From: a virus
Strand: one strand, 5' to 3'
Virus record (IMG/VR): IMGVR_UViG_3300032282_004590
Location: 1 to 39,336 of that record
Length of the DNA: 39,336 nucleotides
Both the position numbers and the translations under genes were made by a program. Below the pieces are notes generated by a model. It did not search any database. It saw only the letters and a list, made by a program, of their open reading frames with translations, and was not told where the DNA came from. Below are positions 1 through 39,336 of this stretch, in pieces. Each line of letters opens with the position of its first letter. Within the stretch, counting starts at the first letter, position 1.

Positions 1-123
1 AGGGCGGCGGCATCGGTCCGGGCCTTGGCCCATCCCTGCTGGGCCTCGTCGAGCCGGCCGGTGAGGGCAGCATTGACCCGAGCGAGGGCTTCCGCGCGGT
101 CGGCGTCGGCCGGCGCCGGCAGG
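1..123. repeat. Terminal direct repeat, left copy (circle overlap)
   Basis: The first 123 bases are identical to the last 123 bases (39214-39336). A coding frame reads through this block without interruption when the two ends are joined. The simplest reading is an assembly overlap from a circular or circularly permuted molecule, giving a unique genome of 39,213 bp. A genuine short terminal repeat on a linear virion genome is possible but would cut through a gene. Confidence 0.95.
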
Positions 124-365
124 CTGGCCTGGGCGACGGAGAGCTCGCCGGCGGTCGCGACTTGGGCCGGGCCGGGCGGGTTGGCGTCGTTGGCTGCGGT
201 GGCGGCGGCGACCGCGGCCGCGGCCTTGGACTGCTGCTGCGTGGAAGCCGCGGCGAGAGCCGGCGCGCTGGCGACGTTGGCCGGCGGCGGGGGTGTCGGG
301 ACCGTATGGCATCCCTTGGGCCAGAGGGTTGCGACCGCGAACGTGATGATGAGGTACGCGCGCAT
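1..365 (-). CDS. Membrane protein, N-terminal part of a gene that crosses the circle join
   Basis: The ATG is at 365-363 and the frame is open to base 1. It then continues, in phase, from base 39213 down to the stop at 38799, for a total of 259 codons plus stop. The N-terminus is hydrophobic (MRAYLIITFAVATL) and is followed by a cysteine (PKGC). That could be a signal peptide, but it is a poor lipobox. An Ala/Pro-rich stretch and then a charged, Ala-rich segment likely to form a coiled coil follow. The C-terminal part near 38.8-39.2 kb holds three membrane segments. The start lies 2 nt after the stop of the cysteine-peptidase-like lipoprotein, and the next gene is a small membrane protein, so a role in lysis (holin or spanin-like) is plausible. 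No family was recognised. Confidence 0.85.
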   Translation of the reverse strand, partial: MRAYLIITFAVATLWPKGCHTVPTPPPPANVASAPALAAASTQQQSKAAAAVAAATAANDANPPGPAQVATAGELSVAQASLPAPADADRAEALARVNAALTGRLDEAQQGWAKARTDAAA

Positions 366-367
366 GG

Positions 368-946
368 TCAGTTGAATTTCCGGAGGAATGCGCTGTTCAC
401 CTCGGCCTGGGTAAGCGTGACCCACTTCCCGGTCTGCGGCTCAAAGAAGCGGCGGCCCTGAGGGGTGAGGGCGACGACGAGTGCGTGACCCACGGTAGAT
501 CCGGCCGGCATGTACCAGAACTCCCCCAAAGCGACGGACTGAGCTCCGACAGTGGAGTGAAACGACTGCTTGAAAAACGTCATTTGCGCCTCGGCGACAA
601 ATAGCGTCGTGAACGCGGTGCATTTGAAAGAGCCGTCCCACTTCGTGATGCCGTAGGCGCCGGCGCTGAGGTCGTCGCGGAACTTCGGGTAGTACCATTC
701 GAGCCAGGCCGGGTTGACCTCAGCATAGGCCAGCGAGCCGAGCGTGGCGCCGGGGACGTCAGCGCGCACCTGGGCGCCAGTGAAGGTCTTGCCTGTGAAC
801 TGGTCGGGCTCGCCCGATTGCTTGGCGCAGCTGGCGATGAAGACCAGCCAGAGAACGAACGCGATCACGACGACGGCGCGACCGAACCAGCGAAGCGTCA
901 GGCTACGCTCGCGGATGCAATCCTGGCACTGGCAACGGCGGTTCAC
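368..946 (-). CDS. Putative lipoprotein with cysteine-peptidase-like (transglutaminase/papain-like) fold
   Basis: 192 aa, starting with GTG at 946-944, which overlaps the TGA of the upstream gene (GTGA). Residues 20-40 form one hydrophobic segment ending in IASC, a good lipobox with Cys40 as the lipidation site. The short stretch before it holds CQCQDC, an odd cysteine cluster. The rest of the protein has Cys109 (KCTAF), His154 (VGHALVV) and Glu169 (FFEPQTG). This order and spacing fits the Cys-His-Asp/Glu catalytic triad seen in phage proteins of the transglutaminase/papain-like superfamily. The gene precedes two membrane-protein genes, so peptidoglycan or envelope cleavage during lysis or entry is a reasonable inference. 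The peptidase assignment rests on motif pattern only. Confidence 0.7.
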   Translation of the reverse strand: MNRRCQCQDCIRERSLTLRWFGRAVVVIAFVLWLVFIASCAKQSGEPDQFTGKTFTGAQVRADVPGATLGSLAYAEVNPAWLEWYYPKFRDDLSAGAYGITKWDGSFKCTAFTTLFVAEAQMTFFKQSFHSTVGAQSVALGEFWYMPAGSTVGHALVVALTPQGRRFFEPQTGKWVTLTQAEVNSAFLRKFN

Positions 947-1266
947 CGCACCACCTCCTCGGGCTCAGGATCAGGCACCACGTCCCAGCCCTGCGTCACG
1001 ACGTTTCCGGCTTGGTCGCGCACCGTAAGCGCGCACTCCTGCACGTTGTCCCAGACGGTCTGGCCGGACTGCTGGCGGGCGCCGAGTTCCTGCGCGGTGA
1101 AGGCGCCGGCGATCGAGCCGTCGAAGCAAAGGCCGAATTTTGTGCCGTTTGAGTAGATCAAGGACCAGCCGCCGCCGCGGGCGTGCTGGCGCGACTCCAC
1201 GTAGTCGAAAGCCTTGGCCTCGAGGTCGCGGGCGGCCTGTTCGGTGGATGCGAAGAGCATTTTCAT
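943..1266 (-). CDS. Small conserved-looking protein of unknown function
   Basis: 107 aa from the ATG at 1266-1264, which overlaps the TGA of the upstream lectin-like gene by ATGA. An in-frame start at 1281 would only lengthen the overlap. The protein is soluble, with a predicted helical start (FASTEQAARDLEAKAFDYVES), then a beta-rich centre (GWSLIYSNGTKFGLCFDG) and an acidic tail (PDPEPEEV). No catalytic motif is visible. It sits between the receptor-binding candidate and the lysis genes in one tightly overlapped transcription unit. It may be a small virion or fibre-accessory protein, but the sequence does not decide this. Confidence 0.7.
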   Translation of the reverse strand: MKMLFASTEQAARDLEAKAFDYVESRQHARGGGWSLIYSNGTKFGLCFDGSIAGAFTAQELGARQQSGQTVWDNVQECALTVRDQAGNVVTQGWDVVPDPEPEEVVR

Positions 1267-3266
1267 GCGGCGATCCTCCACTTGTTGATGGCGTACTTGG
1301 CGAAGCGGTCCAAAATGCTCGTGGGCTGCGCCGCGGCGTAGATGGCGACTTCGGAGGCGGTGATGTTGGATGGCCCGCCGCCGTCGTGTCTTGAACCCAG
1401 GGTAAAGCCATTGGGCGTTGCAGATCCGATGTTTCCCTGCGCTTGCGATCCCCGGTTCTTGCGGAGCACCCCGGCCGTCGTGCTAAAGCAAGCCGACAGG
1501 AGTCCGCTCGTACCCAGCGCCAATTGAACCTCTGTTCCCGCGGGTTCCGTGCCACCGCTTCGGATTCGTAGATCCGTAGAGGCGTCGGACTGCACGACTC
1601 GCATCGTGTCAGCGGTGTTGCCGTCGCAGAGGGCGAGATTCGCCCCCCACGTCACCTGACTTCCAACAAAGTAAAGCACGTGGGGCTGGCTCAGGCTGAA
1701 CGGCGCAGCCTTGAGGTAGTCGTTGCTGCCGTCGAAGTAGAGGCCAGTCCGCGTGGCGATGCACGCGCCGCCGTTGAGCGTGATCGTCGCGCCGTTTGCG
1801 CTCTGGTCGAGCAGGGTGGTGCCGGATTGGTAGGCAGCGGCGTTGAAGTCAAAGGCGAGCGTACCGGCCACACCGTTGTAAATTTGAGCACGGAAGACGC
1901 GACCGGCCAGCAGGTCGCTCGTACCCACTGCGCTCGACCCGATTTCCAAGACCGCCGTGGAGTTAAATATAGTGGTCGCACCGCCCGATGCCGTCGGAGT
2001 GCCGAGTGGCGTCCACGTTACCCCGTCCGGTGAGGTGTAAAACGTGGCCACGCGGTCCGCCACGGTGAACGCAACCCGGACCCACAATGCGGCGAAGTCA
2101 CTGACCGTCGGGGCCACGCTCGACGTAAATGTATTTGTGGCAGTCCCGTCGTTGGACGTGATGAGTCGAAGCAGCCCGGTCGATGTGACGCAAAAGTTGT
2201 AGGACAACTGACCGCTCGCCCACTTGGAAACCAGAGACGTGGTGGCAGCCGGCGTCCAGTCGTTGAGTGCAGCAAACGCCCGAATGTCGATGTTGCCGGT
2301 GATGGAAATGGCTGCGCTGTCTGGGGCACTCAGGTAGTTACCGGATGCCCCGGTGAGGTAGCCATAATTCTGCCCCGCCCACTGGAGCAGCACGGGCTGA
2401 TTTGCCACCGTGCCCTGGTACAGGTCTCGCTCTCCGCAGATGCGGGCGCCGGTCGCGCCGCTGGTGTTGATGGTGACGGTTTGGCCAGTCGTGCAGACGA
2501 AGCTACTGGCCATCTTGGCGACCAGGCCGAAGTTGATCCAGACGATGTTGCCGGACTGCGCCGTTCCCGCGTAGTCCGCCGCGACCTGCGAGGAGTTCAG
2601 GGCTACGTTGTAAAGCGCGGAGCGGAACAGAGCCCCCTCTTGGGTGGTGGCGCCACCATGCACCATGTAGTCGGTGTCAACCGTGGCCTGCCAACCGGCC
2701 CCCGCCGAGGCGTCGAATGAGCCCGAGGCGGTAACATCCACGCCGTTAACGTAGATCGTTGGATTCCCAGCCGCGTTACGGACAATTGCGAGATGGATGA
2801 TCTGGCCGGCGTAGGTCCCGAGAAAATTGCTGTACGTCCATCGGTTAAAATTACTCGAAGTCGCTCCAAAGATGAGAACGCGGAGTTCTCCGCTGCTCTC
2901 GAAGCGGGCGATGAATTCTTTACCGGCAAACGGCAGGGCCGCAACGTCGTTCAGTAGCGCGATGTTCGAGTTGCTGGCTGGATTGGACAACGGACAGCGG
3001 CACCGCGCAACCAGCGTGAATGCGCCAGTGGTCAACGCGGAGCCGGTTGGCAGGCTCGCGGTGAGCGCGGCGCCATTGCCGACCGCTTGCAGGCAGTTGA
3101 CGTTGCTGTTCCCGCTCTTGTCCGCGACCAGCGACACCCGGTTGCTGCCGTCGTACACCAGCGAGTTTGGATCGCTCGCGTCGTACCAGGCAGCAAGCGA
3201 TGGCAGACCCTGCGGCGAGCGCAGCGGCTGCGGGCCCTGACGGAGAAATGGCAGTGCGCGTCTCAC
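1263..3266 (-). CDS. Large lectin-like (LamG/concanavalin A-like) structural protein, receptor-binding candidate
   Basis: 667 aa with a GTG start at 3266-3264. The sequence is rich in Ser, Thr, Ala and Gly. It appears to hold three beta-sandwich modules of the LamG/concanavalin-A-like type, near residues 25-235, 290-480 and 490-665. Recurrent signs are WYDASDPNSLVYDGS near the start, IYVNGVDV after the first module, LYFDGSNDYLKA at the start of the third and an EVAIYAAAQPTS motif followed by KWRIA at the C-terminus. That ending is common in LamG-like glucanase and lectin domains. Such multi-lectin proteins usually sit on phage tails or heads and bind surface glycans. It lies just downstream of the neck genes, so host-surface recognition is inferred. 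No enzymatic residues are obvious. Confidence 0.8.
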   Translation of the reverse strand: MRRALPFLRQGPQPLRSPQGLPSLAAWYDASDPNSLVYDGSNRVSLVADKSGNSNVNCLQAVGNGAALTASLPTGSALTTGAFTLVARCRCPLSNPASNSNIALLNDVAALPFAGKEFIARFESSGELRVLIFGATSSNFNRWTYSNFLGTYAGQIIHLAIVRNAAGNPTIYVNGVDVTASGSFDASAGAGWQATVDTDYMVHGGATTQEGALFRSALYNVALNSSQVAADYAGTAQSGNIVWINFGLVAKMASSFVCTTGQTVTINTSGATGARICGERDLYQGTVANQPVLLQWAGQNYGYLTGASGNYLSAPDSAAISITGNIDIRAFAALNDWTPAATTSLVSKWASGQLSYNFCVTSTGLLRLITSNDGTATNTFTSSVAPTVSDFAALWVRVAFTVADRVATFYTSPDGVTWTPLGTPTASGGATTIFNSTAVLEIGSSAVGTSDLLAGRVFRAQIYNGVAGTLAFDFNAAAYQSGTTLLDQSANGATITLNGGACIATRTGLYFDGSNDYLKAAPFSLSQPHVLYFVGSQVTWGANLALCDGNTADTMRVVQSDASTDLRIRSGGTEPAGTEVQLALGTSGLLSACFSTTAGVLRKNRGSQAQGNIGSATPNGFTLGSRHDGGGPSNITASEVAIYAAAQPTSILDRFAKYAINKWRIAA

Positions 3267-3276
3267 TTAGGCCGGG

Positions 3277-3768
3277 TCACTTGTTGACGTTGTGGAGCGC
3301 GATGGTGAGCTTCACGCGAATGTCGCTCGCCGAGCCGTAGGTCGGCGTGCCGGTGCCGTTGATGGCGCCGATGTAGAGCTTGCCGTTGGCGCTCTCGAAA
3401 TCGATCGGGTCGAAGCTCGGCCGGCCGATGCGATTGCCGCCGAGATCGTAGAAGCTCGAGACGGGCACAATGGCCACGACCTGCTGGGCGTTGGTGTCGC
3501 TGATCGACGGCGCGGCGTTGATCGTGCCGAGCGTCACGTCGGCATCGAGGATCACGAGATCCATGAGCGCGCCCTCGTCGTCCTTGTCCAGGACGGTGAT
3601 GCCGGTGATCGTGCCACTGACAGGGCGGCCGGCCGCCACGGCGGCGGCGTCGAGCACGATGGCAACCCGATCGGAAAGCAGCTCACCCGAGGCGTAGATC
3701 GCGGTGTCGACTACGAGGTTGGCCTCGTAGTTGCGCGAGCGGAAATTGGCGATGGCGGTGGAGTTCAT
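3277..3768 (-). CDS. Probable virion structural protein
   Basis: 163 aa, ATG at 3768. The protein is beta-rich with alternating hydrophobic residues and no membrane segment. The start (MNSTAIANFRSRNYEANLVVD) and end (IRVKLTIALHNVNK) resemble a single compact virion protein rather than an enzyme. It lies 12 nt after the neck-protein gene and 10 nt before the lectin-like gene. A role as a tail or head-surface protein is inferred from that position. I do not recognise the family. Confidence 0.7.
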   Translation of the reverse strand: MNSTAIANFRSRNYEANLVVDTAIYASGELLSDRVAIVLDAAAVAAGRPVSGTITGITVLDKDDEGALMDLVILDADVTLGTINAAPSISDTNAQQVVAIVPVSSFYDLGGNRIGRPSFDPIDFESANGKLYIGAINGTGTPTYGSASDIRVKLTIALHNVNK

Positions 3769-3780
3769 GGCGGTTTGGTT

Positions 3781-4638
3781 TTAGGCGCCGGCCGCGCGCA
3801 TCACTTGGCGCTGAGCCGGGCCGTCGTTGTGGATGGCTTTGAGCAGGAGACGTTGCGCCTCGGCGTCCTCGAGGCGGGCCGCCTCGGGGTTTCCGTCCTG
3901 GCGCACAAAATCGGCATACGCGGCTTGGGCCACGGAGGACTTGAGCCACTTGGGAAACGCGATCTTCTCCCATTTGGCGGGCGTGTCCTCGGGATCCTGG
4001 CCGGCGGTGGTGGCCGTCACGCAGGTCCAGAAATCACCCTCGAAGTCCGCGGCATCACCCTCGAAAAAGACGACATCACCGGCGGCGTAGGTGTCCGTCG
4101 CGCTGAAATCCTCGCCCAGCCAGGTCGGGGCCGGCTCGCGGAACCAGACATAGACGGAACTGATCACGTCGTCGCCGAGCACGTAGATCCGGTCGCCAAT
4201 CATCCGGTGCGGCACGACCCGCGGCTCGCGCGTGGTCAGCGGATCATCGCGCGACACGAGCCGCACCGTGCCGATCGGCTCCAGGTCTCCCTGCTCGAGA
4301 TCAATGTAGGCATCGAGCTCCGTGGCCCGCTCCCAATAGGTCTCGTTGGTCGGCGCATTGCCGGTGCTCGCTTGGAGCGCGGTGTAATAGCCGCCGGTGG
4401 TCGCGTAGTAAACCTGGCCGCCCGCGGTGTAGTTGGTGGCGGCATCGTACTCGAGACGGTAGAACCGCTCCTCGGCGTGCATCAGCTGGTTCCACCACCA
4501 ATGATCCCATTGCTCCTGGGCGCGGCGGGAAATAAAGGTGCGCAGTTGGGTCTTGGGCGTGGTCGTCAGCTGCGACAGCGTGAAGCCAGCCAGGCCGGCC
4601 GCCTCCCGCATGACTGATTGAAACGAAACGCTCTGCAT
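3781..4638 (-). CDS. Head-tail connector / tail tubular A-like protein with two inserted carbohydrate-binding-like modules
   Basis: 285 aa, ATG at 4638, three bases after the previous stop. The N-terminal 50 residues (SFQSVMREAAGLAGF, then TLRTFISRRAQEQWDHWWW) and the C-terminal helical part (WLKSSVAQAAYADFVRQDGNPEAARLEDAEA) resemble podoviral adaptor or tail tubular protein A-type gatekeepers, which start with a helical layer and end in helices. Between them are two similar modules. The first begins YTAGGQVYYATTGGYYTAL (about residues 70-107); the second begins YAAGDVVFFEGDAADF (about residues 185-225). Each ends in a W-x-x-x/K motif after a small loop, the pattern of CBM5/12 chitin-binding-like domains. 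The modules may decorate the neck. The function is assigned from position and fold impression only. Confidence 0.65.
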   Translation of the reverse strand: MQSVSFQSVMREAAGLAGFTLSQLTTTPKTQLRTFISRRAQEQWDHWWWNQLMHAEERFYRLEYDAATNYTAGGQVYYATTGGYYTALQASTGNAPTNETYWERATELDAYIDLEQGDLEPIGTVRLVSRDDPLTTREPRVVPHRMIGDRIYVLGDDVISSVYVWFREPAPTWLGEDFSATDTYAAGDVVFFEGDAADFEGDFWTCVTATTAGQDPEDTPAKWEKIAFPKWLKSSVAQAAYADFVRQDGNPEAARLEDAEAQRLLLKAIHNDGPAQRQVMRAAGA

Positions 4639-4641
4639 GGC

Positions 4642-5055
4642 TCAGAGGGCCCAGCGGCCGCGCCGGCCGGTCGGACCCCGGCGGGAAGGAATTGCGCCCA
4701 TGTCGGGAACCAGAATGGTCGGATTGGCCGAGCGGGCTTTGACCCGGCACTCCGGATGCTTTTTGAGGAAGGACTTGAGCTCGCTGGCCCAAAAGCCTTT
4801 GCCCTCGCGCATACGCCAATAGGAATAGATGGCCGGATGAATTTCCGCCTTGAGCGCGAAACCGTTGTGCACGACCGCATCGCCCGGGCGGCCGGCGGCA
4901 ATGCGCGACTGCAGGCGGGCGGCGTCCCTGACGAGCCGCTCATTGTCCTCCCGGCGCAGCTGCGCCATTTCGCGGGCCACGTCCTCGGTGATGTCCCCGT
5001 GCTCCGGGTGAATCACTCGCATGTCGGGCTTGATCGTGACGGTCTCGGCATCCAT
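4642..5055 (-). CDS. Small head/neck-associated protein of unknown function
   Basis: 137 aa from the ATG at 5055-5053 (MDAETVTIKPDMRVIHPEHG). An in-frame ATG at 5154 exists, but the 33 extra residues would be encoded by the hairpin-rich spacer and look non-coding, so the internal start is preferred. The protein is charged and helical (TEDVAREMAQLRREDNERLVRDAARLQSRIAAG) and has a W-rich centre (YSYWRMREGKGFWASELKSFLKKHPECRVK). It ends in a basic tail. It lies between the possible decoration protein and the connector protein. No family was recognised. Confidence 0.7.
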   Translation of the reverse strand: MDAETVTIKPDMRVIHPEHGDITEDVAREMAQLRREDNERLVRDAARLQSRIAAGRPGDAVVHNGFALKAEIHPAIYSYWRMREGKGFWASELKSFLKKHPECRVKARSANPTILVPDMGAIPSRRGPTGRRGRWAL

Positions 5056-5137
5056 CGGACTTGGCTTTTCGGCCCCTCGGGGCCCTGGAACCGGCCGGCA
5101 GGAAAGCGAACCTGCGCGGCCGGTCTTTGGGAAATTG

Positions 5138-5170
5138 AACGCAGGACCGGCCACGGGCGCCGGTCCTGCG
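5138..5170 (-). terminator. Strong stem-loop terminator after the capsid operon
   Basis: The two 12-bp arms, 5140-5151 and 5159-5170, are perfect inverted complements with a 7-nt loop. On the minus strand the stem is followed by TTCAATTTC. It begins 13 nt after the TGA of the possible decoration gene (5183-5185). This fits an intrinsic terminator or attenuator that keeps capsid and decoration mRNA high and lowers expression of the connector genes. Two weaker stem-loops follow at about 5091-5123 (one bulge) and 5071-5084 (GGCCCC/GGGGCC), so the spacer may also be an RNA-processing or stability element. Confidence 0.75.
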
Positions 5171-5182
5171 GGTAGCTGTCGA

Positions 5183-5728
5183 TCAATCCGCGATCGGCGG
5201 ATTGATGCGGAACCAGAAGCGCACTTGCCCCTGGGTGAGCGCCGTGAGGTTGGCGCCGGTGGAGGTCCACACGATTTCGAGATCGGCGGTGTCGTTGAAC
5301 ACCTTGAAACCGTTCTTGAGGATCGTGTTCAGCTTGGAACGCGCCGACGTGACCACATCGTTTTCCGCCTGGCCGTAGGTATTGTCGACGGTCGAGGAAT
5401 CGACGTCGGCAACCGCGGCCGGGCCGTATTTGACGTAGGTGGCGTCCGCGTGAAGCGACGTGGCGGCCATCAAACCGTCGTCGTCGTCCGTGCCCGAGGC
5501 GAGATCCCAACCGATCTTTGCCGTGAGCTCCGAGGTCGCGCCGCCGTCAAACAGCGTGTCGACCTGGTGGCCCACATAGGCAAGGCGGGTGCCGGCCGGC
5601 ATGGCTTCGGCGAGGGTCTGGGTCAGTGACGTGGCGGCGGTGCCGCTGAGATCCGTGTATTTGATCACGGCCTCGTGGGTGGCGGAACGCAGAGCGGCCG
5701 CCTGGGGATCGAGCTTTTGGAAGGTCAT
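5183..5728 (-). CDS. Putative capsid decoration/head protein
   Basis: 181 aa, ATG at 5728. A strong Shine-Dalgarno (AGGAGA, 5736-5741) lies 7 nt upstream. It follows the major capsid gene by 48 nt and is closed by a strong terminator, the usual place of a head decoration or cement protein made in large amounts. The sequence is beta-rich (AGTRLAYVGHQVDTLFDGG, VRFWFRINPPIAD), acidic and lacks cysteine. No domain was recognised, so the decoration role rests on position and on the RBS strength shared with the capsid gene. Confidence 0.7.
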   Translation of the reverse strand: MTFQKLDPQAAALRSATHEAVIKYTDLSGTAATSLTQTLAEAMPAGTRLAYVGHQVDTLFDGGATSELTAKIGWDLASGTDDDDGLMAATSLHADATYVKYGPAAVADVDSSTVDNTYGQAENDVVTSARSKLNTILKNGFKVFNDTADLEIVWTSTGANLTALTQGQVRFWFRINPPIAD

Positions 5729-5735
5729 GTTTGTT

Positions 5736-5741
5736 TCTCCT
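5736..5741 (-). promoter_or_regulatory. Strong ribosome-binding site of the possible decoration gene
   Basis: The minus strand reads AGGAGA seven bases before the ATG at 5728. Most genes in this genome start at overlaps with little or no Shine-Dalgarno, so this site marks high translation and fixes the start. Confidence 0.85.
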
Positions 5742-5776
5742 GTGAAGGTTGAGGGGAGAGTTTGGTTGGCTCCGGG

Positions 5777-6790
5777 TTAGCTGCCCGGGGCGAACTTGAT
5801 GAGCTTCCGCGGGTTCTTGACCACGAGGGCACCGGTGGCGGTGACCAGGAACTTCTCGCTGCGGCCGGACTTGGCCAGCGGGATCATGTTCGGGGCGTCG
5901 GCCCAGCGGATCTCGAGGTTGTCGAGCGGGCAACCGACCGCGAGGCGCTTGGAGGCGGCCGAGGTGGGATCGCCGCTGGCGTTGATGTGCTGGGAGAGCT
6001 GCACTTCGACGTCGCCGAACGACGTGTCGAGGACGTCGACCTTGCCGAGCACCACGCGCGGACCAACGTTGGCCTCGAAGTGCCGCACGATCGTGCGGTT
6101 GCTCTCGGTCTTGTTGGAGTACGTGATGCGGTCGAGGTTGCGCTTCCACCGGCTGCCGGCGAAGATCACGTTTTCCTCGGTCTCGTCGCCGGTCTCGTCG
6201 AACTGGCTCTGCACGATCGCCGTGATGGTGTCGTCCACGTAGTCGGCCATCGCCGTCGACGCATCGATCGAGGTCGAGGGCGTGAGGTAGTCGGTCGGAA
6301 CCGCGTAGTGCGTCTGCGCGGTCGATTGCGCCCACTTCACGAGGCCGCGGGTTTCGTTGCCGACCACGCCATTGTCGACCTGGCTCTCGTTGTCGGAGAG
6401 CATGACCACCTCGCAGTCGCGCTTGAGCTCAATGAGCTTCTTGGCGACCTTCTTGGCGACCACGTTCTTGGGCGTGATGCCGGCCTGGTGGGTGACGGTG
6501 GTGGCGAGACCGCCGATGCGGACCGCGCGCTCCCAGACGTGCACGCGCACATCGAGCTCGTTGTCGCCTTCGGACGGGTTTTCGAACTGCTCCGGATCCG
6601 CCTCATCGACGGCGCCGGTGACCACGGGATCGTCGTATTTCTCGACGGCGTAGGTCATTTTCGCGTTCATCGGGGCCTTGCCCTTGCTGACGCGGGACAT
6701 GAATGGGAACTTGAACGCTTTCGCGTTATCGAACTCGGTGGCGAGGTCTTGGACCTTCGCCACGCTATCTCTTTCAACCAATGTGGACAT
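5777..6790 (-). CDS. Major capsid protein, SU10/DUF5309 type
   Basis: 337 aa, ATG at 6790 with a strong AGGAGA site 9 nt upstream. The pattern fits the DUF5309 (SU10-like) HK97-fold major capsid family. The N-terminus is short. Then come KMTYAVEKYDDPVV, a segment of alternating residues (VHVWERAVRIGGLATTVTHQAG), the conserved helix KKLIELKRDCEVVMLS near residue 120, a glycine turn (GNETRGL), the middle domain ENVIFAGSRWKRNL, and a C-terminal ADAPNMIPLAKSGRSEKFLV segment that matches the usual 'LAKTGD-x-E+' ending. It polymerises into the icosahedral shell on the scaffold encoded immediately upstream. Confidence 0.88.
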   Translation of the reverse strand: MSTLVERDSVAKVQDLATEFDNAKAFKFPFMSRVSKGKAPMNAKMTYAVEKYDDPVVTGAVDEADPEQFENPSEGDNELDVRVHVWERAVRIGGLATTVTHQAGITPKNVVAKKVAKKLIELKRDCEVVMLSDNESQVDNGVVGNETRGLVKWAQSTAQTHYAVPTDYLTPSTSIDASTAMADYVDDTITAIVQSQFDETGDETEENVIFAGSRWKRNLDRITYSNKTESNRTIVRHFEANVGPRVVLGKVDVLDTSFGDVEVQLSQHINASGDPTSAASKRLAVGCPLDNLEIRWADAPNMIPLAKSGRSEKFLVTATGALVVKNPRKLIKFAPGS

Positions 6791-6799
6791 GGTGGGAAA

Positions 6800-6805
6800 T
6801 CTCCT
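6800..6805 (-). promoter_or_regulatory. Strong ribosome-binding site of the major capsid gene
   Basis: AGGAGA on the minus strand, nine bases before the ATG at 6790. It is the same hexamer as at the possible decoration gene, and clearly stronger than the signals at most other starts here. Confidence 0.85.
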
Positions 6806-6814
6806 GGGGAGCGG

Positions 6815-8017
6815 TTAGAGTTTGGACGCGATGCTGCTGGCGAGATCGTCCTCGGTTCCCTGACTCTGACGGAGACGCTGGCTGGCGGCCTTGGCGGCGG
6901 CCGCGCGGGGCGGCAGACGCGGCGGCAAAACGCCAGCACGGCTGGGGGCGGCGGGCGGCGTGGCCTTGCGCGGAGCCTGGCCTTGCGGCTGGGCAGCGGG
7001 ACGGCCTTTGGCGCCAGCGGCCTTGGCCTCGGCAGCGAGGCGGGCAAGCAGCTGGTCGGTGACCTGAACGCCCGAGTTCCGCAGGGCTTGGCCAACGAAA
7101 GCGTCGGCGGCCACCATGCGGTAGTTGGGCAGCCGGCGCAGCGCCGGCACTTGCTGAACCGCCTTTTGCACCTGGGCGCCGGCTCCTTTCGTGGTGTCTT
7201 TCAGCCACGGATAGAAGTTCACGGCATCCCGGTCGGCCTCAGCACGCTTGGCGAGATACTCACGGCGCTTGGGCACTTCGTCGGTCAGCAGGCTTTGCAC
7301 CTCGGCGTGAAGCTGGCGCACCTCATCGGGGCCATAATCACGCTCGCCGAGCTTTCCACCGTCGGGATTCTGAATCGCCCACTTGAGCAGCGAGCTGTAA
7401 CGCTGCTGCGCGTGCGCGAGATCCTCCGGCGTCTCCACATGGTCGAGCACTTCCGGAACCAACGCACCCTCGTCGCGGGCGCGGTAAGCGGCCACCTGCT
7501 CCTCGAGCTTGGCAACACGCTCCTCCGCGCTCTTTGAGCGGGCGGTCAGTTCGTTGATGCGCTGCTGAAAACCCTCGGGCTTCGGCTTTTCGCCTTCACC
7601 CGCCGGCTTGGCAGCATTGGGATCCTGGGCTTCGGGTGAATCACTGGCGGCGGCCGCATCGCTTTGGCCGGGCACCTCCTCACCCTCGGCACCGTCGTCT
7701 CCTTCTCCGGTCGTTTCGTCAGTGCTGGCGCCCTCGTCGCTGCCGGCGGCTTGCGCCGTCTGCTGTTCGTCGAAGGTTTCCAGGCGGGCTGACTCATCGG
7801 TATCGGAATCGGAGCCATCGGCACCGTTCTCGTCGTTTTGGCCATCGGATTGCTGGCCGAGCTCTGCATTCAGGGCTTCCCGAATGCCGAGCAGATCTCC
7901 GCGAACCGCGCCATGCGAAGGTAGAACGTCGCTCTCCGCACCCGATTGCGAGTCGGGGGGCTGCGCGGCAGGCGTCGAAACGGCCGCGCTCTTTTGGGAA
8001 TTTCCGCTTGTTTTCAT
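6815..8017 (-). CDS. Capsid scaffolding protein
   Basis: 400 aa, ATG at 8017. The composition is typical of a scaffold. The first 170 residues are disordered and very acidic (runs such as GSDSDTDESARLE and TTGEGDDGAEGEE). A coiled coil follows (INELTARSKSAEERVAKLEEQVAAYRARDE, about 175-205). Then comes a helical domain, and the last 90 residues are basic and rich in Pro/Ala (RLPPRAAAAKAASQRLRQS), suited to binding the inner face of the capsid protein. It lies directly upstream of the major capsid gene and downstream of portal, the usual order. No protease gene is visible next to it. Confidence 0.85.
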   Translation of the reverse strand: MKTSGNSQKSAAVSTPAAQPPDSQSGAESDVLPSHGAVRGDLLGIREALNAELGQQSDGQNDENGADGSDSDTDESARLETFDEQQTAQAAGSDEGASTDETTGEGDDGAEGEEVPGQSDAAAASDSPEAQDPNAAKPAGEGEKPKPEGFQQRINELTARSKSAEERVAKLEEQVAAYRARDEGALVPEVLDHVETPEDLAHAQQRYSSLLKWAIQNPDGGKLGERDYGPDEVRQLHAEVQSLLTDEVPKRREYLAKRAEADRDAVNFYPWLKDTTKGAGAQVQKAVQQVPALRRLPNYRMVAADAFVGQALRNSGVQVTDQLLARLAAEAKAAGAKGRPAAQPQGQAPRKATPPAAPSRAGVLPPRLPPRAAAAKAASQRLRQSQGTEDDLASSIASKL

Positions 8018-8165
8018 AGGTTGGGCCTAAGTGAGCCCAATGCCTTGAACACCAGCGGAGCCGGTCAATAATGCCCCGATAGCAAAACCCGAGTTGGCCC
8101 GACTTGGCCCAACTTTACCGTAGGTTTCACGCCGCCGGTGGCGGCGTTTGTTCCACGTTATTCCG
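8018..8165 (-). other. Intergenic spacer with several stem-loops before the scaffold-capsid genes
   Basis: This is one of the longest gene-free stretches of the window. A perfect 8-bp stem with 3-nt loop lies at 8129-8147 (ACGCCGCC/GGCGGCGT). A second imperfect stem at about 8092-8114 contains GTTGGGCC/GGCCAAC. A third lies close to the scaffold start (TTGGGC/GCCCAA, about 8023-8042). A TTGACC hexamer on the minus strand (about 8061-8066) is a weak -35 candidate, but no good -10 follows. It may be a late-promoter or mRNA-processing region. Confidence 0.45.
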
Positions 8166-8486
8166 CTATCCGCTGCGCGTGGATTTCTCCGGTGACCGTT
8201 TAGTGCGTGAACCGTTGAGCTCGCGCGCCTGCTTGATGCAGTTGGCGATTTCGTGCTGCAGGCTGGCAATCTCAGCCAGGCGGCCCCCGGCGTGGCCCGC
8301 GGACCGTTCCGTGAGCTCCGGCTGCGCGGCTTCGACGGTGGCCCGGGCAAGGCGTTCGCCGAGGATCTGGCGAAACGCCTGGGCCATCTTCGGGTTGGCG
8401 TCCAAGACGGTGCCAATGGCCTGCGAAAGCTCCTCGCGCGTCAGCGGCGTTTCGGCCGCGGGGTAATAGACAACGATCGACTCCAT
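8166..8486 (-). CDS. Small helical protein between portal and scaffold
   Basis: 106 aa, ATG at 8486, three bases after the portal stop. It is mostly helical (LTREELSQAIGTVLDANPKMAQAFRQILGERLARATVEAA, then ASLQHEIANCIKQARELNG) with a basic tail. There is no membrane segment or catalytic motif. Its position suggests a head-assembly accessory protein, but no family was recognised. Confidence 0.7.
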   Translation of the reverse strand: MESIVVYYPAAETPLTREELSQAIGTVLDANPKMAQAFRQILGERLARATVEAAQPELTERSAGHAGGRLAEIASLQHEIANCIKQARELNGSRTKRSPEKSTRSG

Positions 8487-8489
8487 AAA

Positions 8490-10661
8490 TCAGCCGCCGC
8501 CGAATTGCGCGCTTTGCGGGCCCTGCTGCAGCGGCGCGGTGCCAAGCCTTCCCACGACCTTGTTTTGGTCCTGCGTGAGCTGCTGCGTGAGGTACTTCTG
8601 GTAATTGTCGAGGAGCTCGCGGAAGGAACCGCCCTGTTGGTACGCCTGGGCGAGTTGCTGGCTCGATTTCACGGTCTGCATGAGCACGTTCATGCGGAGC
8701 TGCGCGTTGATCCCCTGCACCGGCATGTCCGGCTCGATGCCGGCCGCCATCTGGGTGATCGCGTTCTTGGTGGCGTCGATCTCGCGCTGCGTGACGTTCT
8801 GCTGCGGGCGCACGGTGCGGCGTGCAAGCACCGGGTCGATGGTGTAGGCGCCCCACTCCGCGATCGGTCCGCGGTCGAGCGTGCCCGAAGAATCGGCGGC
8901 GGCAACCTTCGTCAGCGCGTCGAGTTTCTTCATGGCGTATTCCATGTTCAAATCGCGCGCGTCGATCTCGATGAGGATGTCCCACCGGCCGGCTAAATCC
9001 TCGGGCGTCAGATTTGCCGGTTCGCCGGTGGCACCGGTGATGCGCGCAATCTCGGCGGCCGAGTAGTAATCGCGGCAGTCGTCGAGCACCATCGTGAAAA
9101 CCTCGCGCCAGAGACCGAAAAAGCGATCGGCTGACCGCTGTTGTTTTGTCGCCACGCGGTTCGGATCCTGGTCGGCCGTCATGCGGCCGGCATACTCGTC
9201 GACCTCGTGCCGTGTGGTGCGCTCCATTTCGACGGAATACTGCGGCAGCTGCCCAGGCGGCGTGAACCACTCGACATCATCCTGGCGCATGACCGGGACG
9301 GCGGCGTTGGGCGCCACGATCAAATCGAAAGCGCCGCGGTCCATGCGGACCTTGTGCGGCGGGCTGGCAATCAGCTGGATGAAATTCGAGCGGGCATCGC
9401 GCTGCACCTTGATCTCGGTCTGATGCGTGGCGAGCGGGCGCGTGAGGCCGCGCGATTCGGTGAGCTGGCGGCCGGTGCGCTCCCGCGGCCGGACCACGAA
9501 AGGATAGCGGCCGTGCCGGTTGGCGCGGAGCTCGTTCTTGAGCGGGCGGTCCGGAACTGAGCCGTTCCAGATCGTGCAATAGACGCCCATGACGCCCAGC
9601 TCGTCGGCGCGGCGGGAGTAGCTCCACCAAATCTCGAACAGGTTGTCGGACTCGTCAACCGCCATGCCGGGCCCGCTGAATTGGTTTCCGTGGCGGCTGG
9701 TGGATTGGCCGATCGTGCCGGCGACGATGCTCTGACCGCGGCCGCGGGAAATCACTTCCTCCACCACGTCGGCATCCCATCCCAGCGTGAAAGCGCGCTC
9801 GCGCAGTTCATCCTCGTTGACCCATTCCCGGCGGTGCACGTTGCGCGCGCGCTGAATGTTGGCGGTGCCAATGGGAAAGAAAACGTCCTCGAGGAAGCGC
9901 AGCGCCTGCACGCTGGGCCGATTCTCGCGGATCACGGGCACCGGGAGCTCGGCCTGGCCGGTCTTGCGGAGATCCCGGATCGCCTTGCGCAGCGTCGGGT
10001 CAGTGACCACCGGGTAAACGGAGGAGAGCCAGCGCAAAAACTCCGGTTCACGTATCGGATTGGTGGCGAGATCGGCGAAGTCTCCCAGCATTTCCGGCTC
10101 GAGGCGGGGATCATCCGGGCTCACCTGGTCCGGATTGGTTTCCCCGGTGGCGTAAAGAATCGCCAGTTGCTCAAGCGTGAGCGACCGGCGCTCGAGGTTG
10201 GTGTCGCGCATCCAGCACACTTCCACGATCGCGATGCCAGGATCGTCGGCGAACATGTATTCGGCGCTCAGCTCAACCTCATCCTCGAGTTCCGCCCGCA
10301 TTTCCCGATCACGCAGCCAGCGAAGGAGCGTGGTGATGCCCTGGGAGCGCGGCGCGTCGTCCGGCTCAACGGGTAAGGCCTGAACCTGCGAACGGAAAAA
10401 CATCAGCTGCGCGGTGTCCTTGATGTCTTGGATCACGCCATCGAGCAGCGGGACGCGAAGATCCGAAGCTCCCTCAAACGGCAGCGGCACCTCGCCGAGA
10501 TTCTTCTCGTACTTGCGGCCGTCGTCGCTCTGCCCGTCCCAGAGATTAAAACGCAAATCGCGCGCGGCCTGCTGCCTCTGCCAGACCGTCGTGCCGTCGC
10601 CGATGATCTGCTCCAAATCCGAGCGTAATTCGGCAAACTCGTCCTGATCTTTCGGCTTCAT
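8490..10661 (-). CDS. Portal protein
   Basis: 723 aa from the ATG at 10661-10659 (MKPKDQDEFAELRSDLEQII). An upstream in-frame start at 10772 would overlap the preceding gene. The protein has the features of large podovirus-like portals. The N-terminal segment (WQRQQAARDLRFNLWDGQ, PLPFEGASDLRVPLLDGVIQD) has the 'PF-x-GASD-x-R-x-P' pattern typical of this class. A central beta-rich wing (FEIWWSYSRRADELGVMGVYCTIWNGS) follows. A long helical stem and crown has TRHEVDEYAGRMTADQDPNR and ends in Q-rich helices (LLDNYQKYLTQQLTQDQNK). It forms the dodecameric DNA entry vertex and works with the terminase encoded just upstream. Confidence 0.88.
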   Translation of the reverse strand: MKPKDQDEFAELRSDLEQIIGDGTTVWQRQQAARDLRFNLWDGQSDDGRKYEKNLGEVPLPFEGASDLRVPLLDGVIQDIKDTAQLMFFRSQVQALPVEPDDAPRSQGITTLLRWLRDREMRAELEDEVELSAEYMFADDPGIAIVEVCWMRDTNLERRSLTLEQLAILYATGETNPDQVSPDDPRLEPEMLGDFADLATNPIREPEFLRWLSSVYPVVTDPTLRKAIRDLRKTGQAELPVPVIRENRPSVQALRFLEDVFFPIGTANIQRARNVHRREWVNEDELRERAFTLGWDADVVEEVISRGRGQSIVAGTIGQSTSRHGNQFSGPGMAVDESDNLFEIWWSYSRRADELGVMGVYCTIWNGSVPDRPLKNELRANRHGRYPFVVRPRERTGRQLTESRGLTRPLATHQTEIKVQRDARSNFIQLIASPPHKVRMDRGAFDLIVAPNAAVPVMRQDDVEWFTPPGQLPQYSVEMERTTRHEVDEYAGRMTADQDPNRVATKQQRSADRFFGLWREVFTMVLDDCRDYYSAAEIARITGATGEPANLTPEDLAGRWDILIEIDARDLNMEYAMKKLDALTKVAAADSSGTLDRGPIAEWGAYTIDPVLARRTVRPQQNVTQREIDATKNAITQMAAGIEPDMPVQGINAQLRMNVLMQTVKSSQQLAQAYQQGGSFRELLDNYQKYLTQQLTQDQNKVVGRLGTAPLQQGPQSAQFGGG

Positions 10662-10668
10662 TTGCTGT

Positions 10669-10863
10669 TCAACTGGACGTTCCCCGGAGGTCGTCAAGAA
10701 CACGTTTGATCTCGGCGCGCATGTAGCGCGCGCGCTTGTAGGCGGCCGGGTAATAGCGACGGATCCGGCCATCGGCCTCGAGGGTTTCGAGTTGGCGGCG
10801 GCTCCCCACGGCGGAAATCACGTCCTGCCGGGTGAGGTAAATCTTGGCGGGCAATGCGGTCAT
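10669..10863 (-). CDS. Small winged-helix/MerR-like protein between terminase and portal
   Basis: 64 aa from the ATG at 10863 (MTALPAKIYLTRQDVISAVGS). The sequence TRQDVISAVGSRRQLETLEADGRIRRYY fits a short DNA-binding helix-turn-helix of the excisionase/MerR kind, followed by a basic helix (KRARYMRAEIKRVLDDLR). Sixteen bases separate it from the terminase stop. No separate small terminase was found elsewhere, so a role in DNA recognition during packaging is possible, although it is very short for that. A regulatory role is equally open. Confidence 0.6.
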   Translation of the reverse strand: MTALPAKIYLTRQDVISAVGSRRQLETLEADGRIRRYYPAAYKRARYMRAEIKRVLDDLRGTSS

Positions 10864-10879
10864 GGTGGGCGGGGTTGGA

Positions 10880-12658
10880 TTAGTAGTGGGTGGCGCGGCG
10901 GCGGCCCCAGCTGTTGAGCAGGTTGGTGTCGATGTAGCCGTAGCCGCTTTCGATAAAGTATCGGTCGGGATCGATGATGTCCTTGAGCGCGTCCTTGTCA
11001 GAGCCAAGGGCGGTGTATTCCGAGTAACAGATTTCGGTCTGTTTCAGGTCGTCGACCACGTACCACTTCGGGCAATTGTCATACGCGTTGAGCGGCCGGC
11101 TCGCGTCCCACTCGAGCGCGGTCTGCAGGGCCTGGATGCCGTGCGCGACGTGCCGGCCGGGCGCTTCTTCGACGAGCATTCGAGGCAAACGCACTTTGCC
11201 GCTCCGCGTCTTGGTCTCTTGGGCGAGCAGGTCGAGGATACTGGTGCCTTCTTCCTGGCTCGGGACGCCTTGGCCACCAAGTCGCGGGTCGATGAGGCGG
11301 CGCGCGATCGTCTCGCTCTTGCTGCCATCCCACTCCTCGAGCTTTTCATCCCACCGCCAGCCCTCGAGCTCGAGCATGAGCCGCTTGTAGCGGTCGATGC
11401 CTGGATCGAGACCGAGCCTCTGCGCTTCGCCCGGCCGCCAGTCGTTTTGGTCAGCGCGCTCGGGTGGCAGGGCCCACTCGCCAAATCGGCCGTAATCGGG
11501 CCACTCGCGATAGACGATCCGCCAGCCTTGCGGCGTGACCGCGTACCACTTGATGAACCAATTCTTCGCGTGGCCCGGATCAATCACCACGTAGCGGGTG
11601 ACACCCTGCTTTTCGATCTCCTTGAACTTTTCGCGCGTGATGCGGTGCGCCGGGCCGAAGTTGGCCAGGGCGGCGCCGGCGGGCTTGTCGACAAATCCAT
11701 AGGCGCGCACGAGCCATTGCGACTTTGGCCGGCCTTGGAGCTTTTTGAGCACCTCCTGATTGGCGCCAAACGGATTGCAGCCCCAATGATAGTAGAGCAC
11801 GCACGCGCGGGGATTCGCGCACTGCAGCAGCACCGGCAGGTGGCCAGGCGGGCAATCCTTGGCCAGCACCATGTCGGGCCGAAGCATCGCGTGCATTTCC
11901 GGGGCCACCGGCGCCGTCTCCATCACGCGCGAGCCGGCGAGAAACTTCTGCACCACCGGAGTGTAGGCCGGCCCGCCGTTTTCGAGCGGAGTGAAGGAAA
12001 TCAGGATCTTCATGATCCGGTCCTTGCCCAGGCGGAACGCCATCGCCTCGTAGAACGGTAGCGGCACGAGCTCATCGAACAGCGCCCAATCGATCTCGTA
12101 GCCCTCAAAGTCGTTCACGTCCTGCTTGTAGTTGAAAAACATCGTCTGCGACGTATTGGGCAGGATGTATTGCATGTTCGAAAACCCGGTGGCTTTCGTG
12201 TATTTCACGTAAATGTCAGCCCCGACTTTGCCGAGGTCTCGCCACTCCGGCGGGAGCATCGCGTGGAAGAGTTTCTGCTGCTTGTTGATGCTCGCGCGCT
12301 CGCTGCGGTCGAAAGCCGCGACGAGCTTGCCGGCATTGTTCGCCTGATCGGCGACGACGGTTTTAACCGTGTCGCGCGATTTGCCGAGGCGGTTGCCCCC
12401 GAGAATCAGGATCTCGTCGTAGTCGCGGAGCAATGCCTGCAGCCGGTGATAGAGCGGTGCATCGTATCCGTGGCGCAGAGGATCCTGCTGCTCGAGACGG
12501 ATCTTTTCCTCCCGCTTGGCGTGCATTTCCTCCAGCCGGCGCTTGGCCTCCTGGGCGCCGACCTGCTCGATCAATCCTGCGATCTGCTCCCGCGTCGGAA
12601 CTTTCAACACCGGGTGCGGTGTCCAAACTACGCGCGTGGATTGAGGGGCTTCGATCAT
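10880..12658 (-). CDS. terL: Terminase large subunit (packaging ATPase and nuclease)
   Basis: 592 aa from the ATG at 12658. In-frame TTG and GTG codons upstream (12679, 12676) would add seven residues without a ribosome site. Walker A is GGNRLGKS (residues 87-94), with Walker B WALFDE (about 191-196). The C-terminal RNase H-like nuclease begins with YVVIDPGHAKNW (Asp at about 360) and has further acidic residues in the LVEEAPGRHVAHG and DPDRYFIESGYGY regions. The motor threads DNA through the portal, and the nuclease cuts the concatemer. The N-terminus carries a charged helix (EQVGAQEAKRRLEEMHAKREEKIRL) before the ATPase. Confidence 0.92.
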   Translation of the reverse strand: MIEAPQSTRVVWTPHPVLKVPTREQIAGLIEQVGAQEAKRRLEEMHAKREEKIRLEQQDPLRHGYDAPLYHRLQALLRDYDEILILGGNRLGKSRDTVKTVVADQANNAGKLVAAFDRSERASINKQQKLFHAMLPPEWRDLGKVGADIYVKYTKATGFSNMQYILPNTSQTMFFNYKQDVNDFEGYEIDWALFDELVPLPFYEAMAFRLGKDRIMKILISFTPLENGGPAYTPVVQKFLAGSRVMETAPVAPEMHAMLRPDMVLAKDCPPGHLPVLLQCANPRACVLYYHWGCNPFGANQEVLKKLQGRPKSQWLVRAYGFVDKPAGAALANFGPAHRITREKFKEIEKQGVTRYVVIDPGHAKNWFIKWYAVTPQGWRIVYREWPDYGRFGEWALPPERADQNDWRPGEAQRLGLDPGIDRYKRLMLELEGWRWDEKLEEWDGSKSETIARRLIDPRLGGQGVPSQEEGTSILDLLAQETKTRSGKVRLPRMLVEEAPGRHVAHGIQALQTALEWDASRPLNAYDNCPKWYVVDDLKQTEICYSEYTALGSDKDALKDIIDPDRYFIESGYGYIDTNLLNSWGRRRATHY

Positions 12659-12724
12659 TCTTGTGTCAGTGGGCACCAAGTTGGCAACGGGCGGGCGTCG
12701 GGAGGGCGGAATCTCTCGTTCGTT

Positions 12725-12749
12725 CCGGGTTAACCGGGTTAACCGGGTT
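12725..12749. repeat. Tandem 9-bp repeat at a gene end
   Basis: The unit CCGGGTTAA occurs about 2.8 times in a row, starting at 12725, 12734 and 12743. The TAA stop of the 83-aa gene (12739-12741) lies inside it. The unit is three codons long, so gain or loss keeps the phase. The repeat lies in the gap just before terL, a region where a packaging-site signal could occur. That function is not shown. Confidence 0.8.
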
Positions 12750-12990
12750 GCTCGGCCGTGAGGCGGGCGACCATCTCCTCGGTGCTCGCGTTGAACTGGG
12801 TGTTGAGCAGTTCAAGCACGGGTCTGATCTGTTCCTGTGTGAAGGCGTTGCGCCCGTCCGGGGTCAGCAGCGCCACGGTCTTGCCGTCGCATCGAAGCGC
12901 GGCGCGGTAGGTCGAGTAGGTCCAGCGCGGAACAGGCTGCGCGAGGCAGCCTTGTGTGATCGGAATTTCGGACATGGGCGGTGATTTCAT
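12739..12990 (-). CDS. Small protein of unknown function
   Basis: 83 aa from the ATG at 12990; a second in-frame ATG at 12975 is also possible. The start is preceded by the motif GAACGAAACGCCC, which is also found before another gene in this cluster. The protein has a short beta-rich part (VPRWTYSTYRAALRCDGKTVALLTPDGRN) and a helical end (FTQEQIRPVLELLNTQFNASTEEMVARLT). No domain was recognised. Its stop codon lies in a tandem repeat. Confidence 0.65.
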   Translation of the reverse strand: MKSPPMSEIPITQGCLAQPVPRWTYSTYRAALRCDGKTVALLTPDGRNAFTQEQIRPVLELLNTQFNASTEEMVARLTAEQPG

Positions 12991-13009
12991 GGGCGTTTCG
13001 TTCGCTGGG

Positions 13010-13363
13010 TCAGGCGAAGCCTTGGTTGCTATCGATGCAGACCCACTGGCCGGCATATTTGCCGCTGGCGTGTCGTTGGAAGGTCTCGCCGTGAAGCGGG
13101 CCGTCTTTCTGGATGCGCCAGTCGTGGTCTGGATCGGCGGCGGCGAGCTTCTCGGCATCGGCCACGGTCCATACGGGGCCGTCTTGCGTCTCCTCGTAGA
13201 TGAGTTCTTTGCCCTTGGTGAGCACGGCGGACCCAAAGCCGACCGCGATCAGCATGTCGGGGTGCGCGATTCTGCACGCGGTCGAGCAGCACGCGCACCC
13301 GATGAAGAGTTGCTTGTCTTCCAGCGGCTTCACCTGTGCCCAGTTGGCGGTTTGAGTAGTCAT
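13010..13363 (-). CDS. Cysteine-rich conserved phage protein
   Basis: 117 aa from the ATG at 13363. The N-terminal third carries FIGCACCSTACRIAHPDM, a C-x-C-C-x3-C-x3-H cluster that may bind a metal. The second half has WTVADAEKLAAADPDHDWRI and PLHGETFQRH, a pattern I recall from many small phage proteins of unknown function. It is soluble and has no enzymatic motif. It is part of the 12.7-14.2 kb run of small genes with similar intercistronic sequences. A perfect stem-loop (13383-13397) precedes its start. Confidence 0.7.
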   Translation of the reverse strand: MTTQTANWAQVKPLEDKQLFIGCACCSTACRIAHPDMLIAVGFGSAVLTKGKELIYEETQDGPVWTVADAEKLAAADPDHDWRIQKDGPLHGETFQRHASGKYAGQWVCIDSNQGFA

Positions 13364-13397
13364 AAAATTGTGCCGGTCTTTCCCGGCTGTCAGCCGG

Positions 13398-13646
13398 TTA
13401 GGCAGATGCTGTTTTCTGGCTGCCGTACAGCGGGACGTGCTTCGCAGCTTCGAGCACGTCGTCCAGATGCAGCACCTCCTTGAGGTTGGGCATCGGGTCG
13501 TTCGGGCTGGTGGGCGCGATCTTGCCGTTGCAGTGGTCGTTGCCGGCCACGGCGTCGTAGAGGATGCCGACGACCGGCGCTCCGTATTGCGGGACAAGGA
13601 GAACCTTGTCCCCGTTCTTGGCTTCTCTGCCGTTTTTGTAGTGCAT
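13398..13646 (-). CDS. Small protein of unknown function (NGREAKNGDKV type)
   Basis: 82 aa, ATG at 13646. It begins MHYKNGREAKNGDKVLLVPQ, a beta-barrel-like opening seen in many small phage proteins (a Gly-Asp turn then a hydrophobic strand). It continues with an acidic helical end (LKEVLHLDDVLEAAKHV). An intercistronic hairpin with 6-bp arms (13657-13673) lies just upstream of the start. The function is unknown. Confidence 0.65.
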   Translation of the reverse strand: MHYKNGREAKNGDKVLLVPQYGAPVVGILYDAVAGNDHCNGKIAPTSPNDPMPNLKEVLHLDDVLEAAKHVPLYGSQKTASA

Positions 13647-13689
13647 TTTTGGTAGGCCGGGCGGGATGCCCGGAAGGTCTTTCGTTCGG

Positions 13690-13926
13690 TCAGGGCCGGT
13701 GCCACTTGCGGGCGAGGCTGTATTCCTCGGTGATCGTACCGTCCGGGTAGCACTCCCGCCACGCGATCACGCAGAACACGGCCATTTGACCGCCGCTGAA
13801 CGTGCGAAGTGTGGACGGTGTTACCTCGCCGTCGTACCGAACGACAAAGCAGGGCTCGTCCTTGTAGGGCTTCGGCGGGGCGGATAGCCCGACGCGGCGA
13901 AATAGGGCTGTGAACAGGTTGGGCAT
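13690..13926 (-). CDS. Small protein of unknown function
   Basis: 78 aa, ATG at 13926 with a good ribosome site (AAAGGAA at 13932-13938, spacing 5). It starts with a short amphipathic or hydrophobic stretch (MPNLFTALFRRVGL), then has a beta-rich core (CFVVRYDGEVTPSTLRTFSGGQMAVFCVIAW) and a basic end. Its stop codon lies in the repeated intercistronic sequence CCCTGACCGAACGAAAG. No family was recognised. Confidence 0.65.
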   Translation of the reverse strand: MPNLFTALFRRVGLSAPPKPYKDEPCFVVRYDGEVTPSTLRTFSGGQMAVFCVIAWRECYPDGTITEEYSLARKWHRP

Positions 13927-13946
13927 GGGCGTTCCTTTCGTTCCGG

Positions 13947-14180
13947 TCAGGGTTGGTTAGTAACGATGATTCCGTTGCTCGGCGTGGTACTGGTCGTTGC
14001 CGCATCCGGCGTTTTCTGGATAAAGTCTTGGGCGGCTTTCATGTTCGCGATGGCCCGGTCAAACAGGTAGTGAAGGCGTTCGGGAATGACGCAGGTATCC
14101 CGGTGCCGGTCGGTCAGCATCCCTTCCAGATTGCCGATGGATTCGGCCAAGGCGCAGATATGTTTGAGGCGTGGTTTCAT
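13947..14180 (-). CDS. Small helical protein of unknown function
   Basis: 77 aa, ATG at 14180. It is preceded by the 13-bp motif GAACGAAACGCCC, identical to the one before the 83-aa gene. It is basic and helical in the first 55 residues (KHICALAESIGNLEGMLTDRH, ERLHYLFDRAIANMKAAQDFIQK), with a Thr/Ser-rich tail. It is not recognised. It follows the RlpA-like gene by 12 nt. Confidence 0.65.
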   Translation of the reverse strand: MKPRLKHICALAESIGNLEGMLTDRHRDTCVIPERLHYLFDRAIANMKAAQDFIQKTPDAATTSTTPSNGIIVTNQP

Positions 14181-14192
14181 CGGGCGTTTCGT

Positions 14193-14597
14193 TCAGAGTT
14201 CCTGTTGGATCTCCACCTGGACGACTCCGACCTTGATGTTGGCGATGCGCTCGAAAGCGGCGCGGGAGAGATCGATGATGCGGCCGAGGCGTTTGTCGGG
14301 GCCGCGATCGGTGACGGTGACTCGCACGCTCTGCAGGGAATCGACGCATCGGATCCGCAGGACGGCGCCAAGGGGCCAATCCCACGTCGCGCAGGTGAGC
14401 GCATCCGGATTGAACGGCTGACCGTTGGCCATTGTCTTTCCGCGATAGCCTTCGCCATACCAGGAGGCTTTGCCACGAACGGCGCCGGCCGCCGTCTTTG
14501 CCCGGCTGAAAATTCCAGTCACCAAATCCGACGCGATTGCAGCGGTCGCCATCGCGCAAACGCAGACAAAAAGCAGGAGCACTTTCCCGATACTCAT
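14193..14597 (-). CDS. RlpA-like double-psi beta-barrel protein with signal peptide
   Basis: 134 aa from the ATG at 14597, which overlaps the upstream stop by ATGA. A signal peptide is clear: MSIGKVLLLFVCVCAMATAAIAS (about residues 1-23). The mature part has the RlpA/DPBB hallmarks: ASWYGEGYRGKTMANGQPF (about 44-62), a middle strand LGAVLRIRCVDS, and VTVTDRGP (Asp97, the catalytic-type aspartate of lytic transglycosylases) followed by RIIDLSRAAFERIA. RlpA cleaves naked glycan strands at division septa. Here it would act on peptidoglycan in the periplasm. It sits among replication and early genes rather than with the lysis genes, so a role other than simple lysis is possible. Confidence 0.85.
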   Translation of the reverse strand: MSIGKVLLLFVCVCAMATAAIASDLVTGIFSRAKTAAGAVRGKASWYGEGYRGKTMANGQPFNPDALTCATWDWPLGAVLRIRCVDSLQSVRVTVTDRGPDKRLGRIIDLSRAAFERIANIKVGVVQVEIQQEL

Positions 14598-14899
14598 GAC
14601 GCCATCCTTTCGGCGCGGTGCGCCAGTAGGTTCCGGCCGTCGTTCCACTTCGGTCGGGCGAGGGTCCGCTTTCTGTTCCACGGGTGACGGTGTGCCACGT
14701 CGAGCAATGCGAGTTCTTCGGGCGTGAGCAGCTCGGTCACTTTCTTCCAGATGAAACCCCGCCGCCGGCTCCCATTGAGCACCCGGCAAAGCGCCGGCCT
14801 GGTGACGCTGAGCTGATTGGCGAGGATTTCGGTGGTGAGGCCGCGCGCCTGGATCTTGCGATAGAACGCGCTCATTTCGGGTGGTTTTAGTCCGCTCAT
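14594..14899 (-). CDS. Cro-like helix-turn-helix protein
   Basis: 101 aa, ATG at 14899 with a clear GGAAAGGAA ribosome site. Residues about 20-50 (GLTTEILANQLSVTRPALCRVLNGSRR) form a helix-turn-helix of the Cro/CI (HTH_3/HigA-like) type. The C-terminal half is basic and rich in tryptophan (HPWNRKRTLARPKWNDG). It follows the helicase gene, whose stop codon lies in a small hairpin directly upstream of this start. It may regulate early or late transcription; no partner toxin gene is seen. Confidence 0.75.
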   Translation of the reverse strand: MSGLKPPEMSAFYRKIQARGLTTEILANQLSVTRPALCRVLNGSRRRGFIWKKVTELLTPEELALLDVAHRHPWNRKRTLARPKWNDGRNLLAHRAERMAS

Positions 14900-14910
14900 G
14901 GTTCCTTTCC

Positions 14911-14929
14911 GGCGAGCTCAGCGCTCGCC
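14911..14929 (-). other. Intercistronic hairpin at helicase stop
   Basis: Arms GGCGAGC (14911-14917) and GCTCGCC (14923-14929) pair perfectly around the helicase stop codon (14918-14920). It is followed on the minus strand by GGAAAGGAACC and the ATG of the Cro-like gene. It could couple or attenuate translation between the two genes. Confidence 0.55.
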
Positions 14930-16435
14930 CTTGAATTGGGCCTTGGTCATGCCGCTGCCGGCGGGTTGCGTGGCGGCCGCGTGCGCGAACGCCGGGAGCT
15001 CGGTGAATCGGGTATAGCGCTTCTCAAACCAGCATTTCACGACGCCATTGCCGCCCTTGCGCCGCTTGATCTGGCAAAGCCAGACCTCCGGGTTTTCCAC
15101 GTTGGGCGAGGTTTGGTCCTGGTCGCGGCTGTCGACCGGCGGCAGGTAGTGGGCAATCACGCGGTCGGCGTCGTGATAGATCGCTTGGCTCTCGCGCAGG
15201 TCACCCGGGCCGGGCAGCCGGTGGATCACCTTGTCGTTGTCGTCGCGCTTCACCTGGCGCATTTCACGCAGGCCGCTCTCGTTCATCTGGCAGCCAACGA
15301 GCCACACGCCACCAAGCTCGCGTGTGAGTCCTTGGAGACGGTGACTGACATAGGCGACCTCCTGCTCGCGCGACCCAAAACGCTTTTTTGCCCCGAACAG
15401 CTGCAAGTAGTCGACGACCCACAGGTGGGGCGCGCCTTGCGTGGCCGAGAAATAGCGTGCGTCGTCCTCGAGATCCTCGATCGTGAGAATCGGCGTGCTG
15501 GCCGTGTTCTCGACGCACCAGAGGCGTTTGTCCGCGAGCGCGCGAAGATCGGCGCAATTCTGCGCAAACTTTTGCAGCATGTCCTTTGTCCAGCGGTCAC
15601 GGTGCTTGAGATCCAACTGGCCGCGCGTTGCCGCGAGCTGCTCGATGCACCCGGCGGTGCTGGTTTCGCGCGAGTAGATGCGCGCGCGCTGCCCGCGCTC
15701 GAGTGCACCGGAAGCCAGCTGGCGCATGAACGCGCTCTTTCCCAGGCCGCTGCCAGCCGCGTCGACGACCATGTGATCCTCGGACTGCGACCCGAGCGGA
15801 AGGCAGCGAGCGTCAAACGTCGGCAGCCCGGTGTAGATCCATCCGCTTTTGTCGAGTTTCCCCTCCACGGCCGCCGTCGTCTCGGTGAGCACGGCATCGA
15901 TCTTCTCGGCCAAACTCGAGTGGTTGGCTCCGCGCCGCGCGTGGCGCACGGCCGCGCTGAGGGCGCTGAGCTGGGCAGAGAAAAACTCATCGAGGGCGCC
16001 GCCGTCGAAAGCGTAAGCGTTTTCGACCGTCTCCGTACCGACACGCACCGCCATGCGGAGGGCAGACTTCTCGAGCAGCTTGTCGATGAAATACCCAGCG
16101 CGCAGCGTGGTCGGCGTTTTGGCCAGGATCGCCGACAGCGCGGGAAATCCGCCGATTGCCTCCATCTGTTTTCGCGTGGAAAGTTCCTCGGCCAAAACTT
16201 CGATCGTGACCGGCGGCTGCTGCCGGAAAATCGCCACGATGGTCTCCCAGATGATCTGGTTGCGCGGGTGGTAAAACGCTTTCGTGGTGACACCGGACTG
16301 CAGCGCGCGCGCGATCGTCTCGTTGCCGTCAAGCAGACAGGCCGCCAGGAGATACTCCTCGGCCTCCTCGCTGGCCGGCATTGCTCGCGCCGCGGCACCG
16401 CCGTGGTGCATTTGGAAATTCGGCTGCGCGCTCAT
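14918..16435 (-). CDS. dnaB: Replicative DNA helicase, DnaB type
   Basis: 505 aa, ATG at 16435, overlapping the stop of the initiator-like gene (ATGA). The N-terminal domain has the DnaB pattern (SEEAEEYLLAACLLDG, YHPRNQIIWETIVAIF, about residues 21-75). A linker follows to a RecA-like domain with Walker A AAGSGLGKS (about 226-234) and Walker B HLWVVDYLQLFG (about 337-348). Later come an RLQGLTRELGGVWLVGCQMNESGLRE segment and the C-terminal DLRESQAIYHDADRVI arginine-finger region typical of DnaB. It unwinds DNA at the phage fork. The neighbouring initiator-like protein probably loads it. Confidence 0.92.
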   Translation of the reverse strand: MSAQPNFQMHHGGAAARAMPASEEAEEYLLAACLLDGNETIARALQSGVTTKAFYHPRNQIIWETIVAIFRQQPPVTIEVLAEELSTRKQMEAIGGFPALSAILAKTPTTLRAGYFIDKLLEKSALRMAVRVGTETVENAYAFDGGALDEFFSAQLSALSAAVRHARRGANHSSLAEKIDAVLTETTAAVEGKLDKSGWIYTGLPTFDARCLPLGSQSEDHMVVDAAGSGLGKSAFMRQLASGALERGQRARIYSRETSTAGCIEQLAATRGQLDLKHRDRWTKDMLQKFAQNCADLRALADKRLWCVENTASTPILTIEDLEDDARYFSATQGAPHLWVVDYLQLFGAKKRFGSREQEVAYVSHRLQGLTRELGGVWLVGCQMNESGLREMRQVKRDDNDKVIHRLPGPGDLRESQAIYHDADRVIAHYLPPVDSRDQDQTSPNVENPEVWLCQIKRRKGGNGVVKCWFEKRYTRFTELPAFAHAAATQPAGSGMTKAQFKGER

Positions 16436-17220
16436 TTCACACCTCCCGCGGCCGCCGGCTCCGGCTCAAAGATAGGGAGGCCGCCCGTGTGCGCGTTGGG
16501 TGCCTCGGGATTGAACGGCCCCGCGCCACCCATCTCGCGGTTTTTTTGAGCGCGTTGCCACGTGCCGGGATCATCCTCATACCGGCCTTGATTAAACCAG
16601 GTCGACGGGTTCGGGACGAATTGAAGGTCGGCCGGCGGCCATGTCTCGACGACGGCCCTGTACGCCTGCGTTATTGCCAGCAGTTTGGCCCCATCAAAAC
16701 GAGTGAGAACGCGATCGATGGATTTGAGGGCGTCTACCTTTCCGACGTGCTTGGGATAAGCCTCGTAGATCGCATGTGCGGTTATCTTGTCTGTCTTATC
16801 TCCTCTATCCAATCCTTCCAATCTATCGGTTGAGCCAATCTGTAATTGGCTTTGCGGTGGCTTGTCCGGCGCTTGTCCGTGGCTAGTAGCCCGCTTCTTC
16901 TTGGGTCGACTTCCGTTCTTCCAATTAGCTACGAGTCCGGCGTTGTGCTTTTTCCAATCATGTACCTCCCAGGTATCACCGTCTTTGGCGATGAAACGGC
17001 ATTGAGTTAGTGCGCTAACCCACGCGGCAGGATCAATTTCAGCGGTTACGCCACAAATCGACTTTATCGCGATGTCCGGTAGGTCGTGGAACCGCCACGC
17101 TTTTCGGGTTTGGCAATGTGCCCAGAGACGCATCACCCAAAGCGGACTTTCCGGCCGCTTTGTCAGTTCGACAAGTGCCTTGGTTTTCCAGTGCTCAAAG
17201 AAATCGGGCTCAATAATCAT
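16432..17220 (-). CDS. Replication initiator / helicase-loader-like protein
   Basis: 262 aa, ATG at 17220. It lies directly upstream of and overlaps the dnaB-like gene, as in lambda O/P-type and DnaT/DnaD-type arrangements. The N-terminus (ALVELTKRPESPLWVMRLWAHCQTRKAWRF, then VTAEIDPAAWVSALTQCRFIA and WEVHDWKKHN) is a winged-helix region. The C-terminal part (IYEAYPKHVGKVDALKSIDRVLTRFDGAKLLAITQAYRA, then FVPNPSTWFNQGRYEDDPGTW) is the DnaT/replisome-organiser-type pattern seen at the end of many phage replication proteins. It is proposed to bind the origin and recruit DnaB. The middle is variable, Lys/Asp-rich and encoded by a repeat-containing, AT-richer stretch (16.79-16.85 kb). Confidence 0.85.
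   Translation of the reverse strand: MIIEPDFFEHWKTKALVELTKRPESPLWVMRLWAHCQTRKAWRFHDLPDIAIKSICGVTAEIDPAAWVSALTQCRFIAKDGDTWEVHDWKKHNAGLVANWKNGSRPKKKRATSHGQAPDKPPQSQLQIGSTDRLEGLDRGDKTDKITAHAIYEAYPKHVGKVDALKSIDRVLTRFDGAKLLAITQAYRAVVETWPPADLQFVPNPSTWFNQGRYEDDPGTWQRAQKNREMGGAGPFNPEAPNAHTGGLPIFEPEPAAAGGVK
16790..16855. other. Candidate replication origin with short iterons inside the initiator gene
   Basis: Within the variable middle of the initiator-like gene, CCAATC (GATTGG on the minus strand) occurs at 16809-16814, 16818-16823 and 16835-16840. An inverted ATTGGC follows at 16845-16850. The stretch is visibly richer in A/T and pyrimidine-asymmetric than its surroundings. Lambda-like phages carry their origin inside gene O with such iterons, so this is a candidate. 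The repeats are short and could be chance. Confidence 0.35.
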
Positions 17221-17231
17221 GGGTCAGGGGG

Positions 17232-17594
17232 TTAAAGTTTGATCTCGGCTTGTTTGCCGCGCGCGGCGCGCCGCTGGTTGAGGATCTCGGCGAGCTGCTC
17301 GGCATCGGGCATCGGCGAATCGTCCGGCCAACGGAGGAGCACCGCGTGGATCTCCTCAAACAGGCCGGGAAAATAGGGCGTGGTGCGGAGCCAGAACCCG
17401 TAGCCCTTGTGCAGCCGGTAGCTGGGCATGACCGGCGCGAGGATCTCGGCGCCGTCCGCTGCCTTGTCGCGGTGCGGCCATTGGAAAGACGAGGGGAGCG
17501 CCTGGCCGGTCAGAAAGCGCTCAGTGTCGTCAAGCGTCCAAGCGGGAGCCATTGGCCACGCATCGGCGATTGGTGTGCGCAGATCCTTGCTCAT
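17232..17594 (-). CDS. Early protein of unknown function
   Basis: 120 aa, ATG at 17594, overlapping the upstream stop by ATGA. It is aromatic-rich and soluble (WPMAPAWTLDDTERFLTGQ, MPSYRLHKGYGFWLRTTPYFPGLFEEIHAVLLRW) with a basic tail. It lies 11 nt before the initiator-like gene in the replication operon. No domain was recognised. Confidence 0.65.
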   Translation of the reverse strand: MSKDLRTPIADAWPMAPAWTLDDTERFLTGQALPSSFQWPHRDKAADGAEILAPVMPSYRLHKGYGFWLRTTPYFPGLFEEIHAVLLRWPDDSPMPDAEQLAEILNQRRAARGKQAEIKL

Positions 17595-17788
17595 CCTTTG
17601 GCCCTCCAGGTTCCGGCCAGCAGCCCCTCGAGCCGGCGGGCGTTCTCGATCGAGGCGGTCAATTGGCGGTTGGTCTCCTCGAGCTGCTGCTCGACAGCGG
17701 TGAGTTTCTCGCCCTGCGCGCGCGCAAGGGCCCGGTACTCGTCGATCAGGGACCGCATTTCGGCAATCTGCTGCTGGGGATCATTCAT
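17591..17788 (-). CDS. Small coiled-coil protein
   Basis: 65 aa, ATG at 17788 (ATGA overlap with the gene before). Almost the whole sequence is a heptad-like coiled coil (IAEMRSLIDEYRALARAQGEKL, VEQQLEETNRQLTASIENARRLEGLLAG), ending in a basic tail. It has no signal peptide. Its place between two replication-region genes suggests a structural or adapter role. Confidence 0.65.
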   Translation of the reverse strand: MNDPQQQIAEMRSLIDEYRALARAQGEKLTAVEQQLEETNRQLTASIENARRLEGLLAGTWRAKG

Positions 17789-18105
17789 CGCAGCACCTCG
17801 TCAATCAGAACGGCCTCGCGGTCGGCGTCCGTGGCGTACCCGGCGAGTTTTTTGTGGGCGCGGTCGAAGATCTCGACCGCGTGCTCCTTGAGCCAATAGC
17901 CCATCTGATTCGAATGAGAGGGCGCCTTGACGGTCTTGCGGCGCAGCCACGCCAAGAGCGGCTCGTTGCGGCCGTTGAGCCACCGCGCGGTATCGGTACG
18001 GGTCCACGGCTTGCGGCGCTGCCATGCGCGCACGTTGTTGTTGTCGGGCGCCGGCATCCGTTCCAGTTCGGCAAGAGCTTGAGGTTGGGCAGGCATGGTC
18101 ACCAT
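17785..18105 (-). CDS. Early protein with possible helix-turn-helix
   Basis: 106 aa from the ATG at 18105, or 103 aa from the ATG at 18096; neither has a clear ribosome site. Basic helical segments (AWQRRKPWTRTDTARWLNGRNEPLLAWLRRKTVKAPSH) could bind DNA. A short charged segment follows (EHAVEIFDRAHKKLAGYATDADRE). The gene overlaps both neighbours by a few bases. No family was recognised. Confidence 0.6.
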   Translation of the reverse strand: MVTMPAQPQALAELERMPAPDNNNVRAWQRRKPWTRTDTARWLNGRNEPLLAWLRRKTVKAPSHSNQMGYWLKEHAVEIFDRAHKKLAGYATDADREAVLIDEVLR

Positions 18106-18683
18106 TTGCCGCGCCGGCGGGGAAGCCGGCCGGAGAATTGCCAGTGCTCGCTGCGGGCATCGTGCACGACGTCGATGATCATGCCCTGCATGAAGTGCTT
18201 GTTGTCTCGCACCCGGACCATCACCAGGGCCGGCTTTTTTTCCGGATCGGATGGCGTGGTCATGGCCTGCATGAGCCGGCTGTTGGCGTAGATCCGGACC
18301 ACCTTGGCCTTTTCGTGCTCTGGCGGGCCGCTGGGGGCCGGCGGCTCGGCCTTCTCCTGGCTCGGACCATCCTGCGATGTGGAGACCCGAAGATCTGCAA
18401 GCAGGTTGCGTAGCTTCTCGATTCCGTCGCGCGTGTAGACCACCTGCCAGTCCCGCACGGTCCAGTCAGGCCCTTCGGTGAGGGCCCGGCGCCTGATGCT
18501 CAGGATTCGTTTGCGCGCTATCCCAAGCCATGCCGCCACCCGGTCCTCCCAATAGAACGAGTCAAACGGGTTGCTCGGATAGGCGCTGAGGTTCGCGGAA
18601 CCATTGCGGCTGGCCGCGGCGGCGGGCGCGGGCCCGGGCGGCGGCGTCTGAACGGATCGACGGGATTTTTTTTGCATGGTCAT
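18099..18683 (-). CDS. Early protein with HTH-like segment, unknown function
   Basis: 194 aa from the ATG at 18683 (ATGACC, overlapping the upstream stop by ATGA). A second ATG two codons later is also possible. The first 50 residues are a basic, Pro/Ala-rich linker. The central part (WEDRVAAWLGIARKRILSIRRRALTEGPDWTVRDWQVVYTRDGIEKLRNLL) looks like a DNA-binding segment. The end (KPALVMVRVRDNKHFMQGMIIDVVHDARSEHWQF) is beta-rich. No family was recognised. Confidence 0.65.
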   Translation of the reverse strand: MTMQKKSRRSVQTPPPGPAPAAAASRNGSANLSAYPSNPFDSFYWEDRVAAWLGIARKRILSIRRRALTEGPDWTVRDWQVVYTRDGIEKLRNLLADLRVSTSQDGPSQEKAEPPAPSGPPEHEKAKVVRIYANSRLMQAMTTPSDPEKKPALVMVRVRDNKHFMQGMIIDVVHDARSEHWQFSGRLPRRRGKW

Positions 18684-18913
18684 TGGCGCGGCGAGGGCTG
18701 GAAAACGAAGCGCCGCCGAGCGATCACCAGCGCGCACCCCCGTGACACGCGGCTCCTCCCGGCGGCGAATTGGTCAAAAACTGCTTCCGATATAACCCGT
18801 ATGACTCGAGGCGCCCCCCCGCGCTTGCGCGCACCCCCCCCGCCCCCCCTCTGGCTGCTAGAACGGTCGGCGCCGGTCGGATCGGCCTGCATCACCTGGT
18901 CGGCGTCACTCAT
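18680..18913 (-). CDS. Small early protein containing poly-G tracts
   Basis: 77 aa from the ATG at 18913, overlapping the upstream gene by 8 nt. The coding strand carries three homopolymeric G runs of 7, 8 and 7 bases (C runs at 18814-18820, 18834-18841 and 18843-18849) that encode RGGGGGARKRGGAP. The flanks are ordinary (MSDADQVMQADPTGAD; VIRVISEAVFDQFAAGRSRVS). Because these runs are prone to slippage, the reading frame here may vary between virions. The overlap with the gene below (ATGA at 18680) supports the present frame as intact. Confidence 0.55.
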   Translation of the reverse strand: MSDADQVMQADPTGADRSSSQRGGGGGARKRGGAPRVIRVISEAVFDQFAAGRSRVSRGCALVIARRRFVFQPSPRQ

Positions 18914-19598
18914 GGCCGGCCTCCTTTTTGGTCTGGTTCTGCCCACCTTCTGCCCGACTCGCTGACGGCTCAGAGGTAGTTGGGCGGAAAACAAGTGATT
19001 GCGAATCCCTTGCTCGGTCGGAACCGTCGAGCACCTGGGCGGATTCGGCCGGCACATGGAGCTCGAGCGCGGCCGCTTTTTGGCCGCTCGGATCTCCCGC
19101 GGAAACCGGATTGGCGGCCGGCAGCGACTCGATCCAGTCGTTGAGCTCGGCGTGCGAGCTGCCCACGGTGTGCTCGATGCGCGCGGTCGGCTGCCCGGTC
19201 AGCAGCATTCCCTTGTCCTGGAGGATGCCGTAGGTCAGCGCCAACGCGGACTTCGGAAGCTCGTCGATCTCGTCGCTGATGCGGTCGAGGATGGCATCGG
19301 CCGCGGCGAGCGCGCGCCGGCCAGCTGCTTCTTTTACCTGGTCTAACTTTCCGGTCCGGATCGCCTCGGAGCGCAGAGCGCGCACCACCTCGCGCGACAC
19401 GCCGAACGCATCGGCCACGCGCCGGGTTCCGAGGGTCGCGCAAGCGTGCACGATCTGCTCGCGCAGCTCGGGCGCCGCGGCCGCGGTGGATCCTGTGCAC
19501 CGGCGGGCCCGCTCGGCTTCCGACAGCAGCAGCTCCCATCCTTTCCCAATGCCGGGAAGGTCGGGCAGATCGATCGTGCTCTGTTGGGGTGTGGACAC
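18906..19598 (-). CDS. Helix-turn-helix regulatory or DNA-binding protein
   Basis: 230 aa from GTG at 19598; a TTG at 19604 is an alternative. No ATG is available after the previous stop at 19613. A clear helix-turn-helix occurs near residues 40-75 (QIVHACATLGTRRVADAFGVSREVVRALRSEAIRTGKL). A helical region follows (AADAILDRISDEIDELPKSALALTYGILQDKGMLLTGQPTARIEH), and the C-terminus is disordered and polar. The helical region recalls small terminase-like or transposon-regulator-like proteins, but the gene lies far from terL and among the early genes. The exact role is not known. Confidence 0.7.
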   Translation of the reverse strand: MSTPQQSTIDLPDLPGIGKGWELLLSEAERARRCTGSTAAAAPELREQIVHACATLGTRRVADAFGVSREVVRALRSEAIRTGKLDQVKEAAGRRALAAADAILDRISDEIDELPKSALALTYGILQDKGMLLTGQPTARIEHTVGSSHAELNDWIESLPAANPVSAGDPSGQKAAALELHVPAESAQVLDGSDRARDSQSLVFRPTTSEPSASRAEGGQNQTKKEAGHE

Positions 19599-19612
19599 GG
19601 GCAAAAATTTCG

Positions 19613-19957
19613 TCAGATCCGGGCCGAACCGATGCCGGCCGCGGCGAGCTTGCGCTTGCGCCGCATCCGGTCGCAGGCGCGCGAAATGCCCCAATCGTAG
19701 GGCGTCCGGCCGCCGGAGCGCATCGGCACGCCACCCGAGGATCCAACGAGCCCGGCAAGCGCTCCATTGTCGCGGACAGGCGTGCTCTGTGGCCGGGCCT
19801 GCTCGGTGCTCGGGGCGGCGCTCTGCGCTCGGATCTCCGTCGCCTGGGTGCCCGTGGCAGTCTGGGTCACGCTCGAGGAAATGCCGCCGGTCAACAGTGC
19901 GCCCAACGATGCCAGCACCAGGGCGACCTTGGACTTGGAAGGATTGCGTTGTTTCAT
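19613..19957 (-). CDS. Small protein with N-terminal membrane/signal segment
   Basis: 114 aa from the ATG at 19957. Residues about 10-27 (KVALVLASLGALLTGGIS) form a signal peptide or membrane anchor. A Thr/Ser/Gln/Pro-rich, likely extracytoplasmic, disordered region follows. A short conserved-looking end contains GGRTPYDWGISRACDRMRRKRKL. It is encoded two bases after the preceding stop. The function is unknown. As a surface-exposed early phage protein it might act in superinfection exclusion, but there is no direct evidence. Confidence 0.6.
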   Translation of the reverse strand: MKQRNPSKSKVALVLASLGALLTGGISSSVTQTATGTQATEIRAQSAAPSTEQARPQSTPVRDNGALAGLVGSSGGVPMRSGGRTPYDWGISRACDRMRRKRKLAAAGIGSARI

Positions 19958-19959
19958 GG

Positions 19960-20265
19960 TCAAAATTCGCGGGCCCAAAACGCCTCGAGCGCCTCGGCCA
20001 ACTTGGTCTCGTGGGTCTCCATCGCTTCGCCGCCGGCGCGCGAGATCCACACTTGGCCCGGCGCGCCGTGATTGATGGTGAACGCTCCAACCTGCAGCCT
20101 GGTCGGCGTGATGATGCGGAAGTCTTGAATTGGCGCCGCGAGCCGCAGCTTGCCGTGCGCCGTCTCAAAATCGGCCCAGACCGTCCCGCGGCCGACCCGC
20201 ACCACGTGGCCCGCGCGGTGCTCGCGCAGATCCACTACGTCGCCGACCTTGGGCACGGAACTCAT
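19960..20265 (-). CDS. Small beta-rich protein next to the methyltransferase
   Basis: 101 aa, ATG at 20265, ATGA overlap with the methyltransferase stop. The N-terminal half (VGDVVDLREHRAGHVVRVGRGTVWADFETAHGKLRLAAPIQDFRII) looks like a small beta-barrel (SH3/KOW-like) and the C-terminus is helical (ETKLAEALEAFWAREF). It is translationally coupled to the methyltransferase. Its function is unknown. Confidence 0.65.
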   Translation of the reverse strand: MSSVPKVGDVVDLREHRAGHVVRVGRGTVWADFETAHGKLRLAAPIQDFRIITPTRLQVGAFTINHGAPGQVWISRAGGEAMETHETKLAEALEAFWAREF

Positions 20266-21056
20266 GCGGCGGCCTCCTCGGCTTCGACGCGTTCGAGAGA
20301 CGTGCCACCCCAGCCAGAAATGGCCGCCTGGGACCAGTCATTCGCGGCGAAAAATGCCGAGGAAAAACCAGCCGGCGTGACGCTCCGCGCCGCCTTGGTT
20401 TTCTCGGACTTGCCGCCGAGCTTCTGCAGCCAAGATCCTTGGGCGCAGAGCTTGATCGGCTCGACGCGCCGCAGCTCCGGCACATTGAAATGGCCCCACA
20501 ACTGCGTGCGCTTCGTGTACGCGTTCGCGCGCTTCACCAACTCGACCGCCTGGGCGCCGAGCTGCTCGCGCTCCTCGAGGCTGAGAGCGCGCAATTCCTC
20601 GAGACGCACCCAATCGGCCGCGGTCATGTCGGGCGCCCAGCCGGAGAAATCGCAGGGATCAAATTGCAGCCGGGCCTTGCCGATCGCCGGCACCAGCCTG
20701 GGCAAGCGGCCCACGGGGTTCTCGATCACCCACCAATCCGGCTTCCAATACTCGACGCACCGCAGCACCTGGCGCACCAGTTCGACGCTGGCACGCGTGC
20801 GGCCGTCCCGATCTTTCTGGCGCCAATACTGCGCGCCGCTGTTGGTGAAATCGGTGCACGGCGGCGCGGCCACGATGGCATCCACCCACTCGAGGCCAAA
20901 CTCCTCCTGGAAAAACTCCACGGACAGCCGGCGCACATCCATCAAGCTCGGCTCGAGCTTCACGTCGAACTGCACGACGTTGTGCCCAGCCTCGGAAAAC
21001 GGCCGCGTCCATTCGCCGGTGAAATCAAACAGGGAGAGGATGGTTTTCGGCTCCAT
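20262..21056 (-). CDS. DNA (cytosine-5) methyltransferase, solitary phage type
   Basis: 264 aa from the ATG at 21056, just after the stop of the MerR-like gene. Motif I is LSLFDFTGEWTRPFSEAGHNVVQFD (a FxGxG variant, about 9-31). Motif IV is VAAPPCTDFTNSGA with the catalytic Cys67, and the ENV motif is WVIENPVGRL (about 110-117). The target-recognition part is short. Methylation of phage DNA to C5-methylcytosine protects it from restriction or labels it for replication. No restriction endonuclease gene is nearby, so it is a solitary enzyme. Confidence 0.88.
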   Translation of the reverse strand: MEPKTILSLFDFTGEWTRPFSEAGHNVVQFDVKLEPSLMDVRRLSVEFFQEEFGLEWVDAIVAAPPCTDFTNSGAQYWRQKDRDGRTRASVELVRQVLRCVEYWKPDWWVIENPVGRLPRLVPAIGKARLQFDPCDFSGWAPDMTAADWVRLEELRALSLEEREQLGAQAVELVKRANAYTKRTQLWGHFNVPELRRVEPIKLCAQGSWLQKLGGKSEKTKAARSVTPAGFSSAFFAANDWSQAAISGWGGTSLERVEAEEAAA

Positions 21057-21057
21057 G

Positions 21058-21279
21058 TTAACGGCCGGCCGGCTCGAGCTCGACGCTCCAAGACCGTTGA
21101 ATCTCCTCGACGCGTGAAGCGCTCCACCGCGCTCCTTTGTGGCCGCCACCTGGCACGATGTAATCGGGCCCGAGCAGCTGGCCGGTGTCTCTCATCGCCC
21201 GCAGGCGATTCTCCCCGACCTTGAGCAATCGCACCAGGTCGGCGAACGTGTAAAGTTGCTGCGCGGTCTTAGCGTGCAT
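21058..21279 (-). CDS. MerR/excisionase-like DNA-binding protein
   Basis: 73 aa from the ATG at 21279 (MHAKTAQQLYTFADLVRLL). The segment FADLVRLLKVGENRLRAMRDTGQLLGPDYIVPGGGHKGARWSASRVEEI matches the excisionase/MerR-family winged helix: helix, turn, recognition helix, then a wing ending at a W-SASRVEEIQ. It could be an excisionase or an early regulator; the integrase lies on the other side of the repressor. It overlaps the previous gene by 11 nt. Confidence 0.75.
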   Translation of the reverse strand: MHAKTAQQLYTFADLVRLLKVGENRLRAMRDTGQLLGPDYIVPGGGHKGARWSASRVEEIQRSWSVELEPAGR

Positions 21280-21499
21280 AGACCAAAAATTCCAGTTCGA
21301 GCACCCGTTGCGCTGCGCGCCGGCTCGAGTAGTTCCCCTGATACACTCGCAAGGCACTGCGCGAGGCATCCACCGGCGCCGCGATCGTCCAGCCGCCGCG
21401 AGGATGGCGCACCACCTCGAGAACTGCCAACGGGCCCAGCCGCGCGGGCCGTGATGCCGGCGCGGCTGGGTGCTTGGTGCTTTGGGCGAACGCTACCAT
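21269..21499 (-). CDS. Small protein of unknown function
   Basis: 76 aa, ATG at 21499. It is basic and contains a short beta-rich part (LGPLAVLEVVRHPRGGWTIAAPVDASRSALRVYQGNYSSRRAAQRVLELEFLVYAR). The end resembles small RNA- or DNA-associated phage proteins but no family was recognised. It lies between the DUF2958-like gene and the MerR-like gene. Confidence 0.6.
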   Translation of the reverse strand: MVAFAQSTKHPAAPASRPARLGPLAVLEVVRHPRGGWTIAAPVDASRSALRVYQGNYSSRRAAQRVLELEFLVYAR

Positions 21500-21505
21500 T
21501 TCGGA

Positions 21506-21964
21506 TCAGCGCTTGGCTTCGGCGAGAGGCTTCGGAGTCCAGTGCAGGTCCAGCTGGGCGCCGGCATTGATCAGCTCGCGGATCGAAATGTAACCCAATT
21601 CGCCGGCATCGCCGAACGGGCACGCCAGGCCGAACGCTTGGGATTGAAAGTCCTCGGGGCCGTCACCGATGGCGCCGACGTCCTTCTCGGTGATCAGCCA
21701 CTCGCCAGAGCCGCCGGCGAAGTAGCGCAGTTGCACGATGGCCGCGGTGCCTTGACCGTCCGTCTTTCCAGTGGTCGGCATCGCCTCGATGATTCGGGCG
21801 AGCTCGAGCAGCTTTTCGTAGAAAAACATGCGCTCCTCGCTGAAAAGACCGGCCGCGATGGCGCGCATCTGACAGTGACCGATAAACCCGCGGACGGCCT
21901 CGGTGGCACGTTGCGCGGTCATGCGAGCGGTTCCTAGTGCGTTGGGTTCAACTGCTGTGATCAT
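21506..21964 (-). CDS. DUF2958-like protein
   Basis: 152 aa, ATG at 21964. The C-terminal half has the DUF2958 pattern: AAIVQLRYFAGGSGEWLITEKDVG, then FGLACPFGDAGELGYISIRELINAGAQLDLHW. DUF2958 proteins are common on plasmids and mobile elements; their biochemical role is not established. An N-terminal helical extension of about 70 residues (FSEERMFFYEKLLELARIIEAMP) precedes it. It belongs to the early minus-strand operon. Confidence 0.75.
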   Translation of the reverse strand: MITAVEPNALGTARMTAQRATEAVRGFIGHCQMRAIAAGLFSEERMFFYEKLLELARIIEAMPTTGKTDGQGTAAIVQLRYFAGGSGEWLITEKDVGAIGDGPEDFQSQAFGLACPFGDAGELGYISIRELINAGAQLDLHWTPKPLAEAKR

Positions 21965-21996
21965 GGTGGGGGTGGGTTGTGGTTGCGGACAAAATC

Positions 21997-22209
21997 TCAG
22001 GCGCCCGAGGCGCTGTTCTCTCGGCTTCCAGTGCCGGCCGCGGACTCGGCAACCGCCGCAAGCGGTTCCTCGCCGCGCAGCCGTTCCTCAATTTCCTGCT
22101 CGAGGGCCAAAGCGTCGGCCGCCACGTCGAGCTCGACGCTGCGCGAGCGCCGCGTCACCCGGGCGAAGTTCCGAACACCTTCCCAAAATGCGCGCTGTGC
22201 TTGGGTCAT
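21997..22209 (-). CDS. First gene of the early minus-strand operon, small helical protein
   Basis: 70 aa, ATG at 22209. It is rich in Arg, Glu and Ala and likely helical (MTQAQRAFWEGVRNFARVTRRSRSVELDVAADALALEQEIEERLRG). It diverges from the repressor across the operator-like region. It is the position of a Cro in many temperate phages, but no helix-turn-helix is evident. Function unknown. Confidence 0.55.
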   Translation of the reverse strand: MTQAQRAFWEGVRNFARVTRRSRSVELDVAADALALEQEIEERLRGEEPLAAVAESAAGTGSRENSASGA

Positions 22210-22225
22210 GTCGAAACGGGATAAT

Positions 22226-22286
22226 TACCAAATCGGTATGGTCAAGAAAACTTGTGGACTATTTGAAGATTTCCCGTATCGGTATG
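22226..22286. promoter_or_regulatory. Operator/promoter region between early operon and repressor
   Basis: TACC-AAATC-GGTA (22226-22238) is an interrupted inverted repeat. The 9-bp sequence ATCGGTATG occurs at 22232-22240 and again at 22278-22286. These overlap the start of the repressor gene and the upstream region of the early operon. On the minus strand TTGACC (about 22239-22244) is a reasonable -35 box, with an AT-rich stretch (TAATTATCC) downstream as a weak -10. This fits a repressor-controlled divergent promoter pair. No binding was tested. Confidence 0.5.
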
Positions 22287-22858
22287 CCGTGAGTCGTTTT
22301 ACTCGGACCTACCTGCAGAGCCTGGCTGACGCCGGCATTTCGAAAACCGCGGCCGGTGAGCTGTCCGGATTGAAGCAGTCCGTGATTTCTCGGCTCCTGG
22401 CCAACGAGCGGCCGGTTTATGGCGACCACATGCGCGCGATGCTTCGGGCTTTGCCTTTGCCCCTCCAGGAGCAATGCCTGCGGGCCTGGCTGGTCGATCA
22501 ATGCCCGGACGATTTAGGCGCGCGCCTGGTGCTGCATTTCGGCGATCCGACTATTCACGCCATGCCGATTCGCGACGATCTCGGCCAAGCGCTTGCCGTC
22601 CTCGAGGATCACGCAGCCAGCCAGAAGAACGACGACCTCAAGCAGGTGCTGATGTACCTAGCCAAGATGGTTGGGACGTCGGGGATCCATTCCGTCGAGG
22701 AGCCAGGCGGTTACTTGTCCCAGACTGGCTCCGAAACCACGCCAAGCACTGTATCCGTATCAAAACGCGCTGGACGAGCGCTCGGGGCCAAGACATTGAG
22801 GAAACTTCACGCTGACGCCCACCACCATCTAAACCCACCATCCAGTCTTGCCCAATGA
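22238..22858 (+). CDS. Cro/CI-type phage repressor
   Basis: 206 aa from the ATG at 22238; a GTG at 22289 is an alternative and neither has a Shine-Dalgarno, so the message may be leaderless. An in-frame run to 21977 contains no plausible start region. The helix-turn-helix lies near residues 22-70 (RTYLQSLADAGISKTAAGELSGLKQSVISRLLANERPVYGDHMRAML), HTH_3-like. A central helical part with LRAWLVDQCPDD and MPIRDDLGQALAVLEDH follows. The C-terminus is polar and does not show a LexA/S24 peptidase Ser-Lys motif. The stop overlaps the next gene by ATGA. It probably holds the early minus-strand promoter silent in lysogeny. Confidence 0.75.
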   Translation: MVKKTCGLFEDFPYRYAVSRFTRTYLQSLADAGISKTAAGELSGLKQSVISRLLANERPVYGDHMRAMLRALPLPLQEQCLRAWLVDQCPDDLGARLVLHFGDPTIHAMPIRDDLGQALAVLEDHAASQKNDDLKQVLMYLAKMVGTSGIHSVEEPGGYLSQTGSETTPSTVSVSKRAGRALGAKTLRKLHADAHHHLNPPSSLAQ

Positions 22859-23358
22859 ATCGATTCGGCCCGGAGGTTGAACGGTCAATTCGAGCAGCCA
22901 AACAGTGCGGAGCAAAGGTCTCCGTTTTCGATGATGATGGCCATTTGTTATGGTTCTGCGACAATTGGCAGACCGATGTGGGAAAACTGGAGCAGTGGAA
23001 CGTGGCGCTCGGATTGGGTTGGCTGGAGTTTGTTCATCACGACGATCTCCCCAATGTACAAAAGTGGATCCGGGCGACAAAGTGCGCGACGATCAAAATG
23101 CGGACACACTCTGGAAAACCCGAGGGGGGATGGGTTGCTGTCGTCATGACCAAAAAGCGCGTCGGCCGCTATTGGCTCGCTGTTGGCGACCGCAAACCGA
23201 TTACCAGTGAGATCGATTGGGCATCCTATGCTCCCTGGGGTGTAATTTCAGCCGCGGCCGCGCTGGGCTCGGCGCTTTCGCATGGCGAAATTGGCCTCGG
23301 ACTTTCGCTGTCTCGAACTCAGTGCATGTTTGGTGGACCTGGGCCCTTATCCACATGA
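22855..23358 (+). CDS. PAS-like domain protein in the lysogeny operon
   Basis: 167 aa, ATG at 22855 (ATGA overlap with the repressor stop). Residues about 19-113 fit a PAS fold: VSVFDDDGHLLWFCDNWQ (first strands), LGWLEFVHHDDLPNVQKWIRA (the 'W-x-x-x-V-H-P-D-D' motif, here VHHDD at 60-64), IKMRTHSGKPEGGWVAVVMTKKR and YWLAVGDRKPI. The C-terminus (PWGVISAAAALGSALSHGEIGLGLSL) is weakly hydrophobic and may anchor it to the membrane. It is co-transcribed with the repressor and a small membrane protein. A role as a sensor that feeds the lysogeny decision, or as a host-altering moron, is inferred. Confidence 0.65.
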   Translation: MNRFGPEVERSIRAAKQCGAKVSVFDDDGHLLWFCDNWQTDVGKLEQWNVALGLGWLEFVHHDDLPNVQKWIRATKCATIKMRTHSGKPEGGWVAVVMTKKRVGRYWLAVGDRKPITSEIDWASYAPWGVISAAAALGSALSHGEIGLGLSLSRTQCMFGGPGPLST

Positions 23359-23600
23359 AAAAAATCTACTACTACGCAACCGCGGCGGCAGTGGCCGGCG
23401 CGCCGGTTGGTTGGTTTGTCGGCGGTTTCCTGGCAGCTCAGCGCCTCGATCGGATCGATTTGGCGATCTCCTCGAGCTTTGCCGTTTCTCGGCCCATTTA
23501 CCTGCAGGGCTCCTATCCTGGGCACGCCTTGGCGGCCGCGGTCCTTGCCGCCGTCGTCGTCAGCCTGGCCGAGCTCGGCCGCGGGCAGGCTCGACAGTAA
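23355..23600 (+). CDS. Small membrane protein, third gene of the lysogeny operon
   Basis: 81 aa, ATG at 23355 (ATGA overlap with the PAS-like gene). A longer in-frame start at 23217 would overlap it heavily and is not preferred. Two hydrophobic segments are clear: residues about 5-26 (YYYATAAAVAGAPVGWFVGGFL) and 55-72 (HALAAAVLAAVVVSLAEL). The protein is probably in the inner membrane and might interact with the PAS-like protein. It could also be a superinfection-exclusion type protein. It ends eight bases before the convergent integrase stop. Confidence 0.65.
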   Translation: MKKIYYYATAAAVAGAPVGWFVGGFLAAQRLDRIDLAISSSFAVSRPIYLQGSYPGHALAAAVLAAVVVSLAELGRGQARQ

Positions 23601-23607
23601 GGCGGCG

Positions 23608-24828
23608 CTATCCGGCGACCTGCAGAGGCGTGTAGGGCATTTTCGCGCCCATGTAATAGCGATCGGTGGTCCGCTGCGTGGAATGTCTGGCAAACTCCTT
23701 TGCCGCGCCGGCGCCGTGGGCCAGATAGATTTGGGTAATCGCGTGGCCGCGGGCCCTGTATGCCAGCTTGCCATTGATCCGCTCGACTCCACACGTCGCG
23801 ATGTACGCGTTTATGCGGCGGTAGCAGGTCTGCCAGCGGTCATGCTCGGAAAGTCCCTCAACGATGAAAGCCGACGCCTTGGGCGCGGTCTCGCTTGAGC
23901 GGATCAGCTTTGGCAGGTTCGGATCGATCTCAACCCAGCCGTCCCGCCCTTTGGGCTCAAACGTGCCATTGGTGCTAAGGTCAATGAAGGTGCGGCCGTC
24001 GACCGTACCGATCCAACCCCACCGCGCCTCGAGGATCTCGCAGTTTCTCAGGCCGGCGTGCAGCATGAGCATGATGGCGGCGTAGGTGGCCGGCTCCTGT
24101 TCTTTCAGCTTCGGAAGGCCGGCGTGAATCGCCTCGATCTCCTTGGGACTGAAAACCTGCGGCGGCGGCGCCGGCCGGGCATCCAGGCCGAGCTCCGTGG
24201 CGAACGCGCGCGCGGTGTCGGGGATCCTGAGTCCCGAGTCCTGGAGATACTGCACGGCCCGCCTCGAGAATACCGATTGCGCGTTGGCGAGGATCTGGTT
24301 CCGGCTCCGCTTGCGGCGTTCAAACTCCTCCTTCTGCTTTGGCAGGAACTGCAGCGCGGCCGCCCGCTTCTGCTCCTCGAGCCATTGGCGCGCCAGCTTG
24401 GAGTCGATCACGTCGATACTCAACGCGCGCACGTCGGCGGTCGGGTTCATGTCCTTCACGATTTGAGTGAGCGAGGCCACGTTGCGGTGGCGGGTGCGCT
24501 CCTTGCCGTGCTCCCACGCCTCATATTTGTCAAAAACTTCGCCCAATTTCTGCCCATCTTTCCCCGGGTTGGTGCTGACCATCGGCGCCAATGTGGTCTG
24601 GATCCCGGCCAGGAAACGCTGCACCACCGGCTGAGCGCGCACGATCGCGGTCCGGAGATCCGTGGTCCGCATCGACTCCTTGAGGGTGAAATCCCGCTTG
24701 GTGATCGGGTGCCTGGCAGACTTGCGGATCCAGTAGGTTCCACGCTTCCCGCTGGGGCGCAGACCGAGAAAATCGGCCCACTGCACCAATCTCTGCTGGG
24801 AAGCGCCTAGCACCTCGGATTCCGTCAT
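23608..24828 (-). CDS. int: Tyrosine site-specific recombinase (integrase)
   Basis: 406 aa from the ATG at 24828. An upstream in-frame start at 24888 adds a hydrophobic run that is unlikely. It has an arm-binding N-terminal part, a core-binding domain (VFDKYEAWEHGKERTRHRNVASLTQIVKDM, about 99-130) and a catalytic domain. Active-site candidates are Arg261 (MLHAGLRNCEILEARW), Lys293 (FEPKGRDGW), Arg360 (YRARGH), His382 (FARHSTQRTTD) and Tyr391 or Tyr392 (DRYYMG). In the usual H-x-x-R box the first His appears replaced by Tyr (YRAR). It catalyses recombination between attP, which lies about 100 bp upstream of its start, and a host tRNA-Asn gene. Confidence 0.9.
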   Translation of the reverse strand: MTESEVLGASQQRLVQWADFLGLRPSGKRGTYWIRKSARHPITKRDFTLKESMRTTDLRTAIVRAQPVVQRFLAGIQTTLAPMVSTNPGKDGQKLGEVFDKYEAWEHGKERTRHRNVASLTQIVKDMNPTADVRALSIDVIDSKLARQWLEEQKRAAALQFLPKQKEEFERRKRSRNQILANAQSVFSRRAVQYLQDSGLRIPDTARAFATELGLDARPAPPPQVFSPKEIEAIHAGLPKLKEQEPATYAAIMLMLHAGLRNCEILEARWGWIGTVDGRTFIDLSTNGTFEPKGRDGWVEIDPNLPKLIRSSETAPKASAFIVEGLSEHDRWQTCYRRINAYIATCGVERINGKLAYRARGHAITQIYLAHGAGAAKEFARHSTQRTTDRYYMGAKMPYTPLQVAG

Positions 24829-24929
24829 GCCCCCTACTTGGGCAGAAGTTGGGCAGACGACCAGCCAAAAAACGCCAAAAAACGCCAAACTCTAAAACCC
24901 GCCCTACCCCTGTTTTACCTCTGAAAGAA

Positions 24930-24976
<47 letters not shown>

Positions 24977-24989
24977 CGTTTTCGGAGCG

Positions 24990-25013
24990 CATAAAGACCT
25001 GATTATCAGGTCT
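24990..25013 (-). terminator. Intrinsic-type terminator after the late operon
   Basis: Perfect 8-bp arms AGACCTGA (24995-25002) and TCAGGTCT (25006-25013) around TTA. On the minus strand the stem is followed by TTTAT. It lies 40 bases after the stop of the large polyvalent gene and before attP and the integrase, so it should end late transcription here. Confidence 0.75.
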
Positions 25014-25053
25014 ATTGCTGGAAGTTGGGCGGAACTTGGGCCGACGTTCCACA

Positions 25054-28000
25054 CTAGGGATGTTCGAAGGCTTTTGACACGTCGCCCACGGCGCGGCCCT
25101 GGGCTTTCCAGGTCGACGGCTTGGCGTCTTGCATCATTTCGTAGTTCGGCTGCCACACCTTGCTGTGCCAATAGCTCAGTTCCGCGAGACGCCCGGCCTG
25201 CACCGGCGTGCGGTTCTCTTTCTGGATCGCGTTGAGCCGATAGTATTCGCCGAGGAGCCGGTTCACGTTATCGGGCATCGCCAGCCGGATCTTGGCGTTT
25301 CGGGTGTCGAGCGTTGCCTCGAGAGTGCGCTGGCGCTCGCGCAGGCCGGCGTCCGTGATCTTTATGGCGCGCGAGATCACCGGAGCGCCACCAATGAGGT
25401 GCTCCTGCCAGGTTTTCGCATTGGGATCGATTCGGACGAAGTTGCCCCCGCCCACTTGGTCCCACGTGTAACCGATCATGCCTCTGAGCGCGGCCCAGCT
25501 GCCGGCTTGGAACTGCGTCGACGAGAGCACCGGGTTGCCGCGCAGCTTGTCCCGCGGATTCACTCCATCGGCGTAATCCTTCCAGCTCGAGGCCAGCGTA
25601 AACACCGGGTTGATGCCTGGCGCCATTCCGCCGGAGAAGTTCACCAGATTGGAGAGTGATGCCTTGGCGGCCGGATCGTCGCCCGTGGCGGCGGCCTGCA
25701 CAAGGTAGTGCACCACGCCACCGAGGAGCTTTGCGGTTTCGTCTTCTGGGATCCGGATGCCGGCCGACTTGTAGCCGAAATCGCTGCTGCCGTCGTGCAC
25801 CGTGCCCATCGGCATAATCAGATAGTTGGCTTTATCGTAGTCGCTCCAGGCATCATAGTATTTCTTGAGCCCGGCCCCGAGCACTCCGGCGGCCGCAAGA
25901 GCCTGGAGCAGGCGCGGCGCCAAGGTGCGCTCGGCCATGCGGCGCCAATAGGAAAACTTCTGCGCACGTGGATCGATCGGCACACCTGGGATCTTCCCGC
26001 GGGCCTGCTGCACGTCCGCCTCGAGGCCGCGCATGAAAATGTTGATGAAGGGAAACACCGTCCCATCCCAGACCGTCCACTTGCCGCGCTTGGTGAAGTT
26101 GGGCGTTCCGACGTGATTGCGCACGAAATAGGCCGCCTGCTGGGGCGTCCAACCAAGTTCCCGAGTGAGCACCCGATAGGCGCCCATCTTGGGCATGGCT
26201 TCCGCGGTTTGGCCGGCAAACTCGATCTTATCAAGCGCAGCACCCAGGCCCGGAACTTGGCCGACCCATTTGCGGAGCGCCGCGCCGTGCTCGGGCGATC
26301 CAGGCGTGAGCCGATAATCTGCGAGCATCTTGCCCCAAACGTCGTCTTGCATCGGATTCGATGCGAACGACTCAAACGGCGTGGTGACGCCGCGCTGCAC
26401 AAGGATCTCGATGGCCAGGGCGCGGTCGTCGAGCAGGCGCCGCTCGGCGGTCTCCTCCGGAGTCAGCTTGCGCCGTTGCGCCAAGGACCGCAGCTGCCGG
26501 CGGCGCTGCAGTTCGGCCCCCTCGAGATCGTTCAGTAACCTCGCCCGGGCCCCGCGGTGCGCGCGCAGCTGCTCGCCAATCCAGTGCCGGCGCTTCACAC
26601 CATCCGGCAGCTTCACGTAGGACCGGGAAAGATCGCGGATCGGATTGGCCCAGAGCTGGAAGGCGGGATTGTAGGTGATGAAAGCCGGATAGAAAATGTT
26701 CCGGAAAGCCCAATTGGTGACACCGATGATCGCGTGGGCCGATGCCGGGTCCGAGCGGTCGAACATGTCGGAGATCTCCGGGTCGACGTGCCATGAAACC
26801 GGCCGGCCCTTGTCCATCACGATCAACTCCCGCTTGCCTGGCAGCGGTGCCTTGGCGCGAAACATGAGCTTGCCGTTGGCCAGTGGGATCTTGGAGACAG
26901 GCGCCAAATCAATTTCGTCGGGGAAATGGCGCGTGAGCAGTTGCACCGTCACCCGCTTGGCCTGGTTGAGCTCGGCAAACTTGTTTGCCGTCAGCATCTT
27001 GATGGCCGTGGCGAGGAACGGATTGGCCACCTCGCGCAGCGTGCCGCGCTGTTGCTTGAACGCCGCCGGGATATGGGGGGACTGCTCGAGGAAATCGACG
27101 ACCGCAAACGTTGCATATTTGTACCGATTCACCCGCGCGAGGGCCAACTGAGAATCGGAATAGATTCCGGACGCATGACCGCGCTCGATCACCTCGAGCG
27201 CGAGATCCTGGAAGCGCCGTGCGGCCTGTTCCATCGCCTCGAATTGGGCCGGGCCCATCCGATAGCGCATCACCAGCAGTTCACGCCGGGCGGTCAGTGG
27301 CGTGTGGCCCATCGGATTCGCAATGGTGCCGCGCCCGGCCATTTGATCACCCACCAGGTAGCTCTCGTGCGCAATGCGATTGAAAAATAGGAAGTCTCCC
27401 AGCGTGGCATCGTCGATGCCCAAGTCCTCGAGGGGAGAGAGCACCGTTTTCTGTACCCGATCGAGGAAACGATAATTGGCGTTTTCCGAGAACGGATGAG
27501 CGTCGAACACAAATTCAGGATCCTGCCACCACGGCAGATTGGCGCCGGCGGCGCGCGCCTGGCGGGCCCGCTCGATGATCGGGGCGTAGATGTTAAAATG
27601 CTTCTGCTTGAACCGCTCGAGGATCACGCGCAGCGAGTTGCGCCGGGCATCGCGTTCGGCAGCCTTGGCCAGCAGGATCTCCTCGGCCCTGGCAAAGCCG
27701 GTGCGCACGTTGCCAAGCCGCTCGGCGCTGACGGCTTTCGCGCCTTGGTGCAGTAAATCCCACGTGCCGATCAGCTCGTTTTTCACCTCGGGTTTTCGGT
27801 CGAGGTAGTTGAAGAACATTTGCCACGCAGTCGGGGCGCGCTCGCGAAACTCGGCCGGCGCGTTGAAAAGGACGCTCAGCGCGTCGGCATAGATTTCCAC
27901 CGAGCTGTCCCGGTAGTTCATATATCCCGGGTTATCAGGGGCCGCGATGGGGCGCCACCAAAACGAAAGGTTCTTGAGTTCCGTGCCCACGTCTCCCGCG

Positions 28001-31000
28001 CCTACCACATCAGCACCGCCCTCAACCTTGCGGCCGCGGGATACCACCAGGCCGCGGGCCTCGAGCGCGTTCTGGAGCAGCTCCGAATAAACCTTACGCA
28101 CCTCCTGCTGCCATGCAGCCAGATCCGCCTCCTCATCCTTTTCCGGCCGTGCGCCCACCTGTTTTTCCGCCTGGCGGCGCAGTTGCTGGCGCTCCTTGGG
28201 CGTCAGCGTCGAGTGCGGGCTGTTGGGATCGATCGGCAAACTTTGGGCGAGGTACTCGCGCAAGGTGGCGAGTCGGCCCAAAAGGTTTCCCCGCTTGAGC
28301 GTGCGATCCGGAAGATAATCGATCAGGTGCCCGATCTCGTGCGCCAGCGTTTGATTTGCCATCGCAAAATCGGTGAAGATCCGACGATCCAGCACGATCA
28401 TGCCACGGCCGGCCGCCCGCATGAATCCGCGGGAGCGCGGCAGATTCCGCAGCTTGGGGATCTCGCCGGCCAGCTGCTTCACGAGATCCACGAGCTCGGG
28501 CATTTCCACCGGTCGCACAAGGTGCATTTGCGCGAGCGGCTGAGGCACCGGCGTCTTGTCAAACGACGTGACGTAGTGCGTCGGAGCCGGCGGGGTTTCC
28601 GCAGGCAATTGCCCTTCTTCCGCGACCCTAGTAGCACGAGCACGCTGCGATCCATAGATCGTGTCAAGGTGCGGCGCTTCGTTCACCCAGCGTAAAGCTT
28701 TTCCGACGCCATTCGTGAGGATCAAATCGTTGATCACCCCTCGGGCTTGGAGCGCACGCGCGACGTCGCCTACTGCCTGATTGCCGTCGTAGTATCCGAT
28801 CAAATAAACCGCCCCAACACCTCGAGCCAATTCATGCAGGTGTTTCGGAAAGTCGGGATGCGCCAAATCGGTCGCGTTGACTGAACCGGTGCCCACGATC
28901 ATTGAGCGATTGCCAAAAAAGAATACCGTGAGGTTGCGCTCGGCGACTTGTAGTTCGTATCCGATTCGCACCGGATCATCACCCTTGAGTATTTCTCGGC
29001 CCAAATATGGACTCGATCCTTGGACTGCTAGAGTTGGATCCCACTTGTTCTCGTAGCCAGGGAGAACCTGCCCCATAAATGGATCTCCGGTGGGGTAGAT
29101 CACAGTGTAGGAGCCGTGATTTATGACGTAATGCCGCTTGAAGTCCTTGGGGAATTTCTCAGCTATCGCTCTCGTAAACATTAGGTCCGCTCGGCTCGGA
29201 TCTGGTCGGCCGCTCGGGTGATTATGGAGGACATCAAAGGTCGTCCATTTGACGGCCGCGCGGTGTTCCTGAAACCGCTTTTCCCAATCAGCGCCCAAGT
29301 CGACGGCGTTCGGCAGCCGCGAGCTCAGCGCCATCGGCGTCAGGAGTCGGCCATCGCGGTCATAAGGCAGGATCCAGAACGTCTCGACGTTGCGATTTCG
29401 CAGCACTTGGGCGGCGCTGATCAATTGCGCTTCGCTCTTAAACTTCCGGCCGGTGTGCGCAAGAAATCCATCGGCCAAAAAAGCCTGCGTGTAGAGGCGG
29501 GACTCGAGCTGAATGCCGCCAGGCTGCGGACCTACGTTGGCGTTGGGTAGCGGCGCGACGGATCGACCCACCCCGAGCAGTTCGGTTTGCCCGATTTGTC
29601 CACGTGGTAGGTTGTGCGTGAACTGTCCGGATTGATTACCTCGATCCGTGTCCCCGGCAGGAGGGGCGTCGAATGCTTTTGCCAATGCTGCATCTGTTGC
29701 GAGGTCCAACTCAAGCTGCCGGGCGAGCTTTCGCTCCCAGACTCCGGCGATGATACCTCGGACGGCTGAACGGGTGACCGGATTTGTGACGCTTCGGGCA
29801 TTGAGGTAGCTTTTGACGGTCCGCTCAAAGAGGGAGAACTGGCCCTCATTATCAGTGGTCGGGCCAAAAAGGTCAACCTGTGTTGCGAGATCAGCCGCTT
29901 TGATCGGGGCGGCGGCGCGGCGCTGCATTTCCGCCTTTCTGAGCGTTTCCTCATCACCCAGGGACGTAGGCCGACCTGATTTCTCGGTGCTGTAAAAATC
30001 GAGGAAGTCTTGCCCCAACCCTTTTTCCACGTCGTCAAGCTCGGCTTGGCCGGCGGCCGTCAACTTTCCCTCTTTCTCGAGCGCGCGCAGCTGCAGGTAG
30101 CGCGTGTGCGCGGCAGCATACTCGTTGGTTTCTTCGAACATTGCTCCTTGGTTGGGATCTTCCGGCGGGACGGCCGGCGGCTCCGGCGCGGGCTCGTCGG
30201 CCACCGGCAGGCCGGCGGCTCGGCGCAGTTCATTGAACGTGGCGGCGTCGGGCGCTTGGTAACGCTCGATTTCGCCCTGCAGTTGATCGATGCGCGCCTG
30301 GAGGGCGGCGGGATCATCGACTGGCAGACCCATCTTGCGGGCGGCCTCGGGCCGGCGGGCGGCGCCCTGGGCGGCCAGCACCAGATCGCGCTTTTGGCTG
30401 ATCAGGTCTGCCTGGACCTTGGAAATGGCGGCCGCTTCGCGCTCGAAATCCGCAAACGAAGTGTCGACCCCAGCAAATCCCAGCTGATCACCACTGCCGG
30501 CCTTTGATGTCAGCTGGCCGAGGTTTCGCACATAGAGCTCGAGCTCGGCAGCGCTCTTGGTTTTGGCCGCACGGATGCCGCTATCCTGCGCCGGCACGTT
30601 GCCTGGCGCTCCCCGGGCAATGGCTACTGCTTTGCCTTCGGGGATTTGGTCGTTGGCGTAGAGGGAAAAAAGACCATCGGTGGCATCTTTTCCAAGGTGC
30701 CAGCCGGAATTTGCCTTAACGCCTCGTAGTAAGCCTCGCGATTGGGCCGCTTCTTTGGTGTAGGTTGGGTTGATCCGGAAGTAGTGGGCATAGTCTTTGA
30801 TTTCTCCTTGGCCGTCACGGATGTTGCTCTCTGCGTCAAAAGTAAGGGCCATCGCCTTCGTGAATCCATCCGATTCTTTCACCACCTGGGCGGGGATGGT
30901 TTTCTCCCCGGTGCGGCGCGCGAGGTCGAGGCGGTGCCGGCCGGTGATCACTTCCTTTTCGCCATTGGCTTTCTCCCAGACGACGATCGGGGCGGTGCCG

Positions 31001-32247
31001 AGTCTTTGGTAGGAACCCTGCAGCGGTTCCACCACGCCGGTTTTGGTGTCCCCGGATCCCTTGAATTGCGGAACGTCCTTATTGACCACGATGCCGTTGA
31101 TCTCGAGATCGCGCACGGGATGGAGTTGCGGCTCAATAATGGTCGTCGGCTCAGGCGGCGCTTCCGGCGCTTCCGCCTGCTTGGCGAGCGCGACCAGCTG
31201 CTCATCGGGCACCTCAGTGATCGGCGGCGCCGCGGCCGCGGGCGGAACGGGATCCGGATTTGCCGGCTCGGTTTGGTTGCTGGCGGCGGGCGGCGCTTCG
31301 GGAGCCGGCACCCGCGGCGGCAGTCCGGCCCGCTGAGAAAACTCTTGCTCGGCGCTCTGCGCCGGGACAATCGGCGCTTCGGGTGCGGCCGCGTCTGGCG
31401 TCGTTGCAACGGGCTGCTCGGCCGCGGGCGTGACGTTCTTCGGTTCCGGCTTTTCCGACGCGATCTTGTTGCGGACCGCATCGACGAGCTCGGCATCGGT
31501 TCCCTTGAACCCCTTGAACTCAGGCGTCGCACGCACCTGTTTGAGGACGGCCCGGCGAAGGGCCATGCTTTCGGCGGTGCCAGCCGCGGCACCGAAGATG
31601 AATCCCAAGGCGCCGGTCGTCGCCAGCCGGCCGAGATTGACGTCCTTCTCGTCGACCAACTGACCCAAAAGCTCGGCGGCGGTCGAGATTCCAGCTCCTT
31701 GAACACCGCGGCGAACCACATTGGCGGCCATCTTGGCTGTCTGCGGTCCCATTGGAACAGCACCGGCACCAATCGCGCCCAGCAAACGGCCCTCGCCGAC
31801 TTGATCACGCTCGCCACGGAAATACTGACGGGCCTGCACCAAACCTTCGCCAAGACCGGATCCGGCTGCGCCGCCGGCCGACAATCCGACCAAAGCGCCA
31901 GGACCGCTGGGCGCGGTCACGGCACCGCCCAGGATTGATCCTCCGACCGCGGGGATGATCCCGGCGGCCACATCGCCAACGGCCCCGCCTTGGGTCAAAA
32001 GCGCTTTTACAATCGCGCTTCCGCCGGGGACTGCTGGCGCCATGACATCCGAAATCGCCTCGGCGATCGGGGCCCGGGCCTTCTGTTTGGTTTCAACGGC
32101 GAGTTTCGTGGCTTCTTCGTCGCCCAGGTAACCCTGCTGCGCGGCCACGCCGAGCAGCTGATCGTCGGACAATTCATCGACTGCAGGAAAGCCGGCGGCC
32201 AGGAGCGACAGTTCCCGGTCGCTCAGTTCTGAAATTGGCTTCGGCAT
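25054..32247 (-). CDS. Very large polyvalent protein (ParB-like, JAB/RadC-like, HExxH and LPD38-like modules), likely ejected with DNA
   Basis: 2,397 aa, ATG at 32247, one base after the stop of the upstream gene. The N-terminus is helical. A glycine-rich hydrophobic region (about 75-230, GGSILGGAVTAPSGPGALVGLSAGGAAGSGLG) could cross a membrane. A ParB/sulfiredoxin-like nuclease module lies near 370-560 (NGEKEVITGRHRLDLARRTG). A JAB/RadC-like metalloprotease fold lies near 920-1060 with HNHPSGRPDPSRADL (about 1008). A zinc-metallopeptidase HExxH (LAHEIGHLIDYLPDRT) is near 1300. The C-terminal 550 residues begin near ANPIRDLSRSY and match large polyvalent-associated domains of the LPD38 type. 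Such phage proteins are packaged and injected and may counter defences. This gene closes the ejection-protein block. Confidence 0.85.
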   Translation of the reverse strand: MPKPISELSDRELSLLAAGFPAVDELSDDQLLGVAAQQGYLGDEEATKLAVETKQKARAPIAEAISDVMAPAVPGGSAIVKALLTQGGAVGDVAAGIIPAVGGSILGGAVTAPSGPGALVGLSAGGAAGSGLGEGLVQARQYFRGERDQVGEGRLLGAIGAGAVPMGPQTAKMAANVVRRGVQGAGISTAAELLGQLVDEKDVNLGRLATTGALGFIFGAAAGTAESMALRRAVLKQVRATPEFKGFKGTDAELVDAVRNKIASEKPEPKNVTPAAEQPVATTPDAAAPEAPIVPAQSAEQEFSQRAGLPPRVPAPEAPPAASNQTEPANPDPVPPAAAAPPITEVPDEQLVALAKQAEAPEAPPEPTTIIEPQLHPVRDLEINGIVVNKDVPQFKGSGDTKTGVVEPLQGSYQRLGTAPIVVWEKANGEKEVITGRHRLDLARRTGEKTIPAQVVKESDGFTKAMALTFDAESNIRDGQGEIKDYAHYFRINPTYTKEAAQSRGLLRGVKANSGWHLGKDATDGLFSLYANDQIPEGKAVAIARGAPGNVPAQDSGIRAAKTKSAAELELYVRNLGQLTSKAGSGDQLGFAGVDTSFADFEREAAAISKVQADLISQKRDLVLAAQGAARRPEAARKMGLPVDDPAALQARIDQLQGEIERYQAPDAATFNELRRAAGLPVADEPAPEPPAVPPEDPNQGAMFEETNEYAAAHTRYLQLRALEKEGKLTAAGQAELDDVEKGLGQDFLDFYSTEKSGRPTSLGDEETLRKAEMQRRAAAPIKAADLATQVDLFGPTTDNEGQFSLFERTVKSYLNARSVTNPVTRSAVRGIIAGVWERKLARQLELDLATDAALAKAFDAPPAGDTDRGNQSGQFTHNLPRGQIGQTELLGVGRSVAPLPNANVGPQPGGIQLESRLYTQAFLADGFLAHTGRKFKSEAQLISAAQVLRNRNVETFWILPYDRDGRLLTPMALSSRLPNAVDLGADWEKRFQEHRAAVKWTTFDVLHNHPSGRPDPSRADLMFTRAIAEKFPKDFKRHYVINHGSYTVIYPTGDPFMGQVLPGYENKWDPTLAVQGSSPYLGREILKGDDPVRIGYELQVAERNLTVFFFGNRSMIVGTGSVNATDLAHPDFPKHLHELARGVGAVYLIGYYDGNQAVGDVARALQARGVINDLILTNGVGKALRWVNEAPHLDTIYGSQRARATRVAEEGQLPAETPPAPTHYVTSFDKTPVPQPLAQMHLVRPVEMPELVDLVKQLAGEIPKLRNLPRSRGFMRAAGRGMIVLDRRIFTDFAMANQTLAHEIGHLIDYLPDRTLKRGNLLGRLATLREYLAQSLPIDPNSPHSTLTPKERQQLRRQAEKQVGARPEKDEEADLAAWQQEVRKVYSELLQNALEARGLVVSRGRKVEGGADVVGAGDVGTELKNLSFWWRPIAAPDNPGYMNYRDSSVEIYADALSVLFNAPAEFRERAPTAWQMFFNYLDRKPEVKNELIGTWDLLHQGAKAVSAERLGNVRTGFARAEEILLAKAAERDARRNSLRVILERFKQKHFNIYAPIIERARQARAAGANLPWWQDPEFVFDAHPFSENANYRFLDRVQKTVLSPLEDLGIDDATLGDFLFFNRIAHESYLVGDQMAGRGTIANPMGHTPLTARRELLVMRYRMGPAQFEAMEQAARRFQDLALEVIERGHASGIYSDSQLALARVNRYKYATFAVVDFLEQSPHIPAAFKQQRGTLREVANPFLATAIKMLTANKFAELNQAKRVTVQLLTRHFPDEIDLAPVSKIPLANGKLMFRAKAPLPGKRELIVMDKGRPVSWHVDPEISDMFDRSDPASAHAIIGVTNWAFRNIFYPAFITYNPAFQLWANPIRDLSRSYVKLPDGVKRRHWIGEQLRAHRGARARLLNDLEGAELQRRRQLRSLAQRRKLTPEETAERRLLDDRALAIEILVQRGVTTPFESFASNPMQDDVWGKMLADYRLTPGSPEHGAALRKWVGQVPGLGAALDKIEFAGQTAEAMPKMGAYRVLTRELGWTPQQAAYFVRNHVGTPNFTKRGKWTVWDGTVFPFINIFMRGLEADVQQARGKIPGVPIDPRAQKFSYWRRMAERTLAPRLLQALAAAGVLGAGLKKYYDAWSDYDKANYLIMPMGTVHDGSSDFGYKSAGIRIPEDETAKLLGGVVHYLVQAAATGDDPAAKASLSNLVNFSGGMAPGINPVFTLASSWKDYADGVNPRDKLRGNPVLSSTQFQAGSWAALRGMIGYTWDQVGGGNFVRIDPNAKTWQEHLIGGAPVISRAIKITDAGLRERQRTLEATLDTRNAKIRLAMPDNVNRLLGEYYRLNAIQKENRTPVQAGRLAELSYWHSKVWQPNYEMMQDAKPSTWKAQGRAVGDVSKAFEHP

Positions 32248-32248
32248 G

Positions 32249-33439
32249 TTATTTGACGAGCCCGCGGCGTTTCAGTTCTTCGGCGATTTCTTGCGTGGTG
32301 TAGGGCGAAGCCGGTTTGCCCGCCGGCGCCGCGATAGCTGCAGAAGGCTCCACCGCCGGCGCCGGCTGAATTGCAGGCATCCACGGTGACACCGCTTGCG
32401 CTGCCGGGGTGGTCGATTTGCCCGACTTGGCAGCACTGTCCGCTTGCCCTTCCATGTCAGCAAACGGCGGCTTGAAACCCAATTGGCCGGCCAAGTAGTT
32501 CGCCTGATTGCGCACCGCCTGGGTGCGCTGCTTGGCTTCCTCAGCCGATTCTCCGAATCCCGCTTTCGCATCCGGGGTGCCTTCCTGAACTAGCGATTGG
32601 TAGCGCGTGTAGAGCGCCTGCGCGGCCCAGGGATCCAGAGGTTTCACCGTGTCGGCTTTGATCGGCTTTCCGTCACCGTCAAGAATGTCGCTTCCGACCT
32701 TGTAGAGCGTGCTGCCGCCGATCTGGAACGGCACGGCGGTGGGCTGCTCGGATTTGGGCGGCTCCAAATAACGGACGTTTCCTTGGGCGTCGACCAGCCC
32801 CTGCACCGGCCGGCCCGAGGCATCGGTTCCGAAATTGGTCAGACCTTGCGGAACGCGATTTGCGAGGCCCTTGGTTTGAGTCTGCGCCAGATCTCCCAGC
32901 TGCGCGAGCACCTGCGGGGACATGCCCCCCTTCCCCACGTAGGCGCCAATTGCGCCCGCGTAGTTGGGTCCGCGGACTGGATCCGGCAGCGACTTTCCAG
33001 CATCGAGATTGGCGCGGATTGTCGAATAATCGGGGAGCTCCACACGGTTCGGATCGAGGAACGGGGCGGCACTCTGGAGCGCGGCCGCATTGGTGGCCGC
33101 ATCATCGAGTTCCTTCTGGGAGATCCGGCGCTTGAGCTGCTCGTTTTCCACCTGGAGCGCGCGCAATGGTGCTTCGCGTTGGGCCTGTTCGATTTGACCC
33201 GCGAGTGCGATCACCTGGGGAATCGCCTCCTTGGGCGTGTCCTTGTCCAACTGGACACCCAAGCCCGGCGCCATCTTGTTGATCAGCGGGTTGAGCGTTT
33301 CGACGGCTTTGGCCATCTGCTCCTTCTGCTTCCGTTCCTGGGCGCGTTGAATAATGCCATCAGCAAGGCCGGAAATGCCTTGATTGATGCCTTCCAAAAG
33401 CGGCCGCGAATCGTAGGAGATACCAGGTGCGTAGGGCAT
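32249..33439 (-). CDS. Ejection/internal virion protein candidate
   Basis: 396 aa, ATG at 33439, three bases after the upstream stop. It is predicted mostly helical with long coiled-coil-like stretches (IIQRAQERKQKEQMAKAVETLNPL, LQVENEQLKRRISQKELDDAATNAAAL). The C-terminal 70 residues are Pro/Ala/Ser-rich and disordered, ending in a short helix (TTQEIAEELKRRGLVK). It lies between the hendecad-repeat protein and the 2,397-aa protein, the usual place of podoviral ejection proteins. No domain was recognised. Confidence 0.7.
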   Translation of the reverse strand: MPYAPGISYDSRPLLEGINQGISGLADGIIQRAQERKQKEQMAKAVETLNPLINKMAPGLGVQLDKDTPKEAIPQVIALAGQIEQAQREAPLRALQVENEQLKRRISQKELDDAATNAAALQSAAPFLDPNRVELPDYSTIRANLDAGKSLPDPVRGPNYAGAIGAYVGKGGMSPQVLAQLGDLAQTQTKGLANRVPQGLTNFGTDASGRPVQGLVDAQGNVRYLEPPKSEQPTAVPFQIGGSTLYKVGSDILDGDGKPIKADTVKPLDPWAAQALYTRYQSLVQEGTPDAKAGFGESAEEAKQRTQAVRNQANYLAGQLGFKPPFADMEGQADSAAKSGKSTTPAAQAVSPWMPAIQPAPAVEPSAAIAAPAGKPASPYTTQEIAEELKRRGLVK

Positions 33440-33442
33440 GGT

Positions 33443-35029
33443 TCAGGCGATTTGAGGGTTGAGTGCGAGCACGGCGTCAAAGAGCGCTTTGATCTCCGAC
33501 CTGTAGGCGGAATCAACTCGAGCACGGGCGGCGGCTTTCCGGCCATTGACGGCATAGGCCGCGAGCAAGTGCGCGGGCGCCTTTGCCAGCATCCATTTGC
33601 GCACGGCCAACCACCGGGAATCATCGCGGCCATAGACCGCACGCGCGAGCCAGCAGAACATGCCAGCTGCAATGCCCGCACCGCCGAGTTTGCCCGCGGT
33701 GCCGATGAGTCCACCCAGCAGCGCGGTGTTGTTGTTGGCATTGGCAATGCCCGCGGCCGCCGAACCGTTGTAATTCGTGTTGTAGAGATCGGACGCGTAG
33801 GCGTTGTAAGGATCAAACATGCCGCGGGTGGTGGCCGCGCTGGCGCCGGCGGTTCCAGTGGCATTGCCGAACAGATTCGCATTGCTGCCTGCGTTCGAGG
33901 ACGAGCGGCCGAGCACGCCCTGGAACGGATCCGAAAACGTGGAGAGGCGCGCCTGGGTGGCCGACAGTTGCCGGCTGAACTCCTCCCCGCGGCGGGCGGC
34001 CTCGAGTTGGGCAGCACGATCGAGGGCGGCGCGGTCGGCATCGGTGCGGGAGGCGTTGAATCCGGCCGCATTGAGGCCCATCTGCGAATTGAACTGCTGC
34101 GAGGCCAAACTGTTGGTCGAGTTGAACTGATCGGCGCCAAGACGGTTTCCCACGTTGAACTGGTCCGCGGCAAGGCGGTTTCCCACGTTGAACTGATCGA
34201 TGCCAGAACGGAACGAATCCTTGGCCAGTCCGTAGGAACGGTCGGCGGCTTGGCCGGACCGAAGCGCGGAATTAACTCCGGTGGCGAAGGTACGGCGGGA
34301 GTCGAGCCGCGCCTGGCGTGCTTGGGCAGTATTGAGCACTTCGTCAGCAAGGGCGGCATTGGAGTAGCCACGGCCGCGGGAGTCGGCGGCCGCGCGCGAC
34401 TGAACGCGCACGAGCCGGGCCTCGTCGGCACTGAGTTGGTCGCCTTGCCCAAGATCAGACAGAGCTTGGGTCTGGAGCGCGGATTCGATCGCGCTGGGCC
34501 CGTCCGGGTTGGTCATGGAGTTACTGACAGCTCCAGGTTGCACGCGGCCGGCGCGAACTCCGGTGAAATTCACATCCCGCGCGGTAAAGCGTGGCGAGCT
34601 TTGCATGGCTGCCGCACCAAATGCGTTTTCAGCCGCGCCGGGCGTGATGCCACCGGCCGCGGCCGCATCGAGCGCATCGAGGTTGCCGAACAGTTCCGGA
34701 TTTGCTGCGCGTTGGGCGGCCGTAACAGCGCCGCTCATGCTCTGGACGTCCGCAATGTCCGCTTTGCGCTGCGCCGTGTTCGCCTCCTGGGATTGGGTGG
34801 CCGCCTCGTCGGTCAGGCGCCGATTGATGTCCGACAGATTTCCGGTGAAGTCCGGGCCAAAAAGCGACTGGCCGAGCACCGAGACGTCGGTGGCGGCGTA
34901 GCCCGGCGCCGTCGCCTGGTAGGCGGCGAGCTGCTCCGGCGCCAATCTGATTTGGGTTGCAAGCGTGTCCTGCGTCTCTTGGGCGAGATTACGCGGAGCA
35001 GGAGCGTCGACGTGGGTATTAAAGCACAT
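33443..35029 (-). CDS. Ejection/tail-associated protein with 11-residue repeats
   Basis: 528 aa, ATG at 35029. The centre carries five 11-residue units in a row (DQFNVGNRLAA, DQFNVGNRLGA, DQFNSTNSLAS, QQFNSQMGLNA, AGFNASRTDA). The DNA repeats too: a 20-bp sequence occurs at 34143-34162 and 34176-34195. Such hendecads form right-handed coiled coils. A Gly/Ala-rich hydrophobic stretch (LLGGLIGTAGKLGGAGIAAGM) is followed by the C-terminal motif CWLARAVYGRDDSRWLAVRKWMLAKAPAHLLAAYAVNG, a pattern I recall from the ends of many phage tail or ejection proteins. It probably forms part of the DNA-ejection channel. Confidence 0.7.
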   Translation of the reverse strand: MCFNTHVDAPAPRNLAQETQDTLATQIRLAPEQLAAYQATAPGYAATDVSVLGQSLFGPDFTGNLSDINRRLTDEAATQSQEANTAQRKADIADVQSMSGAVTAAQRAANPELFGNLDALDAAAAGGITPGAAENAFGAAAMQSSPRFTARDVNFTGVRAGRVQPGAVSNSMTNPDGPSAIESALQTQALSDLGQGDQLSADEARLVRVQSRAAADSRGRGYSNAALADEVLNTAQARQARLDSRRTFATGVNSALRSGQAADRSYGLAKDSFRSGIDQFNVGNRLAADQFNVGNRLGADQFNSTNSLASQQFNSQMGLNAAGFNASRTDADRAALDRAAQLEAARRGEEFSRQLSATQARLSTFSDPFQGVLGRSSSNAGSNANLFGNATGTAGASAATTRGMFDPYNAYASDLYNTNYNGSAAAGIANANNNTALLGGLIGTAGKLGGAGIAAGMFCWLARAVYGRDDSRWLAVRKWMLAKAPAHLLAAYAVNGRKAAARARVDSAYRSEIKALFDAVLALNPQIA

Positions 35030-35031
35030 GG

Positions 35032-35397
35032 TTAAGCCTCCAAGGAACGGTGGAACAGGTGGGCATTGCCCCCAAGGTCAGTGAATCCGGCCTTGGGCAA
35101 GAGTGGGAAAAAGGGTGACGTTTCCTGACACGGCATCACGTAGTAACCGGCGCCGCGGTCGCGCAGGATCGCCTCGGCTTGGGACAGCATCGCCAGACTG
35201 TCGCGCACGCCGGCCTTTTGGCTGTCCATCCAGACATGCACGACGGGCAGCGCGAGGATTGAGACGTAGCCGATCACCGCACCGTCGCGCATGACGGCGT
35301 GCGTGGGCGCCAGCACGGCATGATTGTCCGCATGGGCGGCTTCGGTCACCGCCTGCTTTTGATCCGGCGACGTGATGCGATGGAGGGTCAGGCTCAT
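35032..35397 (-). CDS. GNAT-like acetyltransferase
   Basis: 121 aa, ATG at 35397; its first base is shared with the stop codon of the fibre-like gene (TGATG). It has the shape of a short GNAT fold: MSLTLHRITSPDQKQAVTEA at the start, a central strand GAVIGYVSILALPVVHVWM, a helix (SQAEAILRDRG), and the C-terminal YYVMPCQETSPFFPLLPKAGFTDLGGNAHLFHRSL, where 'AGF' precedes the last strand as in GNAT enzymes. Such small proteins occur in many phage structural operons, with unknown substrate. Confidence 0.7.
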   Translation of the reverse strand: MSLTLHRITSPDQKQAVTEAAHADNHAVLAPTHAVMRDGAVIGYVSILALPVVHVWMDSQKAGVRDSLAMLSQAEAILRDRGAGYYVMPCQETSPFFPLLPKAGFTDLGGNAHLFHRSLEA

Positions 35398-35894
35398 CAG
35401 AGTTGGCTTGCGATCACGTCCGCTGTGGTGGTCCCGATGGCGTAAAGCTCAAAGCGCAGCACCGCACCACTTGCCAACGTGGTCGGGAGCGTTGTTCCAA
35501 CAGCCTGTGTCCATGCTGGCCACGCCAACGTGATCGACGCACCGCCACCTTTGGAGTTTTTCAGGACGAATGTTGCCCTCATTCCTTTTGCCGCCGCGGA
35601 AATCGAAAACGTGGCGTTGTCCGTGAGGTTAAGATAGGCACCGCTTTGATTGCTGAGCACCAAGGGAATTGAACCGCTGACCGGATAACCTTCTTCGAGA
35701 TTGTCGGTTAACCGATCAACCGTGAGCACACTTAAATTGGCATTTCCGCCCACGATATTTACCTCGTCGTTGTTCTGCGTGGCCATCGTTCCGAGGCCGT
35801 CGACGGTGGCATCATCGAAAGCGTCGTTGATCTTGGTCGGCGTGATCTTCTCCGAGTCAACGAAGGTGTGGCCCTTGGAAATTGTGACAGACAT
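35397..35894 (-). CDS. Tail-fibre-like / minor structural protein
   Basis: 165 aa, ATG at 35894. It opens with MSVTISKGHTFVDSEKITPTKINDAFDD, a start typical of short phage fibre proteins that begin with a baseplate or tail-binding segment. The rest is beta-rich with small residues (VNIVGGNANLSVLTVDRLTDN, GSIPLVLSNQSGAYLNLTDNATFSISAAAKG). It lies next to the tail nozzle-like gene. A role in adsorption is inferred. Confidence 0.75.
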   Translation of the reverse strand: MSVTISKGHTFVDSEKITPTKINDAFDDATVDGLGTMATQNNDEVNIVGGNANLSVLTVDRLTDNLEEGYPVSGSIPLVLSNQSGAYLNLTDNATFSISAAAKGMRATFVLKNSKGGGASITLAWPAWTQAVGTTLPTTLASGAVLRFELYAIGTTTADVIASQL

Positions 35895-35912
35895 GGCAGT
35901 AGGTTGGTTGGA

Positions 35913-37979
35913 TTAGGTTTCGCGTTGGTAGCCGCGGTCGCGCGGGCCGGAGAACTCACACTCGACGGCGCTGATTTCGGCTCGGGCAGTGAGGGTAAAA
36001 CGAAGCTGCGCGCCGGAACCGTTGAGGCCGGCATACACCGGATAGCGGCCATCCTCGGCGGCCGCCTCGTCGATCGTCACCTCGTCGCCCGTTGCGTCCG
36101 GATTCTGGGTCGCCGCCTGGGCGGTCACCACGGCATCGGCCGGCACGGTGGCGTGCGCGAACATGCGGCGGCACCGCTTTACTTCGCGGGTTCCGGCCCC
36201 GAAGTAGCGCGTGCGGCCCTCGGCGGCCACGTCATAGTCCTGCTGCGCGCTGGTGTTTCCAAACGTGTCGACGGCGTTCTCCTCGAGCAAATAGAGGAAG
36301 CCGTTGGTGGTGCTGGCAAACAGGCGCTTCTCCGAGGAGTAGTCCATGATGTGCCAGTCCTCGACGTCGAAACCGGATGGGTATTCGTCCTGGGTTTCCC
36401 ACCGGTCATTGATGAAATTGAAAAGCAGGATGATCTTGTTGAGACCCTCGGAGTCGGGCAGCGCGAAATAGGCCCGATTGTTCCATACTCGGGCGGTGGC
36501 ATGTTGGATTTCCGCCCAATTGACGGTCGCAAGAATGTCCTGCACGTCGGCCGAAAGCGGCACCCGCTGGGGAATGAGGGATAGCTCCCCCGTCACCTGC
36601 ACGCGGTGGATTGCGCGGTCGCCCACAAAGAGAATTTGGTCGCCCCACTGGCAGATCGTTCGGCGGGCGGCGCATCCCACGTCACGACTGATTTCCTCGG
36701 CCGCGGCCACGCTGAGATCCGCCAGGAGGAGCCGATGAAGGCTGCGCCGGCAAAGCACAAAGACGACGTTCTGCTGCGCGTTGCAGGCTCCCACGATCTT
36801 GTCGAAACTGCCATAACGCAGGCGGAACTCGTTATACTGGAGATCGAGGCTGTCCTCGTCGAACGGGTCAGAAATCACAATCTGGTCGGCCTTGAACGGG
36901 ACGATCAGCCGGCTCCCGGCATCGAGGCCCCAGGGCACCGGCGGAATGTGGATCAGGGTGCCGGTGGTGGTGGAGTTTGCGCCGGTGGTGACGGACGCGA
37001 AATCGTTGGCCAGGTTGCCATCCCAAACCAGCGGGCGCTTGCACTTGCAGACCGTGGCGCCATCGAGCACCGCGGGCGTGGAGAGGCCGCTGTTGACGGT
37101 ATAGGTAAAGGTCGTGCTGGTTGGCGCTGATGCCACCTGCACAATGCCGCAGTATCCCAGCGGGGTCGCGTCCTTGATGAATACCCAATCGCCTGTCGAG
37201 AGACCGTGGGCAGCGGCTGTGGTGGCAGTGGCGGTGGTCGATGATCGCGTGATCGACGAAATCGAAAACTCGGCGGCCGTCTTGTAGCCTCGGAAAAGAA
37301 ACACGCGGCCATTCCAGTAATGGAGCGAAGCCTCGTCGGTGCTTTCGACGAACTCGTTGGCCGGATAGTCGATCGCGACCGAGGAAGCCCCTGGCCGAAC
37401 GGCCCATGCCTTTGACGTGCTGGCAAGGATCACGTACTCCGTGCGGTCGGTGTCATTCGTCGCGAACTGGCAGGAGCACCGCACAATGTCGTCGTATTCG
37501 TCAAACAGCGTCGGCCCGCTTGCCGCGTAGATCGTGCCGGTGGCCGGACTGGCGGGCGACCCGCTCACCGAATACGTGAAGGTGTTGGCGCCGGTGACGG
37601 TGATCGTGGTGATCTTGTTGTATTCCGATTGGGCTGCGCCGCGGATTTCCACCTCTTGCCCGGTCGTCCAGCCATGCGCCGATGGCGTCGTGGCGGTCGC
37701 GGTCCCAACCGAACGCGTGAGGGAGGACAGCACGAACTCCTTACCAAGGTAGAAATCGAGCAGGACCGGCGGATTGCTGAGGGTGATGTCCGTTGAAACC
37801 GGCTCGAGGCCGGCCCGGGCTTTCAGCCGGAGATTGTCCATGCGCAGATTCTTGCTCAGCTCGAGCAGACCGGGCGGCAGCGCTTGGCTCTGGCGATTGC
37901 TGACAAATCCCAAAAAGCCGTTGTCACCGTCCTGGAGAGGGCGGTCCGCGAGCTGCTGCTGTTGGGAATAGCGGGCCAT
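35913..37979 (-). CDS. Tail tubular B-like / nozzle protein with beta repeats
   Basis: 688 aa from the ATG at 37979, two bases after the upstream stop. The N-terminal part NRQSQALPPGLLELSKNLRMDNLRLKARAGLEPV is typical of T7 gp12-like tail nozzle proteins. Two similar beta modules follow: SLTRSVGTATATTPSAHGWTTGQEVEI and SISSITRSSTTATATTAAAHGLSTGDWVFI (about residues 85-155 and 235-305). They recall an E1 FCCH-like repeat found in phage tail proteins. The rest is a beta-propeller-like body (CRRSLHRLLLADLSVAAAEEIS, NRAYFALPDSEGLNKIILLFNFINDRWE). It forms the distal part of a short tail. Confidence 0.78.
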   Translation of the reverse strand: MARYSQQQQLADRPLQDGDNGFLGFVSNRQSQALPPGLLELSKNLRMDNLRLKARAGLEPVSTDITLSNPPVLLDFYLGKEFVLSSLTRSVGTATATTPSAHGWTTGQEVEIRGAAQSEYNKITTITVTGANTFTYSVSGSPASPATGTIYAASGPTLFDEYDDIVRCSCQFATNDTDRTEYVILASTSKAWAVRPGASSVAIDYPANEFVESTDEASLHYWNGRVFLFRGYKTAAEFSISSITRSSTTATATTAAAHGLSTGDWVFIKDATPLGYCGIVQVASAPTSTTFTYTVNSGLSTPAVLDGATVCKCKRPLVWDGNLANDFASVTTGANSTTTGTLIHIPPVPWGLDAGSRLIVPFKADQIVISDPFDEDSLDLQYNEFRLRYGSFDKIVGACNAQQNVVFVLCRRSLHRLLLADLSVAAAEEISRDVGCAARRTICQWGDQILFVGDRAIHRVQVTGELSLIPQRVPLSADVQDILATVNWAEIQHATARVWNNRAYFALPDSEGLNKIILLFNFINDRWETQDEYPSGFDVEDWHIMDYSSEKRLFASTTNGFLYLLEENAVDTFGNTSAQQDYDVAAEGRTRYFGAGTREVKRCRRMFAHATVPADAVVTAQAATQNPDATGDEVTIDEAAAEDGRYPVYAGLNGSGAQLRFTLTARAEISAVECEFSGPRDRGYQRET

Positions 37980-37981
37980 GA

Positions 37982-38545
37982 TCAGCGGCGATTGAGGCGG
38001 CGCTTGGCCCAAACATAGACTTTCGAGGCGAAGCTGAGCAGGTACTGGCGCCGATAGGCCACGCCGGGAGCAACCGCCGGCCAATCGGCATCGCCGCAAC
38101 GGATCCGGAGCGGCTTGCCGTCGTCGCGCCGGCAGTTGGGCCCGATCACGGTGCCGCGCACCCGCTCGAATGATTGGTCGGAATAGTCGCCCAGGAACAC
38201 GTCGCTGTGGCCCTGCGGCCGCACGAGCAGCACGTCGTCGAACCGATTGTTATTGCTGCCGCCCTTGACGTAGATGGCGCACTGGCGGCCACCCTCGACG
38301 ATGGCCCGGACAAACCGGTTTCCGCTGGCGCCGTTGTTGATGTCGATGGCGTTTTCGTGGTTGGACCCCTGGCTCACGATCACCAGGTCGGAAAATGTCA
38401 TGCCGCATGTTCGCGAGAGCTTGAGGAGGTCGTCGTATTCGCCGGGATTCAGGCCGTCGCTGGCCGGATCCACCGTCAGACGCTCGATCGTGCGGCCGCT
38501 GTCAGCCGCCGTGAACGACATGAAATTGTGGTCCGGTTTGCTCAC
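37982..38545 (-). CDS. Right-handed beta-helix protein
   Basis: 187 aa from GTG at 38545, which overlaps the stop of the upstream gene (GTGA) and has GGAAG upstream. Longer in-frame extensions lie inside that gene. The repeated pattern of short strands with Asn/Gly turns (FSDLVIVSQGSNHENAIDINNGASGNRFVRAIVEGGRQCAIYVKGGSNNNRFDDVLLVRPQG) is that of a parallel beta-helix (pectate-lyase-like). The end is basic (WAKRRLNRR). Such proteins bind or cut polysaccharides on phage tails, but no catalytic set is visible. Confidence 0.72.
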   Translation of the reverse strand: MSKPDHNFMSFTAADSGRTIERLTVDPASDGLNPGEYDDLLKLSRTCGMTFSDLVIVSQGSNHENAIDINNGASGNRFVRAIVEGGRQCAIYVKGGSNNNRFDDVLLVRPQGHSDVFLGDYSDQSFERVRGTVIGPNCRRDDGKPLRIRCGDADWPAVAPGVAYRRQYLLSFASKVYVWAKRRLNRR

Positions 38546-38802
38546 CGCTTTACTTCCAGCTTTGAATCGATCCGAATGAGCAGCTCGCGTTGCACCTGCT
38601 GCTCGGTGCGAATCGCGCGCGTTTCGTCGCGCAGGTCCGAAATGTCTTTGGTGTTTCCGGAGACGTCGCCCTTGATCGAGCTCCAGGACGCCACTGCTGC
38701 CGCCGTGCACACGATGATGGCGATAAGCGTCTTGGCTGGCAGCTTGATCTTGCGATCCTCCTCAATGGAAATCGGCGCGGCGGTTTCAGAACTGCGGCTC
38801 AT
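38542..38802 (-). CDS. Small one-helix membrane protein, lysis candidate
   Basis: 86 aa, ATG at 38802, ATGA overlap with the stop of the join-spanning membrane gene. A single membrane segment (LIAIIVCTAAAVASW, about 26-40) follows a short charged N-terminus. The C-terminal half is a coiled coil (NTKDISDLRDETRAIRTEQQVQRELLIRIDSKLEVKR). The topology resembles i-spanins (Rz) or small pinholin-like proteins. It lies just after the other membrane and peptidase-like genes. Holin or spanin is the likely role, but it is inferred. Confidence 0.65.
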   Translation of the reverse strand: MSRSSETAAPISIEEDRKIKLPAKTLIAIIVCTAAAVASWSSIKGDVSGNTKDISDLRDETRAIRTEQQVQRELLIRIDSKLEVKR

Positions 38803-39336
38803 GGTGCTTTTTGGTGATGGTGGTTAGCGATCATCAGGACGACCGAGGCGACGACGGCTAGGACTGCCGCGGTGATGCCGCCCCAGAAGATGAAAGGATG
38901 GTCCTCAATCAGGCGCTCGACGGCGCGGACGATGATCCCGGTCAGGATCAGGGCCATGCCGGCGGCGCCGAGCCAGATGGCTACCTGCGGACCGAAGATC
39001 GGCACCTGGGCCCGGAGGAACAGCACGGCGGCGGCGCCGAGGATCAGCAGGGCGCCGACACCGAAGAAAATGGCGGTGATCAGAAGGCGCTCCTTGGCTT
39101 CGGCCTCCTTGCGGGCTTGGCTACGGGCCTCGTCGAGTTGGCGTTTGAGCTCGGCGGCGGCGGCCGTGCGCTCGGCGGCCACCTGCTCCTCGAGGGCCTT
39201 CACTCGATCGGCAAGGGCGGCGGCATCGGTCCGGGCCTTGGCCCATCCCTGCTGGGCCTCGTCGAGCCGGCCGGTGAGGGCAGCATTGACCCGAGCGAGG
39301 GCTTCCGCGCGGTCGGCGTCGGCCGGCGCCGGCAGG
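38799..39336 (-). CDS. Membrane protein, C-terminal part of the join-spanning gene
   Basis: The frame is open from the right edge, with its start at 365 in the left end of the window. It encodes an Ala/Glu-rich coiled coil (KALEEQVAAERTAAAAELKRQLDEARSQARKEAEAKE) and then three hydrophobic helices (LLITAIFFGVGALLILGAAAVLFL, VAIWLGAAGMALILTGIIVRAV, IFWGGITAAVLAVVASVVLMIAN). The stop (TGA, 38801-38799) overlaps the next ATG. The assembled 259-aa product has an N-terminal hydrophobic segment, a long exposed coiled coil and a membrane tail. A GTG at 39203 is an alternative internal start giving 134 aa. Confidence 0.85.
   Translation of the reverse strand, partial: LPAPADADRAEALARVNAALTGRLDEAQQGWAKARTDAAALADRVKALEEQVAAERTAAAAELKRQLDEARSQARKEAEAKERLLITAIFFGVGALLILGAAAVLFLRAQVPIFGPQVAIWLGAAGMALILTGIIVRAVERLIEDHPFIFWGGITAAVLAVVASVVLMIANHHHQKAP
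39214..39336. repeat. Terminal direct repeat, right copy (circle overlap)
   Basis: Identical to bases 1-123. Joining base 39213 to base 1 gives a continuous reading frame, so this is best read as the overlap of a circular assembly. Confidence 0.95.

Follow-up and report, generated by a model that had tools for sequence, protein, structure and literature searches.

A stand-alone protein of 167 residues, very probably a PAS protein as judged from sequence comparisons, is encoded directly behind, and coupled to, the putative lysogeny repressor gene of the virus analysed here, an IMG/VR record of 39,336 bases whose whole length is called the window below. Whether this protein forms part of the lysogeny switch, as a separate sensor or effector that modulates the neighbouring repressor, seems to us an evenly balanced question. 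Two unrelated kinds of phage, the group that includes the window and a Mu-like prophage, have the PAS gene immediately after a small gene, which in two cases encodes an HTH protein. Across these loci the PAS protein is conserved, and no relationship among its upstream partners can be detected by sequence. The arrangement suggests, without proving, that this protein informs the virus, a temperate phage, of the time to leave its host.

The genes in question are three plus-strand open reading frames (ORFs) at 22238-23600 that overlap in series, with ATGA at 22855-22858 and again at 23355-23358, an arrangement that the earlier note had described and that the ORFs and both overlaps bear out. The first encodes a Cro/CI-type helix-turn-helix (HTH) regulator and likely lysogeny repressor (22289..22858, plus strand; 189 aa from the GTG at 22289, with the ATG at 22238 as an alternative start), the second the PAS-like protein (22855..23358, plus strand; PAS core at about residues 20-117), and the third a membrane protein of 81 aa (23355..23600, plus strand). 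Convergent with this operon lies a tyrosine integrase gene (23608..24888, minus strand; phrog_1 E=2.3e-9), and divergent from it a set of early genes on the minus strand, whose first ORF encodes 70 aa (21997..22209) and which includes a gene for a small HTH_17/excisionase-like protein (21058..21369, minus strand; phrog_66 E=0.015), conserved by synteny in the related phages G001, G004 and G009. A DNA methyltransferase-like gene (20262-21149; phrog_757 E=4.5e-46) also belongs to the early set. Farther along the window, the minus strand at 25054-32247 holds an ORF of 2397 aa, a very large phage protein with Pfam segments that are RadC-like (above threshold) and ParB_N-like (sub-threshold).

Adjoining the integrase gene is a 47-nt stretch corresponding to the 3' half of a tRNA-Asn (24930..24976, minus strand), which is likely the attP site. 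It is matched exactly in 16 of 388 Verrucomicrobiota genomes, and the three loci scanned at the match each contain a tRNA-Asn(gtt); ARAGORN found no full tRNA in the window. The match fits a Verrucomicrobiota host without proving one, because tRNA-Asn is conserved, and the relatives of the phage terminase in the same 388 genomes are distant only.

The N-terminal HTH of the regulator is matched by Pfam HTH_3 with E=5.6e-4, below the curated cut-off. The Pfam search found neither an S24 nor any other protease domain in this protein, in agreement with the earlier note, which had seen no S24-type self-cleavage motif, and on its sequence the regulator is not classed as a self-cleaving repressor of the CI/LexA type. 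With its gene divergent from the minus-strand early genes, it would be, as we infer, the master lysogeny repressor of the phage. Single-protein scans of viral contigs and genomes yielded no relatives of this HTH protein, and a scan of the 388 Verrucomicrobiota genomes, run without a positive control, gave no match to it. The start had earlier been placed at ATG 22238. The sequence makes GTG 22289 the more likely start, because the 17 codons at 22238-22288 are GC-poor (GC3 of 0.41 vs 0.69 in the remainder of the gene) and overlap operator-like repeats, and because the GTG stands just ahead of the HTH.

These repeats, located between the divergent genes, are two 16-bp copies on the plus strand, TTACCAAATCGGTATG at 22225..22240 and TTCCCGTATCGGTATG at 22271..22286, which are 81% identical (13/16) and have in common the 9-mer ATCGGTATG, of which both strands of the 39 kb contain no further occurrence (its second copy is at 22278). 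A possible third copy, inverted, at 22207..22221 on the minus strand is 80% complementary and may be due to chance. The two copies suggest candidate operators without proving them, because an identity of 13/16 was matched in just 1 of 400 shuffles but also in 11 of 197 tiles of the window. No promoter consensus was found between the divergent genes.

The assignment of the 167-aa protein to the PAS family comes from its relatives. Taken alone, it has no family match (the best in Pfam is CHASE, E=0.34; PHROGs, NCBIfam and PADLOC give none), and PAS_3 (PF08447) does not match it. A profile of five aligned cores, those of the window protein and of four relatives (from G001, G004, G005 and locus L068), has as its best PDB matches ARNT2 (E=5e-4), ARNT, HIF3a and NPAS1, with BMAL1 lower, all of them PAS proteins. 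The same profile weakly matches large sensor proteins, including kinases, in Verrucomicrobiota genomes, and in all five that were scanned with Pfam the matched stretch overlaps PAS_3; other weak matches were not readable as clear genes in the loci retrieved. When the family profile was compared with these kinase PAS domains by hhalign, a probability of 98.3 (E=2.5e-14) was obtained, and an HMM of the kinase PAS domains scores 25.4 bits on the window protein, where 1000 shuffles reached no more than 11.0; this test is mildly circular, since the kinase domains were picked as matches of the family profile. An HMM made from another four PAS domains missed the window protein. The resemblance to PAS_3 of sensor histidine kinases covers the same sequence region and its WLxxVHxxD stretch, present here as WLEFVHHDD; unlike the kinase domains, the phage proteins stand alone with 124-167 aa (L068 and the window, respectively), without a kinase or output domain, lie beside phage regulators and fall below the Pfam cut-off.

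It could be argued that the protein has some other small alpha/beta fold and that the likeness comes down to a short W-[LI]-E-F-[VI]-x-x-x-D motif, of a kind that can occur in unrelated structural proteins. Besides the failure of the window protein to match any family, such an argument can draw on structure prediction: AlphaFold2 run on the five-row alignment gave a model of low confidence (mean pLDDT 49; 32 in a single-sequence run), for which neither Foldseek (best E=0.11) nor VIA-align returned a trustworthy match. However, the profile matches extend past the motif and the best ones land on PAS domains, and the L068 protein by itself weakly matches four Pfam PAS families (best E=0.0029), so that a fold other than PAS appears very unlikely. 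The stretch WLEFVHHDD, whose VHHDD the earlier note had seen, is confirmed; the PAS-like call of that note gains from the profile comparisons, whereas the PAS fold as such, a five-stranded sheet in which helices lie between strands 2 and 3, draws no support from structure prediction.

Related phages were chosen by their terminase and their whole records were searched. This yielded PAS relatives in three members of the group, G001, G004 and G005 (E from 7e-7 to 6.5e-5), and a genome scan with the aligned cores added one more, in a Verrucomicrobia metagenome-assembled genome (the relatives are recorded as loci L062-L064 and L068). Single-protein scans of viral contigs and genomes found none, tblastn of a phage collection returned no PAS relative, and searching viral contigs with a DNA pattern for the PAS motif recovered only unrelated proteins or members already known. 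In every case found, the PAS gene sits tightly behind some upstream gene.

The L068 contig (L106) encodes a MuA-type transposase (phrog_310 E=2e-15) and Mu Gam (PF07352 E=1.8e-28), which mark it as a Mu-like prophage. Its PAS gene shares 17 nt (7917-7933 of L068) with an HTH gene (HTH_3 E=3.5e-7) that precedes it. The two diverge from the transposase genes and from a gene for a small HTH-like protein, and they occupy the position that the repressor has in Mu. The same prophage holds thyX (L106 12487-13161; PF02511 E=1e-50).

The gene ahead of PAS in G001, G004 and G005 belongs to another family, A6 (161-178 aa), for which no credible known domain was found; a reading of the G001/G004 partner as a ribbon-helix-helix protein was dropped, RHH_1 having matched another gene and no structure match having emerged. 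About 8 nt separate the A6 stop from the first usable PAS start close to the core (ATG in G004, TTG in G001). Likewise dropped was the idea that frameshifting fuses PAS to its partner, as the frame relation varies between loci. The early gene set and the integrase of the window are common to G001, G004 and G009. In G001 the A6-PAS pair heads the operon, across from the early genes, whereas in G004 it comes last, adjoining the integrase, as if it moved as a unit. In G009, a close relative, an HTH gene (HTH_26 E=1.2e-6) occupies the same place without a PAS gene. Homology among the upstream HTH proteins of the window, L068 and G009 did not rise above shuffles. Two further observations concern these phages: the G004 operon with the PAS gene also holds an ArdA antirestriction gene (L085 12148-12675; PF07275 E=2.5e-19), and downstream of the switch region of G009 the last ORF has long low-complexity repeats of the LDLDRDLA type (L088 19198-19963).

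The third gene of the window operon behaves otherwise. Its 81-aa product has one clear hydrophobic segment at about residues 54-77 (mean hydropathy 1.9) and, as read from the sequence, a second, weaker one near the N terminus; the earlier note had called it a two-helix membrane protein. No relative of it occurs among the fetched loci, and the three-gene order was not found elsewhere. The membrane gene is part of the operon here and of no conserved unit, and is probably incidental. The proposed tie between the PAS protein and the position of the lysogeny switch is supported by the HTH-PAS pair of the unrelated Mu-like prophage and by the tight placement behind another gene in three related phages.

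The PAS protein and the HTH repressor would, under the reading that we favour, be made together from the coupled genes, in amounts that the coupling suggests would be matched, and the PAS protein would probably bind the repressor. Occupation or alteration of the PAS pocket would then change dimerisation of the repressor or its DNA binding at the divergent promoter, providing a route to induction without RecA-driven self-cleavage. The signal could, as the earlier note proposed, be redox state, a ligand or light. The PAS-HTH contact, the direction of its effect and any ligand are elements that we infer. What is observed in favour of a sensor subunit is the gene coupling, the PAS-type similarity, the lack of a cleavage domain, the occurrence of HTH and PAS together in a second, unrelated prophage and the tight placement in three more phages; the joint displacement of the A6-PAS pair and the operator-like repeats between the divergent genes speak for it too. 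Against it count the small number of cases, namely two independent HTH and PAS pairs and one clade with A6, whose DNA-binding nature is not recognised, as well as the HTH of G009 without PAS, the failure of PAS_3 on the window protein alone, the miss by the four-PAS HMM, the pLDDT of 49 and the lack of any visible cofactor-binding signature.

PAS domains often act just as protein-protein interfaces, and the protein might instead be a ligand-free module that senses nothing, a dimerisation or scaffold subunit acting as co-repressor or antirepressor for the neighbouring regulator. Consistent with this, no cofactor-binding signature was seen, the cysteines of the window protein are not conserved in the aligned relatives, and the G001 and G004 versions apparently start with the first strand and lack an N-terminal cap; we give this explanation a modest chance of being right. 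As a moron, the PAS protein might, possibly jointly with the membrane protein, target host signalling in the lysogen and owe its place only to the repressor operon being on in lysogens. The operon context would permit this, and the PAS gene (GC 0.56, GC3 0.58) lies below its neighbours in composition, as a recent arrival might. Yet in every phage that was found, the unrelated Mu-like prophage among them, the PAS relative comes immediately after another small gene, and the A6-PAS pair stays together when its position in the operon changes, which leaves the moron unlikely.

For a regulatory subunit of the switch, the nearest known system is VqmA of phage VP882, a PAS and HTH receptor that switches on the antirepressor Qtip, which acts against cI (PMC8284805; PMC12802170). 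Both place a phage-encoded PAS domain in lysis-lysogeny control, as an induction route beside SOS. VqmA is one polypeptide, whereas here PAS and HTH are separate ORFs, with the PAS gene coupled to that of the HTH regulator and putative repressor, and no Qtip-like gene was identified. Adjacent small genes also bring about SOS-independent induction in the TF-smORF modules of linear plasmid phages (PMC10432266) and with phage LuxR receptors (PMC6456758), and repressors that cannot be cleaved are said to depend on additional factors (PMC10432266; PMC6456758). The likeness to these systems lies in the adjacent small genes; in TF-smORF modules a transcription factor activates a small antirepressor gene, whereas here a sensor-type protein would be co-expressed with a putative repressor. 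A search of the open-access literature turned up no description of stand-alone PAS proteins within lysogeny operons.

More broadly, and tentatively, the stand-alone PAS proteins of Verrucomicrobiota phages may be exchangeable sensor subunits. In both integrating and transposable phages they would join with regulators, of HTH type or other, that are not homologous to one another, and would offer signal-driven induction to non-cleavable repressors; we regard this generalisation as possible rather than probable. How prophages with such repressors choose induction is mostly unexplained, and a co-expressed PAS subunit would, if the proposal is true, supply a sensing part that can be tested. In these environmental bacteria it might then be a chemical or redox cue, and not DNA damage, that sets off induction, and one PAS family with changing upstream partners would represent modular exchange in lysogeny switches.

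What the first reader, a model, noticed from the sequence alone, without database searches (positions are those of the whole stretch)
25054..32247. A 2,397-residue polyvalent ejected protein with several enzyme-like modules
One gene makes up 18 percent of the genome and combines a hydrophobic glycine-rich region, a ParB-like nuclease pattern, a JAB/RadC-like HNHPSG motif, an HExxH metallopeptidase motif and an LPD38-like end. In podovirus-like phages such proteins enter the host with the DNA. The order of modules suggests stepwise action: membrane passage, DNA or defence targeting, then proteolysis.
Basis: partly seen in the sequence, partly recalled or inferred. Interest (0 to 1): 0.7.

Follow-up and report, generated by a model that had tools for sequence, protein, structure and literature searches.

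The report
Phage's giant cysteine-free injected protein

Summary
One 2,397-residue ORF (minus strand, 18.3% of a terminally repeated 39.3-kb phage genome) carries a ParB-like unit, a RadC/JAB domain, a zincin-type HExxH domain and a long helical LPD38-like C-terminus. Predicted folds support three modules: RadC (Z 14.2), zincin (best match lethal factor, Z 8.7) and ParB/Noc. Pfam thresholds are met only for RadC; LPD38 and ParB_N stay below.

It is a new variant of a known kind, the polyvalent proteins of Iyer et al. 2017. Three things go beyond that paper. (1) RadC, said there to occur only in conjugative-element polyvalent proteins, lies in large viral-contig ORFs in 80 of 80 loci examined, with LPD38 in 7 of 18 scanned. 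(2) Modules shuffle but keep the order ParB, RadC, zincin (19 of 19). (3) The protein has no cysteine; 164 non-redundant relatives have 119 in 424,328 residues (0.28 per thousand, controls about 8.6). Cysteine absence was known for N4 virion RNA polymerase and fits threading unfolded through a short tail. Presence in the virion, activities and self-cleavage are untested.

The parts
25054..32247 (-). giant polyvalent protein gene, 2,397 aa, 0 cysteines
31903..32019 (-). Gly/Ala-rich hydrophobic stretch, residues 77-115 (possible membrane insertion)
   Evidence: hydropathy 1.68 at residues 93-111; function inferred
30184..31128 (-). ParB-like unit, residues 374-688; GRHR box 436-439, N475, R477
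28708..29541 (-). RadC/JAB unit with extension, residues 903-1180; E955, H1008, H1010, D1021
27778..28530 (-). zincin-type metallopeptidase domain, residues 1240-1490
28327..28341 (-). HExxH motif, residues 1303-1307
25861..27672 (-). long mostly helical C-terminal body, residues 1526-2129
   Evidence: model; relatives; fold neighbours
25447..25860 (-). LPD38-like region, residues 2130-2267
   Evidence: Pfam E 0.0067, below gathering score
32249..33439 (-). upstream gene, 396 aa, 0 Cys; candidate small ejection protein (by position only)
   Evidence: no informative family hit
33443..35029 (-). upstream gene, 528 aa, 2 Cys; candidate ejection protein (by position only)
   Evidence: no family hit
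23608..24888 (-). integrase-like gene directly downstream; integrase matches also in five relatives with related giants
5777..6790 (-). major capsid protein, SU10_MCP family
   Evidence: Pfam PF17236 E 1.2e-25

Best explanation
This is a phage-type polyvalent ejection protein. Inferred course: the chain is packed in the head, leaves through a short tail largely unfolded, and refolds in the host. It has no cysteine, so no stray disulfides can form in the oxidising periplasm. Inferred roles: the N-terminal Gly/Ala stretch contacts the inner membrane; the C-terminal half (zincin plus long helical LPD38-like body) is a common carrier; the middle holds exchangeable cargo, here a ParB/Noc-type CTP-switched DNA clamp for the incoming DNA and a RadC-type JAB metal site. 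The zincin may cut the cargo free. Shown: the ORF, the modules, their predicted folds, conserved metal-site and box residues, constant order, cysteine exclusion, and the ejection-gene neighbourhood in relatives. Not shown: presence in virions, injection, CTP use, RadC substrate, self-cleavage.
For: Colinear homologues over both halves. The giant lies within three genes downstream of ejection or internal-virion genes in Vibrio 1.211 and Baldr. A podovirus LPD38 giant is in virions: JC1 gp69, 51 unique peptides (PMC9144972 passages). Folds: RadC 2qlc_A Z 14.2, 2.4 A over 122; Noc 7nfu_B Z 11.0, 3.7 A over 193 of 213; zincin 1pwv_A Z 8.7, 3.7 A over 136, rows outside the lethal factor/certhrax group at 5.9 or less. 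Conserved sites: E955, H1008, H1010, D1021 in 81 of 81; GRHR and N475 in 81 of 81; E1451 in 38 of 38. Cysteine: window 0 in 2,397, about 26 expected; 164 non-redundant giants 0.28 per thousand; T7 gp15 and gp16, P22 gp7, gp20 and gp16, N4 gp50-52 all 0; podovirus DarB-like BcepIL02 gp70 0 in 4,667 against P1 DarB 9 in 2,255. SU10-type capsid gene in the window and in 4 of 6 relatives' records.
Against: No virion data for this phage and no known host. ParB_N and LPD38 miss Pfam cut-offs (only 3 of 29 members of A4 reach E 0.01 for LPD38). No excess of palindromic sites for a ParB to load on. Five of 41 non-ejected proteins (virion or scaffold) also lack cysteine, and T7 gp14 and gp6.7 have one each, so absence of cysteine is not exclusive to ejection. 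HExxH and HNHPSG conservation is partly built in by the search patterns.
Confidence: 0.8

Rival explanations
1. It is made after infection and acts only in the cytoplasm as a takeover or counter-defence protein, without being packaged.
For: All modules are of cytoplasmic type (ParB, RadC); no virion data exist for this phage; window neighbours 32249-33439 and 33443-35029 have no ejection-protein family hit.
Against: A cytoplasmic protein has no reason to avoid cysteine (0 of 2,397); relatives sit beside ejection genes; JC1 gp69 is in virions.
Confidence: 0.1
2. It is an ordinary structural or assembly protein of head or tail; lack of cysteine only reflects general avoidance in virion proteins.
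For: Some non-ejected virion and scaffold proteins also lack cysteine: T7 and P22 scaffold, P22 gp26, N4 capsid and gp57.
Against: Intact JAB and zincin metal-site residues; other large virion proteins keep cysteine (N4 gp65 11 in 1,382; T7 gp12 5 in 794).
Confidence: 0.07
3. Same ejected protein, but the ParB unit is an NTP-regulated DNase, as the reader and Iyer et al. propose for DdrB-like ParB.
For: Iyer et al. argue this for DdrB-like ParB (PMC5512222 passages); sulfiredoxin also appears in the fold list.
Against: The match covers the ParB/Noc N-domain and DNA-binding domain; GRHR lies on the GERR box of Noc in the profile alignment, at a weak E of 0.041; the unit profile does not match P1 DdrB and the window shows no Pfam ddrB-ParB hit.
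Confidence: 0.3

Closest known systems
Polyvalent proteins of phages (Iyer et al. 2017, PMC5512222)
   Same: Single giant polypeptide with zincin MPTase, ParB-superfamily and LPD-type C-terminus, phage-encoded
   Different: Carries RadC, listed there only for conjugative elements; ParB is not the DdrB-like family by profile; cysteine exclusion was not searched for by me in that paper
N4 virion RNA polymerase gp50
   Same: Giant, cysteine-free, hydrophobic N-terminal part, cargo enzyme, then HExxH and a long helical C-terminal body; top PDB fold hit of the window's C-terminal half
   Different: Cargo is an RNA polymerase. Homology of the C-terminal bodies is only suggestive: Foldseek E 0.072, VIA Z 5.8, profile P-value 0.0097 against decoys 0.27-0.46
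DarB-like giant of Bcep22-like podoviruses (JC1 gp69, BcepIL02 gp70)
   Same: Podovirus giant at the end of the morphogenesis module, LPD38 C-terminus (JC1), virion-associated (JC1), 0 Cys (BcepIL02)
   Different: Cargo is lytic transglycosylase, methylase and helicase; no RadC found in the JC1 paper (find)
Vibrio phage 1.183.O gp15 / Pelagibacter phage Baldr gp20
   Same: 1.183.O shares the N-terminal and ParB part (31.6% over 89-694); Baldr shares the zincin and C-terminal part (21.5% over 1252-2267)
   Different: By blastp each shares only one half; the window joins both around a RadC unit

Membership tests
Phage-type polyvalent proteins | several enzyme-like domains in one polypeptide, with MPTase | tested here: met
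Phage-type polyvalent proteins | delivery with the DNA (virion presence) | not testable with these tools
   only precedents: PMC9144972; gene neighbourhood
LPD38 (PF18857) | Pfam gathering score 27 bits | tested here: not met
   17.0 bits; 3 of 29 members of A4 at E 0.01. Called LPD38-like only
LPD38 (PF18857) | fold of the C-terminal body shared with annotated LPD38 proteins | tested here: inconclusive
   57 BFVD matches at E 0.001 or less, several named LPD38 or large polyvalent protein-associated; which part of the model drives each match was not examined
RadC / JAB (PF04002) | Pfam gathering score | tested here: met
   25.5 and 30.4 bits, cut-off 22.1
RadC / JAB (PF04002) | JAMM residues Glu, HxH, Asp | tested here: met
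   E955, H1008, H1010, D1021 in 81 of 81; the two His are within the search pattern
RadC / JAB (PF04002) | RadC fold | tested here: met
   2qlc_A Z 14.2, rmsd 2.4, 122 aligned
ParB/Noc CTP switch proteins | N-domain plus DNA-binding core fold | tested here: met
   7nfu_B Z 11.0, rmsd 3.7, 193 of 213
ParB/Noc CTP switch proteins | Pfam ParB_N gathering score | tested here: not met
   18.2 to 19.5 bits, cut-off 26.3; so called ParB-like, not filed as ParB
ParB/Noc CTP switch proteins | CTP binding and hydrolysis | not testable with these tools
   only the GRHR box on GERR and conserved N475
DdrB-like ParB (PF18763) | profile match | tested here: not met
   no Pfam hit; unit profile does not find P1 DdrB
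Zincin metallopeptidases | HExxH and third ligand | tested here: inconclusive
   HExxH present; E1451 38 of 38 is the candidate ligand by analogy; ligand geometry not examined
Zincin metallopeptidases | fold | tested here: met
   lethal factor 1pwv_A Z 8.7, certhrax 6.9
Podovirus ejection proteins (T7 gp16 / N4 gp50 role) | gene in ejection cassette | tested here: inconclusive
   true for Vibrio 1.211 and Baldr; the window's own upstream genes have no family hit

The most novel reading that the evidence does not exclude
Short-tailed phages share one evolving carrier, cysteine-free from end to end, whose C-terminal half (zincin plus helical body) is homologous between polyvalent proteins and N4 virion RNA polymerase (where it was reported as a new fold of unknown role). 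Cargo is swapped in the middle: RNA polymerase in N4, here a CTP-switched ParB clamp plus RadC. Cysteine is purged by selection for unfolded passage and kept only where the chemistry demands it. Cysteine count would then be a sequence-only detector of ejected proteins.
Probability: 0.4. Interest if true: 0.8.

Novelty: new variant of a known kind. Interest (0 to 1): 0.55.

Why it matters
Ejected proteins are hard to identify from sequence. If cysteine exclusion is general for giants of short-tailed phages, it gives a cheap, testable predictor of which phage proteins travel unfolded into the cell. It also makes the unfolding model of ejection testable by placing cysteines in a laboratory phage protein. 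RadC inside phage-type proteins removes a stated border between phage and conjugative-element polyvalent proteins, and a ParB/Noc-type clamp delivered with the DNA would be a new way to mark or organise incoming DNA.

Tried and rejected
Whole-protein search of viral contigs found nothing, because exact 8-residue patterns reach only close relatives; two- and three-sequence alignments solved it. One joint alignment of ParB and JAB fragments (A5) misaligned them and was discarded for A6. The genome scan found one distant relative only, L229 in a Lentisphaeria assembly contig, so no host is named. Palindrome search for ParB loading sites: 14-, 16- and 18-base palindromes at chance level. Sequence profile of the C-terminus against N4 gp50: no convincing hit (best negative bit scores per domain), so the N4 link rests on fold and profile-profile hints. 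Profile of the C-terminus against PDB sequences: nothing meaningful, best E 0.41. The NCBIfam hit MXAN_5187 (E 0.0022), which spans the low-complexity N-terminus and is far below its cut-off, was rejected. 'Nuclease' for ParB was considered and ranked second. The idea that cysteine avoidance is a general composition effect was tested: cysteine differs from control proteins by log2 -4.85, the next residue (Trp) by -0.69.

Rows dropped before counts: L016 (match lies in a broken frame; left out, not mended) and two ParB ORFs under 800 aa (L223, L227); one search used 36 of the 59 C-terminal loci; A4 used 28 of 59 plus the window; one search used 36 of 59 plus the window and Baldr; A9 used 18 of 80 JAB loci. 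L006 and L119 are one contig.

Full report
Observation. The ORF 25054-32247 is real, on the minus strand, 2,397 codons. It occupies 18.3% of a 39,336-base record with identical 123-base direct end repeats. The genes given a family here all read on the minus strand. Neighbours include a SU10-type major capsid protein, terminase, DnaB-like helicase and DNA methyltransferase, and an integrase-like gene directly downstream.

Modules. Pfam finds RadC above its cut-off (25.5 bits; 30.4 for the piece) and ParB_N below it. LPD38 appears only in a C-terminal piece at E 0.0067, below the cut-off. PHROGs give ParB-like at E 1.7e-5. No Pfam model matches the HExxH region convincingly. AlphaFold2 models were made for residues 371-1240 (mean pLDDT 68.7) and 1240-2397 (77.7, pTM 0.69). 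Foldseek and VIA-align give RadC 2qlc_A Z 14.2, rmsd 2.4 over 122 residues. The ParB unit matches CTP-binding ParB and Noc structures across both the N-domain and the DNA-binding domain: 7nfu_B Z 11.0, rmsd 3.7 over 193 of 213; 6t1f_B Z 10.5, rmsd 4.3 over 181. The HExxH domain matches the lethal factor zincin (Z 8.7, rmsd 3.7 over 136), with certhrax at 6.9 and rows outside this toxin group at 5.9 or less. Iyer et al. reported the same nearest fold for the polyvalent MPTase (PMC5512222 passage). The C-terminal half matches predicted viral proteins annotated as large polyvalent protein-associated domain or LPD38 (57 matches at E 0.001 or less, best 1.1e-31).

Relatives. The two halves have different annotated relatives: 89-694 with Vibrio phage 1.183.O gp15 (31.6%) and 1252-2267 with Pelagibacter phage Baldr gp20 (21.5%). 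The Vibrio 1.211 homologue lies two genes downstream of a phrog_598 'DNA ejection' gene, and the Baldr protein three genes downstream of a phrog_418 'internal virion protein' gene. Module-wise searches of viral contigs gave 59 loci for the C-terminal half, 80 (of 157) for RadC and 80 (of 83) for ParB. Nearly all matches lie in ORFs of 1,000 to 6,500 residues. Profiles on 221 proteins found ParB alone in 75, RadC alone in 70, zincin alone in 57, ParB+RadC in 10, RadC+zincin in 7, ParB+zincin in 1 and all three in 1, the window. The order was ParB, RadC, zincin in all 19 multi-module cases (L006 and L119 are the same contig). Site residues: RadC E955, H1008, H1010, D1021 in 81 of 81; ParB GRHR and N475 in 81 of 81; zincin E1423, E1451 and W1431 in 38 of 38. 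HExxH and HNHPSG were part of the search patterns, so their conservation is not independent; E955, D1021, E1451 and GRHR were not in the patterns.

RadC in phage-type proteins. Iyer et al. [quoted passage not shown] Of 18 RadC giants scanned (18 of 80), all 18 match RadC, 7 also LPD38 (best 1.3e-47), 2 ddrB-ParB, 2 InPase and 4 ART-PolyVal. Four of 6 records holding relatives with the window's RadC or zincin carry an SU10-type capsid gene. So the stated border does not hold in viral contigs. I found no paper saying so.

Cysteine. The window protein has 0 cysteines; 29 other window ORFs have 97 in 9,052 residues, so about 26 were expected (some of these ORFs may be spurious; 18 better-supported ones have 58 in 6,938). 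At the first rate zero has a chance of about 6e-12. Giants of 800 aa or more: C-terminal set 42 in 129,630 (58 ORFs, 35 with none), RadC set 53 in 216,476 (80, 58 with none), ParB set 62 in 196,461 (78, 41 with none). After removal of near-copies: 164 giants, 119 in 424,328, 104 with none. Other ORFs of 150 aa or more in 36 loci: 867 in 99,174 (heuristic ORFs). In annotated phages, T7 gp15 and gp16, P22 gp7, gp20 and gp16, and N4 gp50, gp51 and gp52 have none; T7 gp14 and gp6.7 have one each; 41 other proteins of T7, P22, N4 and P1 have 188 in 21,848, with 5 of the 41 also at zero. The head-injected proteins of P1, a contractile-tail phage, keep cysteine: DarB 9 in 2,255, six proteins 13 in 4,359; T4 Alt has 3 in 682. 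The podovirus DarB-like BcepIL02 gp70 has 0 in 4,667, and two of its three stretches aligned with P1 DarB put V, G and A where DarB has cysteine. Its named counterpart in JC1 is in virions with 51 unique peptides (PMC9144972 passages); JC1 gp69 itself was not counted. Cysteines that remain look functional: L051 has a CxxxCxxC cluster like a radical-SAM site (label recalled), and a Pelagibacter-like group has a fixed pair inside a hydrophobic Gly/Ala stretch. That N4 virion RNA polymerase lacks cysteine, and the idea that disulfides would hinder injection, are in print (PMC3915230 and PMC4837373 passages). I found no paper extending this to polyvalent proteins.

N4 link. The top PDB fold hit of the C-terminal half is N4 gp50 (E 0.072). 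VIA aligns model 309-936 with gp50 2631-3493 at Z 5.8, below the level trusted for helical folds. Profile-profile alignment with 12 N4-type C-termini gives score 37, P 0.0097, pairing window 1935-2131 with gp50 about 3300-3468, consistent in position with the fold match; reversed and unrelated controls score 19-23. All 11 N4-type ends fetched have 0 cysteines and an HExxH. The N4 preprint calls this C-terminal domain a new fold with unknown role in early transcription, and suggests that the chain unfolds for ejection (PMC12633501 passages). Homology is suggestive, not shown.

Mechanism and limits. Most likely the chain is packed in the head, extruded unfolded through a short tail and refolded in the cell. 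The ParB-like clamp then loads on incoming DNA, the RadC site processes an unknown substrate, and the zincin may release the parts. Packaging, ejection and all activities are inferred. No loading-site excess was found, no host is known, and morphology is inferred from head genes and relatives only. The ejection-protein review PMC8954989 (passages) describes T7 gp16 refolding from a partly unfolded state and does not mention cysteine.

Noticed in passing
L032, L033, L035, L036, L037, L046, L048, L049, L054, L056, L057, L059, L064 and Baldr gp20 (L002:15422-22411): A conserved pair of cysteines, 19-27 residues apart in a Gly/Ala-rich hydrophobic stretch (NDLPWMxxGC...APVVCGAG), in proteins otherwise free of cysteine; possibly a disulfide or membrane hairpin.
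   Followed up: partly
L051, giant ORF 5318-13753, residues 689-696: CxxxCxxC cluster like a radical-SAM iron-sulfur site inside an otherwise nearly cysteine-free giant.
   Followed up: no
window 23608-24888; L007, L125, L006, L070, L144: An integrase-like gene lies downstream of the giant in the window, and matches to it lie downstream of the giants in five relatives, yet the genome scan found almost no related prophage.
   Followed up: partly
L239 (Enterobacter phage SonariX, 248.7-kb record): A 21%-identical relative of the N4 virion RNA polymerase C-terminus, cysteine-free over the 1,412 residues read, in a record far larger than N4.
   Followed up: no
L005:2850-6873 (Nitrosomonas plasmid): The plasmid RadC relative is a separate gene next to a zincin gene; it has 4 cysteines in 368 residues, unlike the phage versions.
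   Followed up: partly
window 1-123 and 39214-39336: Identical 123-base direct repeats at the record ends, suggesting a complete genome.
   Followed up: no
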